Assembly (NCBI RefSeq): GCF_048771995.1
Contig: NC_133060.1
Span: 3,839,501-3,903,500 of the forward strand
Length of the DNA stretch: 64,000 nt
Source: Taeniopygia guttata
Lineage: Eukaryota > Chordata > Aves > Passeriformes > Estrildidae
Direction: 5' to 3'
The notes below the pieces were generated by a model. That model did not search any database. It saw only the letters and a program-made list of their open reading frames with translations, and was not told the origin of the DNA. This document shows positions 1 to 64,000 of this stretch, one piece after another; positions within the stretch are counted from its first letter, which is position 1, and every line of letters begins with the position of its first letter. The translations under genes and the position numbers were made by a program.

Positions 1-1698
1 CACCAACAGACAGAGCCACCAGCACCTGGATATCCAGTACACCCAGCACTCCCAGCGCCCCTCACATGGCCATCCCCAAAACCCCTGTCACCCAGCATCC
101 TGCACGTGGACAACCCCAGCAACCCCACACCTAGAGATCTCCAGCATCTACCCCCGCAGTGCCCTCAGCACCCCCACTCCCTTTTCCTCTCCCCAATAAA
201 TGCCAGCTGTCAATCAAACCCTTGCTGCTCGAAGGCATATTCTAAAACCACAGGGATAGACACAGCCCCACTCAAAGTGGGAAGCTGAACTGAGGCAACT
301 GGGAGACATTACAGAGTTCCCAGTTCTCCCAGTGCTTTCTCCCAGTGGTTCCTCCCATGCTCACAGTGTTCATCACTGGTCCTCAGTGACCCAGTGTCCC
401 CTTGCAGCGCTTCCCTCATTGTGGGCAGAGTGGGAGCTTCAAACAAAGTTTATTAGAGAAGCTTATTTTGAAATATAAAGTACAGAAACTATCCCAAACA
501 CCTCCAAAACCTACCCAGGACCCCCTGGCTTTCCAAACTTTTCAGAAGGGAATGTGGGTGTGGCTGGATCTAATCCAAGTCCGGTTTCTGCAGCCTCCTC
601 ACTGGCAAGATGCTCCAGCCCCACCTTGGAGGCCCTTCACTAAACCTGCTTAGACATACAGACATCTCTCCTGTGTTGAGGAGCCAATGCCAAGGCACAG
701 TAACCTGGATAACCCACATCCTTAATCTCCTGGTCACACAGCCCAGGGTGCTCCTGGCCTTCCTTGCTGCCAGGGCATATGGCTGCCTCCAGCTCCTTGT
801 GCACCAAGTCCTTTCCCACAGGGATGCTCCCAGCCAGGCAGCTCCAGCTGGTGCCACTGCAGAGGCTGATCCCAGCATTTGTCCTTCTTTCATTAGTTTA
901 ATGCGTGTGTGAACTGAATATATGCAAGTAACCAAGATAGCCAAAATACACAGCTGAAGTGTAAATTTATTCTATTGCCACACTAAAAAAATGGGGACAG
1001 ATACAGTCCTAAGCTTATTCCATCTTAACAGGGGCAAAAAGCATGCATGCCAAGCCTGTTCCCCTGCCATAACATACCACATGGCCCATCAAAGGCATAT
1101 TCCTTCACAAGGCTGTGATTTTGCAATCTCTGAGCTTCTTATCTCTCTTCCCTTTCACCAGGAGGCCTAGACCTGTGAAAAATGCATTTTAGGACTTTTT
1201 GACAACATCCTGTTGTCTTCTGCAGAAATTCCACTTCTCAAAGCAGACAGAAAACAACCCAAAGCAATCACAATATGTGAAATTTCTCCCACTGAATATT
1301 AGCACCTTCAGCTGCAAGCTCATCTCTGAGTGAAAATATTACTTTTTCTTATTTTTTTCTTCCTTGCCAAATCTTCTGCTTTTAACCTCTACCCCGCCTC
1401 AGCAAGGTTCCTGCCAATACATGCTTTCCTCCTCCTTGAAGCCCTTCACCGAATGCAGAGACCTGAGAGACCTTTCCAGCAAAGACTCAGGCAAAGAAGC
1501 CATTTTATCCCTCAACATCAGTATCAGTCTTTGCTGGTGTTAAAGCCCCCTCCCTATTCTGAAACAGCCCTGCACAGCACAAACAATGCACAGAAATTCC
1601 CTGTCTTTTGCTGGCCTTGCAGTTATCCAACGTCTTCACGGCTCTGGTTTGTAAGGTGTCCTGTGACATCGCAGCCCTGCTCCCTTCACACGTCCCCA
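1..1698. other. Intergenic DNA, nothing recognised
   Basis: No coding region, RNA gene or repeat family is recognisable. The open frames here are short, differ in all frames and match no family known to me. The base composition changes from mixed to GC-rich near 1,620. An undetected diverged LTR or CR1 fragment is possible. Confidence 0.4.
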
Positions 1699-1811
1699 CA
1701 GCCCCTGTGCAGCCCAGCCATGGTGCCACAGCCCCTGTGCAGCCCAGCCATGGTGCCACAGCCCCTGTGCAGCCCAGCCATGGTGCCACAGCCCCTGTGC
1801 AGCCCAGCCCA
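1699..1811. repeat. 30-bp tandem repeat, about 3.7 copies
   Basis: The unit starts CAGCCCCTGTGCAGCCCAGC and continues to CATGGTGCCA. It recurs at 1,699, 1,729, 1,759 and 1,789 with almost no differences, so it is a young array. Because 30 is a multiple of 3, it keeps all six frames open locally and creates false open frames on both strands. Confidence 0.9.
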
Positions 1812-2780
1812 GGACAGGAGCATTGCGGCTGGGCACAGCCCCTGTGCCGTGGGGCCCTGGGCAGCCTTGGGGCTCTGTGCCCCATGGCCTCCCTGCTGGG
1901 CAGCCTCTGCCAGCTCCTGCAGAGCCCGTGGCACCTGTGGGGCTGCACAGACAGCCCTGCCCCGGGCTCTGCTGGCCTCTGGGCCAGCAGAGAGGCCGGC
2001 CAGGGCTGGCCATGGCTGGGAACAGGCCCTGAGCCCCGCAGGAGGATGGAGCTGGGCCACAGCCAAACTCAGCCCAGGGCAGAGCTGGGCTCAGCAACCA
2101 GGGCTGCCAAGGGCTGGCACAGACAGAGGCTGGCGCTGACAAATGTCCTGGGCCCCCTCCCTGCTCTGTCCATGCCCCAAGGGCACAGAGCAGCCTCCTC
2201 TCTCGGGCTCTTGCTGTTTTCAATGCCTTGCCCAGGCGCTGGCCCTGCCCCACAAGGCCTGGGCTGAGTCCTGCCCCTGCCCGCTCAGCCAGGCTGAGAT
2301 GGACACTGATGGTTTCTGTGCCAGGCTCTCCCAGCCCAGCCCAGCTCCCTGCAAGCTCTGCCAGCTGCCCTGAGCTCTGGGCAGCACCAAGGGCCTCTCC
2401 CCAGCACAGCCCAGCCGGCTCTGGCCCCACAGCTCTGCTCAGGCCAGGCTGCTCTGGGCACTGCCCCACGGCCTCAGCCCCTGCCAAGGGCACAGCAGCA
2501 GCTGCAGCTCAGCCAGGACTCAGCCCCAGCCATGGGGGAAGGGGCTTGGCCAAGGCCAAAGGAGCTCCCTGGGTGTCCTGCTCCCCTCTGGCTGAGGTGC
2601 TGAGAGCTCTGCAGCCTCTCCTGCCATCCCATCTGCCCAGGCCAGCACATGCTGGCCCTGATGCACCCAGCACACAGATGCCCTCCTGGCTGCGAGGGCA
2701 CTGCTGACCCAGATCCACATGGGCACCGATCGGGACCCTCAGGTCCCTTCCCGCAGCTGCTCTCCAGCCTCTCTTTTCCC
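1812..2780. other. GC-rich spacer, no gene recognised
   Basis: This is GC-rich sequence with open frames on both strands that carry no recognisable domain. It ends at the purine-rich block belonging to zinc-finger gene A. No promoter element or RNA gene is visible. Confidence 0.4.
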
Positions 2781-2789
2781 GGTCTATGC

Positions 2790-3124
2790 ACACAGCCAGG
2801 GCGCCGGGAGGAGGAGGAGGAGGAAGAGGAGGAGAAGAAGGGATGAACAAGAAGAAGAGGGATGAGGACGCAAAAGACGACGAGGAAGAGAAAGGATTCA
2901 GCAAAAAAAGAAGTAGCCACAGGAGGAGAAGGAGGATAGAGGAGGCGGAGAAGAGGAAGGGAAGAGGGGCAGGAGGAGGGGCAGGAAAAGGAGGAGCCAC
3001 AATCTCCTTTGTAACTCGTTGTAAACTCGTTGGAGCTGCGGCACCCCCGACCCGGGAGCGTCGGTCCGACCCGGGAGCATCGGTCCGGCCCGGGAGCATC
3101 GGTCCCCCCCTCCGCATCCCGCAG
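2790..3124 (+). other. 5' noncoding exon region of zinc-finger gene A
   Basis: A purine-rich block (GAGGAGGAGG and variants, 2,808-2,990) is followed by three 22-bp repeats containing GACCCGGGAGCATCGGTCC (3,050-3,105) and then CGCATCCCGCAG before GTGACG at 3,125. The same GA-rich block plus CATCCC(A/G)CAG/GTGAC donor precedes zinc-finger gene B (donor at 14,373) and several pseudogenes of the family, so I infer a shared 5' noncoding exon spliced to the coding exon at 4,310. The transcription start is not visible. On the other strand the block reads as CTC/CTT-rich, leader-like sequence. Confidence 0.55.
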
Positions 3125-3267
3125 GTGACGGGGGAGGGGGAGCTCGCCGCAGATAGCACGGGGGGTTCCTGGCAGAGTTTTTCTGGGAGGGGGATCTTTG
3201 GATCTTCCGGGAATCCAAAACTGAGCCGGAAATGCCCCTTGCGAGGACAGCGGCGGGTCCCCGGGAG

Positions 3268-3662
3268 GTGGGTGCTTGTTTTTGGGTGGGTGTTTTTGGG
3301 TGGGTGTTTTTGGGCGGGTGTGTTTGGGCGGGTGCTTTTGGGTGGGTGTTTTTGGGTGGGTGGGTGTTTTTGGGCGGTGTATTTGGGCGGGTGTTTGTTT
3401 TTGGGCGGGTGTTTTTGGGTGGGTGGTTTTGGGCGGGTGTTTTTGGGTGGGTGGGTGTTTTTGGGTGGGTGTGTTTGGGTGGGTGTGTTTGGGCGGGTGG
3501 TTTTGGGCGGGTGGTTTTGGGCGGGTGTTTTTGGGTGGGTGGGTGTTTTTGGGTGGGTGTTTTTGGGCGGCTGTGTTTGGGCGGGTGTGTTTGGGTGGGT
3601 GGTTTTGGGCGGGTGTTTTTGGGTGGGCGGGTGTTTTTGGGTGGGTGGGTGTTTTTGGGCGG
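3268..3662 (+). repeat. G-rich minisatellite, 13-17 bp units, in intron 1 of gene A
   Basis: About 25-30 imperfect units built from GGGTGGGTGTTTTT and GGGCGGGTGTTTTT lie between the 5' noncoding exon and the coding exon of zinc-finger gene A. Runs of GGG separated by 1-7 bases occur throughout, so G-quadruplex formation on the + strand is plausible. Every frame translates to Trp/Phe/Gly- or Pro/Lys-rich junk, which explains the long false open frames over this area. Confidence 0.85.
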
Positions 3663-4309
3663 TCCCGGTGCCGGCTCCCGGCGGGGCTGCTCTGACCGGC
3701 CGGGGTCGCTCCGTTGTTGTCCCGCCCTGGGGCGATCGCCCGGTGCTGCCGGGGGTGGGACACCGCTTTTGGGGGCCCTTCAGAAGAGCCGAGGTGTGGG
3801 GGGAACCCGGGAGAGGCGATGCCGGAGCTGGGGGATCCCCAGCCGCAGGGAGAGGGAGCAGCCTGGAGAAGGGGTATCCTCGGGAGCCAGAAACGGAGGA
3901 CCCAGAGAGGGGAACCGCCGGCAGCCAGGGGAAGGGGATAGGTTGGAGAGGGCTCCCTCAGGGAACGCCAAAGTGGGAAACCCAGGGTGGGGGGGAACTC
4001 TGGAATGGCCAGCATCTTGAAGCAGATATGATTTCTCTGGCAGAATCTTGGTATTTTGAAGTTCTTGGGGGATTAATCTTGGTATTTTTATTGGGTTTTG
4101 GGCTAAATCTTGGCCGTTTGAAATTTTTTGGGCTGAATTTTCTATTTTAGAGAGGTTTGTGGCTGAATCTTGGGGTTTTGGGGACTGTGTCTTAGTGTTT
4201 TGGGAGCTTTTTTAGAGACAGGATGCCCAGTGACTTCTAGAGATGGTCTTGGACAGGAGGAATCTCCAATCCAGCAGACTCACATCTTGTTTTTTTCCAC
4301 CAAAACCAG

Positions 4310-5869
4310 AATTTATCATTCCCAAACTTTGGCCAGATGGAAGAGGAGACTGCAGGGAAGAGAAAGATGCTCTGGGACATCCAGGCAGGTGAGGAGGAAA
4401 TCATTGCCCCTTTCCCTCCCTCTTCTGCCTCATCTCCCAGCCCAGCATTGCCCCTGGCTGCAGGACAAGCCCGCTGCCAATGCTGTCCTGTTGGGTATGA
4501 ATTTGGGGGGAATGTCCTTCCTCTTTCCTCTGACACAGAGGCAGATCTCTTTCCTCTCCTTCTTTCTTCCTCCTTCCTTCTCCCTTCTCCTTGTTTCTCC
4601 CTCTCTTTTCTTTTTCCTTCCTCTCCTTGTTCCTACTTCCTTCTTTTCCATGTTCTTTCCTGTCTTTCCTTCCTCCTTTTTCTTCATGTTCCTTCCTCTT
4701 ACTTCCTTTTCCTCATTCCTTCCTCTCGTTTCTCTTTCTTCCCCTTCTTTATTCCTTCTTCGCCTTCCTCCTCCTTTTTCATTCCTCCCCTTCTTCCTTC
4801 TTCTGCCTTCCTCACTTCCTTCCTCTCCCTGTTCCTGTTCCTTCTTCCTTCCTATTCCTCCTCAATCCCTCCTCTCCTTGTTCCTTTGACTCAGTCATTC
4901 CTTCTTCTGTCTCCTTCTTCTGTCTCCTTCTCCCCTCCTCCCCCAGGGAATGACCTGCACACAGAGACCAGAGAAGACAAATGCCCATGTCAGAATCTTG
5001 TGGAAGTGGCTGTTTTAAGCAGCTCCACTGCGCAGGAAGTCAACAAGGAGGAAAAGCCTGAGAGATCCCCCATGAGGCGCAGCTCCAAACCCAGCCCAGG
5101 GAGCTCTGAGGAGGAAAGACCCAGCCTGTGCCAGGACGACAGCCAGAGCTCCAGCCAGAGCTCGGAGCTGGTGATCCATGAGCAGCTTCATGGCAGGGAG
5201 AAGCCCTACAAGTGCTTGGAATGTGGGAAAAGCTTCAGCTGGAGCTCCCACCTGACCCGCCACCAGAAGGTCCACACTGGGGAACGGCCCTACACATGTG
5301 GGGAATGTGGGAAGAGCTTCAGCCAGAGCTCTGACCTGCTGGTCCACCAGCGCCTTCACACAGGGGAACGCCCCTACAAGTGCTTGGAATGCAGAAAGAG
5401 ATTCAGCAAGAGGTCCAGCCTCACATACCACCAGCGCTTCCACACTGGAGAACGGCCGCACATTTGCTTGGAATGTGGGAAGGGCTTTATCCAGAGCTCC
5501 CATCTCATCAGCCACCGCCGGCTGCACACTGGGGAACGGCCATACAGCTGCTCGGAATGCGGAAAGAGCTTCAACCGCAGCTTCAGCCTTGTCATCCACC
5601 AGCGTGTCCACACCGGGGAACGGCCCTACGAGTGTCCCCAGTGTGGGAAGAGGTTTCAGACCAGCTCCGATGTCCTCATGCACCAACGGGTGCACACAGA
5701 GGAGAGGCCCTTCCGCTGCATGGATTGTAGGAAGGGCTTCATCCGTAGCTCTGACCTAGTCAAGCACTGGCGTGTCCACACTGGGGAGAGGCCCTACCGG
5801 TGCTTGAAGTGTGGGAAGAGCTTCACCCAGAGTTCTGCCTTGACCTCACACCAGCGGACCCACTGGTAA
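4310..5869 (+). CDS. C2H2 zinc-finger protein A, 8 fingers, intact
   Basis: A likely nuclear sequence-specific DNA-binding protein; target unknown. Exon 2 is 4,310-4,388, with the start codon at 4,337 in a short [11 protein letters not shown] leader; a GT donor sits at 4,389. The intron is 4,389-4,946 and ends CCCCAG. The last exon, 4,947-5,869, carries the acidic/Ser-rich spacer, one degenerate finger that lacks its cysteines, then eight canonical fingers (C-x2-C-x12-H-x3-H) joined by HTGERPY-type linkers, and a TAA stop. The spliced product is 324 aa. Helix contact residues (-1,2,3,6) read WSHR, QSDV, KSSY, QSHS, RFSI, TSDM, RSDK, QSAS. There is no KRAB or SCAN domain. The intron is 558 nt (a multiple of three), pyrimidine-rich and has no in-frame stop, so intron retention would give a continuous 510-aa frame. 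Start and splice sites were chosen by agreement with gene B and with the pseudogenes. Confidence 0.85.
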
Positions 5870-6520
5870 GAGAAGCCCTACAAGTGCTGCAACTGTGGGA
5901 AGAGCATTGGGGGATCCATGTTGGGCAGAGGCCTGATGACCCATGTTCCTGGCGATCCACACTGGAAGACATCTGGCTTGTGGTCTCCACATCCTCCTGG
6001 TTCCCCATAGGCACCTGGACGAACACAGGGGTAGAAACATTCACTGGGACACAGACTGATGCTGGAAATTCTTTGGGAAGAGTGGATTTGTTGACTTTAG
6101 GCCCAAAAAACTCTTATCTGCTCCATCCAATAATTTCTTCCTCTGGTGTCAAGCATAACTGGATGATCTTTATGGTCTTTTCCACCCTAAATAATTACAC
6201 TATTTTAATTCTCTCTGGCCTATGGGTGTCTTGCACAGCAAAATGGTGATGGACTGGAGCAAAGACTGAAATTTTGAACACAATGAGGTAGAGACCCTCT
6301 AAAAAAGGCTCTTCCACCCACCCAAGCCAACTCCATGGACACTCACATGATGCTGACATCATATTTTTATTTTGGCCTTGATTTTCTTTCAGTTTTTGTT
6401 TTCCCTTAAAAACACCTAAGGTTGGGATGAAAAAATGATTAAAACCTCTGAACTGCCACCATTTTACTGAGATAGTGGGGTTCTGGGGGATATTTGAGAA
6501 ATGTGGGAGAGTTTTTGCCA
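5870..6520 (+). other. 3' region of zinc-finger gene A
   Basis: Sequence just after the stop still resembles one more decayed finger (5,880-5,920). It continues into a block that is repeated, in either orientation, near 19,090-19,580, 27,580-27,780 and 54,880-55,340, which is the family's 3' untranslated region. The other copies end in an AATAAA signal, but none is visible here, so this copy may use a variant or a distal signal. Confidence 0.6.
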
Positions 6521-6539
6521 TTGTTTTTCAGTCCAAATC

Positions 6540-6690
6540 CAAGAGGGATCAATCTGTTACATCAAAATGACGCAATCCCACTGAAAATGGCTCAATCCCA
6601 ACCTAAAATAGCTCAGTCCCACCTCTTAAGGGCATGATTCCACCTCAAAATGGCTCTCCAGATATGTGATCCCACAGCACCCTCAAAACC
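6540..6690. repeat. Short degenerate repeat, about 20-22 bp
   Basis: Units like CAATCCCACTGAAAATGGCT recur three to five times. Related stretches occur at 29,640-29,730, 32,875-32,960 and 45,890-45,985, in both orientations. All of them lie near zinc-finger tails or dead class II beta exon 2 pieces, so the repeat probably travelled with the duplicated units. The rest of the interval to 6,890 is G-rich (GGGATTGGGATTGGGGGTGG) and holds no gene. Confidence 0.6.
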
Positions 6691-6894
6691 CCTAGGAGGG
6701 GTGGAGTGGGGAGTGGGAAAGGTGGGATGTGAATTGGGAGGGTTGGCTGGGGGTTTGGGGTTTGGGATGGAGTGGGATGTGGATTGGGAAAGGTGGGATT
6801 GGGATTGGGGGTGGTAGGATGCAGGTTAGGGGCTGGAATGAATTTTGGGATGGGTGGGAAGGTGTAGGGAGCGCTGTGCTCCAGGACGGCTTCA

Positions 6895-7250
6895 ATGAAT
6901 GGAGACGAGATCTCTGTTGGTTGCTCTTAGAATATCAGGTTTATTAGGGATGGTGAAAGGTCCCGCTTGGAGCTGCCAGATGCAGCACGTGGCAAGGCCT
7001 GAGGGGATGGAGGAGGGTACAAGGGGTAGAGAGGATGCTCTAGGAGAGGGTGGAAGATCTAAGAGGGGGGAATTCCAAGAGGGCGTCTGGCCCCCCAGAG
7101 ACCCCTTATCAGGGGGCTTCAAGGTGGGCTGGAACAGGACTTGGGCCAATGGGGTCACAGACACCTGATGTTTCAAGGGAGGGTTACAGGTATGGGATGA
7201 ACCATACATTGGGGTGAGATCCAACAGTCCATTTGGCCTTTGGACCTATA
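6895..7250 (-). mobile_element. LTR-like ERV remnant
   Basis: The reverse complement of this interval parallels the + strand block at about 16,465-16,740 in order and wording: ACCTGTAACCCTC, then TGATAAGG, then pyrimidine-rich sequence, then a CTGGCAG motif. A polyadenylation-like AATAAA is read on the - strand near 6,930. I infer a shared LTR family. The ends and target-site duplication are not resolved. Confidence 0.5.
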
Positions 7251-7984
7251 TGTAGGTAAGGGTATTGTCCAGCCAGTAGGGGGGATTGTTTTCATCCTGG
7301 CTGTACTATTGTGAATAATTATATTTATCCATCCTTTCCAACAGGAAGGGATCTGGAATACTATAGTAAAAGATAGGGGATGTTAAGGATGGGGTTACTA
7401 TGTCTCCAAGCGTGTCCCCCAAACCTGTGGAGGTTTTGGGGTATCTGCCATTACTGAAGAGATTTTGGGATATTCCCCATTCCTGAGGGTATTTTTTTGA
7501 CAACCCCACCCTGAGCAAGTTTTTGGGGTACCCAGAATCCTGAGTAGGGGGTGGTGGGAGAGGGGGGAGACGTGGCTCTGGCACATGGAAGGGGGGCTCC
7601 ATAGGGAATTGTACAGGAGCCCATTCTGGGGAGGACTCTGCTGCTTTCTGCTGGTTTTGGGGCATTACACATGGCTTTTGGGAATATACTGCTCATTTTC
7701 AGGAGCTGAGGTGACTCCCTGCTTTTCTCAGGGGCTGCAGTGATGCCCCCTCATTATGGGAGGATGAGGTGACCCCATTTTGGAGAGGATCCTGCTGCTT
7801 TCTGCCAATTTTCAGGATTGTAACTGGCTTGCGGGGGCCCCCTGCCCTCATTTTGGGGGGGTTGGGGTGATCCCATGGTTCCTCCGATGGCTGAGGGGTT
7901 ATAACCGGCTTGTGGGGCCCCCCGATTGCGGGACATCCCCCCTGGAGCAGGGTGTGTCCCCTGCTGCAGCCCCAGCCCTGCGGC
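7251..7984. other. Unassigned spacer
   Basis: No gene, RNA or repeat family is recognisable. It contains tandem-like phrases around GGGGTATCTGCC and TTTTGGGGTACCC at 7,430-7,530. The right end grades into the class II beta promoter-like sequence that begins near 7,985. Confidence 0.35.
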
Positions 7985-8572
7985 AGCGCTCAGCCCGTGG
8001 TGACTCCCCAGTGTCCAGGCAGACCTGCAGCGGTGCCCAGCGCTGCCCACTTGCAGCCCCCTCGGCCCCAGCGCCCCCCGCCAGGGGAATTTGGGGAGGG
8101 GAGAGGTGGGGGGCGCCCAGGCCGGGCCCAGCCCTGCCTGGTCACGGCCGATGCCGCCCGCGCTGCTCCGGACTGGTCCGGACTGGTCCAGACTGGGGCT
8201 CCCAGGGCCGCTCTGGGCACCCCCCCACTGCACAGCGCGGCTGCTTTGGGGCTGGCGGCACCGCCCGGCGCTGGGGATGGGACAGCGGGGGCTGTGCTGG
8301 TGGCACTGGGATGGGACAGCTGGGGCTGCACTGGTGGCACTGGGATGGACAGCTGGGGCCGTGCTGGTGGCACTGGGATGGGACAGCTGGGGCTGCACTG
8401 GTGGCACTGGGATGAGACAGCTGGGGCTGCACTGGTGGCACTGGGGCCGCATTGGTGGCACTGGTAGCACTGGGGCTGCACTGGTGGCACTGGGAGCACT
8501 GGGACTGCACTGGTGGCACTGGGAGCACCCCCGGCTGTGGGCCCGGAGCTCTCGGGTGACCGGGAGGTGGAA
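7985..8572 (+). pseudogene. MHC class II beta promoter and leader exon, broken
   Basis: On the + strand, 7,985-8,105 parallels the sequence upstream of the intact class II beta gene. GGTGACTCCCCAGT is followed by CCCAGCGCCCCCCGCCAGGG and GAATTTGGGGAGGG at nearly identical spacing. The Y-box partner is lost. The start codon region (near 8,140) is altered. The end of the exon survives: the frame ...ALVALGAPPAVGPELS stops in phase 1 before GTGACC at 8,571, just as the intact gene ends ...ADAELS in phase 1 before GTGAGC. Between the two ends about 280 bp of 34-bp minisatellite has expanded inside the leader. No exon 2 follows; the next recognisable element is a zinc-finger pseudogene. Confidence 0.7.
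8246..8527 (+). repeat. 34-bp minisatellite inside a class II beta leader
   Basis: Units of the form CTGGTGGCACTGGGATGGGA plus CAGCTGGGGCTGCA run about six to eight times, with shortened variants at the 3' end. The core CTGGTGGCACTGG matches the leader core of the intact gene (CTGGCGGCACTGGTGCTGCT), so the array probably grew from leader-coding sequence. Confidence 0.8.
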
Positions 8573-9278
8573 TGGGGGGAAAGGAGGGCGGGGGGACAAT
8601 GGGAAGCAGTGAGGGCTGGATGGGAAAAGGGTGGGGTAGGACCTCCCCACACCCAGAACGGGGAATGGTGGGCTGCGATCTGAGGGCGATAAGAAAGAGG
8701 TGGAAAGTTTGGTCTGGGACCCATAAACGGAGTGGGAGGGATATGGAATCCACAAAACTCAGTGAAAGCGGCACATCAAACCCCCAGATTTAATGGGAGG
8801 TATGTGGCAGCCCCAAACCAAGTTCTGGGGAAACCTGGAGATTAGGGGTGCGATAGGAAGGGCATGTGAGAGGGTGGAGAAGAGGATCTCTTCACTTCCA
8901 AACCGAGTGTGAAGGGTCTGAGTTCCCAGTACTGAGCCGGGGAGGAGGTTGGGAACACCCTGAGACTGAGCTGTAGGGGGAACTGAAGTTTGAAGGGACA
9001 GTGGGAAATTACTGGGAGAATGAGGAAAATTGGAGGCAGGACAGTGAGCAGGGACATCCCGTGGGAGTCCTGTACACGGATGCTCTGCCTGAATGGGGTC
9101 AAACAACTCGAACAGAAAGGGGCAACTAGAAAGGCAGAACTCCTGTGAGGGCTTTTGACGCTGAGTGTTCATGTTTCTGAGGCTTTTAGGTACACAAGAT
9201 GACCATATAGATACATATGAGATGGATTTGTGTAGGAGGAACCCCCAACCCAATGAGCTCATACCTTCATTTTTTCAC
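8573..9278. other. Spacer, zinc-finger intron 1-like at its right end
   Basis: No coding sequence is recognised up to about 9,170. From there to 9,278 the text (TTTCTGAGGCTTTTAGGTAC, then GATGGATTTGTGTAGGAGGA) follows the intron upstream of the coding exon in zinc-finger genes A and B, so this is the relic of their intron 1. Confidence 0.5.
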
Positions 9279-9517
9279 CCAAAACAGAATTTGTCATTCA
9301 CAAGCCTTGGCTGAATGGAGAAGGCTGTGAGGAAGATACTCCGGGACACCCAGGCACATAAGGAGGAAGTCGCTCCCCCTTTCCCCCTCTCTCCTGCCCC
9401 ATCTCCCAGCCCAGCATGGCCCCAGGCTGCAGGACAGCCCCACTGCCAATGCCATCCTGCTGGGCACAGACTGAGGGGATCTCCTTCCTTCTCCTTCCTT
9501 TTTCTGGCATGGAGGAG

Positions 9518-10667
9518 TGAAAAACGCCAATCACTTGGTTTCTTAAAATTTTGTAAGTTTAATAATAAAAAAATAGTAATACAATTTAGAGTAATAAAAT
9601 TTAGAGTTAGGACAATTACAAGACAATAAAAAGCAAAGATTTATGGATGTCCGAATGCTCTTGGACACTAAGTCACGAAAAGCATACCTTGTGAACAAAG
9701 GAATAACCCTTAAAAACCATACACTGTTGCATATTCACACATACTTCATGGTTATGCATACATTCTATTTAAAACAAGAACCTCTGTCTGCTATATGTCA
9801 ACTATTTATTTTAATCCCCACGGCATCTTTCAGTCTGAGCAAGGCCTGAAGAAATTAGCTTCTTCTGATAAAAGAGTCATAAATTCCTCTTCTCTGGAAT
9901 ATTGAGGTGTTCTGTGACTGTTATCTCAACGTTAATATCTCATTCCTTACAAAAAAAAAAAAAAAACACATACATAGTTTTGTTCTGCTTTAAAACCAGT
10001 GAGAGACTACAAGTCAGAGTTACAATTTATTGGAAAAAGGGAAAAGAGACAAAATACATGCAATGATACAAAAGGAAGACCACTGACAAAGTCAGAATAC
10101 AACCTGACACTCTTTTGGCCAGCGTGTTGGTAGCAGTCCAAATTGGAGTGGCTGCAGTCCTCCTGGAGTGGCAGATGTGGTTTCTGTTTGTGCAGTGGTC
10201 CTGTAGAACTGGTGTAGTCGGCCCAGTGGAAAACCCAGCTGTGTCCTCTAGGAAACCTGTGGGAAGGCTGCTGCTCTGTCTAGAAATCCCAGGATAGATC
10301 TAGGTGGGCATGCTTAGCTCCTCGCCCCTGAGCGGAGCATCTCACCGTGGGCTGATGTCATTCTGAGTCAGGGGTGAGTCCTTGATCATCTGTTAAACAG
10401 AAATGGCTCTGGAGGGAATTATCTCTGAGTCATGGGAGAGATACTGATGGGCCCATTACCAGGAGATAAGGAAAACTGCCCACAGTCAACTGCTACACAG
10501 ATGCCTCTCAATCTCTATTTTAACTATTAAAGCTTCATTTTAACTACAAAACTACATTTACCGTACTATTAAAATGTTAATATAGCACCTTTAATCAAAA
10601 TAACATCATACATATAGTATTCAATTTAATATTTGCAAAAAGCCAATCATAAAATATGCATTTTTCA
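9518..10667 (-). mobile_element. LTR-like insertion in the pseudogene intron
   Basis: The family's intron text stops at GGCATGGAGGAG and resumes at CAGAGGCAAATCTCC. The insert between has inverted ends TGAAAAA and TTTTTCA. Its - strand carries AATAAA near 10,028, which suggests a - oriented LTR, perhaps with a second nested piece, since 1,150 bp is long for a single LTR. A clean target-site duplication is not seen. No open frame of note lies inside. Confidence 0.65.
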
Positions 10668-11461
10668 CAGAGGCAAATCTCCTTCCTCGTCTTCTTCCTT
10701 CTTCTCTCTCCTTGTCCTTTTTCTTCCTTCTTCCTTCTGCTTGTTTCTTCCTCCCCTCAGCACTGAGCTGTGGATGGAGACCAGGGAGAACAAATCCCCA
10801 CAGCAGAACCTTATGAAAATGGCTGTTTTTAGAGGCTCCATGGCACATGAAGTCAAAAGGGAGGAAAAGCCATGGAGATCCCCCACCAGGAGGGCCTGCA
10901 AACCCAGCCCATGCTGCTCTGAGGAGGAAAGACCTACCCTGTGCTGGGAAGGCAGCTGAGCTCTGGCTTGGTGGTTGACCAGCAGCTTCATGATGGGGAG
11001 AAATCCCACAAGTGCTTCTTGGAATGTGGGAAGAGCTTCAGCAACAGCTCCAACTTCCTCATCCACCAGTGGGTGCACATGGGGAAATGGCCCTAAAAGT
11101 GTTTGGAATGTGCGAAGAGCTTTATCCAGAGCTTTAGCCTGATGTGCCACCAGAAGATCCACATTAGGCAACAGCCCTACCTGTGCTTAGCATGCAGAAA
11201 GAGCTTCAGCCTCCGCTTCCATCTGATCTACTGCCAGAGGTCCATGCTAGGGAACGGCCCTACATGTGCTTGGAATGCAGGAAGAACTTCAGGTGAAGCA
11301 CCTGCCTGGTCTGCCACCAGAGCATCCACACTGGGGAATAGCCCCACATGTGCAGGAAATGTGGAAAGAGGTTCAGTGACTGTTCCAACCTGATCTGCCA
11401 CCAGAACATCCACACCAGAAGGAGGCTCTAAGAGCGCCCCAAGTGTGGAAGGAGCTCCTCC

Positions 11462-12125
11462 TGTGAAACATAAATTTTAAGGAATTTAAAGATTTTAGAG
11501 GAGCTAAGATTTTAGTGAGAGATAAGCCTTACTAGAGTTAATTAAAATAAATGAGTAGGCCTTGATGAAGTTAGGAGTTAGTAGTTAACTAATAATTGAT
11601 TGCTTGTCAACACAATGTTTAGTTAGCTGGGTTTATAATGAAGAATACAGTGACAAATAGCTTTTAGGAACATAAGACAATTGTGGGCCTCCTCTGTTCT
11701 GAAATCAATTGAAGACAAGGAATGGGAGTTCTACCAAGAGTTCATTTGTCATATTTGCATTGAAAAGGTAGAAAGGTCAGAACAAGGAAGACTTCATTGA
11801 CTTCCTCATTTTGGGACCCCTCCCCATGAAAGGGACCACTAACCCATTTCAAGGAACAAACTATGCATGCTAAATAGCTTTTGAAATTATTAGCATATGA
11901 AGCAAGGAATGGGATGTACCAAAATGATGAATATTTTGGGTATTCAATACGTGTATGGATAAAAGAACTCTGTAATCACTTGGAAGGGGCGGTGTGTATT
12001 TGGGAGGTATCCTGCACACTACCTGACATCGAATAAACACACTCTTTCTAACTTTAAACTGTTAGAGTTTTTGTCCATCATGGTTGGATATCGGAGATCA
12101 ATATCCATATTTTTTTAATAAATCA
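11462..12125 (+). mobile_element. Solo LTR, + strand
   Basis: It begins TGTGAAACAT inside a finger-coding stretch and ends near AAATCA. A TATA-like GGATAAAAG (about 11,960) is followed by AATAAACACACTC (12,033). The segment CTTTCTAACTTTAAACTGTT after it is related to CTTTCTAACTTTGGCTAGTT, read on the - strand of the LTR-like blocks at 40,836 and 44,101, so all three belong to one superfamily. The flanks do not give an exact target-site duplication. Confidence 0.75.
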
Positions 12126-12170
12126 TCTGCAGCTCTGCCTTGACCCAACACCAACAGCCCCACAGGCAGC

Positions 12171-12603
12171 AAAAGGGAGAGTTCCCGGCTGCTGTCGCAG
12201 CTGCTGCGGCCCAGGAGCCCAAGGGTCTCACTCAGGGCTGCTGTTCATAGGGATGGGATGGGCTTTAGTTACAGACGTTTTCCATCCTAGCAGCAGCTCA
12301 GGTTGGTGACTTTCTGGGAAAGGTTGAAACTAAAATATGATCCCATTTGGGATGTTATTCGGGGAAAAAAAAAAAAAAAGTTTCCAAGGCTGTTGGAGCT
12401 TGTTGTACAGCACCAGTTCCTAGAACAGACGATGTTGGTGATAAACTCAAGAGGAGTTGAGCCAAGGGCTGTTTGTCAAGGCTGAGGCCTAAACAAGTAT
12501 TTATCAGATCATGGTGTAGCCTGAAAGGAGGGGGGGGATGGGAAGATATTTTCCCGAGAGTGTCCACTGATTTTTCATGAGATCTGAGATGCTCTGAACC
12601 CTC
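12171..12603. other. Mirror of 23,150-23,450; A-run
   Basis: This stretch is the inverted, diverged partner of about 23,150-23,450. Both carry a long A/T run (12,364-12,378; T-run at 23,291) next to GATCCCATTTGGGATGTTAT or its complement, and GGAAAGGTTGA before it. It is part of the duplicated, inverted unit around the class II beta/zinc-finger chimera. No gene is seen. Confidence 0.6.
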
Positions 12604-13790
12604 TTCCCACATTCTTCACACTTGTAAGGCTATTCCCCGTGTGCCGGTGCTGGTGAGTGATGAATGCAGACAGAAGAAGAGAATTTCCAGAGCCTGGAGC
12701 TGGGTGAGAGGTAGACGAGAATCACCAGAGGATGATGCAGAGCGGCTTCCCAACGGAGTGCGCCAGCTGTTCCTGTCCAACTCCACTGCGGAATGCCATT
12801 CTGGAGGTGGCAATGAAGCGATATGCGGAATAAATAAATAGACTCCACAACTCGAGGTAGTTATGAAGTGGGTATGTATGGGAGCGCCCGGCACAAGTGA
12901 GATAACTCCGAAATCTTGTGTCCCGAGCTGAAGTCTGCCCCCCGACTTTATTCACAAGGGTGTTCCATATGCAATACATTACACAACTTTTCTATGCATA
13001 TTCAACCCCTGGCCCCGCCTGTCTTCGCTTCTCATGCGAAATAGGTCCACGCCCTTCTGGGCATGCGTAGTTTTTTGTGGGGGCTTTTATGGGGGTCCCT
13101 GGTGGTCTTTGAGCTTCAGATCATCCTCTTCCTCTGCATTGAACTTTTGAACTCTTCTCCTGTGCGCTTGCGCTTTTGGTCCTTTGCTCTCCTATCTGGA
13201 TAAGTTCATCATCCTTGACATGTTGGAGACAGAGGGGCTTCCTTGTCTGAAGTCTTGGCATTCTTGGTCCTTTCCGGTATTTGTCTTTTTGCAAGAAGCT
13301 TTAGAGATCTTTGTTTTTCTTTCCTATGCCTTTCTGTGCAGAGGTTTCTTAAAATTCAACACATGATTCTACAAACATGATACGTTCATTTTTGATATAT
13401 TCATTTTTGATACATTCTTTTTTTATACATTTATTTTTGATACATTCATTTTGTTAGTTCAAGTGATCTCTGGAAAATCTTTTGTTTCAGCAACTTGGCC
13501 TTTCCCGTCTGCTGGAACCCCCTCTGTGGGCAGGGACACAGGTCATGGCATGCCCCCCATCGCAGCTACTTCCAGCACCCCACAGCCAGCTGGCAGCTCA
13601 GGGGGCCATGCCGGACCCCCCTTCCCACTCCCCTCTGCCCACGGCCACTGCAGCTCCGGCTGCTGGCTGGGGGGAGCCCCTCAGGAGCCCTCCAGCGAGG
13701 ATCCGCCTTCCCAGAGCTGCCGGGAAGCGCTCCAGGGAATGCGTAAGGGAGACACGAAGGGACCCCCTTTGGGAAGCGCTCACCCGCTGT
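12604..13790 (-). pseudogene. MHC class II beta exon 2 fused to zinc-finger tail, LTR-split
   Basis: On the - strand, class II beta intron 1-like sequence (13,790-13,525) ends TGCCCACAGAG. Exon 2 starts at 13,521 as GFQQTGKAK, matching GVFQEMVKS of the intact gene. A 676-bp LTR interrupts at 13,489. Exon 2 resumes at 12,813 with one extra base that shifts the frame, and its resemblance ends after about 100 nt. By 12,680 the text is that of a zinc-finger tail (TACAAGTGTGAAGAATGTGG, then GGTTCAGAGCATCTCAGATC). The junction of class II beta exon 2 with finger sequence is also present at 22,879-23,140, so the fusion predates the duplication. Confidence 0.75.
12814..13489 (-). mobile_element. Solo LTR, 676 bp, 4-bp duplication GCAA
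   Basis: The ends, read on the - strand, are TGAAAC and CGCTTCA. The flanking duplication GCAA lies at 12,810-12,813 and 13,490-13,493. It carries a - strand AATAAAGTC polyadenylation signal and a cluster of TTTTTGATACATTCA-type 15-bp repeats near one end. It is almost the exact reverse complement of 39,579-40,255. A 4-bp duplication is usual for class I (gammaretrovirus-like) elements. It sits inside a dead class II beta exon 2. Confidence 0.9.
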
Positions 13791-13856
13791 GCCACCTTCC
13801 CTCTGCCACTCCTTCCGCACCGTCCCCCCAGACCCCATCTCGGCTCGGGCTGACCC

Positions 13857-14040
13857 TCCCGCTCCGTTCGGGTTCCCCCGCTCCGTTCGGGGTCCCCCCG
13901 CTCCGTTCGGGGTCCCCCCGCTCCGTTTGGGGGTCCCCCCGCTCCGTTCGGGTTCCCCCCGCTCCGTTCGGGGGTTCCCCCGCTCCGTTCGGGTCCCCCC
14001 GCTCCGTTCGGGGTCCCCCCGCTCCGTTCGGGGTCCCGCC
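13857..14040. repeat. 19-20 bp minisatellite, about 9 copies
   Basis: Units of CCGCTCCGTTCGGGGTCCCC with one- or two-base length changes. It lies in what would be intron 1 of the dead class II beta gene (-) and just upstream of the 5' exon of zinc-finger gene B (+). The CpG-dense units could create a local CpG island over the shared promoter. The open frames across it are artefacts. Confidence 0.85.
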
Positions 14041-14084
14041 GCTGCTCTGCTCCGTCCCCGGCCGGGCGGGTGGGCCGGACCGCG

Positions 14085-14372
14085 GGGAGCTGAGGGCAGC
14101 GGGCAGAGGAAGAGGAGGCGCCGGAAAAGGAGGAGAAGCAGGAAAAGGAGGAGAAGCAGGAAGGCGAGGAGGGCGAGCGGCCTTCATTCGTGTTCCTGCC
14201 TTGGGTTTATCTCTCGCACGGGAGGCCAGCTCCTGCCGCTGCCCGGTCTTCCCAAAGGAGAAGAAACGTAGAAGGAAGAGGAAGAGGAAGAAGAGGAAAT
14301 TCGCGTGTCCACCGCGCCCTGTGTCCGCAGCCCTCCCGGCCCGTGGAGCACCTGCCCCGCCGCATCCCACAG
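14085..14372 (+). other. 5' noncoding exon region of zinc-finger gene B
   Basis: GA-rich sequence (GAAGAGGAGGCGCCGGAAAA and similar) runs into CGCATCCCACAG, followed by the donor GTGACC at 14,373. It is the homologue of 2,790-3,124 (gene A), and its complement parallels the leader-like exons at 57,897-58,070 and 22,334-22,412. I infer a promoter and 5' untranslated exon for gene B that overlaps the antisense of a class II beta-type leader. No TATA box is obvious and the region is GC-rich. Confidence 0.55.
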
Positions 14373-15037
14373 GTGACCGGGAGGGAGAACTTGCCCCAGA
14401 TCTCTTGGGCGTCCCCGGGAGGTGTTTTTTCCGGGGGGGATCACGGCCGTGCCTGTGGGCAGAGCCCAGGATACTGCGGGGAGGATGCGGGATCCCGCAC
14501 GCCGCACGGAGATCGCCCGGCGGGGTTAAGGGACATCAGTTCTGGCTGCCCCTGGCGTGGGAGAGCAGAGAGAGGCGATGCCGGGTTGGAATACCCCCGG
14601 CGGACTGGAAAGGAGGAAGCACAGAGTTAACGGGGAGGGCAGGATCCCCTCGACCTGAAACGGGGGACTGGGAGGGGAGACGTCCCCGGCATTCTGGGGT
14701 TAGGCGAGCCTGAAGAGTGGGAACCCTGGGACCCCCAGCAGTCGAAACAGAGACTGAGAGGAGAAGGGACCCCTAGGATCTCTGAAACTTCCAGCAAGCC
14801 TCAGCGGGACCCAGGAGAGGGAAGACCTCCAGGACCTTAAAAGGGAGAGACTAGCGAGGGGGGAATCTTGGAGGGCTCCTTTGCTGAATCTTAATATTTT
14901 GGAAAGGTTTTTATTCTGCTTCATGGTGTTTTGGAGGTTCTCATGGACACAAGATTCCTGGTGATTTCTAGAAATGGACTTGGGCAGGAGGAACCTCCAG
15001 TTCAGCACACTCACACGTTGCTTTCCCCCAAACCCAG

Positions 15038-16133
15038 GGTTTGTCATTCCTAAAGCTTGGCTGAATGGAGGAGGAGGCTGTGAGGAAGAGGAAGATACCC
15101 CAGGACCCCCAGGCAGGTGAGGAGGAAGTCAGTGCCCCTTTCCCCCTCTCTCCTGCTCCACCTCCCAGCCCAGCACGCCCCGGCTGCAGGACAGCCCCGC
15201 TGCCGGTGCCCTCCTGCCGGGGACGCTCTGGGGGGATCTCCTTGCCCTTCCCTGTGGCACGGAGGCAAATCCCATCCTCTCCTTGTCCTTCCTCCCCCAG
15301 GCAATGAGCTGGAGGCAGCGATCAAGGAGGAGCAATCCTCCTGGCAGAACATTGCAGAAGAGGCCGTTTTGAGCACTTCCACAGCACAGGAATCCCATGG
15401 GGAAGAGAAGCCCCAGAGATCCCGCACGAGGAGGGGGTGCAAACCCAGCCCAGAGTGCTTCAAGGAGGAAAGAGACCCCCTGTGCCAGGAAGGTGGCCAG
15501 AGCTTCAGCTGGAACTCGGAGCTGGTGAAGAAGCCTCACAATGGGGAGAAGTCCCACAAATGTTTGGAATGTGGGAAGAGCTTCAGCCGGAGCTTCCACC
15601 TCCTCCGCCACCAGATGATCCACACAGGGGAACGCCCCTATGAGTGCTTGGAATGTGGGAAGAGCTTTAGCCGGAGCTCTTGTCTGATCCGCCATCAGGT
15701 AATTCACACGGGGGAACGGCCCTACAAGTGCAAGGAGTGTGGGAAAAGCTTCAGTGACCGCTCCAACCTCCTCACCCACCAGCGCCTGCACTCCAGGGAA
15801 CGGCCCTTTGAGTGTGGGGAGTGTGGGAAGAGCTTCAGCATCAGCTCTGACTTGATCCAGCACCAGAAGATCCACAGTGGAGAACGGCCCTACGAGTGTC
15901 CTGAGTGTGCAAAGAGGTTTCGGACCAGCTCCCATCTCCTTCTGCATCAACGGATTCACACGGATGAGAGGCCCTTCCGCTGCCCCGACTGCAGGAAGGG
16001 CTTCAAACGCAACTTCCACCTGACCCTGCACCGACGCATCCACACTGGGGAGAAGCCCTATGAATGTCCCGAGTGTGGGAAGAGCTTCTCCTCCAGCTCT
16101 GGCTTGGCCCGACACCAACAGTCCCACTTGTAA
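15038..16133 (+). CDS. C2H2 zinc-finger protein B, 7 fingers, intact
   Basis: A paralogue of gene A and likely a nuclear DNA-binding protein. The coding exon begins after CCCAG at 15,038 and has its start at 15,065 ([11 protein letters not shown]...). The donor GT is at 15,117 and the intron is only 184 nt, ending CCCCCAG at 15,300. The last exon, 15,301-16,133, gives an acidic spacer, one degenerate finger and seven canonical C2H2 fingers, ending SHL and TAA. The spliced product is 294 aa. Helix contact residues (-1,2,3,6) are RFHR, RSCR, DSNT, ISDQ, TSHL, RFHL, SSGR, quite unlike those of gene A. The intron is not a multiple of three, so retention would change the frame. No KRAB domain is present. 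The two genes share exon phase (1), exon sizes and the noncoding 5' exon. Confidence 0.87.
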
Positions 16134-16209
16134 AGGAAGCCCTGCTGTGGAGGCTCGAGGGCCTACCACTGAGCTGTAATCACCAGGATCAAAGAAAGAC
16201 ACCTCTTTG

Positions 16210-16215
16210 AATAAA
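16210..16215 (+). terminator. Poly(A) signal of zinc-finger gene B
   Basis: AATAAA lies 77 bp after the stop codon, followed by a TGTTGG-type GT-rich stretch about 15 bp downstream. This would give a very short 3' untranslated region. Confidence 0.6.
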
Positions 16216-16449
16216 ATGGTCTCACTTGTTGGAGAAGATTAAATGGGAAAGCCTTATGAATATAATTGCTTAGCAAAGGATTTGGAAAATATAGAGACTG
16301 TAAGTGAAACTGAGATGAGAACGAGCTTTGAGATTTTGGACCTTGGTGTCTAAGCACTGGTGGACAGTGGTGTAGCTGGTAGAATGTAACTTCCTTTTTT
16401 GACCCACAGACAGATCCAAGGGTTAGATAAAGTGTTCTGTCTCATCCCT

Positions 16450-17049
16450 CAAAAATGAATAGTTTATCCCCCACCTGTAACCCTCACCTGAAGTATCATC
16501 TATCTGTAATCCCATTGGTCCAAAGTAGTACTCCGCACCCACTCTCAAGCCTCCTTGATAAGGTGTACCCAGGAGACCAGAGCCCCTTCTCCTGCCCCTT
16601 CTCCTGCACTCTCTCCCTCCCCTTCTCTCTGCCCTCTTGGACCCTCTCTTGGAAATCTCTCTCGCTGTCTTGCCCTACCCCCACTCCTTGGGGCCTGCTT
16701 CGAGCTGCGGCTGGCAGGACCCCACAATACACTGTACATCCTCATGTCGGTCTCAGATTCAGTCAAAGAGGGAAATGGAGAGTTTCTAACCAGGCAGAAG
16801 CCTGGGAACCTGTTGGAAAAGAATGTAAATAAGAGTTGTATCTCCTTGTTGTTCACGTTGTTTATAGCTATAAAGTTCTATCACTGTGTGTCATGCACTC
16901 TGAACCAATGGTGTGGTTGTTTTCACTTCAGGACCAATGCATTTGGCCTGGATGAAGCTCTGCATAAAGAGCGATGCATTTTGAAATAAATCAGAGTTTC
17001 ACTCTCTCAACCTTCTGACTCAGTCTCTTCATTCCTGTCCTGCCTCAAC
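16450..17049 (+). mobile_element. LTR-like ERV remnant, + strand
   Basis: The 3' part (16,830-17,049) matches the LTR split around 25,266-26,979: GTTTATAGCTATAAAG, then ACCAATG, then AATAAA at 16,985, then TCATTCCTGTCCTGCCTCAACA. The 5' part shares text with the - strand block at 6,895-7,250. The left border is uncertain. Confidence 0.6.
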
Positions 17050-17545
17050 AGCGTCATCCTAAGACCTGACTTCAGAGATTTCTCATCTCCGTCCGTCCTG
17101 ACTGTCCAGGACCAGCCCTTGCCACTCTCACTCATGGGCATTTGCAGGCTCATGTTAATGCACCAGCTTTTATTGGTATCACCCAGTTCAACTGCTGTTC
17201 TTTCCTTATAGGTACTCCCCCTAGAACGTTCTCCCCTCTCTTGTCCCCTATTGATCCCAGTTTACTGCAGTGCCCCACCTCTGTTATCTCATTGTTTCCC
17301 CGCTTGGCTGCCCCTCCTCTGTGTCACTTTACTCAGTTCCCACTGGCCCTTGACCCTCATATCCACCTCTTTTCCCCCCATGTGAAACCTTGTGTTCTCA
17401 GCCCCATTTTGTCTCTGTCTCTGGACCCTCTTCATCACAATAAATGACGTTTAGAGAGCCACACAAAGACCCATCTCTGGCCTTGTTTGTCAGCAGGTTA
17501 AGCAAGCCTGCCCTGGGCTCTGGGAGTCCAGGTCACTCACAGAGG
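17050..17545. other. Unassigned spacer
   Basis: Pyrimidine-rich sequence with no recognised gene. AATAAA occurs at 17,440 and may mark the end of an unknown + strand transcript or LTR piece. It joins the zinc-finger relic at 17,556. Confidence 0.35.
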
Positions 17546-17555
17546 CTCCTTGTGG

Positions 17556-17640
17556 ACACGCTGCAGATGCCCCGACTTTGGGAAGAGCTTTGTCTGCTGC
17601 TCCAACTTCATCACCCATCAGAGGACCCACACTGGATGAT
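17556..17640 (+). pseudogene. Zinc-finger tail fragment
   Basis: A single decayed finger (GCCCCGACTTTGGGAAGAGC, then CATCACCCATCAGAGGACC) is followed by the family's 3' flank (CACTGGATGATTCACAGTGA...). The same 3' flank follows the finger arrays near 27,500, 31,740 and 5,880. It is an orphan end with no upstream fingers. Confidence 0.65.
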
Positions 17641-18479
17641 TCACAGTGACCCTCACTGGGCCAAGACCTGGTGTTCCATGACACAGGTGGCCTGTGTCCT
17701 GGGTTTGTGTGGCCAGGTTTTGGAAGTAGAGGGCTACAGGGGTGGCTTTTCTGAGAAGCTGTCAGAAATTTCCCTGTGTCCAGCAAAGCCAGCACCAGCT
17801 CCTGAATGGACCCACAAGTTGCCAACACCAAGCCCATCAGAGATCGCAGTGACACCTCAAGGATAATGGATTCAAGAAAGAAAAAGTTCTGGTGCAGAGT
17901 AGGAACACGTGAAAGGAGCAGCTCTGCAGTGCAGACATGCAGGGCAGTGCAGGAGGGGCAGGAGTGCTCCAAGTGCCGGAGCTGGGATTCTCCTGCAGCC
18001 CCTGCAGGAGCCCACACTGGAACAGGGGGATGCCTGGAAAGGATGTGAGCCCGTGGAAAGCCCGTGCAGGCCCAGTCGCCTCCATGCAGGGCTTTGTGGA
18101 TCCCTAGGCAGAGGAGCCCACACTGGAGCAGCTTTGCTGGAAGGACCTGAGGCCCTGTGGGGACCCACCCTGGGGCAGAGGAAGGAGTTCCAGCTTCTCT
18201 TCCTGGGCAGCAGCAGGAACAAGGTGCTATGAACTGACCATGACACCCATTCCCATCTCCCCGTGCTGCTGGAGGGAGGAGGGAGAGCCTGGGAAAGGGG
18301 GAAGGCTGGGGGAAGGAGTTTTTAAGTTTTCTTCTCCTTCTCATTATCCTGCTCTGTTTTGGTTGGTAATAAATTGAGGTCCTTTCCCCGGGGTGACTCT
18401 GTTTTGCCTGTGACAGTGTTTGGGGAGCAATCCCTCCTGGTCCTTATCTCAATTCCTGCAGTCCACACGGGGAGGGGCC
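17641..18479. other. Unassigned spacer
   Basis: The first 250 bp match the zinc-finger 3' flank, sharing CCTGGGTTTGTGTGGCCAGG with the areas near 31,890 and 46,700. Beyond that, nothing is recognised. The open frames on both strands lack domains. Confidence 0.4.
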
Positions 18480-18950
18480 CCAATCTCCCTTTCCATCCCT
18501 GGAGAGCAAATGGGGGCTTCCCCTCACACAGCAGCTGTGCTGGAGTGGCTGTGTGGCAGAGTGGGCGCTGGAAAGGGAGGTCCAGAGTGGCCCCCTGAGC
18601 TTCCAACCTGCTGTAAGGTGGTGGGGGTAGGGGGGTGCCTCCTCCAGCTTGCCTCCTTGGCCACACAATGGTGTTCCTGTGGATGGGAAAAGTCCAGTGT
18701 TACCTCCTGAACGGCCCTGAGTGAGTGAGGTTCATGGACAAGAACATCCATAACCTAAAGCAGCTCCAACACTTCAGCAGTGATTTGGGCACTTTTTGGG
18801 GACACTCCATATGGGAACACCCAGGCTCAATACTGGAACACCCAGCTGGAATTACTGGAGAAGAGATGGGCTCAGGTACTGCAGTACAGGGACACATACT
18901 AATGGCACAACTACAAGATCATGACCCCAATCACCTGGCATGAGCTGCCC
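18480..18950 (+). pseudogene. MHC class II beta intron 1 and full-length exon 2, dead
   Basis: Intron 1-like text (18,480-18,666) is followed by exon 2 of usual length, about 18,668-18,945. The acceptor has changed from CACAG to CACAA. Recognisable landmarks are GTGTTCC at the start, VRFMDKNIHN in the middle of the beta-1 domain (compare VRFVKRFIYN) and CACAACTACAAGATC at the end (compare the HNYE motif). A TGA immediately before GTGAGG and frame changes break the reading frame. No exon 1 or exons 3-5 adjoin. It encoded the peptide-binding beta-1 domain. Confidence 0.8.
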
Positions 18951-19079
18951 TCTTTTTGAGGAAAACTCTCCTAAATCTCCACAAATATCCCCAAATCCTC
19001 CTGAATATCCCCCTAAATCCCAAATTCTCATTGAAATCAAACTGAAAGAGTTGGGGTTTGGAGATCTTTGTTTAATTAC

Positions 19080-19085
19080 TTTATT
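19080..19085 (-). terminator. Poly(A) signal of zinc-finger pseudogene (-)
   Basis: AATAAA on the - strand sits at the end of the block that follows the finger exon. The same signal in the same context occurs at 54,870-54,875 and near 29,900, so it marks the family's normal 3' end. Confidence 0.6.
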
Positions 19086-22245
<3,160 letters not shown>

Positions 22246-22270
<25 letters not shown>

Positions 22271-22412
22271 GGGATGTGAGGAGCCAATCCTCCTGGGGCA
22301 AGGGGCTGCAGTTGCAGCAAATGGTGGATGCACATGATGCCTCCTCTCCCTGCTCTTCCTCCTCTTGCTCATCCTCTTCGTCCTCCTTTGTCTGTGGGCC
22401 AGGGGCTCTCAG
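22246..22412 (+). pseudogene. Leader-like exon, antisense to zinc-finger 5' exon
   Basis: On the + strand, ATG at 22,334 opens 26 codons ending GQGLS in phase 1 before GTCAGC at 22,413. That is the same phase and ending pattern (xELSG) as exon 1 of the intact class II beta gene. A second frame of the same stretch reads as a strongly hydrophobic leader (LSLLFLLLLILFVLLC), so a frameshift probably separated the hydrophobic core from the exon end. On the - strand the same bases are the GA-rich 5' exon of the zinc-finger pseudogene. It may be a class II beta leader or merely the complement of that exon; the phase-1 ending favours the former. Confidence 0.5.
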
Positions 22413-23140
22413 GTCAGCTGGACATGATGGGAGCTGGACATGATGGGAAAACAGCAGAAGAGGGGGGAAATACAGGAGGGATCCCTAAAAGGAGCAAGAG
22501 AGAGGGTAGGCCACCCCCAAACTGACCAGAGGGGATCTGGGGTTGTGGAGGACAATGGGACAGGGGTGGGAGAGGTGGTATAAGAGGTGGTGGGTCAGAG
22601 CAAACGTGTTCTTATGGGGGTCCCTTCGTGTTCCTCATCACTTAATCCCCAGAGTGGTTCCCGGGGACTCTGAGGGGGTAGATCCACTCTAGGGGTTTCC
22701 CAACCCTCCATCCACTGGGGGATTCCCTCCACCCAGCAGCCAGTGCTGTGGTGGCCATGTGGCAGAGTGGGGTGTGAAAAAGGGGGCAGGGGTGGCCTAT
22801 GAAGCTCCCAACCTGCTGTGGGGTGCGGGGGGTTGCTGGGGATTGAGTTGCCACTGATCTGCCTCTCTGCCCATAGAGGGGTGTTCCAGTGGATGGAAAA
22901 GGCTGAGTGTCACCTCCTGAATGACCCTGAGCAGGTGAGGTCTGTGGACAGGAACATCCAAAACAAGCTCAGACTCTATGGCAGGGACACCTCCCTCCAC
23001 CTTCACTACCAACCAGCACCAGCACAAAGGGAATGGCCCTACAAGCGTGGGAAATGAGCAAAGAGGTTTCAGAGCAGCTCGGATTTCATGAAGCATCAGT
23101 GGACGTACTCAAGGAAGAGCCCGTCCACCTTTCCCCAAGC
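22413..23140 (+). pseudogene. MHC class II beta intron 1, exon 2 start, zinc-finger tail chimera
   Basis: The intron-like stretch 22,413-22,878 ends CCCATAGAG. Exon 2 follows from 22,879: GVFQWMEKAECHLLNDPEQV, then VDRNIQNKL, an in-frame match to GVFQEMVKSECHFINGTQRV and RFIYN. After about 120 nt the class II match ends, and from 23,020 the text is finger-like (AAGCGTGGGAAATGAGCAAA, then TTTCAGAGCAGCTCGGATTT). There is a stop at 23,056. This is the same fusion, at the same place, as the - strand copy at 12,604-13,521, making the two an inverted pair. Exons 3-5 are absent. Confidence 0.78.
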
Positions 23141-23453
23141 CAAAGCATGATCTGAGAAATGTTCTTTAGGCCTTAGCCTTGATGATCAGACCCAGGGCTC
23201 AGCTCCTCTGGGGCTTACCACAAACAGTATCAGCTCCAGGAACTCGTACTGTCCAAAAAGCTCCTGCTTATTAACTAACAGCCTTGGAAACTTTTTTTTT
23301 TTTTTTTCCTGAATAATATCCCAGATGGGATCATATTTTAGTTCTCAACCTTTCCCAGAGAGTCACTGGCCTGAACTGGGACCAGGATGGAAAATGTGAT
23401 TAAAACCCATCTCTTGGGCCCTATAAACAGCAGCCCTGAGTGGGAGACCCTTG

Positions 23454-23684
23454 TGTTACAGTACAAGCTGGCTTCTACTGGGCAATTTCACCCAGTCACA
23501 TTCTACCCTAAGCTGGAGACATCTCACTGGTCAGAGAACTGGGAGGTGTTAAGATCAGATGAAGGAGCAGTTTAGACAGAGGCGTTTCAAATCCCCTGTA
23601 TAAAGCTGGGTTCAAACAATAAAGCTCTCTCTATTGCCACTTGTAACTCTGAAGTGTGTCTCTGACCACCAACTCCACGTTATA
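23454..23684 (+). mobile_element. Short solo LTR, 6-bp duplication CCCTTG
   Basis: A 231-bp insert begins TGTTACAG, holds TATAAAGC (about 23,600) and CAATAAAGC (about 23,618), and is flanked by CCCTTG at 23,448-23,453 and 23,685-23,690. A 6-bp duplication is usual for class II (ERVK-like) elements. The last bases read TTATA rather than the usual CA end, so the 3' end has mutated or is off by a few bases. The sequence to its left continues the inverted homology with 12.2-12.6 kb, and the mirror copy lacks this insert. Confidence 0.7.
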
Positions 23685-23690
23685 CCCTTG

Positions 23691-24609
23691 GAACTCTCCT
23701 GGGCTGCAGTACCTGTGACAGTGACCTCCCTGTGCTGGGGCCTCTGCAAGCTGGGATCTCTCCCATTTGCTGCACTCGGGGCATCCCCGTCTGATGATGG
23801 GTCCTGGGCTGAGCCCACCCGCTCCTCAAGGTCCCACCCTGCACCTGGTGGGAAGATGAAAAGGCATCTGAAGGGAGAATTCCACTGGATTCCACGGGAA
23901 TTTCCCACAGGGACCTCGTACAGACTCCTCCTGTCCATGTGTGTGTGACACTGAATATGCCATAGGAAATGTCCTGGGAATGCTGCTCTCCTGGAGTAGG
24001 AAGTACGTAAGATTTGTAAGTCAGTGGGGCCTGTGGGTGTGTTCCTGTTGTGGTGTAATAAATTCTATGTGAAGTTACTGATTAAGTTTCAGTTAAGTGC
24101 TGTTAAGTTTAAGTTAAGTGCTATTGGGCCTTTAAGCATAAACTGTTCAAATCCAGGCTCAGTTCTGTACAGGGCTCTACTCTGACCCTTGTGACTCAAC
24201 AGTGCGTTCTTCCACATTCCTTTTTATCCTTACCCTTTTCTATCCTTTTCTCTTCCCCGCTCCTCAGTCCCCCCGTCCCACCCCAGCATCCAATAAAATG
24301 GTTTTGGGTTTATTTCCATTTGAATTGATTGATACCAAGCGATACCAATGAAAAGCTGGTGGGAGGGACCAAGCTGACTGGATCTTGGCTCGGCAAAGGG
24401 GCTGGGTTTGGGATGCTTGGCCCCCCTGGCTGGGTTTGGGATGCTTGGCCCGGCCCCTGGGCCAGGTCCCTGGCTCACCCAGCACCACAGGGTCCTAAAG
24501 CATGCTGGTGCTACTGGCTTTTTTGGGGGGAAAAAAAGTGGAAAGAGCTGCGTCTTCATTGACATCTTAAAGTACTGGAAAGCCACGAGTCAGCCTTGGC
24601 CTAAGTGAT
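23691..24609. other. Unassigned spacer
   Basis: No gene is recognised. It contains a doubled phrase, CTGGGTTTGGGATGCTTGGC (24,401 and 24,429). Repeats of the AAGTTAAGTGCT type at 24,080-24,125 resemble LTR sequence but have no clear ends. Confidence 0.35.
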
Positions 24610-26979
24610 TGAATTAAGGGCTGTGGCCGTGGCATTTCAGAGATTCCTCAAGTGCTTCTGAATTTGGTCAATTCTACTCAATTGTTTTGAAAACTTTAAG
24701 GATGCAATTTGGACCTGAGTTCTATTTCATTACTCAAGTTGTCCATTGAGGACATGACTGCATGGGCCAGAAGCCTTGCATGATTCTTCGACCAAGTGCA
24801 CACACCTTGCAAAACCAATTTCAATGAATGCCAACCAAAGCTTGACCTGCTGCACCTTACTGGCTGGGAGAAATCCCAGAGGCCTAAAGGCTTTGTAGCT
24901 GTGGCAAACAGATGTTACTCATCTTGCCAAATTCCAATTTGGCTGATTTGGGTATGTGCATGCGTTTGTTAATACCTTCTTTTCTGTCATGTGGGCATCT
25001 GCTCACACTGGGAAATTGGTTTTGACAAGTTGGACTGCCAATCCTTTGGCAGACTGACAGTGGGTTGTTACCATACTAGAGTTGGCAACTGATTTCTTGG
25101 AATTTATAAGTTTGGAATCTCCTTGACTGTTCTGAGCCAATATCCAAATTGCGGTTTTGATTGACAGTTGATAAAACTCTTGAGCTGTGTTTGTTCTCTT
25201 TCCTGCAAAGGGCCCTGCAGGAGGTCAAGAAGCACTACCTCCTTCTTTAAAAAAAAAGGGGGAATTGTGGATATTCTCAGTTCAGTCAGAGAGAAAAAGA
25301 GAAAGATTTCTGCCAGGCTGAGCATGGGGAAAAGTCTGGGAGGAACATAAACCATCTGTTATCTTGTTTTCTGTCCATATTGTTTATAGATATGTTCTGC
25401 CGCACTGACCTCAGTCCAGTGTACCAATCAGGTGAAATGTTTTTACTTTAAGACCAATGAAGTTAATCTTCACAATGTTCTCTATAAAGGAGTGTCATGG
25501 TTTGACACGGGAAGAGAATTTTTTTTTTGGAAGGAAGAGGTCCATCCAGTCAGGGGTCAGGTTTAGATACTGACACTTGGGGTGACCAATTGAAGGTGGA
25601 CACGCCTCTGAGAACACAGAGGGGTTAAAAGCGGAATTCCCAGGAGGACTCGTTCTTCTTTGGTTCCGGTCACTGCATGGGACGGACCTCCCCTGCCCAG
25701 CCCGGGCTGGCTGGGGGAGGGGAGCCATGCGGCCTGCAGAGGTAGGCCAGGAGGTAAAGGATCGGAACCGGCTGGGCCAGCTCCTGCGGATGGAAGGGTG
25801 GAGAACATCTGGGATGTTTTTGTTCCCCCTCCCCTAAGCTAGAGGGAAAAGAGATAGAGAGCCAGCAGACACCTGGGAGTTTGCCGGCGGAGGAGAAGGA
25901 GAAGGAGAAGGGGGAGGGAAGATGCCCAGCGTGGGAGAAGGGAGATGGAGTCCTGGGCTGAGATTGCAGCCGTCCGGGGAGTCTGGGAATTTTAACCCTT
26001 TCCTGTGAAATGAAGGCTTTATGAAATATTACTCCTCCTGAATTTGAAGAAAAGAGAGACAGCCTGAAACCTCAGATGTTCAGAGAAGAAGGTTGGGGGC
26101 AGATGATAGAGTGGCCTTTGGCTGGACTCTGCTTGTTCACCATAGACTGAACCACTCTTTCTTTCAAGAGGGACTGCATTTTAAGGGGATGCATTGGTGA
26201 GCCAAGAGACCTTCTGCAGCAACTACCAGTTTTGGAGTGGACAGAGAGAGCTGAGGAGGGTGTGAGGATGCCCTCCGTCTTCAGAGAAGAAGAGAAGGCG
26301 ATCTCTGTCTTTTGGACCCTCGGCCCCAGGGAAAAATGTGGGGGACTCTAGTCCCGAATTGTGATACTGGACTGTTGTTCCTGGTGGTCCTTGGCAAAGC
26401 ATCCTTAAAGGGGCCCTATAAGCAGTCTCTGTCCATGCCCAGTGGTGAGAGCACTGTGACATGGAGAGGAGAGCGTCACAGTGGCCGGTGTGTCTGGGCG
26501 GTGCCACGTGTGACATTGGAAACAGAAGGGGTGGCAGTTGTGTTTCCTGGGGGTCTATGGTGCAAGGGGGACTCCTCTCTTCCCCAATGGACTCAGTATT
26601 GATTATATTGAAGGGTGAAAACTTGATTAAGGATCCAAATGGGTCTCGCTGGGGTTTGGTGGAGTTGGGTGGAGGGAGGAGAAATGTTTTGGAAGGTTTT
26701 AATTTCAAATTTTGTGTGTTTTTTTTTCTTTCCTTTCTTTTCCTTTTATAGTAGTAGTAGTAGTAGTGTAATAAAGTTTTTCCTTTGTTATTAAGTTTGG
26801 CCTGCTTTGCTCTGTTCTTGATCACATTTCACAGCATTTGATTGGTAAGTTGTATTTTCATGGGGCGCTGGCATTGTGCCAGCGTCAAACCATGACAAGG
26901 AGAGACATACTTTGAATAAACGATCATTCTTTGCCTTCTGAACATGGAGTCTTTTCATTCCCGTCCCTGCCTCAACAGC
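24610..26979 (+). mobile_element. ERV 3' end: internal tail, polypurine tract, LTR (split)
   Basis: A purine tract, AAAAAAAAAGGGGGAAT (25,249-25,265), stands directly before TGTGGATATTC at 25,266, the classical arrangement of polypurine tract and 3' LTR. The LTR continues to 25,492, is interrupted by a younger 1.4-kb LTR, and resumes at 26,903 with AATAAACGATC, ending CCTGCCTCAACA at about 26,979. The same LTR type lies at 16,830-17,049. The 640 bp upstream would be the end of the internal region; frames there are full of stops and no envelope motif is recognised. Confidence 0.65.
25493..26897 (+). mobile_element. Solo LTR, 1,405 bp, ERVL-like, 5-bp duplication AGGAG
   Basis: It has perfect 14-bp inverted ends, TGTCATGGTTTGAC and GTCAAACCATGACA. 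AGGAG duplicates lie at 25,488-25,492 and 26,898-26,902. AATAAAG lies at about 26,770, with a (TAG)n microsatellite just before it (26,750-26,767). The 5-bp duplication and terminal sequence fit ERVL-type LTRs common in songbirds. It is nested in an older LTR, so it is the younger insertion. Confidence 0.9.
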
Positions 26980-27575
<596 letters not shown>

Positions 27576-29435
27576 TTATCCACAGTGACCCATATTGTGC
27601 AAAAACGTGGTGATCCACATTCCTGGTGATCCATGCTGGGGGAAAACCTGGTGACCTGTGTTCCACATGATCCACATTGGGAAGACACCTGGCTGGTAGT
27701 CTTCACCTCCTTCTGGTTCCCTGGGGCATGTGGATGAACACAGGGGAAAGAATGTCTATCAGGATGTGGACTGATGTCGGAAATAGAAGTACTGAGGCCT
27801 GAACAACAGGCCCTGCACCAAAGTTGTTCTCTAGATGAACCTTCCAACCAAACATTATATGATACTTTTATCTGCTAATTAGTGAAATATCAATGATCAT
27901 TAGTGAAATATGTAATGTGATACAAATGTATTTATCTTTCCATGTTTAGGGGACGTTCAAGGCAATGAAATCAGATATCTGGTCTTGTTTGGAGGCACGT
28001 TGTCAAAGCCAACTCCCTTGGCTCATTCTTGAGCCCTGACCAAGCTTTGGGTGGAACCTAAATGCAGTGGATTGATGCTGAGTGGATGCCACGAACCCAC
28101 ATAAGCCACGTACTCACTCCCCTTGAAAACTGGACTGAAAGAGAAAAGGACCTGGAGAGACATCCCTCACTTAAACACCATCACAGGCAAAACAAGCTCA
28201 GCTTTGAGATATGAAATTAACTAACAAAATCAGAGCAGGATAATAAATAAAATAAGCCCTTAAAACCACCTACCCCCAACCCTCCCTTTCCCCCAGCTCT
28301 ATCCCAGCAGCATAAGGAGACAGGGAATGGGGGTTAGAGTCAGTTCATCATCTGTGGCTTCTCCCACTGCTCAGGGAGAGGAGTTGTTCCTCTGCTGCTC
28401 TGTGGGGTCCCTACCACAGGAGACAGTTCTTCACAAACTTCTCCAGAGTGAGTCCATCCCATGTGTAACAGCTGTTTGCAAACTGCTGCAGCATGAGTCC
28501 ATCACAGGAGCAATAGTCCTCCCCAAACTGCTGCAATGTGGGTCACCTTTCCACGGGGTTAGTCCTTCAAGAATCTTTATTAATCACTGTTGGCAATCTT
28601 TTGTACTAATTATTTGGTCCATTACTTATACTTCTTTAATTCTTTGCTCTTTTGAACTGTAGAAAATTATGCTTATTTCTTAAAGTTGTGTGTCTTGTGC
28701 TGACCCCATCAACTGGTAAAACAGAAATTCATTGGGAAGACTGTGTTTGTTAATCTGCATGCTCAGAGTTTCTTTTCTTTTGTGTTGGTTGTTTCTGGAG
28801 TTGGTGGCCATGAGTCAGTGGTCATTCTCTGCCCCTGGCAAAATTCCTTTTGACTGGAATTCCCTTTGACCCAGTCAGAGCTGATTTCACACAGTTGCTG
28901 GATTGGGCTTTCCTTGTGGCCCATAAATTCTGCGATCTCTGTGTCTATTCTCAGTGATTCATTCTCCTCCCCCAGCTTTGTTAATCTCCCCCAGGCCTGA
29001 GATAACACCTGAACAATTGTCCCACCTTGATCTTACCGACAGTCCAAGTGCCAGGTATGCACTGAGGAACATCGGGATATCGGAATAGCGGGGGAGGGCA
29101 GGAGGGGAGGGGGGAGAGAGGATTCAGTGGTCATTGGTGGTGGCAGCTGCCAGTGTGTCCATACCTTGGGGTGAACTTCATTTGACCAGTGATGTGCATA
29201 TGAGCAGTTGCTTCTTTACACACTTTGCTGCAGTGGGAACTTTTGTGGGCATGCATTTCCCAGCATGGGTCACACAGATCTTGCCTCTGCCAAGTCTGGA
29301 GTCAGCACCTTCCTGTTACTCCATCATGTGCTTGTCTCATGGCAAAGTCCTTCTGTGACCTTAGCAGGGTTTGAGATGGGCAGCTCTGCTCCTCAGGTCC
29401 TTCACAGCCTGATCCATCACCCACCCACAAGTGAC
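27576..29435. other. Spacer with zinc-finger 3' flank and repeat-like sequence
   Basis: 27,580-27,790 is the family's 3' flank. 28,330-28,560 holds a degenerate repeat in which CTTCACAAACTTCTCCAGAG, CTGTTTGCAAACTGCTGCAG and CCTCCCCAAACTGCTGCAAT recur every 50-60 bp. A diverged relative is at about 48,090-48,310, so this is probably an old ERV segment. No gene is seen. Confidence 0.4.
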
Positions 29436-29439
29436 CTCA

Positions 29440-29625
29440 CGCCTGCCCTGAGTGCTGGAGGAGCTTCAGCGACAGCTCCAACCTCAGCTGCCACCTGAGG
29501 ATTCATCGTGGCAAGAGACTGATCTCCTGTGGGAAGAGCTTTGGCCAGAGCATGGACTTGATCTCCCACGGTAGGATCCACATCAAGGAGAAGTTCTGTG
29601 TCTGCCCAAGCTTTGCCCATAGGCC
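29440..29625 (+). pseudogene. Zinc-finger fragment
   Basis: Two decayed fingers remain: AGTGCTGGAGGAGCTTCAGC then CCTCAGCTGCCACCTGAGG, and TCCTGTGGGAAGAGCTTTGG then TGATCTCCCAC. Spacing and linker are lost. It is followed at 29,640 by the 20-bp degenerate repeat seen near other dead units. Confidence 0.6.
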
Positions 29626-29759
29626 CCATTCAAATCAAGATATTTTGAAAGTGGAATTAAGCCATTTGGGGTTTGTATCAAGACATTTTGGAGTGGCATG
29701 GAGCCGTTTTCAGTGTGACTGTGTTGTTTTAAGATAATCGGTCAATCCCTCTTGGCTTT

Positions 29760-30190
29760 TGCTATGCACAGCAATGGAGAAGACTTCCCCACATCGCCAC
29801 AGAATCCCAAAATCCTCAGGAATATCCCCTTGAACTCCAAATTCTCCCCCAAATAGCAGTAAAATTGGGAGGGTTTTACATGTTTTTTTTTAAACTTCTT
29901 TATTTTTACCCCACTTTCAGGTGTTTTAAGGGGATAAAGAGGAATCAAAAGAAAATTAAGGCCAAAACAAAAGTTGGCATTCAAAAGAAAATTAAGGCAA
30001 AAACATGCTGGCATTTTGTGTGAGTATCCATGGAGTTGGGCTGGGGGAGGGGGGGTGCAGGAGAAAGAGACTTTTTGAGGAGTTTCTACCCCATTGTCTC
30101 TCTCTGAAATCTTGGTCTTTGCTCCAGTCCATCACTGTGAAAGACACCCATGGGCCATGGAGAAGTAGAAATGTATTATTGAGTTGTAAT
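29760..30190 (-). other. Orphan 3' untranslated region of a zinc-finger unit
   Basis: Read on the - strand, this parallels 19,080-19,300 and 54,740-55,110. It has the block with GGGTGTCTTTCACAGTGATG, an A/T-rich polyadenylation region near 29,900 (TTCTTTATTTTTAC on +), and the CCCAAATTCTCC-rich tail. The finger exon that should precede it on the - strand is absent; the + strand 5' end of another unit begins at about 30,230 instead. Confidence 0.55.
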
Positions 30191-30229
30191 TGTACTAATT
30201 GAAATAGGAGGCAAAGGAGATGGGATTAG

Positions 30230-31830
30230 GCAGGAGGAGGAAGGGGAGGAGGAATAGCAGGACATTCATGGATCCACTGCTCCCTGTATCTTCAGCCCTC
30301 CCCAGCCTGGGAGCATCATCCCCCCTCACCTCCCCCAGGTGACTGGGGGAGGGGAAGCTGGCCTCAAATATAGGGGGAGAGTGGGGGACTGTCTCTTAGT
30401 ATTTGTTTTTTATGAAGCATTAACTGGCTTTTGCAGGACTCCAGAGCTGATCTGCAAATGTCCCTCGGGGGATACTGGGTTCCAGAGGTGACATTTGTCT
30501 GGGGACTCCTGGTGGCTGCTGCCGACCAAGCCATGGTGGTTGGCAGGGGATGTAGAACCCTTGGAGCTACGCGAAGATCAGTCAGGACCAGGGTAGGGGG
30601 GCCGGGAACACCATTTCTGGGGACTCCTCAGGAGAGCCAGGGTTGGGGGAAGGCCAGGACCCCTGGAGAGGGGAAAACTGAGAGAGGCAATACTGGAACT
30701 GAGGGACCCCTGACAGCCCAGAGAGGGGCAAAGCTCAGTGAGGCGTAATCTGGGAAGAGAGATTCAGGAGGGCTGAACCCAGGGATTCCCAGGTCCAACA
30801 GCAGTCTTGAAAGTGAGCAACCCTGGAGATGGGGATCCCCAAAATATAGGAGACCCCCAGCAGGCCAGACAGAGGGAAACTAAAGTGGAGACAACAGACT
30901 AGGGTACCCAGGCAGGTGAGGAGGAAGTCACTGCCCCTTTCTCCCTCTCCTCTGCTCCATCTCCCAGACCAGCACCGCCCCTGGCTGCAGGACAACTCTG
31001 GTGCAAACACTGTCCTGCCAGGGATGAACTTGGGGGATGTCCTTCCCCTTCCTTCTTGCATGGAGACAAATCCCCTCCCTCCCTCCCCAGACACTGACAG
31101 AGACCAGGGAGGACAAATCCCTGCACCAGAACCTCATAGAAGAGGCTGTTTTACGTGACTCCACAGCACAGGAATACAATGGGGAGGAAAAGCTACAGAG
31201 GTATCCTGTGAGGAGGGTCTCCAAACACAGCCCACAGTGCTCCAAGGAGGAAAGACACAGACAGCCAAGCTTCACCCAGACCTCTGAGCTGCTGGTCCTT
31301 GAGTGGTTTCACACTGAGATGTGCTACAGGTGCTTGGAATGTGGGAAGAGCTTCAGATGGAGCTGCTACCTGATCCGGCACCAAAAGATTCCCACAGGGG
31401 AATGGCCCAAGAAATGCTTGGAATGTGGGAAGAGCTTTAGCCAGAGCTCCTGTCTGATCCACCATCAGGTAATTCACACAGGAGAACGGCCCTATAGGTG
31501 TAGGGAATGTGTGAGCAGCTTCAGTGACCATTCCAACCTCCTCAGCCACCAGCGCCTGCACTCCAGGGAATGGGTCTACAAGTGTGGGAAGTGCAGGAAG
31601 AGCTTCAGCCAGAGCTCCCACCTGATCCACCACCAGAATATCCACACTGGGGAATAGCCCTCAGAGTGTCCTGACTGTGGGAAAAGCTTCACCCAGAGCT
31701 CTACCTGGACCTTACACCAATGGATTCACTGCAAAGGGAACTCCTGTGAGTGCCCCAAGTGTGGGAAGGGCTTCAAATGCTGTTCCAACTCCATTCCCCA
31801 TTGGAGGGTTACCCGTTGGATGATCCACTG
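30230..31830 (+). pseudogene. C2H2 zinc-finger pseudogene, 5 to 6 fingers
   Basis: A GA-rich 5' exon relic (30,230-30,350) ends CTCCCCCAG/GTGACT. The start exon (ending 30,914 before GTGAGG) has lost its ATG and contains TAG. The last exon opens at 31,091 but is shifted relative to the family frame. Within its own frame (31,037-31,657) it encodes the TETRED spacer and four to five fingers, the first of which has lost a histidine (HQKIPT). It stops at TAG 31,655. One further decayed finger and the 3' flank follow to 31,830. Without a start and with the frame change it should not make protein, although the finger frame is still open. Confidence 0.78.
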
Positions 31831-32224
31831 GGCAGAGACTTAGTGACCCATGTTCCTGGAAATCCACGTTGGGCAGTGCATTGCGTTTGTGTGATCAGGT
31901 TTTGGAAACAAGGTTGTTCCAGGGGTGGCTTCTGTGAGGAGCTTCCAGAAGCTTCCCCCATGTCTAGCTCCTGTTAGATCCATTCCTGAAGGCGAGGGTA
32001 ACCCAGGTTCTGGTTCATGGATCCCCTGGTACAGATTAAAATGAAACAACAGGGATTGATATATGTTTATAAATATATCTCTGTTGGGTTTATTTTAGAA
32101 CAATTTCTTTGCCATGTAAAACAGGTTTTGAACCCTTTTGGTTACCATCTCTAGCAATATTAAAATAACATTAGCATTACCAATAATATTAGCATTAAAA
32201 TAACACAGTAAAACTTATAAGGGA
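31831..32224. other. Zinc-finger 3' flank and A/T-rich spacer
   Basis: TTTGTGTGATCAGGTTTTGG at 31,888 matches the flank near 17,700 and the complement of 46,690. From 32,040 the sequence is A/T-rich with short repeats of TAACATTAGCATTA (32,165-32,205). No gene is seen. Confidence 0.4.
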
Positions 32225-33275
32225 AAAGAAAGTAAGAGTAGAAAGATACACAGGCACCAGCCCTGGATCCAGCAACAAAAATAGATTGTTGCAATGTCCT
32301 TGTCCTCGGTCTAAGTGATGGTCCCAGGAAGGATCCTTTGGGGGTTGGGAAAGCTCCAGAAACACCAATTTCTGTGGGTCAATAGGGATTTAGGTTTAGG
32401 TGAACGCCCAGGTGCCTCCCCTAAAGGGAGTTTTACACTGCCTGATGTCACACTGTGGATCCCGGGGCGCTCTGGGGGCTCTGATGGTTTATGGCCCCTC
32501 CTAAGATGTGGTCCCGCCTCTCCCAGCAGTGCAGCTGAGGCAGGTATGGCCCGTGAAAAGGGATGAAAACCTCCAGGCCTCTGTGTGAATGTCGTGGGCC
32601 TTCTGCAGGGGAGTTTCCAGAGCTGAGCCAGTTGTGTAAGGGAGGGCATTGCCTGCTCCAAAGCCCTGTCCCACCTGGCAGCATCTCTTTCTGATCAGCC
32701 TCTTCCCTTCCCTGGCTCCCAGCCCGGCTCATCGCCTCCCCTCCGGGGCTGGGTGTTCCCCCCTCTGCCCCTGGGCACCTCCTGTGCCCGTGGCCAGCAA
32801 AGCCCCGCTGCTTTTGCCACTGGTTTGAGCCTTTAACCCGGGACATTTCAGTCCTCAAAAGCCGAGAGGGATGGATGATGCCTCAAAACAACTCCATCCC
32901 ACTGAAAATGGCTCAACTCCACCTCAAAACAACTCAATCCCACCTCAGAATTTTGGCGTATCTCCTGAGCCCAAATTACTCCCACTTGTGGATGTTCCTT
33001 GTCCCCAGATTTCACCCAGTTGTTGCCATCAAGGAAGTGGCAGTGGGCTTTTCCCCCAAAATGGAACACACTGTGTGGGAAAGGAGACAGGTGAGGGGGT
33101 GCCTCCCCTCACCCCCCAACAGATGCCAGCACCCCACATCAGGCTGGGGGCTCAAGGGACCACCCTGGATCCCCCATTCCCACCCCCCTCTGCCCCACGG
33201 CCACCACAGCACTGGTTGTTGGGTGGGGTCACCCCCACTGTGACCCCTCCAGGGAGGGACGGGGGTTTGGGGACC
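32225..33275. repeat. Inverted repeat, arm A
   Basis: This about 1.05-kb block is the reverse complement of 45,575-46,640. Over the 200 bp I compared base by base (33,062-33,262) there are only three or four differences. Identity falls off left of about 32,290. The arm contains the dead class II beta exon 2 piece at its right end and about 650 bp of unassigned sequence. The two arms face each other across 12.3 kb that includes the only complete class II beta gene. Confidence 0.9.
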
Positions 33276-33400
33276 CACCCAGGAAGCTTCTGCTTACACC
33301 CTCCATCCCCCCCAGAACCCTGGGGAACAGCCCAAGAGATCCAGTGATGGGGACATGAAGGGACTCCCAGGGGAACTCCTTTGCCACTGTCCCCCCTCTC
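32985..33400 (-). pseudogene. MHC class II beta exon 2 fragment and intron 1, arm A
   Basis: On the - strand, TCCCACACAG at 33,080-33,071 is followed by exon 2: VFHFGGKAHCHFLDGNNWVK, then a short run resembling the start of the beta-1 domain (compare VFQEMVKSECHFINGTQRVR). The exon begins one base short of the normal phase. The match ends after about 85 nt, where the 20-bp degenerate repeat takes over. Intron 1-like text extends to about 33,400. Confidence 0.75.
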
Positions 33401-33639
33401 AAACACCTTTCCCATCTTCCCTGTGCTGCTCTCCCTCTCACCCAGGAGTTCCTTGCCCACAGCCGAGATGTGCTCCCAGCACCCAGAGTGGAGTGACACG
33501 CAGGGGACTCACAGGGCTCCCCGTTCCTGACCCACCCTGGGGCCGATTCTCCCCCTTCCCATCACAGTTTCCCTGTGGGCTCCCCCAAAATCTCTCCACA
33601 CAGCTCGCCAGTAAATGGGATTGCCGTGAACTGGGAAGC

Positions 33640-33645
33640 TTTATT
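33640..33645 (-). terminator. Poly(A) signal of the class II beta gene
   Basis: AATAAA on the - strand, 144 bp past the stop codon of the intact gene, followed by a C/A-rich stretch where cleavage would fall (about 33,620). Confidence 0.75.
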
Positions 33646-33788
33646 GGGAACACTGGGAGCAGGCGGGCAGGGGCAGAGTGACAGCAGGGCTGGGGGGACA
33701 CACGACCCCCCAAAATCAGTGTGGGGATGGAGCGGGGGGGTTCTGGCCGGGCCCGAGGCCGCGGGGAGCGGCTGCGGCTGCTGGTGGC

Positions 33789-36283
33789 TCAGGAGCTCTG
33801 CGGGCAGAGAAAAGGGGGTGACACCGGGCTGGGGGCCCCGGGGGAGCACACACACTCTGGGGGAGGGAGACACGACCCCCGGGGGCCCCCCTGACCTTCT
33901 TGTGCAGGTAGAAGCCGAGCCCCAGCCCCAGGAAGACGAAGCCCAACACGAAGCCCCCAATCCCTGTCAGCATCTTGCTGTGGGCAGTGTCCGGCAGCAT
34001 CTCTGGGGGGTCCGCAGAGATCAGGACCCCCCAAAACCTCTCACAGACACCCCAAGCCCCTCCAAGCACCCTCACACCCCTCCAACCCACCCAAGACCCC
34101 ATGAGATCTCTTTCCACTCCCCATCCAACCTCCCTAATTACCACCCAAGTCCCCTCCCCATCCCTCCAGGACCCTAAACCCCCTCCCAGTTGACACCCAT
34201 TTCCCAATGATCCCCCAAACGTTTTCCCAGTCCCTTCCCAGTCCCACCAGGACTCACCAACATCACTGTCAGTAGATTGAAGCACATTCAACTCCCATCC
34301 CAGCCCCCTTTTACATCCCCAAACTGCTTCCAGCCCCTCCAGCTCCATCAGACACCCTTCCAGTTACATCCAGCACCACCAGGATGTTTCCTCTCAGTAG
34401 CCACCAGGAAACCCCTAACTGCATCCCAGTCTTCCCAGTATCCTCCAAACCTCTTCTCTGCCCTCCCAGGCCATCCAAACCCTTCTCCCAGTTACGCCCT
34501 GCCTCCCTCAAACTTCCTCCCAATTACTCCCAGTTACTACCAACTCCATTCTCAGTCTCCCCAGTCCCACTCCCTGTTCCCCAGTGCTGTGGGGGCCAGG
34601 CTGTACCCCAGTGCCGGCTCAGGGGGTGCTCCAGGCTGACGTGCTCCACCTGGCAGGTGTAGGTGAGCCCGGCCCGGGTTGGGGTTTCCAGCAGCACCAG
34701 GAGCTGGTAGGTCCAGTCCCCGCTGGGGAAAATGTCGGTGGCCACCACAGAGAGCTCCTGCTGGCCCTGGAACCACCTCACCTGGATTTGGGCAGGGTAG
34801 AAATCCAGCACGGAGCAGAGCAGGCGGCCGGGGCCGGGTTGGGAGCTCGAGGGCACCAGCGAGATGGACACGCTGGGGGACACTGGGAGAGAGCGGGGAC
34901 ACTGGAATAAGATCCAGGTAAAATGGGAGACACGGGGAGGGGAGGGGGGAAGGGGTGGGGGGGCTCGGGTAACATTGAGAGGGATTGGGGAGGGACTAAA
35001 AGGGGGATGGAGAATGCTGGGAGGGCACTGGGAGAGAGGATGGAAGTCTGGGAGTGGACTAAGGACTGGGAATGGAATGGGAATGAACAGAGAGGGACTG
35101 GGAAGGAAGGGACTCCCTGGCACTGGGAGGGATTTCAGTGGCACTGGGAGGAACTGGGAATGAAGTGCGCGGCACCGGGAGGAACTGGGAATGAAGTGCG
35201 TGGCACTGGGAGGAACTGGGAATGAAGTGCGCGGCACCGGGAGGAACTGGGAATGAAGTGCGCGGCACCGGGAGGAACTGGGAATGAAGTGCGCGGCACT
35301 GGGAGGAACTGGGAATGAAGTGCGCGGCACTGGGAGGCCGAGTCCAGTGCGGAGCACTCGGCGCTGCGGGTCTGCCTGGCAACTGATGAGTCATCAGAGG
35401 GGCGCGATCTGATTGGCTGGCAGGCGGCAGCACCACGCCAGGCTGAGATGGACAGCCGGGAGGCACTGGGAGAGACTGGGATGGACTGGGAGAGATAGGG
35501 AAAGGTCCGGGGGCACTGCGGGGTGAGCAAGAGGCCACGGGGATGGGCACAGGAAGGGCTGACACGTATGGGGTTATTCCAAGGGAGGTTTTGAGGGGCT
35601 CTAGGGTCATTGCCGCTGTCCCGCGCTCACCTCTGCGCTCCGCGAGGAACGAGGTGGACAACTCGTAGTTGTGCCGGCAGTGTCTGTCCACCGCAGCCCG
35701 TCTGTATTCCATCCATTCCAGGTTGCTGTTCCAGTACCCGGCAACCTGCTCCCCATACGGCGTGTCCCCTACAAAGTGCCCCACGTCGCTGTCGAAGTGC
35801 ACGTACTGCTCCCGGTTGTAGATGAACCTCTTCACGAACCTCACCCGCTGGGTGCCGTTAATGAAGTGACACTCGGACTTAACCATCTCCTGGAACACTC
35901 CTGTGTGTGCAGGACACAAGTCAGAGGGTGCCCCGCCAGCAGCCCCCAGCACCCCGCAGAAAACCACGAGCTCAGAGGCCCACCCCGGACACCCACTCTG
36001 TACCCCTTTTCCCCACGTGCAACCCTTCGTGGGCTTTCTTCCCGCGGTCCCTCTGCCTCTTTTCCACTCTCCTCCCATAACTCCCCAGTCAGCAGCACCA
36101 CCCCCCACATCACTTTGAGGGTCCCACCTTCCCCTTGTCCCTGCACGCCCCACCGTTCCCACCCTCCCAACACTTCCCTTTCCGCCCCTCCTGCTCACCC
36201 GAGAGCTCCGCGTCCGCCCCTGAGGCGGCTCCCAGCAGCACCAGTGCCGCCAGCAGGGCCCGAGCTGCCGCCACACGGCCCAT
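33789..36283 (-). CDS. MHC class II beta chain, complete
   Basis: A type I membrane glycoprotein that pairs with a class II alpha chain on antigen-presenting cells and presents exogenous peptides to CD4 T cells. Exon 1, 36,283-36,199: signal peptide MGRVAAARALLAALVLLGAA... Exon 2, 35,900-35,631 (270 nt): beta-1 domain with cysteines in SECHF and DRHCRHNYE and an NGT glycosylation site. Exon 3, 34,882-34,607 (276 nt): Ig-like beta-2 domain with LLCSVLDFYP and YTCQVEHVSLE. Exon 4, 34,002-33,896: connecting peptide and glycine-rich membrane helix (GIGGFVLGFVFLGLGLGF) ending HKK. Exon 5, 33,797-33,789: Ser-Ser-stop. All introns are GT-AG and all junctions keep phase, giving 248 aa. Exon 3 is 6 nt shorter than the 282 nt usual for the family: two residues are absent between QQELS and VVATD. 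Intron 2 holds a second S-X-Y-like module and a 31-bp minisatellite. It is probably functional. The alpha chain is not in the window. Confidence 0.93.
35115..35336. repeat. 31-bp minisatellite in class II beta intron 2
   Basis: About six to seven copies of a unit written GGAACTGGGAATGAAGTGCG plus CGGCAC(T/C)GGGA, almost identical to each other. It abuts the promoter-like module at 35,340-35,430. On the - strand it gives a false Ser/Pro-rich frame that continues exon 3. Confidence 0.9.
35340..35430 (+). promoter_or_regulatory. Second class II S-X-Y-like module, in intron 2
   Basis: X1 CCTGGCAACTGATG (35,375-35,388), X2 TGAGTCATCAG (35,387-35,397) and Y CTGATTGGCT (35,409-35,418). The start of X1 to the start of Y is 34 bp, the spacing of classical MHC class II promoters bound by RFX, CREB/ATF and NF-Y with CIITA. 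The module reads on the + strand, antisense to the host gene. Flanking text (GAGTCCAGTGCGGAGCACTC, then GGCGCTGCGGG) is homologous to the gene's own upstream region at 36,363-36,395, so this is a duplicated promoter segment. Confidence 0.75.
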
Positions 36284-36393
36284 GGCCAGCGCCGGGCAGG
36301 GTCTGACTCCTCCTCCCTCCCCAAATTCCCCTGGCGGGGGGCGCTGGGGCGAGGGCGGGGGTGGAGTCCAGGTGAGGAGCTCTGGGCGCTGCG

Positions 36394-36443
36394 GGACCGC
36401 CGGCAACTGGGGAGTCATCAGCGCCGCGGGCTCTGATTGAACC
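36394..36443 (+). promoter_or_regulatory. Class II S-X-Y-like promoter module, reversed
   Basis: S-like GGACC (36,394), X1 GCCGGCAACTGGGG (36,399-36,412), X2 GAGTCATCAG (36,412-36,421) and Y CTGATTG (36,433-36,439), with the same 34-bp X1-Y spacing. It lies about 110-160 bp upstream of the start codon of the - strand class II beta gene, as expected for its promoter, but the motifs read on the + strand, pointing away from that gene. Conserved CCCAGCGCCCCCCGCCAGGG and GAATTTGGGGAGGG elements lie between the module and the start. A bidirectional promoter or a reversed module are both possible. Confidence 0.7.
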
Positions 36444-36714
36444 GATATTGTTTGTACCTCTCTGAGAGGCTGAGGAGAGGTGGGGGAGGTGGAAGAAGAA
36501 CCGGGAGCGATCCCGCCCCGAGCACCGGCACAGGGGCAACAGACCCATCCTGGGCACAGGGAGGGAATTTATTACCAACCAAACCACGGCAGCACAAGGA
36601 AAAGGGAAAGAAATCTCTCCAACAACTCCTCCCCACCCAACAGGGATCACCAGGAACCAGGACCAAGGATTACCAGGGCTGTGCCCAACGAGGGTCACCG
36701 GGGATCATCCAACA

Positions 36715-37120
36715 CGGATCCTCCCATGGGGGATGGAGCTGCAGCAGCGCACAGAGCTCTTTCCACACTCAGGACACTCGTAGGGCCTCTCCCAGGTGTG
36801 GATGCGCTGGCAGGTGATGAGCTTGGAGCTCCAGCTGAAGCTCTTCCCACACTCCCCACACTCGCAAGGCCAAGTGCCGGTGTGGATCTTGTGGTCCTTA
36901 ATGTGGTGGGAGTTCTAGCTGAAGCTCTGCCCACATTTCAAGAACTTGCAGGGCTGTTCCCTGAGGTGGATCCTGCGATGGGTGACCAGGTCAGACTTCC
37001 ATATGAAGTTCTTCCCACATTCCAAGCACCAACAAGGATGTTCCTTGGTTTGGATCTTCTGGTGCTGGACCAGGTGGGGGCTCTGGCTGAAGTTCATTCC
37101 ACATTCCAAGCACTTGTAGG
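36715..37120 (-). pseudogene. C2H2 zinc-finger pseudogene, 4 to 5 fingers (-)
   Basis: Fingers read leftwards from 37,109: CLECGMNFSQSPHLVQHQKI, CLECGKNFIWKSDLVTHRRI, then a finger cut by TAG (QSFS stop), then an intact finger [14 protein letters not shown], ending in the family's PHGRI tail. A histidine is lost in HQKIQTKE. The 5' part is removed where an LTR-like block starts at 37,121. It lies upstream of the intact class II beta gene in the same orientation. Confidence 0.8.
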
Positions 37121-37709
37121 GTGTCTCAGTTTGAGAGACGATTTAAAAGAGGACACTGTGGAGTGAGTGTTGTCCCCTCTACAGGGTTCTAATAATCCCT
37201 TTCCACCAATAGGAAATTAAAATTTAAATAGATGAAAGTGAAAAAAAAAAAACCTCCAACAGTTTATTAACAAACAGAATGACCACAGGGCAAGGGAAAT
37301 GTAAGCCAAGGAATCTCAGAAAACGGGAAGCTGGACAGGACAAACACAGATCTGAACCAATGTGGTTAATCAAACCTTCTCCCCTTATTTGAGATAAGAT
37401 GGTAGTTTATATAAGCTTCTACATAGTTTACAGATTACAAAGGCACTCTGATTGGCAAGCTAACATTGTTTCCCTTTTCTTTAAGGTGGCCAAACTTTTC
37501 ACACTGCAGCTCTACTCTAATTCATGCTCGGATAGCTCATTACTTTGTAGTTACCTTAACAGAATTTCTGACTGCGCTACAACTGAATTCTCACTGCATC
37601 AAAGGCTTTGAGGCCCCACCAAGGCCGCTTATCAGGGCTTAGTCTGAGTGGGTAGCTCAAACCTCATTCCAAACATAAATCATGACCTCTCTCTCTCAGA
37701 AATTCTGTA
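37121..37709 (-). mobile_element. LTR-like ERV remnant (-)
   Basis: It begins TGTCTCAG immediately after finger-coding text and ends near CTGTAACA at 37,709 (inverted ends agree at 6 of 8 bases). The - strand carries AATAAAC near 37,262. The right flank is not zinc-finger sequence, so this is one end of a larger or rearranged insertion. No target-site duplication is visible. Confidence 0.55.
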
Positions 37710-38260
37710 ACAGGGGGAAAAAAAAAAAAAGGTAAATAAATGCTAGATATTAAATTGTCAGACCTTATCCCCCACATGTGCTGTTAGACAAAAGACCCAA
37801 AATGCCAGAGAAATCCCCGCTCATGACAGCCGGCTTCTGGATCCCAGGGAAGAACCAACCAGGGGCTATCCTGAAGGAGATGGAAGCCCGGGGCTTGCAC
37901 GGTGAAGCAGCGGGGCTGCAGCCTCGGGTTTCTCTCTTTTGGAGCCTTCGTTTGCATGAAGGTTTAAGGCACTTGACTGGCCCATGACAGCTCTGTCCAG
38001 GCTGGCTCCTTTTGCTTGAGGGGTGTGCACTTCACTTAGGTCTATTATGGTACATAGAGTACCCTATTTCTTATAACTACCCTTTTAACCCCTTTTACCA
38101 TAACCAAACTAACAGTATATGCTTAACAATTATCAACTATTTTACAACCATTTCTAACCTATTTTTAACACCTGGCCCAAAAAAGCTTTTCAGGCAAACA
38201 GGAAACCACGGTGCACAGAGAGAGCTGAGGAAAGCCAAATCAGCTAGACACCAGTACAGT
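37710..38260. other. Unassigned, probably ERV-derived
   Basis: It lies between two LTR-like blocks and starts with GGGGGAAAAAAAAAAAAA. No gag, pol or env motif is recognisable in any frame. The stretch 38,090-38,170 is A/C/T-rich. Confidence 0.35.
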
Positions 38261-38909
38261 TGTTAGGGGTTGGGTTTTTAAATTTTCTTTCCTTTTTACT
38301 TGTGGATTTTTTTCCCATTGAGTTTCTAAGAAGCACTAATGGCCGGGTGCTTAAGATAGTGGGGAGGAGGAACTCCTCTAGTTTTCTGGGGAGTTTCCAG
38401 TGGAGGGTGGGCAGGACAGGACAGAGATACAAGAATAGAGGCAGGAAAAAAGACGAGGACTGTGTAGTTGGGGATGCTCTATCTGCTGGGCTTCCCAGAA
38501 GGAAGGTCAGACCTGTTGCTTGGAGAATGGAATTCGCTGCCACCACCAGAACCCAGCGGGGAGCCTTTCTTCTGCTGCTGGGCCCCGCATGGCCCTGCCC
38601 TTGCCCTGCCAGGACATCCCACAGGTTCCAGCTATTGCTGCAGAGTTTCTTATACATCTCCCCCACCGCCAGACTGCACCAAAGGGGAAAGTGCCGCGGC
38701 CGGAAGGCCGGGACTGGGCTCCTGTTCTGTTTGCTGTTCGTGCCGTAGCTGTTGCTGTTTCTTTGCTTTATTATACACACTAGTAAAGAACTGCTCTTCC
38801 TATTCCCATATCTTTGCCTGAGAGTCCCTTGATTTCAAAATTCCAGTAACTCAGAGGGAGGGGGTTTACATTCTCCATTCCAAGGAAGGCTTTTCTGCCT
38901 TCCCTAGCA
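38261..38909 (+). mobile_element. LTR, ERVL-like, 649 bp
   Basis: It begins TGTTAGGGGTTGGG and ends CCTAGCA (inverted ends agree at 6 of 7 bases). Near the 3' end, TTTGCTTTATTATACACACT is followed by the segment CAGAGGGAGGGGGTTTACAT that typifies songbird ERVL LTR ends. The flanks do not show a matching 5-bp duplication, so it may be one LTR of a rearranged element. Confidence 0.7.
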
Positions 38910-39574
38910 GAAACCTGTCTTGTAAACCAAGACAGCAGTGAAAAAGGAGTCTCTCCCCACCTGGTCCCAGGCTCCCAGGCTTAAAAATACAATAATCATT
39001 CTTTGGGCACAAAGCAGAGACCATGGAAAGTACCATCACAATAATTCACTCCAAGACATTTGTATCTACAATAATCACAGGTATCTATCTATCTATAAAA
39101 GCATATACTGAACTCTGGATACAGCAACTCTGGATACAATGTGCAGCTAGGACAGGAGTGAAGAGGCTGAACAGAGACTAGGGGAGATGTGGAATGCACA
39201 GACAGAGCAAACCCTCCAAATGCTTTAACCTGATTCCCAGCTTTTCTGTGTTTCAAGGGTTTTGACTGCTGGATTTGAAAGAACTAAGATCTCACCATGA
39301 AAAGCAGAGCAATCTGGAGCCAAACACTGCTGTTGGAGTCAGAATCTGGACTTGTCACATACCAGATCTGAAAATATATTGAATAGAAAATGTCCACAAT
39401 ATTTTCCAGCCAATCCGTCCTCACACATAACAAAAAGCGATTTACCTTTTAAAAGGTAAAAAATGCAAACTGAACATTAAAAATGCTCCCTCATAGAAAC
39501 TGATGTTCGGAAAATACAGAATAATGAAAGCGTCTAGAAGAACGTGCTGTCATTTCTCAGGTATTCTCCAGCTC
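38910..39574. other. Unassigned spacer
   Basis: A/T-rich sequence with a short (TATC)n run at 39,083-39,098. No gene, RNA or recognisable mobile element is seen. It ends at the target-site duplication of the next LTR. Confidence 0.4.
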
Positions 39575-39578
39575 AGTG

Positions 39579-40255
39579 TGAAACGAAAGATTTTCCAGAG
39601 ATCACTTGAGCTAACAAAATGAATGTATCAAAAATGAATGTATCAAAAATGAATGTATCAAAAATGAATATATCAAAAATGAATGTATCATGTTTGTAGA
39701 ATCATGTGTTGAATTTTAAGAAACCTCTGCACAGAAAGGCATAGGAAAGAAAAACAAAGATCTCTAAAGCTTCTTGCAAAAAGACAAATACCGGAAAGGA
39801 CCAGGAATGCCAAGACTTCAGACAAGGAAGCCCTCTGTCTCCAACATGTCAAGGATGATGGACTTATCCAGATAGGAGAGCAAAGGACCAAAAGCGCAAG
39901 CGCAAAGGAGAAGAGTTCAAAAGTTCAATGCAGAGGAAGATGATGGTTTGTGCCTCAAAGACCACCAGGGACCCCCATAAAAGCCCCCACAAAAAACTAC
40001 GCATGCCCAGAAGGGCGTGGACCTATTTAGCATGAGAGGCGAAGACAGGCGGGGCCAGGGGTTGAATATGCATAGAAAAGTTGTGTAATGTATTGCATAT
40101 GGAACACCTTTGTGAATAAAGTCGGGGGGCAAACTTCAGCTCGGGGCACAAGATTTCGGAGAGTGATCTCACTTGTGCCGGGCGCTTTCATACATACCCA
40201 CTTCATAAATACATTGAGTTGTGGAGTCTATTTATTTATTCTGCATATCGCTTCA
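39579..40255 (+). mobile_element. Solo LTR, 677 bp, 4-bp duplication AGTG
   Basis: The ends are TGAAACGAAAG and CGCTTCA. The AGTG duplication is at 39,575-39,578 and 40,256-40,259. It has four to five 15-bp repeats of TGAATGTATCAAAAA near the start and AATAAAGTCGGGG near 40,117. It is the same family as 12,814-13,489, from which it differs by only scattered substitutions and one or two short gaps, so both insertions look fairly recent. Confidence 0.9.
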
Positions 40256-40259
40256 AGTG

Positions 40260-40790
40260 CCAGCTCAGAGCTGGGCTTTGTCTCCCAGGTGCCCAAGTCC
40301 CTGGAGCAGCCTCTCCCGGCTTTCCAGCCCGGCTTTGCCCCAGCTGTGCCCCGGGCAGGCACTCGGTGTTTCTGTGGTGCCCCTGCCCCACTCAGCTCCT
40401 CGTGCCCTGCAAAGGCACCCCTGGGTGTCACTGACCGAGGCAGGGGCGAGCCCTGGGGCCGGGCCGAGCCCTGAGGGACACGGAGCCACTGCCCACAAGG
40501 CCCCGGCACGTCCGGCCGGCCGATCCCTCCTGCCCCGACCAGCCCCAGGGCTCTGCAGCACAGGGCTGGGGCTGTCCCCTGGGTCCGTGCCAAAGCCTCC
40601 CAGGGCTCTGGGCACCGCAGGGGCTACGAGGCCACAAGTCCGGGGCTGCTCCGTGCCTGCTCCACTCTGTCCCTCTGTTGTTGGGTGCCAGCTGTGGCCC
40701 TTTGTGAATGGGCCCGTGTCAGAGCCCTCGGTGACTGGGACATTGTGGTGCTGTCATGAATGAGAGTGTTTGAGATTGCTTAAAAATCAG
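40260..40790. other. GC-rich spacer
   Basis: GC-rich text open in several frames with no recognised domain. In style it resembles 1,850-2,700 and 61,230-61,660, but I could not align them reliably. No RNA gene is seen. Confidence 0.35.
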
Positions 40791-40835
40791 TGGCAAGCGC
40801 ACGAACAAAAGTCAGATTTAATATCAAGCTGTTAG

Positions 40836-41110
40836 GTTGAGTTGTTAAAACTGAAGATTGTGGACAAAGACTCTCTAACTAGCCAAAGTTAGAAAGTGGT
40901 ATGTTTATTAAACATGTCACCAGTGGGTGGCACAGGGGTCATCCCCGAAAGGCATGACCTCACCACACAAGGTTCTTTTTATTTATTTCCCAAAATAATA
41001 CATATTCATAACCCCAGCACCTTCCATCTTCACTCTGTATTAAACTGAGTTTATTAGTCCTTCACACATACACAGTTCTTCTCTTGAATTGGACCCGTGG
41101 GCTTGAATTG
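40836..41110 (-). mobile_element. LTR-like block (-), partner of 44,101
   Basis: The segment GACAAAGACTCTCTAACTAG...CACCAGTGGGTGGCACAG...ATTTCCCAAAATA...TCACACATACACA is repeated almost line by line at 44,125-44,350. On the - strand, TTTAATAAAC is followed by CTTTCTAACTTTGGC, the arrangement also seen in the + strand LTR at 11,462-12,125. It may be the 3' LTR of a - oriented ERV whose other LTR is at 44,101. Confidence 0.7.
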
Positions 41111-41249
41111 AGTCGGCTTGTCTTAGGAGGTGGAATAAGAGCTGGAACTGGAGTTGAGGTTAATAACCATCCCAAATTTGCTTCCCCCACCAGCCCCCCT
41201 TGCTTTCTACAGAGTGGTCCAAACTGATCCCCCAACTCTTGTTCTAGTG

Positions 41250-41606
41250 ACTCAGCTGGGTGTACTTGTCTGGGTGTGCGCAGCGTTGATTTATGGAGCA
41301 TGCACTACAATGCTGATTCAGCCTCCCCCTGCTAGCCTCAGTATCTTTTTCCAGGGCCAGTACCAAGGGGTCAGAGAGGACCCTAATTCCACAGTCCCTC
41401 TGCCACACAAGGTGGCTCTGGAGGAAGAAAAACATGTCAGCAAACTCAATTATTTCAGTTTTTGCTCCCATCTCAAAAATAACATAAGCTGTAACAAAGT
41501 CTCATCATGTAGAGTTCCAGATGGGGGACACCTGACCCCCTCTTCAAGCCTATAAAGACACCACCACTGTGTGGAAAATTTCACAAGGGTGTCAGGGTCA
41601 ACTTGT
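41250..41606 (-). mobile_element. ERV gag (matrix-like) fragment
   Basis: Two overlapping - strand frames carry matrix-domain text typical of gammaretrovirus-like gag. One has DTLVKFSTQWW and ETLLQLMLFLRWEQK; the next, after a frame change near 41,455, has ADMFFFLQSH, WQRDCGI and SDPLVLALEK. The fragment begins directly at the end of an LTR-like sequence (41,607) without a proper leader or start, and it ends before the LTR at 41,110. No capsid, pol or env follows. It is a remnant and not functional. Confidence 0.6.
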
Positions 41607-42300
41607 CGGGACCCCAACCGTGTGAAAATCCTTTTCCTAGCCCACGCAGCCAAAGAAGGAGCCTGGCATGGGTTTGATTGCGTTTTCAAGGTTGTTTATT
41701 TCTTCTTATCTATAACATTCTTTCTCTGACCTGGCGAGGTCTGTCCAGAAAGGAAGCCACGGCCACCTGCCTCAAGCCTCACGCGGGTCCCACACTATGT
41801 ACTCAAAACTACGTGTCATATGTTTATAATTTCTTTACCAATACCTATGATCTATGTTAGAATCTCTACCTTGAACCAATAGAAAAGTGTCACCATCACA
41901 CCAAGACATAGAGGACAAGACAAAGGAGAAGAAGGCTAGGACATGCCCAAATTCCTCCATCTTGAGCCCCTGAATTATATTCTAAAAACCCCAATTTTGT
42001 ACTTTTCCACCCTGTGTTAATTCAAATATCACACTACTCAAACCTTTGTGGCTTGTAATTCTTCAAAGTTGGCAGTTTTTTACACAGGTTAAAATCAAAG
42101 CCACAGGTGTTTTTGACTTCTTGCCAAGGTCTCTGAGACCCCTGCCAGGGTCTTGAGAGAGCCAGGGCAGCCAGAGGAATGTCCTGGACTCCAACACAAG
42201 GGTCTTTTTTTTTTTTTCTATGCCACCATACCCTACTAGTTCTTTCCAGTGTGCCAAAATACACCCTAAAGGACTACTTTTAGGGATCTCTACTCTGTTT
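41607..42300 (-). mobile_element. LTR-like sequence (-)
   Basis: Read on the - strand the block ends GGGGTCCCGACA at 41,607, with AATAAACAACC near 41,695. TATA- and CCAAT-like text (ATAGATCATAGG, ATTGGTTCAAGG) is upstream. The far border, around 42,250-42,300 near a T-run, is a guess. It is fused directly to the gag remnant on its left. Confidence 0.5.
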
Positions 42301-44100
42301 GCTTCCCATCACTCCCCTTCTCCTTAACAAAACCAACACCCTACTCCAATCCTTATTATCTCCTTTGCTTCTTGTCTCACTTCCACCCAAACCTGGTGTC
42401 ACAGATTTGTACAGTCCTTTCCCAGTCTCCTTCTCACACAGCTCACTGCTCAGGTACTAAATGTGACTTTCCACACACCAGCTTTAAAATCTTTGGCTCT
42501 AAAGCAGGTCGATCCAGGACCTATCGACACTGGGCACATTCTCTGTACCGGTTAGCAGAAGAACAGAAATAACGTCCTGCACAAATCTTACACTGCAGTA
42601 ACAGCCACGCATATGCCAACTTCTAGATGCACCAAAAGCTGCAGGAAAACTCCCACAAATACAAGCTATTCTATCCATTCCTCCTTGGCTTTCTCGATTC
42701 TCCACAGTCTGTGGCTCCCAATCCAAAACCACTAGTCCCCCAGCAGATGTCTGATATAAACCTTGTAAATATACTCTCTCACTTCCCCTGTCTATCCACC
42801 AGTTTACTGAGTTCACAAACTTCCACAAGTCGAGCCCAAACCACTGAGGCAAAGAAATTTCCTCTATCCATCTTGCCAGATTAGCAGACCAAAACTACCC
42901 CTATTATGATTCTAGCAATCAGCATCTACAAGCACAATCTCCATACTGAAAATCACAAGTAAATTCTTATCAAAGGCTTTTAATTTTTCTTGCCGAACTG
43001 GCCCTGTCCTTTGACTGTCCCCAGTTTACTTCTAAATGTTCATGTCTCAGCTCTCAAAAATTAATCAACTCTCTCAAACAAACCAATTTTACCACTTCAC
43101 ACTCAACATGTGCTACACTTTTGACACAAGATGTCAGTGTTGCCTCAAACATACACCACAGCTCCAAACACGACTACCACATATACTCACATATAAACAA
43201 AATCTTTCAAGCAATCTAACAATATCACAATCTTATTATTCCCATGGGAAACACTACACTAAAGCACTCAACCTCTATATTTCAAATTACAGAAACAGCT
43301 GAACAGCAAAGCGCTGCCCCTATAATTTCTGAGTCTGAACCCTTTTAACATGAACACCGGGTGTTACTGTAAATTCTGTCCCGGTAACCAAAGCACACAC
43401 ACAGACACACAGACACATGCACACACACACACAGACACAAAATCACCGCAGAGAGGGGATTTTATTAAGGATCATGAACCCCACTCCCTTTGGTTTTCCC
43501 CAGCCATTTCAGTTGCCCGAAAACGGAACCATGGGTCCAAACTCCCACTTTGAGTCATGCTAACAGGACGTCTCAACAAACACTCTCACAATCATTCTCA
43601 CGGTCCGGACACATTCACAATAGCATAACAACTTTAGACCAGGACTTGCCCTTACTACTGCTAGCTCCAAATTGCTAGCAAACTGAGCCCTATACAGCAG
43701 AACAAATGACAAAATCCCTTTCTGTCAGCAACAAAAGCCCGAACTTGGTAGAATAATTTAGCAACTCTTTCCACTGACAACCAGATTTCAACTGCAACTT
43801 CAGCTTGCAAGCACACTCCAGAGGCACAAATTGCATGTGGGATGTCCTCCATGACTTACCAAATGACCTTTCCTGACCATGTGTACACCTTACAGGTCAC
43901 TGGTTTAAACTGTTTCAATTTTTAAACATACCATTTTGTCTGGAGATTTAGTAGTCAGGGGTCCTTGTCTGCTGCTGGATGAACAGTGCAGCCAGCTGAG
44001 CCCATTCTTGCAGGAATATCCCAGGGGCGCCCCAGGGGGGACCATGACCAGGGCTGGTCCCACAGCCGAGCAGAGTCTCCTCCTAGCTTGGCTCACCAAT
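42301..44100. other. Degraded ERV interior or spacer, AC-rich
   Basis: A/C/T-rich sequence with many stops in every frame and no recognised domain. A short (AC)n microsatellite with ACAGACAC variants lies at 43,391-43,437. At 44,085-44,100, just outside the LTR-like block, the - strand reads ATTGGTGAGCCAAGC, a possible primer-binding-site position, but it matches no tRNA end I know. Confidence 0.35.
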
Positions 44101-44350
44101 TGAGGAGTTAAAACCAAAGATCACGGACGAAGACTCTCTAACTAGTTAAAGTTAGAAAGTGGTAGGTTTATTACACCAGTGGGTGGCACAGGGTGGGGGT
44201 CGTCCCCAAAAGGTGTGACGGCGCTGTACAAGGATTTTTGCCTTCTGTTTATTTCCCAAAATATTACATATGAACAACCCCAGCACCTCCCATCTTCGCT
44301 CTGTATTAAAATGAGGCTATTAGTCTTTCACACATACACAATTCTTCTCT
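44101..44350 (-). mobile_element. LTR-like block (-), partner of 40,836
   Basis: It is parallel to 40,836-41,110 through the GACGAAGACTCTCTAACTAG, GTTTATTACACCAGTGGGTG and CACACATACACAATTCTTCT landmarks, after which the two diverge. If paired, the two blocks bracket about 3 kb with a gag remnant in between. If not, they are separate LTR fragments of one family. Confidence 0.65.
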
Positions 44351-45574
44351 TGATTTGGGTCAGTGGTCTCAAATTGGGTCAGTGGTCTCAGGGATGAAGT
44401 CAGGAAAGTCTTTGTCAGGGCTCTGTGACCCTCTGGCACAATCCAAGGCCCCCTGGTTTGGGATGGATTGACATAGAGTCCGGGTGCTGGGCATTGTTCT
44501 ACTGGTTTCAATATGTTCCTGAAATGGTTCACTTGCTCCACTTCTTTCTACAAATGACCTCACAACAATTGGCTTTAGCTTAAGCATTTAATAATCATTA
44601 ACCTATCGCTGGTGTATCCAACTTCAATATGAATTGGTTCTAACCCTCAGCTAAAATCTTAACCCTTTAAAATTATTATTCAAGGTCACATGGTGGGGGA
44701 GAGGGCAGGAGACAAAAACCACACATCCCCAAGTTCATGCAGTAACAGACAACATCTATTCCCAAGCCCTTCCTTATAAAGGGTGTTTGAAAGACCAGGT
44801 CTGGGAGCTCTCATTGGTTTGAACTCCATGCCCCTTCAGGTCCTGGCCACTGAGATGGCTGCAGCCTTGGGAGATATTTAATTAGACAAGATCCCTGTCA
44901 ATCACGGTAACACTAAGTGACAAAGCACAAAAAGTTCATTGTCAAGATTCACTCTACTGCCTACAGGACAGCTAAGGCAAAACAAAAGAAAACAAGCAAC
45001 AACAAAACCAAACCAAATCCAGGCAACCAAAACAGAAATTAACTGAGAATTATCTAGGGGATGGTGGTTGGGTGTGTGTGTGTGTTGCATTTACGTGCAT
45101 GGGACAAAAGACAGTGTGGGCAAGGATTAAAAGGAACTTGGCCAAAAACAGTAACACTAAGCAGCACTTTAACTTATAAGTTAATTTATACCTTAACTTA
45201 TACCTTAGGCCTAGCAATTCAACAGAGGAATAACACTTAACAGCATTTAACCCAATTTACAGCTATAACCTCCACATTCTACTTAGCAACTTGACAGAAA
45301 AACAACACTTAGCAACACTTAGCTTATAATTCACATTTACAGCTTAGCAAAAGAACACTTGTTTCTCACACACCTCATGACCATTGGACCCCTGTGGCTC
45401 TAGGCAGTTTCAGAGTTTTTGGTACACTTCGTTTCCCAACCTGGCTGTGCTCTCATCTGCTGTTCCAACCTCCTGCTCTGAGATTCCTTTCATGACCTGA
45501 AAGGGCACTGGGACCAGCTGCTCCTCGTGAGTCTGCAACAGTGAACCCCTTTTCTCTCTCTCATCTCAGTGTCG
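44351..45574. other. Unassigned spacer
   Basis: No gene is recognised. It contains a short (TG)n run at 45,073-45,086 and the repeated phrase AACACTTAGCAACACTTAGC near 45,306. Probably decayed ERV. Confidence 0.35.
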
Positions 45575-46640
45575 TTGGGTCCCAAAGCCCCTGTCCCTCC
45601 CTGGAGGGGTCACAGTGGGGGTGACCCCACCCAGCAACCAGTGCTGTGGTGGCCGTGGGGCAGAGGGGGGTGGGAATGGGGGATCCAGGGTGGTCCCTTG
45701 AGCCCCCAGCCTGATGTGGGGTGCTGGCATCTGTTGGGGGGTGAGGGGAGGCATCCCCTCACCTGTCTCCTTTCCCACACAGTGTGTTCCATTTTGGGGG
45801 AAAAGCCCACTGTCACTTCCTTGATGGCAACAACTGGGTGAAATTTGTGGACAAGGAACATCCACAAGTGGGAGTAATTTGGGCTCAGGAGATACGCCAA
45901 AATTCTGAGGTGGGATTGAGTTGTTTTGAGGTGGAGTTGAGCCATTTTCAGTGGGATGGAGTTGTTCTGAGGCATCATCCATCCCTCTCGGCTGTTGGGG
46001 ACTGAAATGTCCCGGGTTAAAGGCTCAAACCAGTGGCAAAAGCAGCGGGGCTTTGCTGGCCACGGGCACAGGAGGTGCCCAGGGGCAGAGGGGGAACACC
46101 CAGCCCCGGAGGGGAGGGGATGAGCCGGGCTGGGAGCCAGGGAAGGGAAGAGGCTGATCAGAAAGAGATGCTGCCAGGTGGGACAGGGCTTTGGATCAGG
46201 CAATGCCCTCCCTTACACAACTGGCTCAGCTCTGGAAACTCCCCTGCAGAAGGCCCACCACATTCACACAGAGGCCTGGAGGTTTTCATCCCTTTACATG
46301 GCCAAACCTGCCTCAGCTGCACTGCTGGGAGAGGCGGGACCACATCTTGGAAGGGGCCATAAACCATCAGAGCCCCCCAGAGCGCCCAGGATCCACAGTG
46401 TGACATCAGGCAGTGTAAAACTCCCTTTAGGGGAGGCACCTGGGCGTTCACCTAAACCTAAATCCGTATTGACCCACAGAAATTGGTGTTTCTGGAGCTT
46501 TCCCAACCCCCAAGGCATCCTTCCTGGGACCATCACTTAGACCAAGGACAAGGACATGGTAATAATCAAACCAAATCTTTCGCTGCTGGATCCAGGGCTG
46601 GTGACTTTATTTTTCTACTTTGATGCTTGCTTTCTTTTCC
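45575..46640. repeat. Inverted repeat, arm B
   Basis: Reverse complement of 32,225-33,275 (see arm A). The match starts at about 45,575 (GACCCAACGACACTG diverges left of it), is near-perfect to about 46,550, then becomes patchy to 46,640. It holds the dead class II beta exon 2 piece at its left end. Confidence 0.9.
45620..45870 (+). pseudogene. MHC class II beta exon 2 fragment and intron 1, arm B
   Basis: TTCCCACACAG at 45,772-45,782 is followed by exon 2 from 45,783: VFHFGGKAHCHFLDGNNWVK, then FVDKE. Compared with arm A (..VKSGDKE) this copy keeps the more normal FVDKE. The match ends after about 85 nt. The phase at the acceptor is off by one, as in arm A. Confidence 0.75.
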
Positions 46641-46789
46641 CTTACACAATTTCTTTTGTGATACTTTAATAAGCCCCCCTCATTTTCAAAACCTGGCCAC
46701 ACAAACCCAATACACTGGATCTAAACATGGCTCACCCAGAATGGGGGTCACCACATCTCTGTCCATCTTGGGTCACTCTGATGGGTGAT
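46641..46789. other. Zinc-finger 3' flank relic
   Basis: On the - strand, TTTGTGTGGCCAGGTTTTGA (46,706-46,687) matches the flank beyond the finger arrays near 17,700 and 31,890. No gene is seen. Confidence 0.5.
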
Positions 46790-47025
46790 AGGAGCAAGGG
46801 ACAAAGCCCTTCCAACAGTTGGAGCACTCACAGGCCTTCCCTTATCCATGAGTCATTTGTGTGAGGCCAAAGCAGAGCTGTAGGAGAAGCTCTTCCCACC
46901 CTCAGGACACTCGCAGGGCCTCTACCCAGTGCGGATGCACTGGTGCATGACGAGGTGGGAGTTGCATTTGTAGCTCTTCCCACAGTTGGGGCAGTGAATG
47001 GCCTCTCCCGTGTGTGTTTTCAGCT
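46790..47025 (-). pseudogene. Zinc-finger fragment (-), 3 decayed fingers
   Basis: Read leftwards from 47,025: a finger with CPNCGKSYKCNSHLVMHQCI, then a GRGPASVLRV-type frame change, a finger with CGKSFSYSSALASHK, and a decayed last finger at 46,790-46,835. The junction near 47,030 passes straight into unrelated sequence. The 5' exons are missing. Confidence 0.7.
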
Positions 47026-47029
47026 TCAG

Positions 47030-48830
47030 GGGTCACAGCAGGGAAACCACTGGCAGTACCTTTGGGACACAGCCAAGAGTCGAGGGGCTCCTCCCCCAGC
47101 TTCATTTCCTCTCCCCAGTTCAAATCATCCCCTCCCATTCATATTTTCTCCCCACAATCAAAGTTTCATCACCCCAATTAAACTTCTCCATAATTAAGCC
47201 CTGATCTCCCTCCCCACCCCTGGGTCCTTCTGGAAACAGCAGAAGAAAGGGTTAAAACTTCATCATTATTTCCATTTATTTCCTTGGTTTCTGGGGGATT
47301 TTCCTGAGGCTGTTCTGGGCAATGGCTGAGGTGTCCCCTCTATCTCCACCCCCTTTCCAGTCCCTTTTTCCAGCTCTTTTCCTCAGATGACCCAAACCTG
47401 CAGATTTTGGGGGGGTGGGAGGGGTCACTGCTCGGGAGTGTCAGAGGCCCCCAGGGAGGCCCCGAGGCCCCAGTGCAGTTCTCTCTGGCCTCTTGGAGCA
47501 TTTGGAATCTCCAACTCTCAGCCAGCGCTGTCCATGGGATTCAATCCCCCCTGCAGGGTTTTCCCCCAGACCGGCTTTATTTCCAGAGGGTTTTGTGGTT
47601 TCCCTTTGAGCCGGAGCCTGATGGCACCAGAGCGCCGGCAGGTGCCAGGGTAGGAAGGGCTGTGGGACAGCACCTCCCCACAAACCTCTGGGAGGGGACA
47701 AGGGCTGGGGAGGAAATAGTAAATAAACACAGGATTAGAGGAAAAAAAAATGTAGACTATATGATAGCTAAAATGAAATGAAATGAAATAAAACTATAGA
47801 AAAAAAAGTGATGGTAGAGCTTTTTCTGTTGGGATTTTGGGCTTCTTGTCCCAGTTGTGAGCCGGGTCTGAGACAGACTGGGAGACACATTGCTGCTGAA
47901 GTGCCTCATATTGCCAAACTAAAGAGTATCAAGTAACACCTTGAGGTTACAGAAGTCCCAGCACCCACACTGGATTCCCTCGTTTGAAGCTGAAAGTGGA
48001 GCTCCCCTTGTGACTCTGCTTTGTAATGATGAATGTAAAAATTCAACACCATTGCCGGCTCCCTCCCTCCTCTGCCCAGCAGTGCAGGGAGATGTGATGG
48101 GGGTTACAATCAGCTCATGCCACTGCTTCCCCCTCAGGGACAGGAATCCTCGCCCTGCTCCAGGGCGTGGGATCTGTCCATGGGGTTGGTCCTGGCCCTG
48201 TCCAGCAGGAGGTCCTCCCCACCCGTGCAGTCCCTCCTCAGCTCGGCCCTGAGGCGTGGGGCAGTTGTTCAGCAGCTGCTGGAGCTCTCCAGCCCCGTTA
48301 GCACCAGTTCGTGCCAGGCCATCGGATCCATACTGTCCAAAAGACCCCATTTTCCTAAGCCTCTACCTGGCCAGAGGCAGGGCCTCTCTAGCCCTGGTTA
48401 TCATTCCCTCACTCAACAGACATCCCAAAGGTTCCTTCAAGGTGATGTGACATTTCATCTTCCCTTCTGCTGTACCTAGCAGCTTGGTCATGGGAGGCTG
48501 TGGCTGCCTTCACTTTAGGAGAGCTCCCTCGGTTAGTGTTTTCCTCTTTGAGCTGACATCCCTGCTGCCAGGACATAAGTGGGTTTGCCATCCCACCTTC
48601 TCATGCCTTCCCCATGGGCACCAAGGAAGAACCAAAGCTCAGCTCATTGGGTGTACCCCCTCCTTCTAGCTGGGGGACACTGGACTTTGATGTTAGGGCC
48701 TGTGACTTGCACTGGGGCCACATGGGAACTGCTCTTTCTCACCTTCCTAATTTTCTCTTTAAACTCCTCTTTGGTCCTTAACCAAAGCAAAGACATGAGT
48801 ATGCATCAGGCCATTTACATACTCTCATAA
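47030..48830. other. Unassigned spacer with possible 3' end of a - strand transcript
   Basis: AATAAA on the - strand at 47,576-47,581 follows text that could be a terminal exon (47,585-47,640), but I do not recognise the product. 48,090-48,310 distantly resembles the repeat-like 28,330-28,560. There is a (GAAAT)n run at 47,770-47,790. No confident gene. Confidence 0.3.
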
Positions 48831-48837
48831 TACCTGA

Positions 48838-49740
48838 GCCTGGTGCTGGATCAGGTTGGAGCTCCGGCTGAAGCCCTTCCCACACTCCAAGCACTTGTGG
48901 AGCTTCTCCCAAGCTTCAGGCTCCTCCACCAGCTCCGAACTCTGTCTGGATCTCTGGCCTTCCCAGCACAGGGAAGGTGTTTCTTCCTTGGAGCTCTCTG
49001 GGCTGGATTTGCAACCTCTCTTTGCAGGAATCTCCAGGGCTTTTCCTCTTCCTCCATCTGGCCAAGGCTTGAGAATGACAAATCCTGGTTTGGGGCAAAA
49101 AACAAGGAGTTGAGCGCCTTGGGGTGGGGTTTCCCCTGAACAAGTCCACCTCAGGCAGTCACCAGATGATTTGTGTCCATAAAAATCTCCAAAGCACCAA
49201 GATTCAGCCCCCAAAAAACTTCTCATAGGAGGGGTCTCTCTTGTCTCTCCTTTTTGGGTTCTGGGGGTTTCCCTTCCCTGGGCTGATGGGGGTCCCATGG
49301 CTTCTGGCATGGCCCATTCTAGGGTCCTGCTCATGGATGATCCAAGGGTTTTGAGGGTCCAGTGATCCCTTTTCCCCCGGCTCTCTGCTCCAGGGTTCCA
49401 CAGATCCCACAGATCCCCCCGCTCCAGGCCCTTCTGCCCTGCCCTTCAGGCTGCCAGGGGTCCTCCAGCTCTGGGTGAGTTCTCCTCTCTTCCCACCCCA
49501 AGGGTCTTGGGGTTTCCCTCCACTGCTCTCCTGGGGCATCACAAAGACCCATGTCCTCCCCTGACCAGTACCTGGACCCCAAATATCCCCCAAAAGGGGG
49601 AACTGCAACTCAGCTTTGGGGTCCTGCAAGATCCAAAATCCCCCCCAAAATACCAAGCCCTCACAGTGACCCACAAAGTTATTTGGGTCTTAAGTCAACA
49701 ATCTGCAAACTCCAAACAGTCCCCACTAAAAAAACTCAGT
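48838..49740 (-). pseudogene. C2H2 zinc-finger pseudogene (-), start exon fused to last exon
   Basis: Intron 1-like text (49,720-49,090) ends before the start exon at 49,060, MEEEEKPWRFL. The frame passes directly from the first codons of the start exon to the EEKPxR part of the last exon with no intron: a deletion from within exon 2 to within exon 3 at a shared GAAGAGGAAAAG stretch. It continues through spacer text and one finger ([18 protein letters not shown] in a nearby frame), then ends at 48,838, where the remaining fingers are missing. There are frame changes. Confidence 0.75.
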
Positions 49741-50040
49741 TGAGAACTCCCTGATATATCTGGGGCGACCTCCCCCTCCCTGGCCACCTGCAGGATGGAA
49801 CCTCGTACTTCTCCTGTCTGCCTTCTCTTCCTCCCATGCCTCCTCCCTGCAAACCCCAGACCTCTCTTTCATACTCCCCTCTGCCCAACATCTGCTGCAG
49901 CACCAGCTGATGGATGGGGGGAACAACCCCCAAAAATCCCCCAGGGATGGACAAGAGTGTTGGGGATCCCCCCCAGTGCAGATCCATCCCCTCCTAGAGT
50001 CCTGGAGAATCACACCAGGGATGATGTGATGGGGACATAA
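49741..50040 (+). pseudogene. Leader-like exon and class II beta intron 1 relic
   Basis: Antisense to a zinc-finger 5' exon (donor complement near 49,787). ATG at 49,797 opens a frame MEPRTSPVCLLFLPCLL that looks like a leader, but no GAGCTCTC-type exon end is seen. 49,860-50,000 resembles class II beta intron 1 (CACTCCCCTCTGCCCAACAT, then CTGATGGATGGGGGGAACA). No exon 2 follows; the next block is unassigned, then an ERV. Confidence 0.45.
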
Positions 50041-50339
50041 AGAGACCCCCTACAATTTCTTGCTGTACCCCCTCCCCTAATCCCTCTCTCCTTTCCCTTT
50101 CCATCATCTGTTCTAATCCCAGCTCTGCCTAGCTGAGTTTGGGGGTGATCAACCCCCTTCTTGCACTCACTCAAGGAATCCTAAATGTCCTTTTATGACT
50201 CCTCTCCCCCTTTCCCTTCATGCTGAAAGGAATAAATGAATGTGTCTTTACAAACAGATTATATGAATCAGACTGGAGAAAGGGCCAGGAACTTGTAGAT
50301 GAGGAACTGACAGTAGAAATCATCAGTTTCAGAAAAAAG
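50041..50339. other. Spacer before the ERV copy
   Basis: Pyrimidine-rich text with AATAAATGAATG at 50,231, which may be the end of an LTR or unit. No gene is seen. Confidence 0.35.
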
Positions 50340-52130
50340 GTACTCATTCACACAGACTGTTGCTCAGTTTAAGTCCAGCTAAATCCCTGAACTTCAAGAA
50401 GAAGAACAAAGATTTAATAGAGCCCATTAGTATAATGTGTAATGCAAAAGGAGAGAATGTTCAGGAAGTTTGCACATTCTCCCAAAGCTAATTCAGGATG
50501 GGGATACCCCGGCAGGAGCACTGCAGCAGGACAGGGACCAGCTCTGGGATATGGGCTGTGGAGAGGACCCTGAGCACAAGGAGCAAACAAAGCAACATCT
50601 GGGAAATGCAGAGTGCACGTGGAAGGATCAGAATTTTCTGTTACAGATTTGGCTTGGGTCCCTGCAGAAAGGAAAGATTTTGCAGAAAGCTCAGCAGCTC
50701 TCAGAGGATGAGCACCCACAGGCAGTGACCGGGGCTGCAGGAGTGGCACAAGAAGGCCCTGCAGCACTTGGGCACAAAGGCACAGCAGCTGAAGGCAAGA
50801 AGGGATGAGCAAAAGGCCAAGCTGAAGGCAAAGGCCATGGCAGAGTTCCCACAGCCCCTGAGGGACCAACCCCAGGGCCCAAGGGGGCCCCAGCACCCAG
50901 GGGACGGCGTCGGCCACAAGCACCTGGCAGAGGCATTGCCCTCCTGGCCAGGGCAGAGCCCACCCAAACAGCCCCTGGGAAGGAGTCAGGGCTCCAGCTG
51001 CAGCCCACAAGGACACTGCAAGCACAGACAGCAGCACCCTCAGGAGGAGCGAGTCCACCCCTGCATGGACATGGATTGTCAGGGCTCTCTGAGCTCCCAT
51101 CCCACCGGGGACCCACCACACTGCAGCCCTGGAGAACATCCAGGCTGCATCTGCATCCAGAGGAGGCCTCTCCTGTTGGACACAGGGGCCTCTCAATCTC
51201 CTTTGAATCTCAGATGTAAGGGGGGGAAAATTGTCAAGAAGTTGTTTGATCATTCAGGAGGTAAGTGGGAAAAATAAACAGGTGTGTATTCTTCAACCAC
51301 TATTAACAGATGTGGGAGATAGATTTGAAATGCATGGATTTCTACTTCCTCCTAATTGTGATTATCAATTACTTGGGAAGGGATTCGATGGCTAATGTGG
51401 AAATAGAGATTTATATTCTAAAAGGTAAAGCAGAGGCTAATGCTGTACCTTTGAGTCAGATAAGTGGCAAGGCCTGTGCCAAAGGGAACACAGAGGTGTG
51501 GGCAGCCCCAGGGAAAGAGGGAAAATTGGATGTGGAGCCTCTCCAAATTACTTGGAAGCAACCAGGACAAGTGGGGGCTAAAAGCAACACCCTGTTCCAG
51601 GGGAGGGAAGGAAGGGCTCAGAGCCTGGTATGGAGTCCCTGCTAAAGGCAGAGCTTTTGGAGCCAGGGATGTCTCCCTACAGCACTCCTAAGCTGAAATT
51701 GGCCCAGGGGTGTAAGAATCAATTATTAGTCCTAAGACAAGAAGAAGAAGAAACTTGATTGCTTTGGAATTTTTTTTGCGTATGTTTGTGCGTGGCTATT
51801 CATGATGGCAAAATGTTGGTCTGGGTTTATCGTTCACCTTTAGGTTGCATTGTGCAAAACTAGAAGAGCTTCAAAGGTGACCACTTAAAGCATAATCTGC
51901 CAATAGAATGTTGATTAAAAAAAAAAAAAAAAAAAAGGCAGATTCAGGAGGGTCCACTGGGATGGCTGCTCTGGAAGAGAAGCCGCACTGGGTTTTTTCT
52001 TTGCTACGCTGAGTTCAGAGAAATCAGTTGGGAATCCAAGTATGTGATGATTTAATTAGAGAAAAACGGTCAATTGATGTAGTCCTGGCTGAAGGGAGTG
52101 CCCAAGAACTGGGAAAAGATTGAAGGGCCA
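50340..52130 (+). mobile_element. ERV copy 1: gag end, protease, start of RT, env scrap
   Basis: A frame of 170 codons (50,768-51,277) ends with a retroviral aspartic-protease active site, LLLDTGAS. After a frame change the protease end FLLPPNCDYQLLG follows at about 51,340-51,380, and then VWAAPGKEGKLD text like the beginning of a gammaretrovirus-type reverse transcriptase (about 51,495-51,545). From 51,700 the rest of pol is deleted. 52,010-52,130 matches the piece before the envelope transmembrane part of copy 2. Stops and frame changes are frequent. It is a class I ERV relic, inverted relative to copy 2, and ends exactly where a zinc-finger pseudogene begins. Confidence 0.7.
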
Positions 52131-53110
52131 GGGAGGGTATTTCCTCCCCACAGCTCTCTGGGCTGGGTTTGCAGTCTCTCCTCGTGCAGGATCCTGGGGG
52201 CTTTCCCTCCTCCCTATTGGATTCCTGGCACCCTGAAGCCACTCAAAATGGCCTCTTCTACAAGGTTCTTCCTCTTCCTGGAAGCCTCCTCCTCCATCTA
52301 GCCAAGGCTTGGGATTGACAAATCCTAGTTTGGGGAGGAAAACAAGGGGTGAGCGTGTTTGGTTGGGGGTTCCTTCTGCCCAGCTCCATCTTCAGAAGTC
52401 ATCAGGTATCTTGTGTCCATGAAAACCTTCAAGATATTAAGACTGAAGCAAAAAAATACCCCTCAAATACCAAGACACAGCCCTAAAAGACCCAAAACTT
52501 TGATCCTGAGGCAAAGACTCCTTCAAAATATTAAGATTCAGCTCCCTGCAAAAACCAAACCACCAACATTTAGCTCAATAAATTTCGGAAAGAACAAGAT
52601 TCACCTCTCCCTCCCCCAGAAAATAAAGATTTAGCCCAAGAGATCCACATTCAAGCCAAAAGCTCCAAGATTCAGAAAAAAAAAAACAACTAACCTTTTC
52701 AGGAGTTCCCCCTCTCGGTTTTTTCCATGTTGGGCTCCAAGTCATTCTTTGTCTCTGGGCTTCTAGGGGTCCTGTGTGTTTTGGAGTCCCCCTATCCAGG
52801 GTTCCCGCATTCTCTGGGGGCCCCGGGAATCCCAGGGGTCCCCCCTTTCCAGGCTCTTCATTTCAGTGTCCAAGGGGTCCCTGATTCCCCCACTCTCCAT
52901 CCTCCCCCTCTCTTCAGGCTGCCATGGTTCCCCAGCTCCAGGATCGCCCCTTTCCACTCTCCACACTCTGTGGCTCCCACGTTTCCCCCATACCCAGCTC
53001 TGCCGAGGGTTCCACAAAACTGGTGTCCCCCTCAGACCCTGCTGGCTCCTGGTGGGCTCTTGGCTGCTCCCACCTGCTGTGGGGGAAACGGGAAGGGGAA
53101 AGGAGGGAAA
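52131..53110 (-). pseudogene. C2H2 zinc-finger pseudogene (-), 5' part only
   Basis: Intron 1-like text (53,100-52,330) leads to the start exon at 52,296 (MEEEASRKRKNLVEEAILSG), in which the exon 2 text runs straight into exon 3 text with no intron. This is a different exon-exon deletion from that at 48.8-49.1 kb. The spacer continues to about 52,131, where the ERV copy begins, and no fingers remain. The extra base in the GNPxGREG region breaks the frame. Confidence 0.7.
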
Positions 53111-53879
53111 AGTGATGGGTGGAGATAAAAATCTGGGGGTTATGGTCACCCTGGGTAGGAGCTTCCAATCCTTTGGTCTGGAGATCTTGAAATGGGGAAA
53201 TGCAGAGATGGATGGGGGATCCCCAGGTTGCCCTCCAGGATAGCAACACCACACACTGAAGCCAAGACTCCAATTGCACCATACATTGTTTTTTCCATTG
53301 AATTCCTTGATTAGAGCAACAGTCACCCACAAACCTCCCTTACTGCTCAGGGCCTGCCTGTGCTGCCCTGATCCAACCTTCAGAGAAAGAAAAGATCAGG
53401 TTCCAGCCCTATTCTCAGCACTGTTTTACTCCTGGTGAGGTGACAGCAGGAGGGTTTTATTGTCTTTGCCTTGGGAATTCTAGATCATGGCTACTGTTGC
53501 CCCTCTTCTGGCTGCAACCTGAATTTTATCAGTACAACTACTGCAATTGCCTCTTTCAATCAGTGCTACCCATGGTGCTTTCATGATGGGGAATTCAATA
53601 TTTTTGTAACAGGACTCATAATTAGCAGATTTTTAAATGCTCACAAGTGCCTGAGCACTAAGATGAGGACAATTAAAGCCACACAGGCCACATTCACAGT
53701 GCTCACATTCACAACCCTGTTACTGGTGCTGTTGAAATAGAATCAATTTATAGAGGCCATCACAGAAATTGCCTCTGCGGTGTCAAATAAAATAAAAAAA
53801 TCCACTAGGAGGAAGAAAAAAATAGAACTTATTGACCAATTTAACTGCTTCTTTTGAGCAGCAGAAAATGGAGATGACA
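53111..53879. other. Unassigned spacer
   Basis: Nothing recognisable. It sits between the 5' relic of a zinc-finger unit and the CR1 element. The open frames are short. Confidence 0.4.
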
Positions 53880-54735
53880 CCAAGCTGGGTGTGGGTGTGG
53901 ATCTGTCGGAGGGTAGGAGGGCTCCACAGAGAGACCTGGACAGGCTGGATCCAAGCCATGAATCCAACAAGGTGAGGTTTACCAAGTTAAAATTCTGTGT
54001 CCTGCACTTTGGCCACAGCAACCCCTGCAGCGCTACAGGCTGGGGACAGAGGGGCTGGACAGCAGCCAGGCAGAAAGGGACCTGCAGGGACTGATGGACA
54101 GCAGGCTGGACATGAGCCAGAGTGTGCCCAGGTGGCCAAGAAGGCCAATGGATCAGGGCTGGGTCAGGAATGGTGTGGCCAGCAGCAGCAGGGCAGTGAT
54201 TCTTCCTGTGTGTTCAGCACTGGTTGGGCAGCACCTCAAGTGCTGTGTCCAGTCCTGAGCCCCCAGTTTAGGAAGGATCTTGAGATACTGGAACATGTCC
54301 AGAGAAGGGCAGCAAGGCTGGTGAAGGGTCTGGAACACAAGTCCTGTGAGGAGCAGCTGAGGGAGTTGGGGGTGTTTATCCTGGAAAGGAGGAGGCTCAG
54401 GGCAGACCTCATCACTATCTGCAAGTCCCTGACAGGAGGGGGCAGCCAGGTGGGGTTGGGCTCTGCTCCTAGGGAACAGTGACAGGACAGGAGAACACCT
54501 CCTGGAGTTGCACTGGGTAGGTTCAGGCTGGACATTAGGAAGTTCTTCATAGAAAGTGTGACTGGAAATTGGGATGGGCTGCACAGGGAGGTGGTAGAGT
54601 CACTGTCCCTGGAGCTGTTTAAAACTGGATGCCAGCACTCAGTGCCATGGTCAGGGTGACAAGGTGGTGTTGGGTCATAGGCTGGGCTTGATCTCAGGAG
54701 TCTTTTCCAACCTGGTTAATTGTGATTCTGTGATC
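53880..54735 (+). mobile_element. CR1 LINE, 3' end
   Basis: The final part of a chicken-repeat-1 type LINE. Landmarks are GGCCAAGAAGGCCAATGG, CAGCACTGGTTGGGCAGCAC, GAACATGTCCAGAGAAGGGC, a degenerate reverse-transcriptase tail (QFRKDLEILEHVQRRAARLV, then LRELGVFILERRRLRADLI) and the end CTTTTCCAACCTGGTTAATT plus GTGATTCTGTGAT. It is 5' truncated, as is usual for CR1, and interrupted by stops. Confidence 0.92.
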
Positions 54736-54869
54736 CCAGCCTGCGTGGCCCCAGTTTTGGGGAAAACACCCCTCCAATTCCTATAAACACCCCCAAATCC
54801 TCCCAAGCCCTACATTTTCTCCCCAAATGAGAGTAAAATCAATGGGTTTAGAGGTCTTTGTTCAATTTC

Positions 54870-54875
54870 TTTATT
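54870..54875 (-). terminator. Poly(A) signal of zinc-finger pseudogene (-)
   Basis: AATAAA on the - strand, 600 bp past the last finger, in the same context as the signal at 19,080-19,085. Confidence 0.6.
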
Positions 54876-57890
<3,015 letters not shown>

Positions 57891-57896
57891 TGCGGG

Positions 57897-58070
57897 ATGG
57901 GGGGGCTGATGCTCCCGGTGCGAAGCGGCTGCGGATCCAGCGAGCGAAGGATGCGCTGGTGCCTCCCCCGGCTGCTCCTCCTCCTGCCCCTGCTCCTCCT
58001 CCATCCCTCCTCTTCCTCCCGCTCCTCCTCCTCCTCCTCCATCCCTCGGCTGCCGGCCAGGAGCTCTCGG
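57897..58070 (+). pseudogene. Leader-like exon with class II beta exon 1 end, antisense to zinc-finger exon
   Basis: The + strand shows a Leu-rich leader (RLLLLLPLLLLHP in one frame, LLFLPLLLLLLHPSAAGQELS in another) and ends CAGGAGCTCTCGG before GTGAGC at 58,071. That is the exact ending and phase-1 frame (ELS-G) of exon 1 of the intact class II beta gene. ATG codons (57,897, 57,909, 57,951) are not in frame with the ELS end, so a frameshift within the CTC repeats has broken it. The complementary strand is the 5' noncoding exon of the zinc-finger pseudogene. No class II exon 2 follows. Confidence 0.6.
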
Positions 58071-58224
58071 GTGAGCGGGGCTTGGACGGGACCCGTGGAA
58101 AGGGGTGGGAGAGGGGGATGGGGGGAGGTGGGACGGGGGGAAGGGGTTCTCAGTGAGGGCTCCCAGTTAACTTCAGGACCCCAATTTCCCTCCCTGTACT
58201 CCCAGCCCCTCCCGGTGCTGTGGG

Positions 58225-58503
58225 GCCGTGCCCCAGTGCCGGCTCAGGGGGGCTCCAGGCTGACCTGTTCCAGGTAGATGGGAGCTGCAGGTGACCCCAG
58301 GCTGGGGGGGTTCCAGCAGCACCAGGAGCTGGTGGGTCCAGTCCCGTTGGGGACCACGTTGGTGGCCACCACAGAGAGCTCCTGCTGGCCCTGGAACCAC
58401 CTCAGCTGGATTTGGGCAGGGTAGAAACCCATAATGGGGCAGAGCAAGTGGCCAGGATTGGGCTGGGAGCTCGAGGGCAGCAGCGAGATGGACACGCTGG
58501 GGT
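58225..58503 (-). pseudogene. MHC class II beta exon 3 (beta-2 domain), dead
   Basis: On the - strand, VSISLLPSSSQPNPGHLLCP, IMGFYPAQIQLRWFQGQQEL and SVVATNVVPNG follow the beta-2 domain of the intact gene closely. One base is missing in the NGDWT region, so the frame shifts, and the second cysteine region (YTCQVEH) is degraded to CSSHLPGTGQ-type text before LSRHWG at the end. It shares the two-residue gap after QQELS with the intact gene. It faces away from the neighbouring leader-like exon, so the two are not one gene. No exon 2 or 4 adjoins. Confidence 0.85.
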
Positions 58504-59369
58504 GGGCAGAGGGCTTGGGGGCTCCCACCAGTGCGAATCTGCGACGACCCCCACCCCAAGCCACAGGAAATGGCTCAATGGAAGGAGTGCTGCTAGACAG
58601 GGAACCACCCTTCTTCAATCCCAGCCGCACCTTTCCCTCCCCTCTCCCCCCCTTTCTTGTTCCCCAAATCCACAGACCCCTTCCAACACAATTTGGAACT
58701 TTCCAGCCCCCTGCCCCACTCTTTGGAGGTCCCAGCCCCCTCTATTCCCCCATTCTCTTGCCCCTTCCCAACCATCCTGTAAATCCCCAACCCCCTCTTC
58801 CGTGCTTGGGTTTGGGGGTTCCAGGCCACTCCTGCTCAGTCACACCTCCTCTTTCTCTCAATTCAGATCCCTCCTGGCAGCTTTTTCCTGGGAGGAATCC
58901 CTGAGTTTTGGGACTTTTGGGATGCAGTTTTGGAGGGGGACAGCTCTGTCCAGCTTTCCCCTCCCCGTTGTGGCCCCTCAGCTGCCCCCAAAACCCTGGT
59001 GGTGCTGGGATTTCCCTCTGGGGACAAGGACGTTCATCCCCTTCCAGGAGCCCAATGCCCGGCTGGGGCTCCAGGTCAGGGGTCCTTGAGCAGCTGCCCC
59101 AGAACCTCCACCAGGGTCTCCCAGCGCAGCCGGAGCCGCTCGGCCTGGGCTCCCCAAAGGCCTCAGCAAGGCCCAAGTCCCTCCCAGGAACCCTCAACTC
59201 CCTCAAACCCAGCATCCCCCGCATCCCCTGCCAAGTTCCCCCCATGGCACCGGCCATGTCCATGTCCCCACATGTCACTGGCCATGTCCCACCATGTCCT
59301 CACCCATGGCTGTCTCCCCACCATGTTTCCATCCCTGTCATTGTCCCCCATGTCTCCATCCATGCCTGT
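58504..59369. other. Spacer with a possible terminal exon and CCATGTCC repeat
   Basis: On the - strand, 59,145-59,085 reads AQAERLRLRWETLVEVLGQL, then LKDP and stop, after a CCCAG acceptor-like site. The helical, charged text looks like the last exon of a coding gene, but I do not recognise it. 59,237-59,372 (+) is an irregular array of CCATGTCC/CCATGTCACTG words. Nothing else is recognised. Confidence 0.3.
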
Positions 59370-59960
59370 GTCCCTTGGTAAAAAGATGAGAGTTGCTGCA
59401 GCACATAAGAGGAGAAGCAGCATTCATTTAACCCATGGTCTGCCAGGGAACCACAAAACTGTGTCCCATTCCCATCCTTTCCAAGTTTGGCCGGAACATT
59501 CACTGCTTTCTTATTTCCTTTGTTATCTGTTTCACCACTTTATCTTTATAATCTCTTTGCAGGCAACAGTTTCAGCCATTTAATTTTCCACAAACTCCTC
59601 CTTTTTCTGCTAGAAGATAATCTGATTCCATCCCCCGGTGAAATGTTGTGTTCCTCATTTCTGTGGCTTAGTCGGCAGGAAGGTGAGGAGCTGGATTTGT
59701 CTGGTTGGTTCTTATTTGGAGGACAGCTTGTAATCTAATGATGCCATTGAAATGATGAATGGGTTCTCTGTCTCCTGATATGAGTTCCTTAGGGTCCCCA
59801 GGGGCTGGTCCATGGTGTAGTAGGATTTTTTCTGGTGGTCATTCATCTTTTCCCCATTTCTGGGTGCTGCCTCCAGCCAGGGCTGCATCAATTGACTGCT
59901 TTTCTCTAATTAAAGCATCAAATGCTTGGATTCCAACTGATTTCCCTGAACTTTTGGTAG
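59370..59960 (-). mobile_element. ERV copy 2: envelope transmembrane remnant
   Basis: Read leftwards, landmarks of a retroviral envelope transmembrane subunit occur: GIQAFDALIREK, a PPEKIL...HHGPAP region, IIRLQAVLQI, TEMRNTTFH followed by DYLLA, then KGW...WFPG, and a final hydrophobic LLLLLCAAATLIFLP. Stops and a frame change interrupt it. The same start occurs at 52,010-52,130 (+) in copy 1. It is an old, inactive relic. No 3' LTR is recognised on its left. Confidence 0.6.
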
Positions 59961-62160
59961 CAAAACAACTCCAGTGCTCTAATACACCCTGTATAACATA
60001 GACAGTGACAGCACATGTTGGAGTGGGCAGAGGGATTCTTTATTCGCTGTTTCCCTTTGCAGCTTTAACAAATTTCTGTTGCAGAGTCAGAGATCCTCAC
60101 CATGGGCTCTGCCTTTATCTGTACAAATTCCATCAGTGGAAGCAGGCAGAGCTTGGGGTGAGGGGCAGAGGGAATGAGCCCAATTCCTGCCTCAGGCAAG
60201 AGACATTGTTCCCACTTTGCCCCAGCAGTTTAATTTGCATTTCTAAAGCTCCTCTGCTGGCTGCCTGGCTTCTCTTCCAGGGAAGCCATTCTGTGGCCAA
60301 AAGGGACTTTTAATAATACAATATTAACTGTTTACCAGTTTAAAGGTCACCTTTAAAGCTCTTCTGGTTTTTAAAAATGAAGGCTAAAGGTGAATATCGA
60401 AGAACCTGTACCAAAATTTCGCCATCACAACAGCTATGCACACACATATACAAAAAAATCCAAAGCAATAAAGATTTTTTTCTACTTCTCCTACATCTAA
60501 AAACTGACTCACACCGCTGACCCAACACCCCTAGTCTTAACTGGCACTATAAAAGTAGGATTATCAAGAAAACAACATTCTAATAGTGTAATCTTGTCAC
60601 CGAAACTGCAAGAAGAATCAAAATTCTTCAACAACATTTTTAGTGTTAGAGAGTCAAGGCATTACATGATTCTGGTCAGGATATGCAGCAGAACTAATTT
60701 CATCCACTCATAGCCCAAGCTGTGCAGAGAAAATCATTCCATGACATGTGAGTTTCCCTAGATTTATCCTTTAACTTTTTACAGTCCAAAATCCTTTGAA
60801 ATTATTTATTGTTCATTGCTTCCAAGTTGCCGGGTTCTTTTTTAGCATTTGGTTTCCTATTAGACCCCGATTTCTTCACCTCTGATGTTAACTATGCCCA
60901 CATTCCTGGATTTCCTTCTCAGCCTTTTGCAGACCAGGTGTCTGCAGCTTTGGCAGTGTCTGGGGTAGGTGTTGGTTGCTGTTTACTGCTGGGGTTGATG
61001 TTTTGCTTCCTGTCGTTATCTTTGTGGGTGTCTTTTGGGCCATTCCCAGTGTGTTGAGGTGTTAAACTCATCTCCATTGAGGTTGTAACATCCCTTGAAA
61101 AAAACCTTTAAAATTTATTTCGCCAAGGCAAAGGAAAACAAGTCTAAGTAGAAAAATAAGATTTTTTTTTTAATTTGATCTTAGTATATTTTCCAGCAAT
61201 GGAATCCCAGCCAGCGCAGTGTGTGAGTGTAAGTGAGAGCCAGAGTGGAATTGTCCCGTGCTCTTGCCCAGCAGCTGTGGCAGGGCAGCCCAGAGAGCGC
61301 TGAAGCTGCAGCAGTGGCAGCAAGGGCTGTCCCCGGTGCTGGAGCTGCCAAAGGAGGGTGGCCAGGCCGAGGATTTCAGCAGAGGATGTGTGGGCAGGCC
61401 CAGGGCCTTGCCCCGCTGTGGAGCCCTGGCTGCTGCTGCGCTGCCTTCAGTGCAGCTCAGTGGGGGCCTCCCATCCTCCTGCTGCAGGTGGGAAGTGCAA
61501 ATCTCCGGGGCTGCAGAGACCTGGAGCCGAGGCTGAGGGGTCCCCCCGTGCTCAGCTGTGCTGGCGGCTGTTTCTGGCCTCGGGGCCACTTGGCACGGGC
61601 CACGCCACTTGGCCACCAGTGGTGCTGCTCTGCACTCCTTAGGCAGGAGCCGATGTCCTGCTGGGATGTTGGCAACAGCAAAGTGCCAAGGCAGGCTCTG
61701 TGCCAGCCCAGCTTCCTGGGGGAGAGATTGCACCAGAGACAGGATTCTGGCCACAGACTGCTTTAAATGTGCATCCCTTATCTGCACCCTGCACTAGGTG
61801 GAGAATTCCCAGGGTAAGGAATAACCGAGCACTGCTCATCCATTTAGAGTCTCTTTTGCTTGTCAAAGCTTTAACTTGGTGGCAGACTTGAGCAACACAA
61901 GATGCTCCTGCTGTCAGTTTTCAGGCCTCAGTTCCCATTGAAGCTGTGGCTGTACAATTCTGCAGACAATGAGGCCACTCTGGCCACTGGGTGAAACATT
62001 TTAGCAGAAGAATTCCTTTGGCTTGGCCCTGTTTAATATCCACATACGATTAAAATTCTTTTTCCCTGTCTAGGAGAGCCGGGGCAGCAGCCTCAGTTAA
62101 ACTTCATTATAACACTTGAAAATTCTGTTTTCCTCATGTCCAGCTATCCATTTTCTTGAC
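59961..62160 (-). mobile_element. ERV copy 2: middle part, largely unrecognisable
   Basis: 60,340-60,560 matches, in reverse complement, 51,730-51,900 of copy 1 (TGCTTTGGATTTTTTTG, then AGAGCTTTAAAGGTGACC). No reverse transcriptase or integrase motif was found in the remainder, and 61,230-61,660 is GC-rich and may be a separate insertion. The 205-codon - strand frame at 61,170-61,787 has no recognisable domain. Confidence 0.5.
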
Positions 62161-64000
62161 TGGCAGGTTAGGAGTGCTGTAGGGAGACATCCCTGGCTCC
62201 AAGAGCCCTGCCTTCAGCAGGGACTCCATACCAGGCTGTGAGCCCTTCCTTCCCTCCCCTGGAACAGGGTGTTGCTTTTAGCCCCCACTTGTCCTGGTTG
62301 CTTCAAAGTAATTTGGAGAGGCTCCACATCAAATTTTCCCTCTTTCCCTGGGGCTGCCCACACCTCTGGGTTCCCTTCAGCACAGGCCTTGCCACTTATC
62401 TGACTCAAAGGTACAGCATTAGCCTCTGCTTTACCTTTTAGAATTGATAATCACAATTAGGAGGAAGTAGAAATCCATGCATTTCAATTCTATCTCCCAC
62501 ATCTGTTAATAGTGGTTGAAGAATACACACCTGTTTATTTTTCCCACTTACCTCCTGAATGATCAAACAACTTCTTGACAATTTTCCCCCCTTACGTCTG
62601 AGATTCAAAGGAGATGGAGAGGCCCCTGTGTCCATTAGGAGAGGCCTCCTCTGGATGCAGACCCAGCCTGGATGTTCTCCAGGGCTGCAGTGTGGTGGGT
62701 CCCCGGTGGGATGGGAGCTCAGAGAGCCCTGACAATCCATGTCCATGCAGGGTGGACTCGCTCCTCCTGAGGGTGCTGCTGTCTGTGCTTGCAGTGTCCT
62801 TGTGGGCTGCAGCTGGAGCCCCGACTCCTTCCCAGGGGCTGTTTGGGTGGGCTCTGCCCTGGCCAGGAGGGCAATGCCTCTGCCAGGTGCTTGTGGCCGA
62901 CGCCGTCCCCTGGGTGCTGGGGCCCCCTTGGGCCCTGGGGTTGGTCCCTCAGGGGCTGTGGGAACTCTGCCATGGCCTTTGCCTTCAGCTTGGCCTTTTG
63001 CTCATCCCTTCTTGCCTTCAGCTGCTGTGCCTTTGTGCCCAAGTGCTGCAGGGCCTTCTTCTGCCACTCCTGCAGCCCCGGTCACTGCCTGTGGGTGCTC
63101 ATCCTCTGAGAGCTGCTGAGCTTTCTGCAAAATCTTTCCTTTCTGCAGGGACCCAAACCAAATCCTTTCACAGAAAATCCTGATCCTTCCATGTGCACTC
63201 TGCATTTCCCAGAGGTTCCTTTGTTTTGCTCCTTGTGCTCAGGGTCCCCTGCACAGCCCGTGTGGCAGAGCCGGTGCCTGTCCTGCCGCAGTGTCCAAAG
63301 GCGGCCCCCCCGGCGGGCAGGGCCGGCAGCTCCCCGGGGCCGGGCAGCGGCCGGGGCGTCCCGCAGCCTCCTGGGGGCCGGGGGCCACTGCCGGCCCTGC
63401 CCGGGGCTGGTGGGCTCAGGCAGCGCCCGGCGCTGAGCCCCGGCTGCCCCACAGCCCCGGCCCGGCCCCGCAGCTCCCCACAGGCCCCCAGCCCTGCTCC
63501 CGGTCCCGCACCTCTGCGCCCGCTGCTGCCGCTGCCCACCACAGAGAAACCCCTGACATCCTGACCTCCTGCTTTTCCTCTCCTGGAAACCAGGCCTAGA
63601 GAGGACCTGCATCTGGCCTATTTTAAGTATAAGATGGAGGAAGGTGCTGTAAAAAATCCCAATCCTTAGTATTTTTATCCTCCTTCTCTTTTCCTTTTTT
63701 TTTTTCTTCTCATACAGATTCCTCCTGCCGCTTCTTGCCTGAACCATATTGCTGCGCACTCCCCTTCACCCAATCCCTTCCCAGCACACCAACACCGTCC
63801 ATCCCCTGTTCTCGAAATCCCTTCTCCACTTCCCTTCTTGCCTCCCTGGGTGTCCATATCCTTAATTATCTCTGGGGGAATGTGCAAACTACCTCAACAT
63901 TCTCCCCTTTTGTCAAAAATACTATATTAATGTCTCTGTTAAATCTTTGTTCTTCACAAAGTTCAGGAATTTAGCTGGACTTTAGCTGAGCAGCAGTTCC
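62161..64000 (-). mobile_element. ERV copy 2: gag end, protease, start of RT; runs off the edge
   Basis: Reverse complement of 50,350-51,690, with protease LLMDTGAS (about 62,630), FLLPPNCDYQ (about 62,470) and VWAAPGKEGKFD (about 62,360). Relative to copy 1 it carries extra sequence of about 600 bp (63,220-63,850), including a CpG-dense stretch at 63,290-63,540. The homology resumes at 63,860 and continues to the last base, so the element extends beyond the window. Frames are broken. Confidence 0.7.

What the first reader, a model, noticed from the sequence alone, without database searches (positions are those of the whole stretch)
57889..58070. Zinc-finger 5' exon is the antisense of a class II beta-type leader exon
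Seen: the GA-rich 5' exon of the - strand zinc-finger unit and the Leu-rich leader on the + strand are the same bases. The leader ends GAGCTCTCGG/GTGAGC exactly as exon 1 of the intact class II beta gene does. The same overlap is seen at 22,334-22,412 (phase-1 frame intact) and, less clearly, at 14,085-14,372 and 49,741-49,870. Inference: an ancestral locus had the two genes head to head with overlapping first exons, so each duplication carried both. Sense-antisense pairing could couple an immune gene to a zinc-finger regulator.
Basis: partly seen in the sequence, partly recalled or inferred. Interest (0 to 1): 0.75.

Follow-up and report, generated by a model that had tools for sequence, protein, structure and literature searches.

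The report
Fossil junction of two immune-region genes
In a songbird-like immune-gene region, the start of a zinc-finger gene sits back to back on a broken remnant of an MHC class II gene, and duplications seem to have copied that join; it looks like a molecular fossil rather than a working sense-antisense gene pair.

Summary
Partly confirmed. A profile built from three class II beta exon-1 ends that have no zinc-finger overlap finds 58043-58079 (+) as its best hit outside its own members (E 1.4e-5; 0 of 200 local shuffles). A weaker hit, 22391-22426 (+), stands out only by position (5 of 200 shuffles window-wide, 0 of 200 in the six antisense zones). So the last 22-28 nt of a class II beta leader exon, with its donor, lie opposite the zinc-finger first exon in two units. 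But the "Leu-rich leader" is not a class II leader: it is 87-89% pyrimidine, the complement of a GA block also present in zinc-finger copies where no class II DNA was found; genuine leaders here are 39-56% pyrimidine. The claimed overlaps at 14,085-14,372 and 49,741-49,870 show no exon-1 homology. In 0 of 6 units are both genes intact. At the focal unit the finger frame and the conserved exon-1 donor are broken, the leader ATG is out of phase, and no class II promoter or exon 2 was found. Best reading: a junction between a zinc-finger CpG-rich first exon and a 5'-truncated class II beta pseudogene, copied by duplication. Coupled sense-antisense regulation is unsupported here.

The parts
57890..58070 (-). 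Focal unit (u12): zinc-finger first exon (5' limit not determined); GA-rich part about 57958-58042, conserved 3' part about 57890-57950
   Evidence: Profile of exon 1/intron 1 start finds 57807-57952 (-), E 8.4e-37 (training member); donor position reads CAG|GGGACC instead of the family's CAG|GT
58043..58070 (+). 3' end of a class II beta leader exon (reads ..PSAAGQELS|G), antisense to the zinc-finger first exon
   Evidence: nhmmer 58043-58079, 21.2 bits, E 1.4e-5; 0 of 200 shuffles; frame
58071..58076 (+). class II beta exon-1 splice donor GTGAGC
   Evidence: exact 16-mer shared with intact gene 36193-36208
57700..58099 (.). CpG-rich block (o/e 0.60-1.19 per 100 bp against 0.24 for the whole window), probable CpG-island promoter (inferred)
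58211..58502 (-). class II beta exon 3 (beta-2/Ig domain) relic, inverted relative to the exon-1 remnant, frameshifted
   Evidence: 83.5% to 34580-34878; frames
57020..57090 (-). zinc-finger exon 2 (MEEEEAVRKM..) of the focal unit, approximate limits
   Evidence: translation; 70-74% to six other places around this exon
55355..55979 (-). zinc-finger array of the focal unit, with stops and a frame change: pseudogene
22267..22412 (-). Unit u5: zinc-finger first exon (5' limit not determined)
   Evidence: profile 22181-22329 (-), E 3.3e-39 (training member); donor CAG|GTGAC
22391..22412 (+). Unit u5: class II beta exon-1 end, in phase with an ATG at 22334
   Evidence: 11.1 bits, E 0.02; 5 of 200 shuffles window-wide, 0 of 200 in the six zones; frame
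22715..22964 (+). Unit u5: class II beta intron-1 tail and exon-2 start (pseudogene, GVFQWMEKAECHLLNDPEQV..)
   Evidence: 70.5% over 149 bp to the intact gene; 72.4% to two other relics; frames
14307..14372 (+). Unit u3: zinc-finger first exon (3' part)
   Evidence: profile 14307-14457 (+), E 7e-36 (training member); donor CAG|GTGACC
13493..13767 (-). Unit u3: class II beta intron-1 tail and truncated exon-2 start, head to head with the zinc-finger gene; exon-1 end not recognisable
   Evidence: 70.5% to 35871-35994; 72.4% and 70% pieces to u5; no exon-1 hit in 13600-14400
15084..16133 (+). Unit u3: zinc-finger open frame, 7 fingers
3061..3124 (+). Unit u1: zinc-finger first exon, 3' part (GA block 2805-3000); no class II match found upstream
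   Evidence: training member; searches list no class II match in 1-2800
30272..30338 (+). Unit u8: zinc-finger first exon; no class II match found upstream
   Evidence: E 1.1e-14, (not a training member)
49788..49816 (-). Unit u11: zinc-finger first exon end; class II intron 1 beside it at 49853-50164 is on the SAME strand
   Evidence: E 2.2e-13 for 49719-49798, (not a training member)
33640..36283 (-). Apparently intact class II beta gene (exon 1 36199-36283, exon 2 35631-35900, exon 3 about 34607-34882, later exons read by eye)
   Evidence: Pfam MHC_II_beta E 4e-32 and C1-set E 2.4e-17 on exons 2 and 3; best PDB hits with exon 2 are MHC class II beta chains; sequence and frames
33442..33492 (-). 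Class II beta exon-1 end of another relic, no zinc-finger exon 1 found beside it (control copy)
8500..8555 (+). Class II beta exon-1 end of a relic with its promoter upstream (7987-8106), no zinc-finger exon 1 found opposite it (control copy; ..VALGAPPAVGPELS|G)

Best explanation
The feature is a fossil head-to-head junction. In an ancestor, the 5' end of a C2H2 zinc-finger gene (GA-rich, CpG-rich first exon) became joined to a class II beta gene that had lost its promoter and the first part of its leader exon. The join lies inside the leader exon, so the last 22-28 nt of class II exon 1, its donor and the following intron lie opposite or just upstream of the zinc-finger first exon. Segmental duplication and inversion, as expected in a songbird MHC class II region, copied the join (units at 22.4, 58.0 and, with exon 1 eroded, 14.1 kb). 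Shown: homology at the exon-1 end (strong at 58.0 kb, weaker at 22.4 kb), head-to-head intron 1/exon 2 in two units, no class II promoter found there, decay of both genes at the focal site. Inferred: a single origin of the join, its direction (zinc-finger end joined to a truncated class II gene), and that the CpG block is the zinc-finger promoter. The Leu-rich leader is the complement of a GA repeat.
For: Exon-1 profile from zinc-finger-free copies hits 58043-58079 and 22391-22426. The focal and 22.4-kb units align through the join into intron 1 (score 69; 500 shuffles, maximum 38; blastn with dust on, 76.5% over 85 bp, E 1.9e-10; the pyrimidine stretch contributes to both). The focal exon-1 end also beats 500 of 500 shuffles against the intact copy and the 8.5-kb copy. 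The 14-kb and 22-kb units share intron 1 and exon 2. GA blocks occur in u1 and u8, where no class II DNA was found. Three class II exon-1 copies without zinc-finger overlap have leaders of 39-56% pyrimidine. The class II promoter profile hits its three training sites only, none in the six units.
Against: The 22.4-kb copy keeps an in-phase ATG through the pyrimidine stretch to the donor, as a real leader would; but pyrimidine tracts rarely contain stops. The 22.4-kb exon-1 end is weak against the intact copy (42 of 500 shuffles). The focal CpG block is preserved, so transcription from it in the germ line, now or recently, is possible. Trees of the class II relics and of the zinc-finger exon 1 do not resolve the order of duplications, so a single origin is not proven; u3 lacks the exon-1 end.
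Confidence: 0.72

Rival explanations
1. An ancestral working pair: class II beta and a zinc-finger gene with overlapping first exons, coupled by a shared promoter or by antisense pairing, duplicated as a unit.
For: Head-to-head class II intron 1/exon 2 and zinc-finger exon 1 in two units, exon-1 end in two; in-phase ATG at 22.4 kb; CpG block spanning the overlap at the focal unit.
Against: 0 of 6 units with both genes intact; class II promoter not found in any of the six units; the leader's first part is not class II sequence; the arrangement was not found at the intact class II gene; one unit has class II intron on the same strand.
Confidence: 0.12
2. The zinc-finger gene captured class II DNA as its own promoter or first-exon sequence, and live copies such as the 14.1-kb unit still start transcription in class II intron 1, making a natural antisense of class II 5' sequence.
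For: The 14.1-kb unit has an open 7-finger frame and a CpG-rich 5' region (13900-14500, o/e 0.81) reaching toward class II intron 1; class II relic head to head with it.
Against: Another unit with an open finger frame (u1, 8 fingers) has the same exon 1 and a CpG block with no class II match found upstream, so class II sequence is not needed. No transcript data.
Confidence: 0.12
3. Chance resemblance created by GA/CT composition.
For: Fits the Leu-rich part and the claimed copies at 14,085-14,372 and 49,741-49,870: their scores against the intact exon 1 are reached by 476 and 417 of 500 shuffles. (The 14-kb copy does align to u5 and u12, 0 and 1 of 500 shuffles, but through the pyrimidine, i.e. 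zinc-finger, part.)
Against: The exon-1 end at 58043-58079 is not GA/CT repeat and beats all 200 local shuffles; exact 16-mer.
Confidence: 0.03

Closest known systems
Zebra finch and red-winged blackbird MHC class II regions (PMC2907588, passages read)
   Same: Multiple class IIB copies and pseudogenes interleaved with many zinc-finger genes; gene duplication and fragmentation
   Different: The passages read do not mention a zinc-finger first exon lying antisense to a class IIB exon 1; 'antisense' and 'promoter' occur 0 times in the text
Long-read bird MHC assemblies (PMC7875000, passages read)
   Same: The zinc finger family was, with PAK1, the commonest other gene found in Passeriformes contigs with many MHC loci; large copy numbers
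   Different: The passages read do not describe the junction; 'head-to-head' and 'promoter' occur 0 times in the text
Bidirectional promoter / head-to-head gene pairs with antisense overlap (general kind; seen only as search listings)
   Same: Divergent 5' ends close together in a CpG-rich block
   Different: Here one partner is a truncated pseudogene, and its own promoter was not found, in each of the three head-to-head units

Membership tests
MHC class II beta gene (the + strand feature at 58,043) | Leader exon homologous to class II beta exon 1, ending in phase 1 with GT donor | tested here: inconclusive
   Only the last 28 nt and the donor match; upstream part does not; ATG frame out of phase
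MHC class II beta gene (the + strand feature at 58,043) | Exons 2 and 3 follow on the same strand | tested here: not met
   No exon 2 found after 58076; exon 3 relic at 58211-58502 is on the opposite strand
MHC class II beta gene (the + strand feature at 58,043) | S-X-Y type promoter upstream | tested here: not met
   Promoter profile hits only its three training sites 36309-36452, 35320-35422 and 7987-8106, apart from one chance-level hit at 61414-61446, E 6.1
MHC-linked passerine C2H2 zinc-finger gene (the - strand unit) | First exon, MEEE exon and finger exon in order on one strand | tested here: met
   57890-58070, 57020-57090, 55355-55979
MHC-linked passerine C2H2 zinc-finger gene (the - strand unit) | Open frame through the fingers | tested here: not met
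   Stops and a frame change at the focal unit
Sense-antisense gene pair with overlapping first exons | Both genes intact and divergent | tested here: not met
   0 of 6 zinc-finger exon-1 units
Sense-antisense gene pair with overlapping first exons | Transcripts from both strands | not testable with these tools

The most novel reading that the evidence does not exclude
A songbird zinc-finger family carries, in some living copies, a first exon or promoter fused to antisense class II beta sequence, so that expressing the zinc-finger gene makes RNA complementary to the 5' end of class II beta transcripts and can tune them in trans.
Probability: 0.06. Interest if true: 0.65.

Novelty: new member of a known kind. 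Interest (0 to 1): 0.3.

Why it matters
It gives a recognisable breakpoint by which copies in a scrambled songbird MHC class II region could be grouped and their duplication order traced, and it warns that the complement of a GA-rich (Glu-coding) repeat can imitate a signal-peptide leader. If a living copy proved to transcribe through the join, it would link a zinc-finger family to MHC class II regulation, which stranded RNA data could test directly.

Tried and rejected
Rejected: pure chance at 58043-58079. Rejected: Leu-rich stretch as true class II leader. Rejected: overlaps claimed at 14,085-14,372 and 49,741-49,870 as exon-1 copies. By eye I thought a degenerate exon-1 end lay near 14,210-14,246 (-); a profile built from five exon-1 ends and run on 13600-14400 did not find it.

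Led nowhere: exact-pattern scans for the zinc-finger exon-1 donor in viral contigs and genome contigs, 0 hits each. Trees of six class II relics/genes and of six zinc-finger exon-1 regions were unresolved apart from the 33-kb/45-kb pair. Paper searches showed nothing on the junction or on inverted avian class II promoters in the rows listed: 0 papers; 3 of 3 listed; 20 of 48; 12 of 12; 4 of 4; 12 of 8,656, badly chosen terms. The window's own genome could not be searched: the tool was busy at all four attempts. The house finch cosmid paper was not held.

Full report
Setting. The window holds one apparently intact class II beta gene on the - strand (exon 2 matches Pfam MHC_II_beta, E 4e-32, exon 3 C1-set, E 2.4e-17; the best solved chains for exon 2 are MHC class II beta chains), several class II relics, and, by my grouping, about a dozen C2H2 zinc-finger units on both strands. 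That fits a passerine MHC class II region: zinc-finger genes near class IIB copies are reported for zebra finch and red-winged blackbird (passages of PMC2907588) and among the commonest other genes in passerine contigs rich in MHC loci (passages of PMC7875000). The bird group is my inference; no call names the species.

The zinc-finger first exon. A profile from four copies found six in the window at E below 0.01: u5 22181-22329 (-), u12 57807-57952 (-), u3 14307-14457 (+), u1 3061-3204 (+), which trained it, and u8 30272-30377 (+) and u11 49719-49798 (-), which did not (E 1.1e-14 and 2.2e-13); five further rows had E 0.29 to 0.93. Five of the six end CAG|GT; the focal copy (u12) reads CAG|GGGACC, so its donor is lost. 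A GA-rich block precedes the conserved part in u1, u3, u5, u8 and u12; u11 was not measured.

The class II side. The 16-mer of the intact exon-1 end and donor recurs exactly at 58061-58076 (+). To avoid circularity I built a profile from three exon-1 ends with no zinc-finger overlap (intact gene; relic at 8.5 kb; relic at 33.4 kb). Apart from its own members it hit best at 58043-58079 (+), 21.2 bits, E 1.4e-5. Next came a repeat of the 8.5-kb member at 8475-8499 (13.9 bits), then 22391-22426 (+) (11.1 bits, E 0.02), then an apparently unrelated 58996-59030 (10.3 bits). Of 200 windows shuffled in 250-bp blocks, 0 reached 21.2 and 5 reached 11.1 (an earlier set: 1 of 20 reached 11.1); within the six zones opposite zinc-finger exon 1, the best shuffle score was 7.0. 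So the focal hit is secure on its own, the 22-kb hit only because of where it lies. Pairwise, the focal exon-1 end beats 500 of 500 shuffles against the intact, the 8.5-kb and the 22-kb copies; the 22-kb copy beats 500 of 500 against the 8.5-kb copy but only 458 of 500 against the intact one.

What is not class II. The match at the focal unit begins at model position 27; the hydrophobic core of the leader is not matched. The Leu-rich parts are 87% and 89% pyrimidine (u12, u5), the three genuine leaders 39%, 46% and 56%, and the GA blocks of u1, u8 and u3 88-90% purine (a second block in u3, 83%). Antisense of GAG/GAA codons reads CTC/TTC, so a Glu-rich repeat gives a Leu-rich strand. At the focal unit the ATG frame ends out of phase with class II exon 2, and the phase-1 frame (ending HPSAAGQELS|G) has no ATG in 57830-58069; at 22.4 kb the frame ending VGQGLS|G does have in-phase ATGs.

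Context of each of the six units. u5: exon-1 end, intron 1, exon-2 start head to head with the zinc-finger gene. u3: intron 1 and a truncated exon-2 start head to head, exon-1 end not recognisable. u12: exon-1 end, weak intron-1 similarity (the piece is 69.7% over 89 bp to the intact gene), then an inverted, frameshifted exon 3. u11: class II intron 1 at 49853-50164 lies on the same strand as the zinc-finger gene. u1 and u8: no class II match found upstream. So a head-to-head class II remnant is seen in 3 of 6 and the exon-1 end in 2 of 6.

State of the genes. Among the six, the finger frame is open throughout in u1 (8 fingers) and u3 (7 fingers); u12 and u5 are broken, u8 keeps 3 of 4 finger motifs in one frame, u11 has none in the stretch read. 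Splicing of u1 and u3 was not tested. No unit has an intact class II partner. The class II promoter profile hits only its three training sites: the intact gene, a second copy in its intron 2, and the 8.5-kb relic. CpG observed/expected is 0.59 (u12), 0.81 (u3) and 0.74 (u1) against 0.12, 0.05 and 0.11 (u5, u8, u11) and 0.24 for the window; at u12 the block covers 57700-58099. My inference is that it is the zinc-finger promoter, still or recently unmethylated in the germ line at u1, u3 and u12.

Conclusion. The best account is a duplicated fossil junction between a zinc-finger 5' end and a 5'-truncated class II gene. A single origin of the join is inferred; the trees do not resolve it. A working sense-antisense pair is not excluded elsewhere in the genome or in relatives, but nothing here supports it. 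In the paper listings seen (two searches showed only part of their hits) and in the passages of four papers I saw no description of this junction; most subscription papers are not held.

Noticed in passing
36400-36439 and 35376-35415: The X-box/Y-box pair upstream of the intact class II beta gene reads in canonical X-then-Y order (order recalled) on the strand opposite to the gene, i.e. the module is inverted; a second copy lies in intron 2 in the same orientation. Whether this is usual for birds was not found in the papers searched.
   Followed up: partly
32853-33277 and 45576-46000: A class II relic stretch (intron 1/exon 2 and beyond) of at least 425 bp is 97.4% identical between these two places in opposite orientation, a recent duplication; the query ended at 46000, so it may run further. 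At 45 kb the similarity stops before exon 1.
   Followed up: partly
8274-8524: A minisatellite (GCACTGGTGGCACTGGGA-like units) appears to have grown inside the leader exon of the 8.5-kb class II relic.
   Followed up: no
13840-14060: A tandem array of ~20-bp CpG-rich units (GAACGGAGCGGGGGGACCCC-like) lies in the class II intron-1 relic just upstream of zinc-finger unit u3 (by eye).
   Followed up: no
56320-56806: A GGGA/GGAA microsatellite of about 490 bp lies between zinc-finger exon 2 and the finger exon of the focal unit (by eye).
   Followed up: no
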